Source of the DNA: a virus
Virus record (IMG/VR): IMGVR_UViG_3300035703_000320
Location: 1 to 30,851 of that record
Direction: 5' to 3' (one strand)
Length of the DNA: 30,851 nucleotides
The notes beneath the pieces are model-generated. The model made no database searches. It was not told the origin of the DNA and was given only the letters and a program-made list of their open reading frames with translations. The position numbers and the translations under genes are program-made. The stretch's first letter is position 1, and the number at the start of each line of letters is the position of its first letter. Below are positions 1-30,851 of this stretch, one piece after another.

Positions 1-50
1 AGTTCTGGAAATTGTTTATTAAAGTCGTCGTATTCAATTTTCTTTTTCAC
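1..50 (-). CDS. N-terminal fragment of a further gene, cut by window edge
   Basis: A GTG codon at 48-50 is preceded by a strong Shine-Dalgarno (GGGAGG, 8 bases upstream) and opens a frame that stays open to the left edge. The 16 readable codons give MKKKIEYDDFNKQFPE. It overlaps the 3' end of the metalloprotease lipoprotein gene by 17 bases, the same sort of overlap seen elsewhere in this operon. The lysine-rich start is not followed by a hydrophobic stretch in what is visible, so it is probably cytoplasmic. Function cannot be assigned from 16 residues. Confidence 0.6.
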   Translation of the reverse strand, partial: MKKKIEYDDFNKQFPE

Positions 51-648
51 AAGAAAGTCCTCCCGACTCGTCAATCATTGTGCTAGTAACACTAGCGACT
101 TCTGGTTGACTTGTCAAGGAAAGTTTTTCACCGGCTCTTGTAAACATAGCTTTTATCAGCTCTGGCCAATAGGCTTGAATAAACTTTTCAGGCAACAAAG
201 AGGAATTCATAATATCACTCTCGTCATCATAATGAGGGAATGGACTACCTAAAGCACAGTGGCCAACTTCGTGCATTACCAAAGTTTTCATTGACATCGA
301 ATCACTATCAATCCAATTATCTAAAATTTCTATCCATCTAGTCCCAACTGAAGAAATGTAGCATTTACCAACAACAAACTTTTCAGGAAAACTTTTAACC
401 ATGCGAATTGATGTGATATTTTTAAAATTGTTTTTACATACTTCAGCAGTTTCAAATTTTTCACAATATCCGGCAAATTCCATAACATGCGGAATAAGCG
501 GAGCATCAATTTTAGCAATGTCGATATAAAAGGGTTGCGGAACCGGCTTAGCAACTTCTACTGTTTCTACTGGCGCTGCCGTACCGCAGCCAATCAACAG
601 AACATGGGCCAAAAAAATGGCCCATGATGTGGCCCATGATAACTTCAT
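34..648 (-). CDS. Lipoprotein with zinc-metalloprotease (metzincin-like) signature
   Basis: This 204-residue protein starts with a hydrophobic signal segment ending in the lipobox LIGC (lipidated Cys21), so it should be exported and membrane anchored. A short proline/valine-rich linker follows. Residues 126-139 read HEVGHCALGSPFPH, an HExxH zinc site with a third histidine downstream, and DIMNSS at 145-150 resembles the Met-turn of metzincins. The Gly and third His are spaced slightly wider than in the canonical HExxHxxGxxH. Five further cysteines (62, 71, 96, 131, 200) could form disulfides. The start is set by GGAG seven bases upstream. It sits at the end of the small-lipoprotein run and overlaps the next gene. 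Seen: lipobox, zinc motif, Met-turn-like motif. Inferred: an active periplasm-facing or surface peptidase. The substrate is unknown. Confidence 0.82.
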   Translation of the reverse strand: MKLSWATSWAIFLAHVLLIGCGTAAPVETVEVAKPVPQPFYIDIAKIDAPLIPHVMEFAGYCEKFETAEVCKNNFKNITSIRMVKSFPEKFVVGKCYISSVGTRWIEILDNWIDSDSMSMKTLVMHEVGHCALGSPFPHYDDESDIMNSSLLPEKFIQAYWPELIKAMFTRAGEKLSLTSQPEVASVTSTMIDESGGLSCEKEN

Positions 649-650
649 AA

Positions 651-845
651 TTACTCCACAACATTAAATTTTTTAATCCTTGAACAGGATGCTGTTTCTC
701 TCAAAAGAATAAGTCCAATTTCATTGAGAGCCGTGCATTCGCGTGTAACTAGGTTACAAGTAGCAAACGGGATTGTGTTTTTAAAGTAAGCTATATCATT
801 TCCGCAAATTTGATACATGAGAATAGCATAAAGTATTGTTTTCAT
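651..845 (-). CDS. Small cysteine-rich exported peptide, unknown function
   Basis: The product has 64 residues. A lysine followed by a hydrophobic run (residues 2-14, KTILYAILMYQIC) looks like a signal peptide, although the residues before Cys14 do not make a canonical lipobox. Cysteines at 14, 30, 37 and 54 suggest one or two disulfides after export. The ATG overlaps the TGA of the preceding 36-residue membrane gene (ATGA), and AGGA lies seven bases upstream inside that gene, so the two are probably translationally coupled. The stop codon region also carries the ribosome binding site of the lipoprotein protease that follows. I recognise no family. Confidence 0.6.
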   Translation of the reverse strand: MKTILYAILMYQICGNDIAYFKNTIPFATCNLVTRECTALNEIGLILLRETASCSRIKKFNVVE

Positions 846-952
846 GGTTTTATCCTAATAAAAAGACCTAAAACATAATCAGCAATAGAAATAAAAATAA
901 CTCCGCCGCCAAAAATAATAGCCAAGTTTAAAATTACATTTAACCATTCCAT
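842..952 (-). CDS. 36-residue single-span membrane micro-protein
   Basis: A short ORF encodes MEWLNVILNLAI, then a Gly-Gly-Gly break and a second hydrophobic stretch, ending in the basic tail FIRIKP. Residues about 4-32 are almost entirely hydrophobic, giving one transmembrane helix with a positively charged end that would be cytoplasmic by the positive-inside rule. The evidence that it is real is the very strong leader (GGGGGTGAGTT directly before ATG, shared with a lipoprotein gene at 2263) and the ATGA overlap with the next gene. Function is unknown. Small holin-like, antiholin-like or exclusion peptides are possible, with no specific support. Confidence 0.6.
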   Translation of the reverse strand: MEWLNVILNLAIIFGGGVIFISIADYVLGLFIRIKP

Positions 953-978
953 AACTCACCCCCATGAATAACTTATCG
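950..978 (-). repeat. Copy A of a perfect 29-bp repeated leader/RBS element
   Basis: The 29 bases 950-978 are identical to 2261-2289. On the minus strand each copy starts with CGATAAGTTATTCATG, runs through GGGGGTGAGTT and ends with the ATG of the downstream gene, so the repeat contains the whole ribosome binding site and start codon. Similarity stops right after the repeat on both sides. Confidence 0.85.
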
Positions 979-996
979 GCAAGAACTTTAAAAAAC

Positions 997-1281
997 TTAT
1001 TCTTCTGGGGCGTCTTCATTCCAATCTTCGACATCTTTAAAATGCTGAGCCAAAGCTTCTTCAACTAATCCAGTAACATCATAATCGTCGTCTTCGGACG
1101 GTCCCTCGATTCCTGTTTTTTGAACATAAGAGCCGTTCAATACGTCTTGTACTGTTCTAGCAGTCTCATAATCATAAACATTTACAACCAACATTTTTCC
1201 AAACATTTTTATAGACTTGTATTTAATTCCATTTTCTATAAAAAAATTGGCTGCCTTTTGTATAACCCTAGAGTTTGCCAT
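997..1281 (-). CDS. Small acidic protein, unknown function
   Basis: This 94-residue protein has no signal peptide. The N-terminal half (ANSRVIQKAANFFIENGIKY) looks alpha/beta, with a helix followed by strands around KMLVVNVYDYETA. The C-terminal third is strongly acidic (SEDDDYDV, KDVEDWNEDAPEE). The start has a GAG-containing ribosome binding site that overlaps the stop of the preceding 31-residue membrane gene, pointing to coupled translation. It is one of two soluble proteins inside the lipoprotein and membrane-peptide run. I do not recognise the family. The acidic tail could bind a partner or mimic nucleic acid, but that is only a possibility. Confidence 0.7.
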   Translation of the reverse strand: MANSRVIQKAANFFIENGIKYKSIKMFGKMLVVNVYDYETARTVQDVLNGSYVQKTGIEGPSEDDDYDVTGLVEEALAQHFKDVEDWNEDAPEE

Positions 1282-1284
1282 AAA

Positions 1285-1380
1285 TTACTCATTTCTCACG
1301 TCATGAATAACACAAGCGGCTAGATGTACGCCGACTATCACCGCAACTGTGACTGCAAAAGCTAAAAAAACCGAACTCAT
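1285..1380 (-). CDS. 31-residue single-span membrane micro-protein
   Basis: The ORF starts at ATG 1378-1380 behind a near-perfect Shine-Dalgarno (GGAGGTGAGTT then ATG) and ends at TAA 1285-1287. It encodes MSSVFLAFAVTVAVIVGVHL followed by AACVIHDVRNE, which is one hydrophobic helix (residues 4-25) with a short polar C-terminus. It fills the gap between the proline-rich lipoprotein and the 94-residue acidic protein, with spacers of 12 and 3 bases. The tight packing and strong ribosome binding site make it credible despite its size. Function is unknown. Confidence 0.62.
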   Translation of the reverse strand: MSSVFLAFAVTVAVIVGVHLAACVIHDVRNE

Positions 1381-1392
1381 AACTCACCTCCA

Positions 1393-1719
1393 TTAGGGGC
1401 AATTAACTTTTTGTGTAATGCTTTCAAGAACTTCAAACTTACCAACGGTTGAAGACAATTCACTGTCCCACTTTCCGTTGTCAAATAACCACCTATAATA
1501 ATAACGACGAGCAGACAAGTCAATTTTTTCAACTCTAACTCTATGGCGAGTTGGCTTGCTTCCGGTAGTTGGGTCAACCAACATAAGACAATCACCGACT
1601 TTGTAGCGCGGTGGCGCTTCTTTTTTTGTTTCTTGCGGCGCTGGCTGAGGAGCGGGTTGCGAAGGTTGTGTTGTTGCACAACCAACTATTATCAAAGCCA
1701 ATATTAATTTAATTAACAT
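1393..1719 (-). CDS. Small proline-rich-linker lipoprotein with beta-rich domain
   Basis: The 108-residue product has a signal peptide with lipobox IVGC (lipidated Cys14), then a Pro/Gln/Ala linker (TTQPSQPAPQPAPQE) of the kind that lets lipoproteins span from the membrane. From residue 38 a compact beta-rich domain follows (RYKVGDCLMLVD, HRVRVEKIDL, YYYRWLFDNGKW), reminiscent of small SH3/Tudor-like barrels. Cys44 and Cys107 could form one disulfide. The ATG overlaps the stop of the upstream 70-residue gene by seven bases. The size and linker resemble an outer-membrane spanin, but no paired inner-membrane spanin is evident, so I leave the function open. Confidence 0.75.
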   Translation of the reverse strand: MLIKLILALIIVGCATTQPSQPAPQPAPQETKKEAPPRYKVGDCLMLVDPTTGSKPTRHRVRVEKIDLSARRYYYRWLFDNGKWDSELSSTVGKFEVLESITQKVNCP

Positions 1720-1925
1720 TGTGGTTTATCGCCTTTCAGCATTGCTTCAATAAATTTGGCTAGGTGAACATTAGTTTCTTCTTTTGACAGCTTGCTGCCA
1801 ATAACAAACATAACAAGAGTCTCAAGGGTTTTTTGAGCCTGTTCCATAGACAAACCGTCATTAACCAACAAAGTCCTGACTCTGTCATAAGCTTTTTGTG
1901 CTTCAAGCCATTGAGATTCTGTCAT
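1713..1925 (-). CDS. Small helical soluble protein, unknown function
   Basis: The 70-residue product is predominantly helical (ESQWLEAQKAYDRVRTLL, SMEQAQKTLETLVMFVIG, KEETNVHLAKFIEAML) and has no signal peptide. Its ATG overlaps the TGA of the upstream lipoprotein gene (ATGA), and its own end overlaps the next lipoprotein start by seven bases, so it is translationally embedded between two lipoprotein genes. No family is recognised. Confidence 0.65.
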   Translation of the reverse strand: MTESQWLEAQKAYDRVRTLLVNDGLSMEQAQKTLETLVMFVIGSKLSKEETNVHLAKFIEAMLKGDKPQC

Positions 1926-2263
1926 TGTAAATTTAACCTTTCTGCAAATTCTACAAAGTTAATTGTATTTTCCGTTGCAAACACGGTACAATTCAGCATT
2001 TCTTTATATATTTCAGTTTTATTGTTACTATTAACCAAGGCAGGAGTCAATCCCAATCCTCTTTTGTTTGTGCTATCTTCTGTCCAGCAGCTATTAACTG
2101 ACTCATCAGTAATTCCTGCTTCCAATCTGACTTGAGTACACATGTCTCCGTAGACTGTTTGGCAATCTTTTACAAACTCATTTGCATAATCCTCGACTCT
2201 TTTCTCTTGTGGAGTTTGTGTTCCACAACCAACCAACATCAATCCAATCAAAATTTTCTTCAT
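1922..2263 (-). CDS. Small cysteine-rich lipoprotein
   Basis: This is a 113-residue lipoprotein. MKKILIGLMLVGC is a textbook lipoprotein signal with lipidated Cys13. The mature part has exactly four cysteines (34, 42, 59, 92), enough for two disulfides in the periplasm. The start is fixed by the GGGGGTGAGTT leader, part of the 29-bp repeat found again at 950-978. It overlaps the next gene by ATGA. No known domain was recognised. Phage lipoproteins of this size are known to block receptors or exclude superinfecting phage (for example T5 Llp), but there is no sequence evidence linking this one to that family. Confidence 0.78.
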   Translation of the reverse strand: MKKILIGLMLVGCGTQTPQEKRVEDYANEFVKDCQTVYGDMCTQVRLEAGITDESVNSCWTEDSTNKRGLGLTPALVNSNNKTEIYKEMLNCTVFATENTINFVEFAERLNLQ

Positions 2264-2289
2264 AACTCACCCCCATGAATAACTTATCG
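2261..2289 (-). repeat. Copy B of the 29-bp repeated leader/RBS element
   Basis: Identical over 29 bases to 950-978, ending at the ATG of the 113-residue lipoprotein gene. Shorter relatives of the ribosome-binding part occur before the starts at 1380, 2562 and 3675 (GGTGAGTTAT or GGTAAGTTAT). Confidence 0.85.
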
Positions 2290-2307
2290 TCACAGAATCA
2301 AATAACT

Positions 2308-2562
2308 TTAATTAAATACTCTTCCGCACTCAGCTCGCTGAATTAACAAAGGGTTATGTCCTCGTTCAATTAATGTCTGCTTAAGTTTTCTTAAAGCCAA
2401 GCACTTATTTGAGCTATAGCCAGCTAGTGTTGTTGAATCTATTGTAATAAGACACAAATGCGGGTCATAAAGAGTCGCACAAACATCTTGCGGCTCTGGA
2501 GTAGGGGCGGGACGACTAACACAACCAACCAATAAAACAAAAAATAACAAATACTTAAAAAT
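2308..2562 (-). CDS. Small cysteine-rich lipoprotein, probable ATT start
   Basis: The best start is ATT at 2560-2562, giving an 84-residue protein that begins MFKYLLFFVLLVGC, a normal lipoprotein signal with a lysine, a hydrophobic core and lipidated Cys14. GAGGTGAGTT lies directly before this ATT, exactly where sister genes have GGTGAGTT then ATG. The alternative TTG at 2550 would lie too far from the Shine-Dalgarno and lose the lysine. After the lipobox comes a Pro-rich linker (SRPAPTPEP) and a small domain with four cysteines (28, 37, 54, 79), enough for two disulfides. ATT as a start codon is rare but established (infC). A G-to-T mutation or sequencing error of an original ATG is equally possible. 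Function unknown. Confidence 0.68.
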   Translation of the reverse strand: MFKYLLFFVLLVGCVSRPAPTPEPQDVCATLYDPHLCLITIDSTTLAGYSSNKCLALRKLKQTLIERGHNPLLIQRAECGRVFN

Positions 2563-2572
2563 AACTCACCTC
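2560..2572 (-). promoter_or_regulatory. Shine-Dalgarno that decides an ATT start
   Basis: On the minus strand GAGGTGAG is followed by TT and then ATT. The same GGTGAGTTAT string precedes the ATG starts at 952, 1380 and 2263, which argues that translation initiates at this ATT. Confidence 0.6.
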
Positions 2573-2577
2573 ATTTT

Positions 2578-3255
2578 TTATTTTGACTCTTCCTCTAGTG
2601 CCTTCAGCGCCTCTATTCTCTTTTCGGAAGTTTCTAATAATTCTACAGTCTGGGCATCCGTTACTTGCGTCTGGGTCTGAGCCTGCCCATTCGTTAAGGT
2701 CAAGGTTTGATTGCTAACATTAACCAAAGGCTGTTTGGCCCCAAGCCTCATAAAAGCATCAATTTTATGAACTTCCCCAACAACTCCCAAAAACTCTTTC
2801 ATCTCTTTAATGTTTTTGGGAACAAACGCAGAATCTGCTGCCGACATATCGCCGGCCAAGATTTTTTTAAGGTCATTTTCAATAGCAATCTTAGTCATTG
2901 TAAAGATAGTGTCGATAGCTTCTTTGCCAAACACTTCCAATACAGAGCCGTCGGCCTGTTGATTGGCCATCTGCATTCTCATGCACCAGTTGTATTTCAA
3001 TAAGCTACAAACAATAGTTTCGACTAAATGACCTGATTGTCTGGCAATTTGAGTTACGGTCCTGCCCATAGCATACACACCAAACAACGCGGCTTCTTGA
3101 GAAGGGCTAACAAACAATGTCTTTTGTTGAGAAAACGCCCTTTCGGCAATCCCGCGCTCTTCATCAGTAAGCCATTGATAGTCACGCTCATAGGCTTCCT
3201 GAAGTTCTTTCAAGACTTTTTGCTGAGCTAGTTGTTGTTCAGTGACTTTGGCCAT
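2578..3255 (-). CDS. Helix-turn-helix protein, possibly small-terminase-like
   Basis: The 225-residue, largely helical protein starts with a charged coiled region (residues 5-40). Residues 62-92 (AMGRTVTQIARQSGHL, VETIVCSLLKYNW) look like a helix-turn-helix. A helical middle follows (IDTIFTMTKIAIENDLKKIL, then KEMKEFLGVVGEVHKI). A low-complexity Thr/Gln linker leads to a final helix (VELLETSEKRIEALKALEEE). This layout of N-terminal HTH, helical oligomerisation core and flexible C-terminus is that of many phage small terminase subunits, but I cannot see a diagnostic motif, and a regulator is also possible. The start follows the previous stop by only three bases with a weak Shine-Dalgarno, so translation is probably coupled. 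Confidence 0.6.
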   Translation of the reverse strand: MAKVTEQQLAQQKVLKELQEAYERDYQWLTDEERGIAERAFSQQKTLFVSPSQEAALFGVYAMGRTVTQIARQSGHLVETIVCSLLKYNWCMRMQMANQQADGSVLEVFGKEAIDTIFTMTKIAIENDLKKILAGDMSAADSAFVPKNIKEMKEFLGVVGEVHKIDAFMRLGAKQPLVNVSNQTLTLTNGQAQTQTQVTDAQTVELLETSEKRIEALKALEEESK

Positions 3256-3258
3256 AAT

Positions 3259-3675
3259 TCACATCGAATAAGCAGGGTGAATTTCGGGTAGATTAGGCAA
3301 AGTACGAACAAATTCAATTTCAATGTTTGTTTTAATCTTACGTGTCAATAATTCTTTAAATTCATCCGTTGATGCTCTAAACTTGCCCACTCTCTTTGGT
3401 TTGACGTGCCTTAGCCAAAACCAAGCAAGTCTACCAAAATTTTCCCATTTGTTTTCAAATAAATCTTTATTTATGGGACACAAAAGAATTTTGTATTCGT
3501 CGTTTTCTTTTTTAATAGCGACAATAGCATCATCTGCGTCAAACCAAAGAGCGGTTCCAACTCTTAATTCATAAAATTGAGCTTGAGTTAAGTCTACGCC
3601 AAATGTTTCTCTTCTGACAATTGAAGCTAAAGTCTTTTGTTTTAACTTAGCACTAAAATCAACAACAGTTCCCAT
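3259..3675 (-). CDS. Conserved-looking small protein, unknown function
   Basis: The 138-residue soluble protein starts behind a strong AAGGGGGTAAGTT Shine-Dalgarno 11 bases downstream of the fibre gene stop. It has an N-terminal helical part (VDFSAKLKQKTLASIVRRET), a strand-rich middle (TALWFDADDAIVAIKKENDE, YKILLCPI), an aromatic cluster (GRLAWFWLRHVKPKRVGKF) and a C-terminus running to PEIHPAYSM. No signal peptide or known motif was recognised. Its place right after the fibre gene allows a fibre chaperone or a small structural role, but this is only positional. Confidence 0.68.
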   Translation of the reverse strand: MGTVVDFSAKLKQKTLASIVRRETFGVDLTQAQFYELRVGTALWFDADDAIVAIKKENDEYKILLCPINKDLFENKWENFGRLAWFWLRHVKPKRVGKFRASTDEFKELLTRKIKTNIEIEFVRTLPNLPEIHPAYSM

Positions 3676-3686
3676 AACTTACCCCC

Positions 3687-6167
3687 TTAAACCAATTCCC
3701 AATCGCCTGAGACTGAGTTGGCAACAAACACATAAGATGCACCATCAGACTGAATAACAAAAGAAGCACCAATCCCGTCGATAGTATCAGAACCAGTCCT
3801 GACTACAGTAATCGTATTAACATATGAGTTATTTGATTTATCTTTAATAATCACTGTATGTCCGTCTCCAACTGAACTGATTGCTGGCAGTGTCAGTGTA
3901 GCAGCACCAACTGAAGTGTCAACAGAAAGAATATGGTCTGTTGATAAAACAGGATAGTTTCCTGAAACATCGGCTCTCTTGACAGACTGAGCGCCTTCAA
4001 TGCGAGTTACGCTGCTTGACTGTCCAATCTTAATTGATGTTGCGTTTTCAAACAAACGAGCCGGAGCCGCCGTTGAAGTAACATCAATCTCGGTGTCGTG
4101 AATCCATACATCTTCAATCTGAAGTCTTTGTGGAGTGGCTCTGCCTTTTGCTCCTACAACTGTTCCATCAAAGAACACAACGTATGAAGCCGAGCCAATA
4201 GTGACTTGCTTGGCCAACATAAAGACTTGGCGGTTATCGTAGTTTCTAAGAGGGGAGTTGGTTGGTTGTCTAATTTCAAAAACATTGGTTGTATTTACAT
4301 CATCTACGCTGCCAGATGTCAAAACATATGGAGTTGCAGAATAACTGTCTGAAATCTTTACCCAAAGCTCTTGTCCTGAACCCAAAGTAACGCTTCTGTC
4401 CATTTGGTATGTAAAGATGGCGGGGTTTTGAGTTGAGTTTGAGTTAATGCGGTTATTTGTCTTTCTCTTATGGAAAGAAAGATAAACAGTGCTGTCAATT
4501 GGAGAAAGAAGAGTTGGGTTGAAAGCTAAGACGTTTGAAACATATGCAACATCTGGATTCAAAACAAGAATTGGCTCTGCAGCAAAGTCGTTTTGATTTT
4601 CGTCGGTTGCTCCAGTATCAATAACTTCAATCTCTTCGCCTTCAGAAAGGTTGCCATAGTCTCTGAAATAGAAAGTAGAGCCTGTTCTGCGGCCAATCCA
4701 ATACCAATTTACGTCGTTGGCGGGAACATCGCCTACGCCTCTGACTTGCAAGTCGGCATTAGAGTATCTTGCTCTAAAGTATCTGAATGGCTCTGATGTT
4801 TGAGTAGGAATAACTCTGTCTAATTCTACAGCGCGGATAGTGGCATCAGCTACTGTTCCTTCTGTCGTAAAAACAGATGTTCCGTCATAGAGTTTCTCTA
4901 CTCTGTAATAAGAAAGAATACCATCTGACTCTTTCTTAATATAGTCACCAACGGCAACTCCAATGAATAGACCGTTTCCTTCGACTGATTTAGTTGAGTC
5001 TAATCCGCCACCGGGGGAAATTGTTGGCTTCCAATCCACAGGGCTGTTGGTAAGTCTTACCTCTCTCTGTAGTGTCAGATAAAGGGAATCGCCATCGTCG
5101 ATAGACGGAGAAGTAAAGTTTACGTTGCTGTAAACTCTTCCAGAAGAATATGTTCCACCGAGCTGCCACTTAACAGGGTAGCCATAATTAATTTGCCACT
5201 GAACAGTAGAAACGCCTTCGCTGCGCAAAATATTATCAGGAACGCCGGCGGTTGTTTTGCCCCAAAAGACTGTAGCTGAGGGAATAGCAAGGATTGAATG
5301 TCCTGCCTGAGAGTCAAGAAATAGGCTCAACAAAGACAGATTGATTGGATATCCAGAAGAACTCGCGGCATCTTGATACCAAGTCGGTGTTCCCTTGATT
5401 TCCTTCAATACCGACATTGTTGCATTAAGCCAATCTTTAAATGACTTGATGCCTTTATCGTTGAGTACAGTACCATTAATCGTGTTGGCATAATAAACGG
5501 ATGCTGGGTCTGTACTAGAAAGTTGAGACGGAATAGAAGATGTCTGTGGCGGCTCTTGCCTAACGGTTGTGTCCCAAGGATAGACATAAGCTGAATCAGG
5601 AGCGGTTCCGCCTGTTGCAAGTCTAAAGAACAGTTCACGAGAGTCTACGACTGAAGTAATATCAGAAGGGCCAGTTGTAATCTTAGCAATCTTAATAGAA
5701 TTAGGAGTAAACCCGCCAAATCTTTGAACAAGTTTTGGAATAACGACTTTTTGAGCGTCTACTGTTTCTGTATATTCAGAACCTGCAGGAGAGTCTGCGG
5801 TAATAGCTAATGAGTCCCAAAACCCTTTTGAGACAGGGCCTTCAGTAGATGTTTCGAGTACAAGCTCAAGGAAGATTTCTGAGTTAGACTGTAGGGCAGC
5901 GGTTAAATCAAGGTCTGCCGTCAAACCTTTATAGAATGGAGCTACTGGATTGTTTGGACAAAAAACTAAAGAATCTGCTACCTTAACGCTAATTGTTAAG
6001 CCCGACCAACCTGTAACTTCTAGACCCTTAACAACAAAAGACGTGTCTCCTGTTAAAGACATCAGGAAGTTGCGAATATCGTTGATGGTATAAGAATCAG
6101 TCGCAAGCAAATCAGGCAGGTCAACGCGCTGACCACCTAACCAGTTAACTCTTGATTGCACTGCCAT
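3687..6167 (-). CDS. Tail fibre / baseplate appendage protein
   Basis: This 826-residue beta-rich protein starts behind TGGAGTAAACT. The N-terminus (QSRVNWLGGQRVDLPDLLA, then TINDIRNFLMSLTG) resembles attachment segments of phage appendage proteins that dock on the baseplate. The long middle is made of beta domains with no visible enzymatic motif. The C-terminal 90 residues (about 737-826) match a common fibre end-domain pattern: YPVLSTDHILSVDTSVGAAT, LTLPAISSVGDGHTVIIKD, then an N-x-ITV-x-x-x-GSDTIDG stretch and a final W-E-L-V. It lies just after the wedge/gpI-like gene, the usual fibre position. It may recognise the host surface or be a baseplate-bound adaptor for another fibre outside the window. 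Confidence 0.75.
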   Translation of the reverse strand: MAVQSRVNWLGGQRVDLPDLLATDSYTINDIRNFLMSLTGDTSFVVKGLEVTGWSGLTISVKVADSLVFCPNNPVAPFYKGLTADLDLTAALQSNSEIFLELVLETSTEGPVSKGFWDSLAITADSPAGSEYTETVDAQKVVIPKLVQRFGGFTPNSIKIAKITTGPSDITSVVDSRELFFRLATGGTAPDSAYVYPWDTTVRQEPPQTSSIPSQLSSTDPASVYYANTINGTVLNDKGIKSFKDWLNATMSVLKEIKGTPTWYQDAASSSGYPINLSLLSLFLDSQAGHSILAIPSATVFWGKTTAGVPDNILRSEGVSTVQWQINYGYPVKWQLGGTYSSGRVYSNVNFTSPSIDDGDSLYLTLQREVRLTNSPVDWKPTISPGGGLDSTKSVEGNGLFIGVAVGDYIKKESDGILSYYRVEKLYDGTSVFTTEGTVADATIRAVELDRVIPTQTSEPFRYFRARYSNADLQVRGVGDVPANDVNWYWIGRRTGSTFYFRDYGNLSEGEEIEVIDTGATDENQNDFAAEPILVLNPDVAYVSNVLAFNPTLLSPIDSTVYLSFHKRKTNNRINSNSTQNPAIFTYQMDRSVTLGSGQELWVKISDSYSATPYVLTSGSVDDVNTTNVFEIRQPTNSPLRNYDNRQVFMLAKQVTIGSASYVVFFDGTVVGAKGRATPQRLQIEDVWIHDTEIDVTSTAAPARLFENATSIKIGQSSSVTRIEGAQSVKRADVSGNYPVLSTDHILSVDTSVGAATLTLPAISSVGDGHTVIIKDKSNNSYVNTITVVRTGSDTIDGIGASFVIQSDGASYVFVANSVSGDWELV

Positions 6168-6201
6168 AGTTTACTCCATTAGACTCAATGCGCTGATTTT
6201 A

Positions 6202-8733
6202 CTATTCATAAGGCTTAATACTTTCGTCAGCAAAACGCAGCTCTGGGTACAATACATCCTCTGTAACGAAAACGCCAGCCGAAATTACTGTTTTGATAAT
6301 TTCAAAGAAAGAATCTCGTGCTTTTGATGTTCCTGTCAAAAATGGTTGGAACATCGTACCGCTAACTGAAGGACTGAACGGAGTGAGCTGTTTAACTTGC
6401 CTAACCGTTGCCCCATTCTCATGGGAAAACTTAAATGTATAAGCAGGGTCTATTACAATTTGGTTTCCTGAAAGAGCCAAATATCGAACAGGACCTTCTT
6501 CTGTGGCTGTACCATAGTTAAATACAACATAGCCGCCCTCAAAAGAAAACTCCGCTGCTGAATCAACCAAAGCAATAACGCCGCTTTCGCCTTTCAAAAT
6601 ACGAGCGTTTGTGTTTGTGCCGACATTTGAGGGCAAATATTTATAAACCACGCCTTGTGGGTCATAAAGATAAGAACCTAAGAACAAAGGACTTTCTGGT
6701 TTAACATAGTCTGCTATTATCATTTCTAGATTATTCAAGAACATTGCTTGGTTATTTGAAGCTGTTTTATCAAAATAACAAGTCGTATTTGAGCCGCCCC
6801 AATGAACTTCGGTTGTTTGAATTTTGACGTTAGAGGCTATGACCTGATTAGGAATAACAGACCAGTCATCGACAATATCAAAGTCTACGCTGTTGGTGCC
6901 TACACTAGAAACAACATGGACTCGTGTTTTTAGCTGTTGCCACGCATAAGAGTTAAATACGCTGGCCGTTCCATCTTCATACAATTTAAACTTCTTGCCA
7001 ATAAATCCTAACTTAGACAAGTTAAGGGCTGAGGTAGATGAATACTGCAGTCTGTATCTCTTATTTCCCAAAGCATACAGAATAGCTGTTGACGTTGAAG
7101 GAGGTGCGATATTTTTTTGGTTAATCTTAAAAGAAATTTTAGTTGGAGAAATGACTTTGTTAACAGTCCATGTACCGTTAAGGTTAAGGCTGTTAGCAGG
7201 GTTGGTTGTAGCCGCATTGATGATAATTTGAGAGTTTTGAATTAGACCATGGCGATAATCAAACTCTAGCTCAACCATATCAGAATCAAAGTCACAGAAA
7301 AATGGATTAGTGACTCCGACTAACGTGGGGCTTGTGTATGGCAAAACAGCGTACTCATCAGATGTATCAAGAGTCATGATGCCATTTGTGGTATTAATGC
7401 TCAATACTTTGAATTTTTTCTTAGAATAGTCTGCCGTAAACATAGGAGATTCTAATACAAATGTAGTCCCTTGAGGGGGCAACTGTACGCTTGTTGCTAC
7501 ACTAATCTTAAGAGATGAGCGAGTAAAGTCCTGAACAGGATGCTTAATTCCATAAATATGCCATGCGCCTTCAAGAAAGCGTTTGACGATGGGCGGGACG
7601 GCTGGCACTGTAATTGCCAGCTCATCATCAGTCATTTCGCTAAGATATGAAAAAGCAGATTGTTCATATACTCTGTGAGGGACGTTTTCTGTAAAAATAA
7701 CATCTCTTGGAGAAAGCTGAAGCAACTCACCTTGATTATTAATAGGGAGTCTTAAATATTTATTTCTTATTTTAAAGTAATCATAACCCATCTCTATAAT
7801 TTCATAAGTTCCGTTCAATACGGAATAATTACCTTGAACAAGGTTTACAGCAACTGTAACTAGGTTACCGTTGTTGTCGATAATGTCGTCTCCAAAAATA
7901 TCCTGAATAGGGATATTAACGGTGCCACTTGCTCCTACATCAAACTGATTTCTGATTGTGACAATATCTCCGACTTTTGTCAAAAAGACGGATGGTAGTG
8001 GGCCGCTTTGATACGTAAAAGTAATGATGTCTGAGTAATCAGCAATTTTAGATATTAACCAACGTGTCTGAACCGTATTGGTTGTTGGAATGACATTAGG
8101 GAACAATAGAAGGTTTTGTAATGTTCCGCCGGCAACCTGAATGATTTCATTTGGACCAGAACCACTGGCTATCAGTCTAATTTTGTTTTTACCAATGGCT
8201 CTGTCGTAAAAAACAGCAGCAATATAATGGTCTTGAATTGAATTGATATAAGTCGCTAATTCAGATGCCGTAATGTTTTTTAAGCTAGAGAACATAGTTG
8301 AGTCGATGGTCAGCCTATGCTCTGCTTCACGAGTTTTAACAATAAGGTCGTCGCCCTCTTTGAGCCGATATGGCTCCGGCTGAGCGCATACAATATTTGG
8401 ACGCGACAAGGGTTGAGAAAAATAAATCTCCATAATCTGAATAAGCAACGCAAGAGTTGTCTTGGGTTGGTTAATCATAAGAGGGGCTAACGGTTTAAGC
8501 CCCTCAACGTTAAGACCGGCATCTCTTGGAAGATAGAAGCCATTACGGGCCGCTAGCTTGAATACATACTCAGCATCGGCTGTAGTAAAAAAGAACTGAT
8601 TTTGAGCATATTCTGAGTATTGTTCAAGTTGTGCAACAATCTCGTCAGCACCGTCAAGGAAGGCATTAAGAGCGGGAGCCTGCTCTTTATTTGGTCTAGC
8701 CACTAAAGGCAAGTATTGACGAACATTTGACAT
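6202..8733 (-). CDS. Baseplate wedge / gpI-like structural protein
   Basis: The 843-residue product follows the J-type wedge gene by two bases, the place of gpI in P2-like and gp7-like proteins in T4-like tails. The N-terminal 115 residues are helical (EQAPALNAFLDGADEIVAQL, DAEYVFKLAARNGFYLP, KTTLALLIQIMEIYF). Residues about 126-212 carry a domain also found in the J-type neighbour (NITASELATYINSI ending in GGTLQNLLLFPN). Beta domains with an NGT-(Y/W)-x-I core follow at about 240-330 and 493-541. The C-terminus is helical (FFEIIKTVISAGVFVTEDVLYP). Seen: domain sharing and position. Inferred: it joins wedge to fibre. Exact equivalence to gpI or gp7 is not proven. Confidence 0.65.
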   Translation of the reverse strand: MSNVRQYLPLVARPNKEQAPALNAFLDGADEIVAQLEQYSEYAQNQFFFTTADAEYVFKLAARNGFYLPRDAGLNVEGLKPLAPLMINQPKTTLALLIQIMEIYFSQPLSRPNIVCAQPEPYRLKEGDDLIVKTREAEHRLTIDSTMFSSLKNITASELATYINSIQDHYIAAVFYDRAIGKNKIRLIASGSGPNEIIQVAGGTLQNLLLFPNVIPTTNTVQTRWLISKIADYSDIITFTYQSGPLPSVFLTKVGDIVTIRNQFDVGASGTVNIPIQDIFGDDIIDNNGNLVTVAVNLVQGNYSVLNGTYEIIEMGYDYFKIRNKYLRLPINNQGELLQLSPRDVIFTENVPHRVYEQSAFSYLSEMTDDELAITVPAVPPIVKRFLEGAWHIYGIKHPVQDFTRSSLKISVATSVQLPPQGTTFVLESPMFTADYSKKKFKVLSINTTNGIMTLDTSDEYAVLPYTSPTLVGVTNPFFCDFDSDMVELEFDYRHGLIQNSQIIINAATTNPANSLNLNGTWTVNKVISPTKISFKINQKNIAPPSTSTAILYALGNKRYRLQYSSTSALNLSKLGFIGKKFKLYEDGTASVFNSYAWQQLKTRVHVVSSVGTNSVDFDIVDDWSVIPNQVIASNVKIQTTEVHWGGSNTTCYFDKTASNNQAMFLNNLEMIIADYVKPESPLFLGSYLYDPQGVVYKYLPSNVGTNTNARILKGESGVIALVDSAAEFSFEGGYVVFNYGTATEEGPVRYLALSGNQIVIDPAYTFKFSHENGATVRQVKQLTPFSPSVSGTMFQPFLTGTSKARDSFFEIIKTVISAGVFVTEDVLYPELRFADESIKPYE

Positions 8734-8735
8734 TT

Positions 8736-11700
8736 TTACTGTCCAACATTAATGTTTGTTGCTGGGTCAATAACGACTGCCTTTTCATTATCTGCTACTG
8801 GGATTCTTCCGTCAACTGCAACGGGCAGAGTTTCAATAATTTCTACGGAAGTCACCCCTGGAATATCTTGAACAATACTAATAAGTTCACTAAGAATGAC
8901 AGCTTGTCCAAGACCAAGACCACTGACAAACGAAGCAATCGCAGAGCGAACTACAGCGGCAATCGTGTTGATTGAAATACCGTCGCGTGTTCTGACTCTG
9001 AATGTTACTGCAATGGAGCGAGGAATTGGTGGCAATACTGACACGTCTGTACCCGTGGCCTTGATGCCGGGGTAGCGGCTAATAGACGTAGGTACGCCAT
9101 CAACTGTTCTTTGTGCTTCTCGAATCAAACCACCAAAAATCTTATATCCGTCAATACCTGTTTTGGGAGCGGTTTCATATCCAAGTTTATGAACACATGC
9201 AATTTCTGTACCAAGAGAGTTTGAAATCTTTTGGTATGACTTTGCAGGAGCCAGATATAACTGTGAGTTTTCTGTATTCTTGGGGTCGATAGACCATCCT
9301 TGAACAAGACGGAATGCAGAGAACGGAGTCTTCTCGATAAACCCAATACTCTCCTCATTTGCCGCAGAAACAATAATCTGCAGAGATGTTGGTGGAGCAC
9401 CGTTTGGCATTTCAAATTCAATGTATTGACAAATACTAGCTGATGGACCATAAAAGCCAATTTCTGTTACAGTCCATGTTCCTGTTAGTGCAGTTGGGAA
9501 CCAGTTTGTTGACCCCTGCGCACCTGAAGAGATTGATAGCTTGCAGCCAGTAATAACAGACTCGGCATCAACAATGCGTACTGGTCGAGGGTCAATTGTG
9601 TAGTCTAATGGGTCAGTATCTGCAACTTCAACTTGCTTGCCCCACCAAACCTTACCAATTTCATTTGTATTTCTTGTTTGAGTGTCATACACAACATCTT
9701 CAATTGGAAGGATGGGGTTGTATAAGATAATTGTGTTTTTGCTATCATGAGCAACTACTTGATACTGGCCATCGGCTCCTGAGCCAAAACCATTCAAGAA
9801 CACATAGTCATCAGAGTTTACGCCACACTCAGCCAAGAGCATAGTGTCTGTTGCATAGTCAGGAGCAGTGACGTTATCTGAAGTGTTAGATAACATAAGT
9901 GCCGAGAAGCCATCAGACAATCTCTTCAAGATGCCGTATGAATAGACGCCGGCAATGGATTGTGCATGTGTTCCTTGGGTTGCTACATTGCCTAAGACTT
10001 CAACACCTTGAGGGCCGGCTTTGTAGTTTGTCTTAATGTTCTTCTCTGTATAGACAGTAGGAACAAAGACAAGGTCTGTTGCTGCAGCAAGAACTAGGGC
10101 ATGGTTTTGAGTCAAGTTAGGAGCAATAACAACAACGCTAGTTGAGCTATTGACTTGAACAACGGGATAACCGGCATAACCACTAAGGCCATATTGATTA
10201 CTGTAAAGTCCGCTGCTCATAACAAGGCCGCTATTGAGTGCGGGACAATTAACTTCAGCAGGGAATCCTGCCGAACGAACATACATCATGTCCCCGATAC
10301 GTGCTGATAATGTTCCCGCAGAACATGTGACTGTAGCTAGACCGACAGAGGGGGTATCGTATGTCACGTTAATGGTTGTGCCTGCGGTTAAAGGCTCTAC
10401 TGCGCTAACCGTAATTCCCGCAATCGTGCCTGACTGTCCATTTCTCATGAAATACAAGCGACCGTGGGTTGAGTCTGCTTGTTCATAAATAATGTTTGTG
10501 CCCACCCTAAACCATGTTTTTTCGTTTGCTGTATTGGCTGCCGTTTGGTTGGCAAGAGGAGAAGCAACGCGGAACGGTCTGTACATATCAGTTGCAAGAC
10601 CATTTGTAACATGGACAATAGAGTCTTTAGGAAGCTGTTTTGTCTGAGCGGTCAACAATGGGAAATATGCCGAACCATTTTCGGAAGACGCGGCATCCAA
10701 TACAACTGTTTTATAGTTGTTTGCAAGAGTGTCTTTAGGATAAACGGCTCCGCTTGTACCTCTGAGCTTAGAAGAAATCTGAATTTTGCTTGCACCTTCG
10801 GCGCGAGCAATATCAGCCTGAATAGGCAAGGAAGACGCTGGAGCAAAGTTTGCCCATCGGTTAAAAGTAGCTGCGTTGGTTGGCATAAGGTAAACTTCTT
10901 CTCCAATTGAAGAGTAAGAAGTGCCTTGAATTGCGCTACCGCTTGGGAAGATAGAGTCTGCAGACTGAGCTGTAGCCTTAATTTCATTTAATGTTGAGTT
11001 GTAATCATAAATTGAACAGCCTTCAGAGCGGTTTGCTGAAAATACATGGAACAACAAAGCCGCTGCAGGGGTTGTAATAGACGATGGCAAAGATGCCGTA
11101 TTTGTATAGTTTATGTACGTAGAGCGCGGTACTTCCGGCGGATTTGGAATCAAAACGTCGGTTGTGTTTAGCCCTAAAGTTTCTGCAGTAACAATTGGGG
11201 TGTCTGGTAAATAGGCATTAATAGCGTCGGCCAAGTCTTTGAGTGACTTGGGTGCGGTCGGGAAGGATTGCAACTGATACTGAGACGCATTAAAGACTGT
11301 GGTGACAGCAGTTGCTGTAGAAAGTCCTGTGTAGTTGGGTACGCGAATAGTTATTTCTGCTGCAGACGGTTTAGCAACAATTGGCCATACACCAATTGGC
11401 ATTGATGTTGCTGTTTGAGTGCCCAATACTTGTAACAGGTTGTTTGCAGTATATGAACCGGCAAATGCGCCGTCTGTTTGGTCTGCTCCGCCGCTTGTGT
11501 AAATAAGATTAAATGTATTCTTTCCGCCTGTAAAAAATACTTTTGCAAAAGTTAACAAGTAAACAGATGCGCTGGTTGAATAGTTAGAGCTTGCGATTGC
11601 GTTTGGCAAAGCTGCATCTAACAAAGATGGCAAGCTAGAAAGCGGATATGTTGTATTACCCAAGAGATTGATTGTGATTTCTTTTGTTGTGCGGTCTACT

Positions 11701-14700
11701 GTTACAGACGGAGTTGCGGCTGAACCAGTATTAATACACTGAATTGACCAAGTATTTCCAGCTTCTCCGCGAATAGCAGGGCCGTAATCAATTTGGTTCA
11801 TTGTAAAAGTAATGACATTCGGGCCGGGGTTAATAACCTTAGCTGGAACTTCTGCTGAATAGTTATACGCAAACGGATTGACAGAAAGATTGCCCGTTCC
11901 CGTTACAGTCTCAAGATACGTACTAACTGACAACGCTGCCGTAAGTTTTGTGGCATCTGGAGTTGTGCCAAACAAGTCAATTGTGACTTTCTTAGTAGAC
12001 TGGGCCACCATTGTCACAAGTCCGGTAGTTGTTCCTGTATTAGCTGTAGACGGAATATCTCCGCCTGTTTGGCTATAGGTAAATGTTGTAGGAGCAACAC
12101 TTACAATAGTAAACGTGCCGTTTACTGCGGTTGTTGGAGTAGCTGCAACTGTAACTCTTTGGCCGACTTTATAGCCATGATTTTTGTCGGTTGTAATAGT
12201 AACGACTTGAGACGTTTTAGAAACATTTGTAATGTTAGATACTTCGGTTGATGAGTTGGCAAGCTGTACCGAGCCGCTATCTGGAGTAGAAGGTACGTCT
12301 GTACCGCTAAGAGCATATGTAAATGTTGTAGATGTGGGAGCAGTTGCAATAGTAAACGTACCATTAAGAGTTGGCTGTCCGCTTGTTGCTATTGTGACTT
12401 TTTGTCCGGCATAATATCCATGAGCCGATGCAGTTGTAATGGTAACTGTGTTTGTTGTTCTAGCGACATTTGAAATAGTGCGTGTTTGCGTACTGGCCAA
12501 AACCTGACGGCCAGTGTTTTGAATAGTAAGCTCAATATTGTTGCCTAGAACACCGGGGAAGCCGGACGCTCTTGCCGATACTACAAAGTTATAAGCAGGG
12601 GACAAGGATTCAATACTAGCTACTGCTGTAATAGCTGGCTGGAATGTAGACAACGTGATGTCTGCAAGATTGTTTGATGTTGAGAAGTTCGTAACCGCAT
12701 AAGTGCCTGTGGACAATAATGTAGAAGGCACAACGGATTGAGACGCCATCTCTGCGCTCAAGATTGTATGCACTTCTCCGTTTTCATATACGTTTACGTG
12801 TGACACAGTAATGTCTGTTTTGTCCGGTGTTTGCGGATACAAAACATTTAGTTTAATCTTGTTGGCTCCGCCAAATGACGTAGAGCGCACTACAAGAGAA
12901 GGCTCACTGCCGCTGAGTCCTGCGCTATTGAGTTTGTATACACCAACGGACTTGCCTACCACCTTGAAGTCATTGAAGTCAAAGTTCTTAAAAGGACTTG
13001 TAACATCAAAGAACTCTTTATCAAAATCTTCAGGGTCTTTAAGTGTAAAGTAATACTGTTGACCTTTACCGCCTGTTGAGCTGATAAGGATTTCATCAGA
13101 AACAACCGCTTTCTTGTATAGAGGCAAAGTAACTGTTTTATTAGATGGGTCCAAGTCCATTTCAACAACAAACTTGTCGTATGGAGTTAGAGACAAGTCT
13201 TGTAACCTAAAAGAAATATTTGAATATCTGTTTAAAGTGTCGGTTGTATTATTGATGGCACCAATGGGCTTGATTGCGCTGTCTGTTCTTAGGATTCCTT
13301 GGAATGGAGTGCTGGTTTGGTTATTGTAAACACGCCCTGTCCAGCCTGACAACTTACCTGTAACCCAAGTCTCTTGGAACCCTGTTGGATAACTAGACAC
13401 AAACGAAGCCGCTTGTGCAATAGGGTTGATAGATGTCTGTGTAACTTCTGTAAAGTTTGGAGCTACCCTGAGGTAGTCTCTAGCTGCATATCCTGCTGCG
13501 GGAGATGAGGGCAGAATAGTTTGAGAAACAATTGGGAATCCGCCGTCAAGATAAGAAGAACTGGAAGACCCTACGTGAGACTGAAGGCTTGTGCCGTCAG
13601 CAGAGGTAAATAAGTTACCTGCTTTACCAAATGCAGCTACAATTGAGATGGCCCCATCTGTATATGTATTTGTTCTTAAGAAGAAATACTGTCCGGTGCT
13701 TCTCTCTGCAGCAGCGCCAATAATTTGAGAATTAACTTCAGTGACAACGTCTTCTACAATAACTGCTGCTGAGGAAGTAAAGCTTACAACTTGAGGGGTG
13801 ACTGTTGAGCTAAAGATTTTGAAAACAGCAGCGCCTTGGTATGATGTATCGTACTCATCTACAAGCACAAACGCCGAAGATGCTTGAAATGCAGATACTT
13901 CAATTACAATTGTATCTACGTTGGATACGCCGCGCACAATATTTTTAATTCTATAAAACCCAACGGCGTCATCGGATACACTCTTGAATCCAGCAAGAGG
14001 AGTTATTGCATTTTCTTTGATGTTTGTGAGATAGAGGTAGTCGCCAACTGCAGCATTAATGAAGAGTCCGTTACCTAATTGGTCTGTAAGAGAAACAGTC
14101 AGCTCATTAGCATCAACATCTGTAACTTCAATTATTCCGCCAGTAATGTTTCCTGTACTCTTAACTGTCACAGAACCATCAACGGCAACGATAATCTTAG
14201 ACTGTCCAAAACCTGGGTAGTCGTTTGATAGGTCATAAGTGCCGCTCAAAGTAGTTGTTGATTTAATAAATGCGCGGGTATTAATAGATGCAATTTCAAC
14301 AATATCGCCCGCTTGTAGACGAGAAACAAAACGAATGTCACCTGTGTACCTATTGAAAGTGTAATCTTTAGAAGCACCTACAGAAGTTCTTTCTGATAAG
14401 CTGGGCGAAAATAGAGATGCTGTTCCAATCCAATCTCCAGCCGTAATAGTTACTTCGCTCGATGAGTTGTTTTCTTTATTTGATGTAATAATAAATCTGT
14501 TGTCTTGGAAGATAACAGTCACGCCGGGAATCTTTGACTGAAGAATCTCTCTCCAGTTGTCGGCAGTAGCTACTGCCATAGTCACACCAAAGCGTGACAA
14601 GAAATCGGTATTTGTAATATTTGCAATATTGACAGTCACTCCGTCAATAACCGCCTGCAGTCCTGTATATGGAGCGCCCGTAATTGACCAACTTGAAAAC

Positions 14701-16196
14701 GGATTTGAAGAAATTGTTGCTGTTTGACCCTTAAATGACTGAAGAATTCCGTTTTTGTAAAGATAGATTGGTCTTTGTGAAACAGTTGGGAACCCAAGGA
14801 CTGTTTGTAATGCTCCTGAAATAACTCTGATTTCTTCTGCTGCATTTGTTCTGTCAATTGCAACAATGCGGCGACCGTTGTCAATAACGCGGAAGTCTAG
14901 AATACCTTCAGCGTCTGAGTTAAGGTCACGAACGACTTCATAAGCGGTTGCTGCCGTAATATCTTTGTAGTTAGAAGGAGTTATGGTATAAACATAAGGA
15001 ATATTGTCGATTAAAAAAGTGATTGACATGCCTGCTTGAATAACATACGGAGCAAGCTGAGCACCTGTCACAATAGCAGGAGTAACGGGAGCTTGAGCCG
15101 TCCTAAAACCTTGCTCAAGACCAGACGCTCTGGCCAGAAGAAGTTCATAATCCTGACCTGCAAAAACAGGTTCAAGAAGCGAACCGTCATCAATATAAAC
15201 AGTAGTAGGCTCGCCTCTTTCAAGAGGACGAATAACAGAGGCAGAAACAACTTTCTTTTTTGTATCAGCATCAACAACTGACAATAAAGCTGAGTTAATT
15301 GCGCCAATTGTACCGCGAGCGAGTGTGTTGGGGTAATCTTTAATTCTGAGTCTGAGCGAAGCGTCTGATTCTGTGTCCGCACCATTTACAAATGGCAAAT
15401 TATTTGCAACGGTTGCGCCGGCAAAGGGTTCTGTAGCAAATTCACTAATAGCGCCCGACGCCACATTACCAACAACGCCAAATTGAGTGCAAGTAACGGA
15501 AACAATAGCTTGGTCTTCGCCGTCTGGCAATACAACAGCCGCATCAGTAGTGAACTGAATTGCCGGAGCATCCGCATAAGCAGGAACTTGAACAACTGTA
15601 GATGCATTGATGTTTCTGTCGCCGCCCTGAGCAAGAACAATCTCGTCTGTATAAGGATGGTCTTTGGTTAGGGGGTCAACTAGATTAATAATCCAATATG
15701 TTCCTGTAGAAGAGATGCTTGCATAAGAAATTGGACCCTCAAAAGAGTCAACTGTATTGCGGCCAATATAAATCTTGCCGTTGGTTGGAGTCTTGGCAAA
15801 CATCTCTGATGCGTCTTGAACATAAAGAGTCTTTGAACCCGCGTAAGGAGCTGGCTTGCCCGCATAAGCGCGAGTTGAAATCTTTTTAAATCCAGAGCCA
15901 ATAATAACTGAACCAGTTGCCTGCAATGCAGACTGACGGCCAACGCCGCCTTGACCGTTTGGAATCTTGAGAGACTCGGCCAAATCATCGAGCCTCTTTT
16001 CAGTTAAGTTGTCTACTTCTGTAACTTCAAGGACTTTTAAAACAGAAAGCTGTGCTTGATAGACCTGTTGGGCAATAGCTTCCATCAATGTTACAAGAGC
16101 ACCGCCTGCTTGAAAGTCAGTAATATCAGTATTATTCTTGATTCTTCTGACCCAAGTGCCTAGTAGCTGCTCTTTGGATTTAATAGTAACGGTCAC
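8736..16196 (-). CDS. Giant baseplate J/gp6-type wedge protein
   Basis: The start is taken as GTG at 16196 because GAGGAG lies six bases before it. The TTG two codons upstream abuts the Shine-Dalgarno. The protein has 2486 residues. The N-terminus (KEQLLGTWVRRIKNNTDITD, then a wedge-type VDNLTEKRLDDLAESLKI) and NGADTESDASLRLRIKDYP at about 268-286 are hallmarks of baseplate J proteins. The last 100 residues (IPRSIAVTFRVRTRDGISIN, then SELISIVQDIPGVTSVEI) match the J C-terminal domain. Between them lie about 2000 residues of beta-rich modules, including two copies of a domain shared with the next gene (about 390-470 and 492-596) and two tandem 81-residue HGY repeats. P2 gpJ and T4 gp6 are far shorter (about 300 and 660 residues). 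Confidence 0.88.
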   Translation of the reverse strand: MTVTIKSKEQLLGTWVRRIKNNTDITDFQAGGALVTLMEAIAQQVYQAQLSVLKVLEVTEVDNLTEKRLDDLAESLKIPNGQGGVGRQSALQATGSVIIGSGFKKISTRAYAGKPAPYAGSKTLYVQDASEMFAKTPTNGKIYIGRNTVDSFEGPISYASISSTGTYWIINLVDPLTKDHPYTDEIVLAQGGDRNINASTVVQVPAYADAPAIQFTTDAAVVLPDGEDQAIVSVTCTQFGVVGNVASGAISEFATEPFAGATVANNLPFVNGADTESDASLRLRIKDYPNTLARGTIGAINSALLSVVDADTKKKVVSASVIRPLERGEPTTVYIDDGSLLEPVFAGQDYELLLARASGLEQGFRTAQAPVTPAIVTGAQLAPYVIQAGMSITFLIDNIPYVYTITPSNYKDITAATAYEVVRDLNSDAEGILDFRVIDNGRRIVAIDRTNAAEEIRVISGALQTVLGFPTVSQRPIYLYKNGILQSFKGQTATISSNPFSSWSITGAPYTGLQAVIDGVTVNIANITNTDFLSRFGVTMAVATADNWREILQSKIPGVTVIFQDNRFIITSNKENNSSSEVTITAGDWIGTASLFSPSLSERTSVGASKDYTFNRYTGDIRFVSRLQAGDIVEIASINTRAFIKSTTTLSGTYDLSNDYPGFGQSKIIVAVDGSVTVKSTGNITGGIIEVTDVDANELTVSLTDQLGNGLFINAAVGDYLYLTNIKENAITPLAGFKSVSDDAVGFYRIKNIVRGVSNVDTIVIEVSAFQASSAFVLVDEYDTSYQGAAVFKIFSSTVTPQVVSFTSSAAVIVEDVVTEVNSQIIGAAAERSTGQYFFLRTNTYTDGAISIVAAFGKAGNLFTSADGTSLQSHVGSSSSSYLDGGFPIVSQTILPSSPAAGYAARDYLRVAPNFTEVTQTSINPIAQAASFVSSYPTGFQETWVTGKLSGWTGRVYNNQTSTPFQGILRTDSAIKPIGAINNTTDTLNRYSNISFRLQDLSLTPYDKFVVEMDLDPSNKTVTLPLYKKAVVSDEILISSTGGKGQQYYFTLKDPEDFDKEFFDVTSPFKNFDFNDFKVVGKSVGVYKLNSAGLSGSEPSLVVRSTSFGGANKIKLNVLYPQTPDKTDITVSHVNVYENGEVHTILSAEMASQSVVPSTLLSTGTYAVTNFSTSNNLADITLSTFQPAITAVASIESLSPAYNFVVSARASGFPGVLGNNIELTIQNTGRQVLASTQTRTISNVARTTNTVTITTASAHGYYAGQKVTIATSGQPTLNGTFTIATAPTSTTFTYALSGTDVPSTPDSGSVQLANSSTEVSNITNVSKTSQVVTITTDKNHGYKVGQRVTVAATPTTAVNGTFTIVSVAPTTFTYSQTGGDIPSTANTGTTTGLVTMVAQSTKKVTIDLFGTTPDATKLTAALSVSTYLETVTGTGNLSVNPFAYNYSAEVPAKVINPGPNVITFTMNQIDYGPAIRGEAGNTWSIQCINTGSAATPSVTVDRTTKEITINLLGNTTYPLSSLPSLLDAALPNAIASSNYSTSASVYLLTFAKVFFTGGKNTFNLIYTSGGADQTDGAFAGSYTANNLLQVLGTQTATSMPIGVWPIVAKPSAAEITIRVPNYTGLSTATAVTTVFNASQYQLQSFPTAPKSLKDLADAINAYLPDTPIVTAETLGLNTTDVLIPNPPEVPRSTYINYTNTASLPSSITTPAAALLFHVFSANRSEGCSIYDYNSTLNEIKATAQSADSIFPSGSAIQGTSYSSIGEEVYLMPTNAATFNRWANFAPASSLPIQADIARAEGASKIQISSKLRGTSGAVYPKDTLANNYKTVVLDAASSENGSAYFPLLTAQTKQLPKDSIVHVTNGLATDMYRPFRVASPLANQTAANTANEKTWFRVGTNIIYEQADSTHGRLYFMRNGQSGTIAGITVSAVEPLTAGTTINVTYDTPSVGLATVTCSAGTLSARIGDMMYVRSAGFPAEVNCPALNSGLVMSSGLYSNQYGLSGYAGYPVVQVNSSTSVVVIAPNLTQNHALVLAAATDLVFVPTVYTEKNIKTNYKAGPQGVEVLGNVATQGTHAQSIAGVYSYGILKRLSDGFSALMLSNTSDNVTAPDYATDTMLLAECGVNSDDYVFLNGFGSGADGQYQVVAHDSKNTIILYNPILPIEDVVYDTQTRNTNEIGKVWWGKQVEVADTDPLDYTIDPRPVRIVDAESVITGCKLSISSGAQGSTNWFPTALTGTWTVTEIGFYGPSASICQYIEFEMPNGAPPTSLQIIVSAANEESIGFIEKTPFSAFRLVQGWSIDPKNTENSQLYLAPAKSYQKISNSLGTEIACVHKLGYETAPKTGIDGYKIFGGLIREAQRTVDGVPTSISRYPGIKATGTDVSVLPPIPRSIAVTFRVRTRDGISINTIAAVVRSAIASFVSGLGLGQAVILSELISIVQDIPGVTSVEIIETLPVAVDGRIPVADNEKAVVIDPATNINVGQ
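11988..12473 (-). repeat. Two tandem 81-residue HGY/NGTFTI protein repeats
   Basis: Inside the giant wedge gene, codons from 12473 and from 12230 begin two copies with an exact 243-base period at the NV anchor. Copy 1 contains VTITTASAHGYYAGQKVTIA, NGTFTIA and TFTYALSGTDVPST. Copy 2 contains VTITTDKNHGYKVGQRVTVA, NGTFTIV and TFTYSQTGGDIPST. The DNA has diverged, so the duplication is not very recent. The outer end of copy 2 is approximate. Confidence 0.85.
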
Positions 16197-16251
16197 GCCC
16201 AACTCCTCAATAAGATTCAGGTGACTGTATTTTAGAATGAGGGTCTGTATT

Positions 16252-16275
16252 TTTCAAGAAGAAATTAGCTTGAAA
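16252..16275 (-). other. Short hairpin over the stop codon of the LysM-gp25 gene
   Basis: On the minus strand TTTCAAG is followed by a 10-base loop containing the TAA stop and then CTTGAAA, a perfect 7-bp inverted repeat. No U-run follows, so it is not an intrinsic terminator. It could be chance in AT-rich sequence. Confidence 0.35.
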
Positions 16276-17821
16276 CGAAACTCAATGGAATTATTACGTT
16301 GGAACCGTCAACTGTTACAATAATATTGATTGAGATTGAGGTTTCATTTACTGTGAGGTTTTGAACGACAACGTTTGAATAACGTCCGTCCGCTAATATA
16401 ACACTTTGTAATATTTCAGAAAATGCTGCAGCCAGCTCAATATTGCCATAAAATCTCTCACCAATTGCGTTTGCAAATGGAATTCCATATTGCGGATGAA
16501 ATGGTAACTCGTTGATATTAGTGTTTAAAAGAGAAAATATAGCTTGTCTTACTGCCGGCATGCCATAAACAATATCAAAATCGCCATTTTTTCCAATTTG
16601 TAATTCACCCGAACGCTCATCTCTTCTAATATCAACGCCAAAATCTAATAAAGCCTTGTCCAATCTTTTAAGAACATCTAAAGATGGTTGTTTACCTTGA
16701 ATTAACGGAGAAGGTGCACTAATTGGAACAAGCAAAAGTGAGTTTTCATTTGCAGTTTGAGGTTTATAAATTTTTACATAAGCTTTTTCTGATAGCTTAA
16801 GTTTGGCTAGGTCTTGTTCGCCAGAAAGGGAAAGAATCATCGTACCGTCATCAAATTTAACAATCTTTAAAACTGAACGAATTTCTTCTTTTACTGTATA
16901 CGAACCAATCTTAATTTTTGTTCCCACTTTAATCAAATTGGCTTGATTTGAGGAAATTTTTACTGAGGCCAAAGTCCCTGGGCCTAGCAAATATTCTTTG
17001 GTTCCTGTTTTATCAACAAACGGAGGCTGAAGGTTATTGATAGTAGCAATCTCAAACCATTTATCTTTTGAACCCAAATATCTGTTTGCCATAACCTCTA
17101 GCGACTCGACAAAAGGTACAGCAATTGCCGCTGTGTACGCCTGATTAAACACAACTTGAGTATCTGGGTCTGTATTTCTATTTGCAACCGCTAATAGATT
17201 GGGCTGCTGAACTGTTTGTTGTTGTAAATAATAAATAATACCGTCTATTTCATCGGCTAAATCAAAAATATCATTAATTTGCTCTAGTTCTTGAGTTGAG
17301 TATCCGCGCTGAGCCTCTATTAAAGAAAAACCCTGTACAAGAACACCGTCATCATCGCCCAACCCAACCGTTTGAGCGGCACCAGCAGCGCTGCTTCTTA
17401 AAAAGAACGTCATGTCTTTAAAATCTGTAACAGAAAGACTTTTAAGTCGTTTTTGCTCTTCTTTTAAAACAATTGCCTCTGCGGGCGTCAATCCAATGTC
17501 TGAAAGAGAAATGTAAGATAATATTGGCTTATATTTGATGAATTTGATTGAATTTAAAAATGGATTGGTGCTAGTTGTTGGAAACAGTTTTTGAGTTGTA
17601 ATTTCATTATTAAGGCTTTTTAATAAATTAATAAAAAAGTCTGATTTTGGTAATGTTTTTTTAAAGTTAGGATAAAAACGTAATTCCCAATTTTTAACCA
17701 ACCAATCCCATCTATCAATTGCAATTGTAGGAACATCCGCCAAAGTAAACGTAGCATTCTTAGATGCTTTGACGTATCCTAAATAATCTGACAGGACTTG
17801 GTCTAAATAAGTATAAGCCAT
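16265..17821 (-). CDS. Baseplate wedge protein with LysM and gp25-like domains
   Basis: The 518-residue protein starts behind TAAGGAAACGCA. Residues about 235-286 form a LysM-like module (VPFVESLEVMANRYLGSKDK, WFEIATINNLQPPF, LLGPGTLASVKI), of the kind T4 gp53 carries. Residues about 391-484 match the gp25/gpW baseplate family (FGVDIRRDERSGELQIG, AVRQAIFSLLNTN, LPFHPQYGIPFANAIG, then AAFSEILQSVILADGRYSNV). gp25 is normally a separate protein of about 130 residues, so here gp25 and a gp53-like function seem fused behind a 230-residue N-terminal part of unknown fold. It should form the inner baseplate ring that templates sheath assembly, next to the J-type wedge gene downstream. Confidence 0.8.
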   Translation of the reverse strand: MAYTYLDQVLSDYLGYVKASKNATFTLADVPTIAIDRWDWLVKNWELRFYPNFKKTLPKSDFFINLLKSLNNEITTQKLFPTTSTNPFLNSIKFIKYKPILSYISLSDIGLTPAEAIVLKEEQKRLKSLSVTDFKDMTFFLRSSAAGAAQTVGLGDDDGVLVQGFSLIEAQRGYSTQELEQINDIFDLADEIDGIIYYLQQQTVQQPNLLAVANRNTDPDTQVVFNQAYTAAIAVPFVESLEVMANRYLGSKDKWFEIATINNLQPPFVDKTGTKEYLLGPGTLASVKISSNQANLIKVGTKIKIGSYTVKEEIRSVLKIVKFDDGTMILSLSGEQDLAKLKLSEKAYVKIYKPQTANENSLLLVPISAPSPLIQGKQPSLDVLKRLDKALLDFGVDIRRDERSGELQIGKNGDFDIVYGMPAVRQAIFSLLNTNINELPFHPQYGIPFANAIGERFYGNIELAAAFSEILQSVILADGRYSNVVVQNLTVNETSISINIIVTVDGSNVIIPLSFVSS

Positions 17822-17830
17822 TGCGTTTCC

Positions 17831-18931
17831 TTAAATAATAGGTGGTTTTGACGCAATGAAACCAATGGCGTCTTTTGAAAAGAGTTTTCGTGTCAACGAG
17901 TTTGCTCTTTCAAGAGCGCCGGTTAACGTAAATGAGTTAACAGAGCCTAAATCGCCATCTGCGCCAAAACGGTCTGTTGCTGCTGCTATTCCAGCCCCAA
18001 CTTCTTTTAAATCAAAACCTTGTAAAGCAATATTATATTTATACAAATATGGCTGAGCCGCATTTTTTTGAAAACTAAACCCTCTAACAATAACTTGCCA
18101 TTGCATATTATCTTTGTGAGATTCAAAAAACAACTTAACGGTGTCTGGCCTAACTTCTTTAATATGAGAGTATGCATTTAAGAAGTTATGCAACAAATGA
18201 ATTTCAACAAAACCATTTGTTGACAATTCCCCTTTGCCTGTAAACCTAGAAAGGTCTACCCCTAATGCGTTTGCTACTCTTGATGTTGCGCTTTCTTCTG
18301 GAATTTTGGTGGGCACCGCAGAAGAGTTATATCTTTGCGCTGTAGATGCCAAGCCTTCTAACAATCCAACGGCTGCCATAGGACCATCCTCATAAGCGCC
18401 GGTTACTGCTTCATAAACATTTGCTGCTTTGTTAAAAGTATTAGCAAGAACACCCCCCTTTAAGACACGACGAAAACTGCTTTCTTTTGATGCAGGAACA
18501 TCCAACATATCACCAACATTGGGGTCTTCTGAGTATTTTCTAGCAATTGCAATTCCAGTTGTTCCCGATAAGGTAATTTGCCAAAATGTTGTTGCAGAAG
18601 TTTCTTCAACAACTCCGCCCATTGTTGGAATCAACTGAGAAGCATTGACCATTTGATAACTTAAAGCTTCTGGCGGAATAGGCAAAGAATAAAAAGTTGG
18701 CATTCCGTCAATTTCCATCCTAAAGCGATATGGAAATGTCTTATACCAATTTTCCGCAGAAACAGAATAAAACGGACCCTCTTCTTTGGCTACTTGATTG
18801 TTTTGAATAGCTTTGCTGATAACGTTATGAAAAACATTATTGGGAAGATTTTTTAATTCCGCGTCCGCTTCTACGTCCGCGTTTTTTCTTAATTTGTTTA
18901 TTCCTTCTTGAACTAATGTCTTAAAGTTCAT
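17831..18931 (-). CDS. Dit-like / tube-proximal baseplate protein
   Basis: This is a 366-residue protein with GGAG eight bases before its ATG. After a short helical N-terminus, residues about 64-128 read FPYRFRMEIDGMPTFYSLPI, PPEALSYQMVNASQL, MGGVVEETSATTFWQITLSG and TTG, a pattern (short strands, PP, GGVVEE, GTTG) seen in distal-tail and hub-adjacent baseplate proteins. A helical, variable stretch follows. A second beta part (WQVIVRGFSFQKNAAQPYLY, KYNIALQGFDLKEVG) is typical of the same group. The gene lies between the spike and the LysM-gp25 genes. It likely links the tube to the hub. Equivalence to Dit, gp48/gp54 or another ring protein is not settled. Confidence 0.65.
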   Translation of the reverse strand: MNFKTLVQEGINKLRKNADVEADAELKNLPNNVFHNVISKAIQNNQVAKEEGPFYSVSAENWYKTFPYRFRMEIDGMPTFYSLPIPPEALSYQMVNASQLIPTMGGVVEETSATTFWQITLSGTTGIAIARKYSEDPNVGDMLDVPASKESSFRRVLKGGVLANTFNKAANVYEAVTGAYEDGPMAAVGLLEGLASTAQRYNSSAVPTKIPEESATSRVANALGVDLSRFTGKGELSTNGFVEIHLLHNFLNAYSHIKEVRPDTVKLFFESHKDNMQWQVIVRGFSFQKNAAQPYLYKYNIALQGFDLKEVGAGIAAATDRFGADGDLGSVNSFTLTGALERANSLTRKLFSKDAIGFIASKPPII

Positions 18932-18968
18932 TTACTTTCTCCACTTCATATATTTTAAAAGACATAAG

Positions 18969-19841
18969 TCATTCGACTTTGCCTTTAATTTGAGAAAGTT
19001 TTGTTTTAATTTCAGCCACTGCCGAAATAAGATTAGGGTCCATGGCCCCAGGGCCGACTGCCGTTTGAACTAATTGTGGAGCTGCTTTTTGTAATGCTTC
19101 TAATAATTTATCAATTAAATCAAGTAGTTCTGTTGAAGATGTACCTAACGCTACTTTGGGGGCTTTAATTACAACTTCCTTTGTAGACTCAACTTTAATT
19201 GTACCTTTTTGGTCAATTGACACTTTTTCTTTATCTGAAGATAATTCTATTTTTTTATTAGTCGCATCCACAACGATAGATTGTTTGTTTGCGTCCACAA
19301 AAGCAAAACTTGAATCATCTTTGAGTGTTAAGATAGAAACTTTTTTTTCGTCAATTTCTGGCACATCTTCTGGGCTATCGGTAATTTTAGGTGCCCCTGT
19401 ATGAGTAACTGTAAGCTGACCTTTGGTGTCGATATCGAAAATCATACCCAAATACTGAAAACGCATTTGTGGCTTTTTTTCTTCTGGCTCCGGCAGTTCA
19501 ATTAAATCAATAATTCTGTTATATCCACCAATAATGATACCTCTACGAACATCGTTATTGATAAACGCAACGATAACTCGCTCTCCGACTCCAAAAGCGT
19601 TTTTTTCATTAATTTCATAAGACTTATCATCGGTTACGGTCGGTCTACGATAAATCTTAAGTCCATCTGCAATTCCACCTATAAAGGTAGATGAAACAAC
19701 ATTTGACACAAATGTTGATGTGCCGTTTTGTGTTTCAATTCTGACTAAATACTTTGTAACAGTGTCTCTATCGGAGGTTGGTTCCTGAATTGCAACCACT
19801 TCTCCAACCGAAATTGCTGGCGTGTATGGTGTTCTGCTCAT
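18969..19841 (-). CDS. Baseplate spike protein (gp5/gpV-type, no lysozyme domain)
   Basis: The 290-residue protein overlaps the hub gene stop by one base (TAATG). The N-terminal part (about 8-115) has the OB-fold pattern of gpV/gp5 (ISVGEVVAI, AFGVGERVIVAFINNDVRRG, IIIGGYN). Residues about 165-235 are short alternating strands (SILTLKDDSSFAFVD, KKIELSSDKEKVSIDQKG, TIKVESTKEVVIKAPKVALG), a triple-stranded beta-helix of the trimeric needle. The end is a helical region (ELLDLIDKLLEALQKAAPQL). I see no lysozyme domain as in T4 gp5 and no HxH iron-binding tip as in P2 gpV, so a separate tip protein or another tip architecture may be used. It pierces the outer membrane on contraction. Confidence 0.82.
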   Translation of the reverse strand: MSRTPYTPAISVGEVVAIQEPTSDRDTVTKYLVRIETQNGTSTFVSNVVSSTFIGGIADGLKIYRRPTVTDDKSYEINEKNAFGVGERVIVAFINNDVRRGIIIGGYNRIIDLIELPEPEEKKPQMRFQYLGMIFDIDTKGQLTVTHTGAPKITDSPEDVPEIDEKKVSILTLKDDSSFAFVDANKQSIVVDATNKKIELSSDKEKVSIDQKGTIKVESTKEVVIKAPKVALGTSSTELLDLIDKLLEALQKAAPQLVQTAVGPGAMDPNLISAVAEIKTKLSQIKGKVE

Positions 19842-21721
19842 TAAAACGGCACCTTTGGTATTTTAGGTAAATTAAGTTTAGGTATTAAATCTTGTATTTT
19901 GGGAGTTTTTATTTTAAATTCTGGAAATTTAAATAATTCTTTAATGTCGGAGTCTGCTAGCTCAGGGTCAAATAAGTCCGTAAAGCCGGCGGGGCCAATT
20001 AAAGTTAAAGAACCGTCTTCTTGGACTTTGCAAAGATAAGAAAGCTGTACGCTTGTTGTTGTTGATGCGGCTCCATCCATACCAATATTAAAACTCCAAT
20101 TAACTGACTCAACATGACCGCATAATACATTTTCTCCCATGGGAAAAGATATATTACAACCAACCATAATAGGCAAGTTATTGTCTTTAATAACAAGACT
20201 TGCTTCTCCAAAACGATAGCTTAGTGCGTGCCAATAATACATAAGCTTTTTAGTATCTTCAAACCACGGAATATAAACTGCGCCATTTTCATTTGATTGT
20301 GCCGTAGGAGCGCTGTAAACAGTATTCCAATAATGTTCAATAGTTCCAAATCTATTTATTGCACCCTCATCTAAAATACGATGGACAGCAGTGGTTAAAA
20401 CTGCTGTTGGGTCGTCGGCTCGACTTGAACCAACCTCTCCTGAAAGAATATTTGGCATAATAAAATTTGGAGAAGTAAAAAACGTATTACGAGTTGTAAC
20501 GCTTTGAATAAAAGTATCATCAACAAAAATTCTAGGCACATCGTCAAACGCTGTCCATTTTGTATGCTTAATTTGATTATCTGGGTCTGTTAAAAAAGCT
20601 TTTAAAGCAAACGGTTTGTCTCGCAATACAACCATTGGCAAAGACGTTACCGCTCCCGATTCGGTTCTAAAATACCAAATATCCGTAAACGCTTCATTAT
20701 GAGTTAAATCAATATGCTCTTGAATTAAATTCCATGCCGGAGCGCCTTGTCCTAAAGAAGCCAAGAATCCAGTTTTAACCGGCCTATCTTTATAGTTTGA
20801 AAACATTGACTGAAGCTGGCTATAGCTTTTAAAATACCCATTAAACGCCTTTGGGTCGCGATTTTCTTCTGAATACCCCTCTAATGCGCCCTTTTTAGAC
20901 GCTTCAAAAGTTGTATTTGCATACATAACGCCTAAAAGAGTATTGGTAAATCCTGTAGCAAATGCATTATCGGCTTGAGTTGATGCAGGCAACTCCATAT
21001 AATCAAGCATTTTTTGAGGAAGACTAGGCATTCTAGAAGTTAATTTAGATGCACTAACAAGCTTACTGTATTCGCCCAAATCATCTCCAGAAATTCCTGT
21101 ACCGGAATCTAAATTTAATCCGCCAATAATAGACAAAACCATACCAGCGCCCATAAATGGGTCTATAAGTTTTTGTGCTAATTCGGCAACATCAATTTCG
21201 GGGCCTTTTTTAGATACCGCCGAATTAAGTAAGCTTACTCTTCCAACAACGTCTTGTGTTTGATAAAAATAACTAGAAAATGAGTTGGCATCAAGTCTTA
21301 TGGGAATGTTTAAAAGACTGGACCATTCTCTAATGTGAATACTAGCTTTTTTCATAAGAAGACCATTGCTGCCAATTGTATAACTATTTTCTATTGTTGT
21401 AATTTGACCAATAAACTTAATTAAGCCTTCTTTTAGCGGCGACACTTCTTTAAACTTTTCATCTTTTTCTTGAAATTTACCAATTTTTGACTTTATTATA
21501 ACCCAATTTCCAATCGAATATGCTGGATGAAGGTCACCAACAACTTGAATGGTTGCTGTATTTTGAATAGATGCCTTTGAACGAGATATGCCAATAGACA
21601 CAACTCCTCTATTGCCGCTGTATACGTCTACTTCGGGGGTATCAGGAGTAGGTATATCATCAATATAATCAAAAAGGATAATGTCCCATCTTGTTGAATT
21701 ATTTGCGTATTTTACTTTCAT
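19841..21721 (-). CDS. Baseplate hub protein (gp27/gpD-like)
   Basis: The 626-residue protein starts behind AAGGGTGA. The N-terminal third shows hub-type strands (GVVSIGISRSKASIQNTATI, IGNWVIIKSKIG, LIKFIGQITTIENSYTIGSN, then IHIREWSSLLNIPIRLD). The C-terminal part (LPIMVGCNISFPMGENVLCG, HVESVNWSFNIGMDG, TTTSVQLSYLCKV) matches the second barrel of gp27-like hubs. It is directly upstream of, and overlaps by one base, the spike gene, the classical hub-spike pair. The last 50 residues are proline-rich (FKIKTPKIQDLIPKLNLPK). It should form the trimeric hub on which the spike sits and the tube starts. The insert of about 250 residues in the middle is helical and unassigned. Confidence 0.75.
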   Translation of the reverse strand: MKVKYANNSTRWDIILFDYIDDIPTPDTPEVDVYSGNRGVVSIGISRSKASIQNTATIQVVGDLHPAYSIGNWVIIKSKIGKFQEKDEKFKEVSPLKEGLIKFIGQITTIENSYTIGSNGLLMKKASIHIREWSSLLNIPIRLDANSFSSYFYQTQDVVGRVSLLNSAVSKKGPEIDVAELAQKLIDPFMGAGMVLSIIGGLNLDSGTGISGDDLGEYSKLVSASKLTSRMPSLPQKMLDYMELPASTQADNAFATGFTNTLLGVMYANTTFEASKKGALEGYSEENRDPKAFNGYFKSYSQLQSMFSNYKDRPVKTGFLASLGQGAPAWNLIQEHIDLTHNEAFTDIWYFRTESGAVTSLPMVVLRDKPFALKAFLTDPDNQIKHTKWTAFDDVPRIFVDDTFIQSVTTRNTFFTSPNFIMPNILSGEVGSSRADDPTAVLTTAVHRILDEGAINRFGTIEHYWNTVYSAPTAQSNENGAVYIPWFEDTKKLMYYWHALSYRFGEASLVIKDNNLPIMVGCNISFPMGENVLCGHVESVNWSFNIGMDGAASTTTSVQLSYLCKVQEDGSLTLIGPAGFTDLFDPELADSDIKELFKFPEFKIKTPKIQDLIPKLNLPKIPKVPF

Positions 21722-21745
21722 AATAAATCACCCTTATAATTTATC

Positions 21746-24700
21746 TTATTCGTCGCTTAATCCAAACATTTCCGTTGTAGATGTTTTTGGTGTTGGTATT
21801 GAGGTTGCCCCAACGCCAGCGCCTGTTGATAGTTTGCCACCAGCCGATGTTCCCCTAACTGCCTTGGCTAATTGGTCAATGGCAATTGGACCAAATGCTT
21901 CGATAATACTCATTGATGTTCTTTGGGTGTCCTTATCGGCGTATGTTGACATTGCTGTAGCTAATTTACCAAACGTAAACTTTTCTCCTTTAGTCAAATC
22001 AACTCCCGCTGCTTTGGCCAATTCTTGTTTCCATTTATCGCCCTTTACGTTAATTCCCATTCCAGCGGCTGTTGTTTTTAACTCTTCATCTGTAACAACT
22101 CTGCTAATTCCTTTAGAAGCATCTACTGCAGCAGCATTTAAAACGCGCTTATAATTGACAGTTGAAAAATCTGCTGCCGCTTTGGCGGCCCCTTTTGCTT
22201 TTTCTGAAGTTAATATTTGCTTACCTCTTTTAAAGTCGCCTGCGGGTACGCCCGCCAATAAAAGAGCTGCCGCCGACCCTTCTGCCTCTAAACCGGCCAT
22301 TCCGGTTGTTTGTTCTTCAAACTTAAACATTAAGTTTTTTAATTGTTCTGCGGCTTTTGCTGCTATTTTGGGGTCTTTGTTTCTTGACTGTGTTAACAGT
22401 GTTTTAGCTTCTGCTTGAGTAGCAGAAAGGTCTACTCCTGTTCTGCGTTTGTATTCTCCAGCAAACGGAGCTGCTTGAGCGCCAAGCTGCCCTTGAAGAG
22501 ATTTTCTAGTTTTTTCAATTGCCTCTTTTTCGGTCATACCAGATGCTATTTGAGTGCCAATCATCTTACGGGCAAGGCCAGTCATTTTTGTATAATCACC
22601 GCCGGCCTCTAATTGTTGCAAAGCATCTTGAACTTGTACTATATTAGAGCGACTTGCAAATCCTAAACCAGTGCCCATTTTCAAGCCCATTCCTGCGCCT
22701 GAAAGAACTTTTAATGTTCCCATCAATCCGGTAGTTGCGCCCGTTGTTGCAGCTAAACCCGCTAAACCGCTTTTAGCCTCTTCCATATACATTGCGGCAG
22801 AGCCTGTTTTGCCGGCCATTGCTCCCGTAAGCGTAGACATAAAACCTGCAGCGCCGGTTGCTGACTGCAATTTTAGAGCCGCAGACATTTCCATAGCTGC
22901 TTGAGAAAACCTTTGAATTGACGGCGCTCCTTTTAGTCCCGTTTCAAAAGCTTTGGCAAAAATATTTTCAAGTTGTTTTAAATCCCCTTGTTTGCCGGAA
23001 ACAGCGGAAATACCTAAAACATTGCTTGCCATTTGTTCAACAGAGCCAACGCCTGCGCGACTTAATCCTAATAATTTACCTGCGCCTTGAGTTGTTCCCG
23101 TCATGCCGGCATAAGTATTATAGATTTGTCCGACTTCTGGAATCGAATATCCTAATCTTGCGTATCTGTTAGCAATGTCTGTTTTTTGTTGGTCGCTAAG
23201 ATTTTTGTTTTGAAAAACTTCAAAACCTGTTACTGCTGCGCCGCCTGCCATAGACGTTGCGGCTGTTTGCATTCTAAATGCAGCTAAGTTTTCGTCAATT
23301 CCCATAGACAAACGTCTAGCGTCAAATCTTGATTTTTCGCTTTCCATGTACATTCGTTGAATCTCTTCGCTTCTACGAATGAGTCCGGATTGATACATTG
23401 CCTGAACATTTTTGGCTTTGTCTTTAGCGCCTTCGTGTATTAATCCTGCACCGGTAACATCAAAAATACCGCCCTCGGCTTGTCCAGCCAATCCGGTTTG
23501 TGCACCAGTAATATTTGTATACAAGTCTTTTCCGGCATTAACTAAACCAGCAACTCCAGTGCCGGCCAAAGCAATCCCAGGTAGCGCACCAACTCCTGCA
23601 GTTCCGGCTGTTAAACCAATTCCGCCGACTATGGCTCCAATTGAGAGCGCTCCCTGAAGAATACTGTTTCCAATAGAGCCACGAACAACGGACTTACGCT
23701 CAGCTTCGGACGCTTTCAATTCTTCTTGAACTAAAACATCTGCTTCTGCTTTTAAAGACTGTCTATTTCCAACTCCTAAGTATGAAAACTTTTTATTATT
23801 AGGAGTTAATAAATTACCATATGCTTCTAAAAATTGGTCGCCGGTTGTTGGAGCAACGGTCGCCATATATTTTTGATATCTAAGTGATTCTGCTGTCGCA
23901 ATATTTTGAGGAATTGCCTGCAAAGCCTGAATGTTTTGATTAAACCCCATGGCTTGTAAATTAGAATAAGTTCCGGCTAACTGAAAACCAGTGCCAAGAG
24001 CCATGGCTAAACCAGAGGCTCCTCGGCCAATTGCCCCGCTATATTTATTCCACCAACTGCCGTTACCGCCATCCCCGCCACCGGGGGGTGCGGCCTTAAG
24101 TTTATCTGCAGCGGCGGCTTGAACTGAGGCTAGTTCCGAATTAGTTTTATTTAACTCTCTTATTGTTTTGTTTAATTCTTCAAGCTGGGATGTATTGCTT
24201 GTAAGAATTTTTCCCGTTTGAGGGTCAATTTCCAATTTTGCTGTTTGTTCGCTAAGTGTTTTTTCCAAATCAGAGAACTTTTGAGTTTGTTGTAATAACA
24301 AACCTCTCATTACCTGAAACGACTTGTCCGCCTGAGAACCAAGCGCTTTAACTAGCTCTTCTCTTTCCCTGACGGAAGATTGTGTTCCAAATGTAGCTTG
24401 ATTTGCCATAGCTCCGGCATAAGACGAGGCAAAACGCGGCTGATTAAGAATCTGCCAAGCTGCATTTGGTGTAGGCATCCCTAATGGACTGCCTGTTGGA
24501 TTAATATTTGAAGGAGGAACCGGCGCACCAGTTCCAATAGAATAAACATTGCTAGTAGGCCCGCCGCGTGTGGCAACTCTATCGCGGATTTCTTGCGCAA
24601 GCCCTGCTGTAGTTGGAGAGTATTTATTAACAGCCTGTCTTTGCTGTGCCGCCATTTGCGACTGCAATTGAACAGTAGCACGAAGAGCTTCATTCATCTT

Positions 24701-24769
24701 CTGAATCTCTTCGCGCATCTGTTTAATTGGCGCTAATAAATCTGATAGGTCTACGTTTATTCGTGTCAC
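21746..24769 (-). CDS. Tape measure protein
   Basis: The 1007-residue protein is initiated at GTG (24767-24769) with GGAG nine bases before it. It is the long gene between the tail chaperone pair and the hub, as in nearly all long-tailed phages. A coiled coil lies at about 14-50 (APIKQMREEIQKMNEALRAT) and another at about 155-221 (LEELNKTIRELNKTNSELAS). Gly/Ala-rich hydrophobic segments are at about 247-263, 369-412 (ALSIGAIVGGIGLTAGTAGV) and 636-704, the membrane-active type that enters the host envelope. No lysozyme, peptidase or transglycosylase motif was seen. Using the usual rule of about 0.15 nm per residue, the tail tube would be near 150 nm. The start codon lies in a predicted hairpin (separate entry). 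Confidence 0.9.
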   Translation of the reverse strand: MTRINVDLSDLLAPIKQMREEIQKMNEALRATVQLQSQMAAQQRQAVNKYSPTTAGLAQEIRDRVATRGGPTSNVYSIGTGAPVPPSNINPTGSPLGMPTPNAAWQILNQPRFASSYAGAMANQATFGTQSSVREREELVKALGSQADKSFQVMRGLLLQQTQKFSDLEKTLSEQTAKLEIDPQTGKILTSNTSQLEELNKTIRELNKTNSELASVQAAAADKLKAAPPGGGDGGNGSWWNKYSGAIGRGASGLAMALGTGFQLAGTYSNLQAMGFNQNIQALQAIPQNIATAESLRYQKYMATVAPTTGDQFLEAYGNLLTPNNKKFSYLGVGNRQSLKAEADVLVQEELKASEAERKSVVRGSIGNSILQGALSIGAIVGGIGLTAGTAGVGALPGIALAGTGVAGLVNAGKDLYTNITGAQTGLAGQAEGGIFDVTGAGLIHEGAKDKAKNVQAMYQSGLIRRSEEIQRMYMESEKSRFDARRLSMGIDENLAAFRMQTAATSMAGGAAVTGFEVFQNKNLSDQQKTDIANRYARLGYSIPEVGQIYNTYAGMTGTTQGAGKLLGLSRAGVGSVEQMASNVLGISAVSGKQGDLKQLENIFAKAFETGLKGAPSIQRFSQAAMEMSAALKLQSATGAAGFMSTLTGAMAGKTGSAAMYMEEAKSGLAGLAATTGATTGLMGTLKVLSGAGMGLKMGTGLGFASRSNIVQVQDALQQLEAGGDYTKMTGLARKMIGTQIASGMTEKEAIEKTRKSLQGQLGAQAAPFAGEYKRRTGVDLSATQAEAKTLLTQSRNKDPKIAAKAAEQLKNLMFKFEEQTTGMAGLEAEGSAAALLLAGVPAGDFKRGKQILTSEKAKGAAKAAADFSTVNYKRVLNAAAVDASKGISRVVTDEELKTTAAGMGINVKGDKWKQELAKAAGVDLTKGEKFTFGKLATAMSTYADKDTQRTSMSIIEAFGPIAIDQLAKAVRGTSAGGKLSTGAGVGATSIPTPKTSTTEMFGLSDE

Positions 24770-24794
24770 TATGTGTTACTCCTACAGTAGTGAC
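24765..24794 (-). promoter_or_regulatory. RNA hairpin enclosing the tape measure RBS and GTG start
   Basis: Minus strand: GTCACTA (24794-24788) pairs perfectly with TAGTGAC (24771-24765). Inside, after one bulged C, TGT pairs with ACA, leaving the 9-base loop AGGAGTAAC. The Shine-Dalgarno AGGAG is therefore displayed in the loop while the GTG start codon is in the stem. This would be expected to restrain initiation on the tape measure gene, which is needed in few copies. Confidence 0.6.
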
Positions 24795-24804
24795 ATTTTA
24801 TGCT

Positions 24805-25332
24805 TTATTCGGCTTTTTCTTCTTTATCGACGGGGCGTTGGGCCTCTGAAAGCTGACGATTTAGTTCAATAATAGGCGTATAATCCAACAAATGGTACCC
24901 GCCCAAGTCCTCTCCTTTTGGTTTCCACCAATCCGGAGCTTTAACGATATGGGCATTTAGGACGGCAAGCATTTGAATAAAATCCGCCTGTGGGTCAACA
25001 TCCTTTAGTTCGGGAAGGATTCCCTCAATAACCCTGCGAACCGCTTCGTCACTGGAAAATAAAGCAATTTTGTCTTTGTTTTCAATTTCTGAAGCAACCT
25101 CGTCGTGAATATTTTTAAGTGCATCCTGAATTCCGCCCAACAAAGCAGGAACGCTATAGGACGGCGGGCGACGCAACCCTGTCGAAAGTCTATTGGCTAC
25201 GCGGGACGACTCTGTAACATCTTTATGTGATAGAAATTTTTTAAGCTCAAAAAGACCTTGATACTTTTCTCCGGTTGTTGAACCAACGCAATCAAGCTCA
25301 ATAAAAATAACGGGATTAAGTGGGCTGCTCAT
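24805..25332 (-). CDS. Tail assembly chaperone, second ORF
   Basis: The 175-residue soluble protein lies directly upstream of the tape measure gene, the position of tail assembly chaperones (lambda gpT-type role). It has its own ATG with AGGAG eight bases before it, inside the end of the preceding ORF (17-base overlap, +1/-2 register). Residues 1-45 (PLNPVIFIELDCVGSTTGE, then YQGLFELKKFLSHKD) are followed by helices. A WW-containing C-terminal segment (APDWWKPKGEDLGGYHLLDY, then TPIIELNRQL) resembles the ends of myovirus chaperones. Position and overlap are the main evidence, and I recognise no exact family. Confidence 0.62.
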   Translation of the reverse strand: MSSPLNPVIFIELDCVGSTTGEKYQGLFELKKFLSHKDVTESSRVANRLSTGLRRPPSYSVPALLGGIQDALKNIHDEVASEIENKDKIALFSSDEAVRRVIEGILPELKDVDPQADFIQMLAVLNAHIVKAPDWWKPKGEDLGGYHLLDYTPIIELNRQLSEAQRPVDKEEKAE

Positions 25333-25699
25333 CTTTCTTCTCCTGCTTTAAACCAAAATCTCTTTTTGCTTGCTCCAAAAACTCATCGTCAGACTGTATT
25401 TCCAAATCTTCCCAATATTCGTCTTTGTTTGCCTCTTCTCTAACAAAATCGGCGGCTTCTTGATTAGCAAGTTCAGGGTCAAGCCTTGCCGAAGACTCTT
25501 TATGAAGATAGACTTCAAACATTAGCTCGTCAAGGGTTCTTTCTGTAAAGTATGGGTCAAATATTGGTATGTTGTATTTTTGACACAAAACAAACTGAAA
25601 AACTAAACGAAGGTCTTCTTCATCTTCAATTTTTCCACTGGCAATTGCTTTTGCTTTTTGTTTTGCAGCTTCAATGCGTTGTTCAAGATAGGGTTCCAT
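25316..25699 (-). CDS. Tail assembly chaperone, first ORF
   Basis: The 127-residue acidic helical protein starts behind AAGGGGGACC. The N-terminal half (LEQRIEAAKQKAKAIASGK, EDLRLVFQFVLCQKYNIPIF) is helical. The C-terminal half is very acidic (ANKDEYWEDLEIQSDDEFLE). It lies between the third tube paralogue and the second chaperone ORF, matching the gpG-type chaperone slot. It overlaps the next ORF by 17 bases. A frameshift product is possible only within the last 14 codons, because the second frame has a TAA just before. Its CCC-ACT-TAA end is a conceivable +1 site, but the second ORF also has a good independent start. Confidence 0.62.
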   Translation of the reverse strand: MEPYLEQRIEAAKQKAKAIASGKIEDEEDLRLVFQFVLCQKYNIPIFDPYFTERTLDELMFEVYLHKESSARLDPELANQEAADFVREEANKDEYWEDLEIQSDDEFLEQAKRDFGLKQEKKDEQPT

Positions 25700-25716
25700 T
25701 GGTCCCCCTTGAGATA

Positions 25717-26259
25717 TTATTGCTCAGTTTGGTCTGTTGAGCTGTTCTTTTTGTATGGTATAAACGATTGAGTAACGTTATGGGCATAAGCGGTTCCTAC
25801 AAAATCAACATTTCTATTTGACAACGACCCTACAGTAACACTGCCTGAAATTCTTGTAAACATTCCTTTTGCATAAAACATTCTTTGTCCCAATTTATCA
25901 AATACCTCAAGTTCAACTAAAGGTTGATGAATAATTGAAGCCATGTTGGCCCATAGTCCCTGAGACTCTGGAGACTCCGAAGGGTTAATAAGCTGTCTCA
26001 GCGATGCCCTAATAGAAACTTGCCCAACTGAAATATCCCACGGAACATGAGTATCAATTGTGCGAGTTTCTTCTGGAGTAAAGTCAACGGTATAATTAAA
26101 ATCTTGGCACACAGCAATTAGCTCGCCGGACACAACGACATATGCGCGAGCGCCTGAAAAATATTGAGGCAATGTCACTTTTGGATTGCGTCCCGCTGCA
26201 ATTTCTTTTTCAACTGCTTTTTGATAATCAAAAGGCAAATCGCCTAAAACAAATCTCAT
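25717..26259 (-). CDS. Third tail-tube-fold paralogue (minor tube or completion protein)
   Basis: The 180-residue protein overlaps the previous gene by ATGA. Its core aligns with the two tube-like proteins upstream: YFSGARAYVVVSGELIAVCQ corresponds to FLDGARLVIKVDGKPFAFCE, VSIRASLRQL to QASLRVLR, and LVELEVFDKLGQRMFYAKG to the STFDIEV region. It ends SVTVGSLSNRNVDFVGTAYA, as tube proteins end in paired strands. Unlike the other two it has an extended N-terminus (about 28 residues) and lies below a transcription terminator, so lower expression is expected. A ring at a tube end, such as initiator, completion or tube-terminator, is a reasonable inference. Confidence 0.62.
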   Translation of the reverse strand: MRFVLGDLPFDYQKAVEKEIAAGRNPKVTLPQYFSGARAYVVVSGELIAVCQDFNYTVDFTPEETRTIDTHVPWDISVGQVSIRASLRQLINPSESPESQGLWANMASIIHQPLVELEVFDKLGQRMFYAKGMFTRISGSVTVGSLSNRNVDFVGTAYAHNVTQSFIPYKKNSSTDQTEQ

Positions 26260-26579
26260 CTTCTAGTTTTTCTTTTTGTTGGTTTGCGTCCGCGTCTTTT
26301 TACAGTAACAGTAACGGTGCCTGCTTCAGCAACACTGTCTACCATGCTGCGTCTAATTGCGTAGACAGCAATTGGCTCTTGACCTTTCATTGACATCTTT
26401 GCAATTTCTTCCGGCGACTGCATATAAAAACAAACTTTTCCGTAATCTGAAATAAGCCAAGAAACTGCCTTGACAGCTAACTCAGAGCCATCATTAAGAT
26501 GGACTGTAAACGTCTTTAGGGTAGTATCTGATGAGGAGTATTTATTGTTTGTATTTTTAGACAGTTGCACTAAAGTCAT
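26256..26579 (-). CDS. Small basic-tailed protein, unknown function
   Basis: The start at ATG 26577-26579 is chosen because GGAG lies nine bases upstream. The 13-codon longer frame begins inside the terminator hairpin. The 107-residue product has a beta-rich N-terminal part (TLKTFTVHLNDGSELAVKAV, SWLISDYGKVCFYM) and a C-terminus that is almost all basic (VTVTVKRRGRKPTKRKTRR). RRGRKP resembles an AT-hook-like or nucleic-acid-binding tail, unusual for the middle of a tail operon. It overlaps the third tube paralogue by ATGA, so the two are translated together. It could be a structural protein with a charged lumen-facing tail or a nucleic-acid-binding protein. I cannot decide. Confidence 0.68.
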   Translation of the reverse strand: MTLVQLSKNTNNKYSSSDTTLKTFTVHLNDGSELAVKAVSWLISDYGKVCFYMQSPEEIAKMSMKGQEPIAVYAIRRSMVDSVAEAGTVTVTVKRRGRKPTKRKTRR

Positions 26580-26589
26580 GATATTACTC

Positions 26590-26630
26590 CAAAAAAAAGA
26601 AATACCCCTAGAGGTCATCTAGAGGTATTT
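26590..26630 (-). terminator. Intrinsic (rho-independent) terminator after the tube genes
   Basis: On the minus strand AAATACCTCTAGA, a 5-base loop, then TCTAGGGGTATTT form a 13-bp stem with one G-U pair, followed after one C by eight T residues. It lies 33 bases beyond the second tube gene stop and immediately before the Shine-Dalgarno of the next gene, so everything downstream depends on read-through or an unseen promoter. Confidence 0.9.
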
Positions 26631-26662
26631 TATACCATGGGCCTTAAAAGAGTCAAGTCAGA

Positions 26663-27337
26663 TTAGACTGCGGAACCAAATCCAGATAGGTCGGATTCGT
26701 CTCTTCCGCCCTCAGCTCTATCTTCAGATACTAGCAATGTGCCGGTAAATGAAAACGATTCCGTAAGGAGCTGCCCTGCAGAAATGCTAGCTGAACGAGA
26801 GTTAAGTCTGCAATTTTGCACAGTAAAGTGTTTTACAAGAACACCTTGATTATTTAGAGAGGCGCTTTTGCCCGCAACTGTATCAGTTGTTGGGTACATC
26901 TGCCATACTTCAATATCAAAAGTAGAAGAAGCAAGTACCGAAGCAGGGTCTAGGTGCTTTTTGAGGTTTTCAGTTGCGGTCACCAAAGAGTTTGCTGTGC
27001 CAACTCCTCCGGTTGTTGCGCCTGAGATTCCTGTCAATGCGGGGTCCGGTTCAGACTTAAGGCCATCTTTGCGGGCAGGGTCTTTTCCTGCTGTAGCCGC
27101 CTCTACTATTTTGGTGCGGGAGTCAGAGTCAAGGAGTCTTACAATCTGCATGCTGCCAGAGACGCCGTTGTACATTGTTGCCTGAATAGCAACTGAAGCA
27201 AAACTACCGAGTGTATTGACAATCTGTACGTTTCTGCTTACACGAAGGTCTAGGCCAACAGCATATGCAACTTTGACTCCATCAATCTTGAGGAGCAGCC
27301 TTGGGCCAGACATAAAAAATGGAGTTTGAGCTGCCAT
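26663..27337 (-). CDS. Tail tube paralogue 2
   Basis: The 224-residue protein starts behind AAAGG and follows paralogue 1 by 12 bases. It shares the tube pattern with it: FMSGPRLLLKIDGVKVAYAV near the N-terminus, STFDIEVWQMY in the middle (paralogue 1 has STFDIEVYTR) and a C-terminal strand pair (SASISAGQLLTESFSFTG). It is longer because of an inserted, probably flexible Lys/Gly/Thr-rich stretch around residues 83-130 (GKDPARKDGLKSEPD). Tail tube proteins form the inner channel, and the gene follows the sheath and precedes the terminator, consistent with high expression. Whether this one or paralogue 1 is the main tube protein is not clear. Confidence 0.75.
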   Translation of the reverse strand: MAAQTPFFMSGPRLLLKIDGVKVAYAVGLDLRVSRNVQIVNTLGSFASVAIQATMYNGVSGSMQIVRLLDSDSRTKIVEAATAGKDPARKDGLKSEPDPALTGISGATTGGVGTANSLVTATENLKKHLDPASVLASSTFDIEVWQMYPTTDTVAGKSASLNNQGVLVKHFTVQNCRLNSRSASISAGQLLTESFSFTGTLLVSEDRAEGGRDESDLSGFGSAV

Positions 27338-27349
27338 TGTTGGTTACCT

Positions 27350-27901
27350 TTATACTTTGGTAATACGTTCATCTTTGTCTTCGATTAGACGACAAAGAAT
27401 AGAAATATCTTCTGACACAAGAGCACCTACGTTAAAGCGAATAGACAAGTCCGTAATCAAACAGTCCTTCATTTTATATGTAGGAGCGCTTGATAGGGTG
27501 TTTTTCTCTCCAACGCGAGTATAAACTTCAATATCAAAAGTAGATTCTAATAACATTTTAACTGGAGAAAAACTATTGAGCATCATCAAAGAGTTACCGT
27601 CTGATGCTCTGTCTTTAATCATACCCGTTGTTGAACTAATTGAGTTTACGTTGCCTTGCATTGGAGAGATGTTGTTTTTCTTTCCCAAAGCCGCTGTGGT
27701 GTAACGCAATACTCTGAGAGACGCCTGAGCTGAGTAAACCAAAGGCTCGTTAGTATGAGGACTATACGAACCGATACCCATAGTCAACTGCGAGGCCATA
27801 TTATCAGAGAAGCTAAGAGCTTCGCAAAAAGCAAACGGCTTGCCGTCTACTTTGATGACGAGTCTTGCTCCGTCGAGAAATGATGGTAATTTATTTGCCA
27901 C
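27350..27901 (-). CDS. Tail tube paralogue 1
   Basis: The 183-residue protein comes directly after the sheath gene, the canonical place of the tail tube gene, with a Shine-Dalgarno TTAGGAG. The tube-like features are FLDGARLVIKVDGKPFAFCE, ALSFSDNMA and SAQASLRVLRY in the N-terminal half, STFDIEVYTR in the middle, and a terminal strand pair (CLITDLSIRFNVGALVSEDI). Similar length and motif order are found in the next gene and again at 25717-26259, so this phage has three tube-fold proteins. Identification rests on position plus the motif pattern common to T4 gp19-like and related tubes. Confidence 0.75.
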   Translation of the reverse strand: MANKLPSFLDGARLVIKVDGKPFAFCEALSFSDNMASQLTMGIGSYSPHTNEPLVYSAQASLRVLRYTTAALGKKNNISPMQGNVNSISSTTGMIKDRASDGNSLMMLNSFSPVKMLLESTFDIEVYTRVGEKNTLSSAPTYKMKDCLITDLSIRFNVGALVSEDISILCRLIEDKDERITKV

Positions 27902-27920
27902 GTTAATCTCCTAATTCAAC

Positions 27921-27947
27921 AACTAGATAGTATTTTACTCTCTAGTT
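27921..27947 (-). other. Hairpin between sheath and tube genes
   Basis: Minus strand: AACTAGA pairs with TCTAGTT (7 bp). After a G/A mismatch, AGTA pairs with TACT around an AAA loop. It begins two bases after the sheath TGA, which is followed in frame by TAA. No U-run follows, so it is not a standard terminator. An mRNA-processing or 3'-stability element is possible. Confidence 0.55.
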
Positions 27948-27948
27948 A

Positions 27949-30768
27949 TCAAAGATTTCTTGTCGCAGTTACATCCAAAGAAATAAACTCAAGAGCCTCA
28001 GCGGGACGAACCTGAACCTGAACTGCATAGCCATTTCCAAGGTCTGTAACAAGTGGATTGCGGCTAAATGCAACAATCGCACCACTTGTAACAAACGAAG
28101 AAAGGACATTGACGACAGTAGAAGCAACTTCAGAAGTTGTAACGTCTGTAGTTCTTTCGCCGATGTAGTTTTCAAGAACGCTTCTGAGAGTCTGAATAAC
28201 TTCGATGAAGATGAAGGATACGTTGTTGCGCTCATAAACCCATGCTTTAGGGTCATTAATGCGGCTGCGGGTTGAGAGGTCTGGAGACACAAGACGGAGT
28301 CCTGCACCTTCAACAACGCCCATAGTCAACAAGCCAGCTTCAATAGCTTCGTCGAGCATAGATTTGCTTGCTGGGTCGAAGTCGCGCATAAGTGTATCTG
28401 AGTAGATTGAAGACTCAGGGATATGCTTAACGTCGAGGACGTTAAATGACTTACGGAGCAAGGGAGTTCCAAGAACTGCTTGTGAACGACCCGCAGCCAT
28501 ACAGCACTGAAGCATCCATGGAAGGAACCATTGAGCGTTGCCATCAGCGCCGGTAGCACGAGCCAACTGGAATGTCATAGAAACATTTTCATAGTTGAGT
28601 GTCTGAGCCTTGGCTTTGGACTCTTCAAATGAGCCAAAGAATGAAGCTAGACCAAAACGCTCGCGACGGATAGCTGTAGACCAACCGGTAGCTACATGTG
28701 CTTTGAGGGCAGCGTGAACTGCGTCGATTGAGTATGTTGACTCTGGCTCAGTCAAGCCGTCAGCAACATCAAGGTATGCATCGCGTGAGAACAATGGAAG
28801 AACTTGAACAGTTGGAATCTTGAGGCCCGCGTCAAGAGCAGCCTGAACGTCTGCGTTTGAAGTAGCGCCTTTAGCTCCACCGAGAAGGAATGACTGTGAA
28901 ACTTCGCCTGCTGGTAAGCCTGCCTTGGTAGCGCGAGCGCCGGCAACAAAGTCAACAATTGAAACGGTTGCGGCGAAGAATGAAGTCCAAGCGCTGTAGT
29001 CATTCTTGAGGCGACCAGCAAATGCTTGCTCTGATGTAAGTGACTTACAAGCAACTTCGTCTACCATATCAAGGATAGAAGGAGCAGCAGAGTTGAAAGT
29101 AGCATCAACAACACGAGCTGACCATCCTGACTGAGCACTGATGTGGTCAGCAAGAGCAGCGAGGGTTGGGTATTTGCCCGTTGGGAATGAAACTTCTGCA
29201 GTGTCAGCAACGAGTTTCATGCGACGATTGGAGTCGATTGAAACCTTAGCAACAGCGGCTGTACCAACATATGAAACTTCAAGAACAACCTTACCGCCAA
29301 TCTTGTCGGAAGGGAATCTCTCGCCGCTAAGGGTGTTGAGGGTGTTCATTGAAACTTGAGCTTCTTTTGATGAAACTGTTTTCTTGGCAACAACTGATGA
29401 GCTGATTGCTGAAGAAACAGCTTGCAATAGAGCTTCGTTACCAGCAACAGCGACTGAAGAGACAGAAGCTGCTGAGCCGCCGTCAAGTCTCTTAAGGACT
29501 GCTGAAGATGGAGAAGCTGCCATAACAACATGGAGGCCAACGTTTTGCTTGGAACCGCCTGCTAGCTGTGAACTTGGTGAAACATAGACAACGTCGCCGA
29601 GTTTAGGAACGGCTACCCACACTGCGTTTGCGCCAAGAGCAACGGTAAGTGTGTCTGAAGCTGCAGAAGCAGAAACAGTAGCAAATGAGGCGTTAGCTGC
29701 ATTAAGAAGATTTGAGCGAGTTGACATACGAGCAAGAGCTGATACGCCCAAAAGAGAGGCAGAAGCTGCAGCGAGTTCAATAGAAGCGCCTGAGCCTTCT
29801 TTAGCCGCTTCAAGAACAGAAACGCTAACTGGATTGACGAAGATGATTTCGCCGGTTGCATAAGTAAATGGAGCAGTTCCTGCTGTTACAGGGGTTGATA
29901 CCGTTTCAGGGGCAGCCCATGCAACTGCGTTAGCTCCTGTGTTATCCATCTGACGAACTTTTTCAAGAGTAACAGTTGTTGAGCTAACAGCCTTAACAAC
30001 ATAGCTGCCAATGTTCTTGTCAGTAGCACCAATAAGGCCAGAGCTATGAGGAATGATAGCAACTTCGCCTACTTTAGGGAGATTACTCCAAGCAAGGTCA
30101 CTAGAAACAACTACGTCATTTCCTGAGACTGCTAGGGTAAGGTCAGCTCCTGTAGGCACAACGTCTTGAAGTGTTCCGCCAGAAACAGAAGCCTTAGCGC
30201 CCAAAAGTGTGGATAGATTAGAAGCAAAGCTTTCTACTCCAGTGAAAGAAAGAGCGGCGGTGCCTGACTCTTTAACACCAGAAACAGCAGCTTCCATATT
30301 CACTGTAACAGGCAAAACCTGAAACGAAAGTGAAGGAAGAACTTCTGGAGAAGCAACGATTTGAGACTTAACAAAGTTTCCTTTTTCGCCAAACTTAGTG
30401 GCGACAATCTTTCCGTATGCTGAAGGAGAAGCGATTGCTTTTTCGGCACGAGTAGCTTGGTTGGTCTGTTGAGCGTAAACGCGGCCAACAGAGCCAGTAA
30501 AAACAGCAGATGGCTGAACAGTGAACAACTGACGAGCAGCATCAACCATTGGCCCTGATGTAAAGAAAGCCTGCATTGTAGGATAGTCACTGAAAAATGC
30601 TGTAGTAGGGTCTAGCATATTTGCAGGTACGCCCTCATCTGCTTCACCAATAAGAAGAATATTGCGAGCAGAAGCTACTACGTTAAGTAGTGAGTCTTGT
30701 ACTTTAAATACAGAATAAACACCAGGGGTAACAACTCGTGACCCGCCAACTGAAAATGCGATTGTCAT
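27949..30768 (-). CDS. Contractile tail sheath protein
   Basis: The start at ATG 30766-30768 is supported by CAGGAG 10 bases before it. The frame is open 25 codons further up without a ribosome binding site. The 939-residue protein begins TIAFSVGGSRVVTPGVYSVF and NILLIGEADEGVP, as in sheath N-termini. The C-terminal third has the sheath core (KAWVYERNNVSFIFIEVIQT, LRSVLENYIGERTT) and the final strands (YAVQVQVRPAEALEFISLDV). Between about residues 150 and 560 sit inserted beta domains, two of which are related (about 209-280 and 372-432). T4 gp18 has about 660 residues, so the insertions explain the extra length and should decorate the sheath exterior. Contraction of this protein drives the tube into the host. 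Confidence 0.88.
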   Translation of the reverse strand: MTIAFSVGGSRVVTPGVYSVFKVQDSLLNVVASARNILLIGEADEGVPANMLDPTTAFFSDYPTMQAFFTSGPMVDAARQLFTVQPSAVFTGSVGRVYAQQTNQATRAEKAIASPSAYGKIVATKFGEKGNFVKSQIVASPEVLPSLSFQVLPVTVNMEAAVSGVKESGTAALSFTGVESFASNLSTLLGAKASVSGGTLQDVVPTGADLTLAVSGNDVVVSSDLAWSNLPKVGEVAIIPHSSGLIGATDKNIGSYVVKAVSSTTVTLEKVRQMDNTGANAVAWAAPETVSTPVTAGTAPFTYATGEIIFVNPVSVSVLEAAKEGSGASIELAAASASLLGVSALARMSTRSNLLNAANASFATVSASAASDTLTVALGANAVWVAVPKLGDVVYVSPSSQLAGGSKQNVGLHVVMAASPSSAVLKRLDGGSAASVSSVAVAGNEALLQAVSSAISSSVVAKKTVSSKEAQVSMNTLNTLSGERFPSDKIGGKVVLEVSYVGTAAVAKVSIDSNRRMKLVADTAEVSFPTGKYPTLAALADHISAQSGWSARVVDATFNSAAPSILDMVDEVACKSLTSEQAFAGRLKNDYSAWTSFFAATVSIVDFVAGARATKAGLPAGEVSQSFLLGGAKGATSNADVQAALDAGLKIPTVQVLPLFSRDAYLDVADGLTEPESTYSIDAVHAALKAHVATGWSTAIRRERFGLASFFGSFEESKAKAQTLNYENVSMTFQLARATGADGNAQWFLPWMLQCCMAAGRSQAVLGTPLLRKSFNVLDVKHIPESSIYSDTLMRDFDPASKSMLDEAIEAGLLTMGVVEGAGLRLVSPDLSTRSRINDPKAWVYERNNVSFIFIEVIQTLRSVLENYIGERTTDVTTSEVASTVVNVLSSFVTSGAIVAFSRNPLVTDLGNGYAVQVQVRPAEALEFISLDVTATRNL
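29473..30144 (-). repeat. Duplicated beta domain inside the sheath gene
   Basis: Two related segments lie about 160 residues apart. Copy 1 (from about 30144) has LPKVGEVAIIPHSSGLIGAT, DKNIGSYVVKAVSSTTVTLE. Copy 2 (from about 29655) has VPKLGDVVYVSPSSQLAGGS, KQNVGLHVVMAASPSSAVLK. The shared order LPK-G-V, PSS-L, KN-G-VV indicates an ancient internal duplication. Confidence 0.7.
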
Positions 30769-30809
30769 ATCTATGGCTCCTGAATATTGTGGCCAAACGC
30801 TACATGTAG

Positions 30810-30835
30810 ATTTTATCAGATTTTCAGAAAAAACC
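30810..30835 (-). promoter_or_regulatory. Candidate promoter upstream of the sheath gene
   Basis: On the minus strand TGATAAAAT (30818-30810) resembles an extended -10 element (TGn then TATAAT with one mismatch), 41 bases before the sheath ATG. The -35 region is poor (TTCAGG at 18-base spacing), so this is only a candidate. The leader would be about 35 bases and carry the CAGGAG ribosome binding site. Confidence 0.35.
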
Positions 30836-30851
30836 TGAATCAAATTGAAAT

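Follow-up and report, generated by a model that had tools for sequence, protein, structure and literature searches.

Few parts of contractile tails are as conserved as proteins of the J type. The genome fragment analyzed here (30.9 kb, positions 1-30,851 of the IMG/VR virus record IMGVR_UViG_3300035703_000320, in the following called the window) encodes a protein with J hallmarks that comprises 2,486 residues. The J proteins of phages Mu (gp47) and phi812, of diffocin and of pyocin have the same fold as is found at the ends of this giant protein and lie in the same gene order, but they possess only about 300-390 residues and no inserted arm. The question is thus whether this giant is a genuine J protein, where its additional residues are inserted and what they could contribute to the baseplate.

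The giant J gene and its insertion point

The giant J gene occupies positions 8736..16196 on the minus strand. It is one uninterrupted frame of 2486 codons, followed by the stop codon at 8738-8736, and its likely start, judged from the nucleotide sequence, is the GTG at 16196-16194 with the Shine-Dalgarno motif GAGGAG upstream (16208-16203). All residue numbers given below are counted from this GTG; numbers in the Pfam and PHROG searches run two higher, because the frame was begun at the TTG codon at 16202 in those searches. The protein matches Pfam Baseplate_J (PF04865) at 4e-15 (56.2 bits against a curated cut-off of 21.1) and PHROG 6, baseplate wedge subunit, at 6e-27. By these matches it is a J-type (gp6 / Mu gp47-like) baseplate wedge protein, and its assembly into the virion is predicted.

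A protein of this length could be suspected to result from fused or frameshifted genes in a faulty assembly or gene call. The probability of such an artefact is negligible, because full-length relatives at 71-96% identity (L002 and L003 at 88 and 96%, others at 71-80%) are single open frames with the same layout. About 60 loci show it in one intact open frame, which rules out frameshift, fusion or mis-assembly, and the cultured and sequenced Myxococcus phage Mx1 has a giant J as well. The enlarged J protein of the original prediction, encoded by one gene with no hidden frameshift or stop, is therefore confirmed as real and well conserved.

As reference for the ordinary J fold we used an alignment of J proteins of 341-391 residues from phages and mainly clostridial genomes, which was compared with both ends of the family by profile-profile alignment (hhalign). 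Window residues 5-343 correspond to canonical J residues 2-237 (probability 99.9, E 6e-31), and window residues 2375-2475 to canonical J residues 248-343 (probability 97.8, E 1e-12). If the two ends are joined in one profile, this aligns right through the canonical J (E 1.6e-39). As only some ten canonical J residues lie between the two end matches, residues 344-2374 (2,031 residues) represent an insertion at a single point. In terms of sequence, about 2,030 residues are inserted at one junction, just before the C-terminal domain, in an otherwise complete J protein. The hallmarks at both ends and the roughly 2000-residue insertion had thus been recognized properly, and the limits proposed for the ends (1-330 and 2385-2486) were correct to within about 15 residues.

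The N-terminal J part (residues 1-343; 15168..16196, minus strand), supported by hhalign and by the AlphaFold (AF2) model of the homologue L084 described below, contains a helical core-bundle segment, a beta domain and an alpha/beta domain that reaches the insertion point. A second, small insertion is located within it at about residues 98-192 (15621..15905, minus strand). It is seen as a gap against canonical J in hhalign, amounts to approximately 80-95 residues in comparison with clostridial J proteins and is present family-wide. The C-terminal J domain (residues 2375-2486; 8739..9074, minus strand) is likewise recovered by hhalign and matched by its AF2 model. Between them lies the putative arm (residues 344-2374; 9075..15167, minus strand), a beta-rich multidomain segment that has no canonical J counterpart and whose homologous middles vary while the ends stay constant.

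In ten larger relatives (108-187 kb, Mx1 included) a six-frame Baseplate_J search found no second J gene. Baseplate_J matched only this open frame, most often divided into an N-terminal and a C-terminal piece, and the PHROG 6 match was likewise split, at about profile position 300. A second J of ordinary size elsewhere in the genome is therefore absent from these ten relatives (the window itself is a fragment), and the giant J, being the only J gene there, would be the phage's only J-type wedge subunit.

Distribution and size range of giant J proteins

In two scans of IMG/VR, relatives were found to be encoded in at least 239 stretches, of which 80 were retained for the family analysis. The 61 full-length proteins (window and Mx1 included) range from about 1,135 (L084) and 1,142 residues (L056) to 2,532 residues (L083) with a median of 2,239. 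These are open-frame or trimmed lengths, and the choice of start shifts them by a few residues. The window protein is thus found near the top of the family, below its maximum. The N-terminal part (median 344 residues, standard deviation 12) and the C-terminal part (median 138, standard deviation 3) are nearly constant, and the middle extends over 659-2,058 residues (standard deviation 261). Inserts of such different size at one fixed point show where wedge proteins tolerate additions, and the family offers a size series for the stepwise growth of a baseplate appendage. A search with the short form L084 gave no close relatives outside its own contig.

Among 50,697 phage records Mx1 contained the only clear long homologue. 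The giant form is conserved in this one cultured phage and in dozens of contigs from uncultured phages. A long contractile tail is described for Mx1 (PMC10720576). Its “baseplate protein J-like protein” (WNM70274.1, in OR576727) is homologous over the whole length, with N- and C-terminal matches (E 8e-81), and the gene next to it encodes a protein homologous to the wedge partner of the window. With 1925 residues against 2486 it is shorter, and the two are about 30% identical. The protein is annotated but we found no study of it (PMC10720576). With this cultured relative the giant J becomes directly testable.

Further long relatives are deposited in UniProt as “Baseplate protein J-like” of uncultured Caudovirales phages (A0A6J5KUV1, A0A6J5L250 and A0A6J7WUL1). 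They were the top structural matches of the L084 model (E 7e-70 to 8e-59), and BFVD splits all three into pieces of 927-1,306 residues. Giant J proteins are thus already in the databases, and the family explains many very long “J-like” entries that carry no functional comment. We found these three as database entries only, with no description of the insertion, and in our literature searches giant phage J proteins were nowhere described. A scan of a genome collection gave a single large homologue (L094) besides ordinary J proteins of clostridial genomes. This family member of 1,140 residues (6218-9640 of its contig) was binned with an Omnitrophota metagenome-assembled genome and could belong to a phage or prophage of that phylum.

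Predicted structures and anatomy of the insert

As a structural stand-in the natural short relative L084 (1,135 residues, full-length) was modelled with AF2 from a family alignment of 45 rows, which yielded a mean pLDDT of 85.1 and a pTM of 0.69. Its Foldseek matches in the PDB are J wedge proteins, namely those of phi812 (E 4e-10), phiCD508, Bas63, Mu, diffocin, A-1(L) and T4 (gp6), together with a chain of 1,227 residues from the Anabaena injection-system baseplate (7b5h, E 1.2e-7). The C-terminal domain of pyocin J (5ces) is matched with a TMt of 0.77. In the alignments with J chains the rmsd is high (about 15-24 A), since the superposition treats a multi-domain chain as a single body; these alignments support the folds of the domains and not their relative placement. 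The model also matches the flagellar cap protein FliD (6iwy at E 5.6e-6, 9m6i and 5h5t), which we read as reflecting its repeated middle domains.

The AF2 model of window residues 1289-2486 (1,198 residues) is of mixed quality with a mean pLDDT of 64.8. The last 270 residues mostly reach 80-92, although values dip around positions 1050-1100 of the segment. Positions 77-480 of the segment (residues about 1365-1780) are largely below 50. Its best credible matches are J proteins (5ces, R2 pyocin, diffocin and phiCD508 J). For 5ces a TMt of 0.71, an rmsd of 2.9 and a probability of 1.00 were obtained at a weak Foldseek E-value of 0.039, and this match of the C-terminal J domain holds independently of the N-terminal J part, which the segment does not include. 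Fold searches with both models thus returned J-like matches and, along with hhalign, bear out the anticipated J fold rebuilt from two ends around a separate beta-rich multidomain middle. We consider this architecture very probable.

The arm itself was resolved by iterated family HMMs into several repeat domains. Domain 1 (residues 370-471; 14784..15089, minus strand) resembles the hook-IN domain of FliD, as indicated by the family HMM and by the FliD match of the model with equivalent repeats. Domains 2 (residues 492-596; 14409..14723, minus strand) and 3 (residues 797-862; 13611..13808, minus strand) were found with iterated HMM E-values of 8e-17 and 2e-8. Up to five copies of this hook-IN-like repeat occur in short J forms and one in the wedge partner. 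For the distal arm no known fold is accepted here, the matches to Faustovirus, lyase and similar structures being of low probability and derived from a low-confidence model. The whole-family profile compared with PDB sequences retrieved the J core (phi812 ORF62, phiCD508 gp65, A-1(L) gp31) and nothing credible for the arm.

At about residues 1160-1600 (11397..12719, minus strand) the arm has a hypervariable centre, where column occupancy drops to 0.01-0.5 compared with values near 1.0 at both ends of the protein. Conserved arm stretches flank it on both sides, and it is probably the distal tip of the arm. Within the centre lies a segment of 156 residues (1231-1386; 12039..12506, minus strand), delimited by pairwise alignments and the iterated HMM. 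It is composed of two tandem repeats (1246-1303 and 1327-1383) that are E1-FCCH-like and correspond to PHROG 9998 (1.4e-6). The window clade has this segment, and relatives with 77-80% identity (L004, L006 and L020) lack it cleanly at the corresponding position, which shows that a domain pair was recently gained or lost in the arm centre. Such concentration of variation in the centre, including the domain pair, would fit a J protein that bears the adsorption domains itself, so that the insert acts mainly as a receptor-binding arm with its centre as host-range determinant. However, a separate fibre-like gene and a wedge partner are kept downstream, and PDB searches with the low-confidence arm model gave no carbohydrate-binding, lectin or receptor-binding fold. 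We regard a mainly receptor-binding insert as unlikely.

Wedge neighbours and the putative arm

The gene order of the window (sheath, tube proteins, tape-measure candidate, tail proteins, gp25-like protein, J, wedge partner, fibre-like protein) is by sequence that of a contractile-tail module. Its part from gp25 to the fibre-like gene is the same in Mu and P2; in Mu it reads BW1 gp46, BW2 gp47 (two copies per wedge), BW3 gp48 and fibre gp49 (PMC11915804). The first wedge protein, the gp25-like protein or sheath initiator (16265..17821, minus strand), matches PHROG 975 (8.6e-18) and PF10934 (5.9e-4) and adjoins J in relatives. In the window it has 518 residues with the gp25 domain confined to the last 120 or so, and in many relatives it reaches 700-950 residues, which means that all three wedge proteins are enlarged.

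Downstream of J follows the wedge partner in gpI / Mu gp48-like position (6202..8733, minus strand), assigned by its shared domains and its conserved position; the gene after J in relatives is usually its homologue, and short partner relatives match the baseplate PHROG 1160. HMMs detected in it a hook-IN-like domain (residues 108-212; 8095-8412, minus strand) and an FCCH-like repeat (residues 484-543; 7105-7284, minus strand). That two types of repeat domain are common to the partner and the J arm suggests domain exchange between two wedge proteins. It also speaks against the view that the giant J is a polyprotein whose middle is cut out at maturation and serves separately as chaperone or scaffold in tail assembly. 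The size alone could raise this view, but both J ends would then need to associate as separate pieces, and we consider it very improbable. The next gene (3687..6167, minus strand) is tentatively fibre-like, with a weak match to PHROG 972 (0.0067), and its homologues usually follow the wedge partner. With both genes directly downstream of J, here and in most relatives, the earlier suggestion that the arm takes over the work of fibres or connectors is not supported; the wedge partner is itself enlarged and not lost.

The partner has 434-446 residues at three loci with a short J and roughly 530-1,600 residues elsewhere, and its length rises with that of J. With a Spearman coefficient of 0.48 (n=41), or 0.34 if the three short forms are omitted, this correlation is weak, and it comes from related sequences that are not independent. 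Taken with the enlargement of the partner and the two shared domain types, it could be understood if the insert were an inert, rigid spacer or stabilizer that sets the width of the baseplate or braces the wedges and the partner and makes no host contact. A hypervariable centre would nevertheless be unusual for a buried brace, and with a length correlation this weak a purely structural insert appears as improbable as a mainly receptor-binding one.

Structural precedents at smaller size are known from contractile injection systems. Alg11 of AlgoCIS is, like the giant J, a J/gp6-family wedge protein with a large domain after its N-terminal J domains and further domains following; this domain IV (278-643) forms a cage around the spike, tilts outward by about 27 degrees on firing and was proposed as an attachment aid (PMC8894135). 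Its insert has only some 365 residues with two carbohydrate-binding-module folds, and it belongs to a secreted injection system and not to a phage. In the tCIS of Anabaena the wedge protein Cis11 is likewise enlarged; it has three additional domains, and one of these forms a cage (PMC8894136). It has half the size of the giant J and also carries a C-terminal extension (7b5h; the chain matched by the L084 model may be Cis11). The likeness of both proteins to the giant J concerns their layout, and the junctions (J residues 237/248 here, 278-643 as published for Alg11) are likened by position only.

Since the chain exits the J fold and comes back to it at a single place, the insert is expected to loop out. 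The best overall explanation, which we hold to be reasonably probable, is a J wedge subunit with a looped-out arm that contributes to a skirt or cage. The insert would be a flexible multi-domain arm whose two roots lie at the J junction in the wedge, beginning with hook-IN-like beta domains, conserved toward both ends and with the variable centre as probable tip. A baseplate would carry six or twelve of these arms, surrounding the spike and the wedge ring in the manner of Alg11 domain IV, and the idea of twelve copies follows Mu, where J holds inner and outer wedge positions. The outward arm or skirt proposed originally is plausible in the light of the Alg11 cage, but its shape and direction are not predicted by the poor arm model; that an external arm or cage exists on the tail tip is rated just as probable as the overall explanation. 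The arms may touch the host envelope first or in a secondary step, relay the contact to the wedge and trigger contraction, a role that we regard as possible but somewhat short of probable. Separate fibres would still dock on the downstream wedge partner.

The family predicts an unusually large tail-tip structure. More speculatively, and rather doubtful at present, widespread and almost entirely uncultured contractile-tailed phages might carry external skirts on the megadalton scale, built from twelve J copies whose arms reach about 2,060 residues at most. Having grown by insertion of repeat domains in the centre, these skirts would form a class of host-contact structures separate from fibres.

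Some other genes of the window deserve mention. The sheath-like protein (27949-30843, minus strand) has 964 residues, which is above the usual size, and ends near the end of the contig. Two adjacent genes (26663-27337 and 27350-27901, minus strand) encode paralogous proteins (mutual BLAST E 1e-8) that are tail-tube-like by position, perhaps as the result of a duplicated tube gene. Between the tube and tape-measure candidates, frames of 127 and 175 residues overlap by 17 bases (25316-25332); in many tailed phages a programmed frameshift or coupled chaperone genes are found at this position. Finally, a small protein encoded at 34-648 (minus strand) has a lipoprotein-like N-terminus (LLIGCG) and the motif HEVGHCALG, and is zinc metalloprotease-like.
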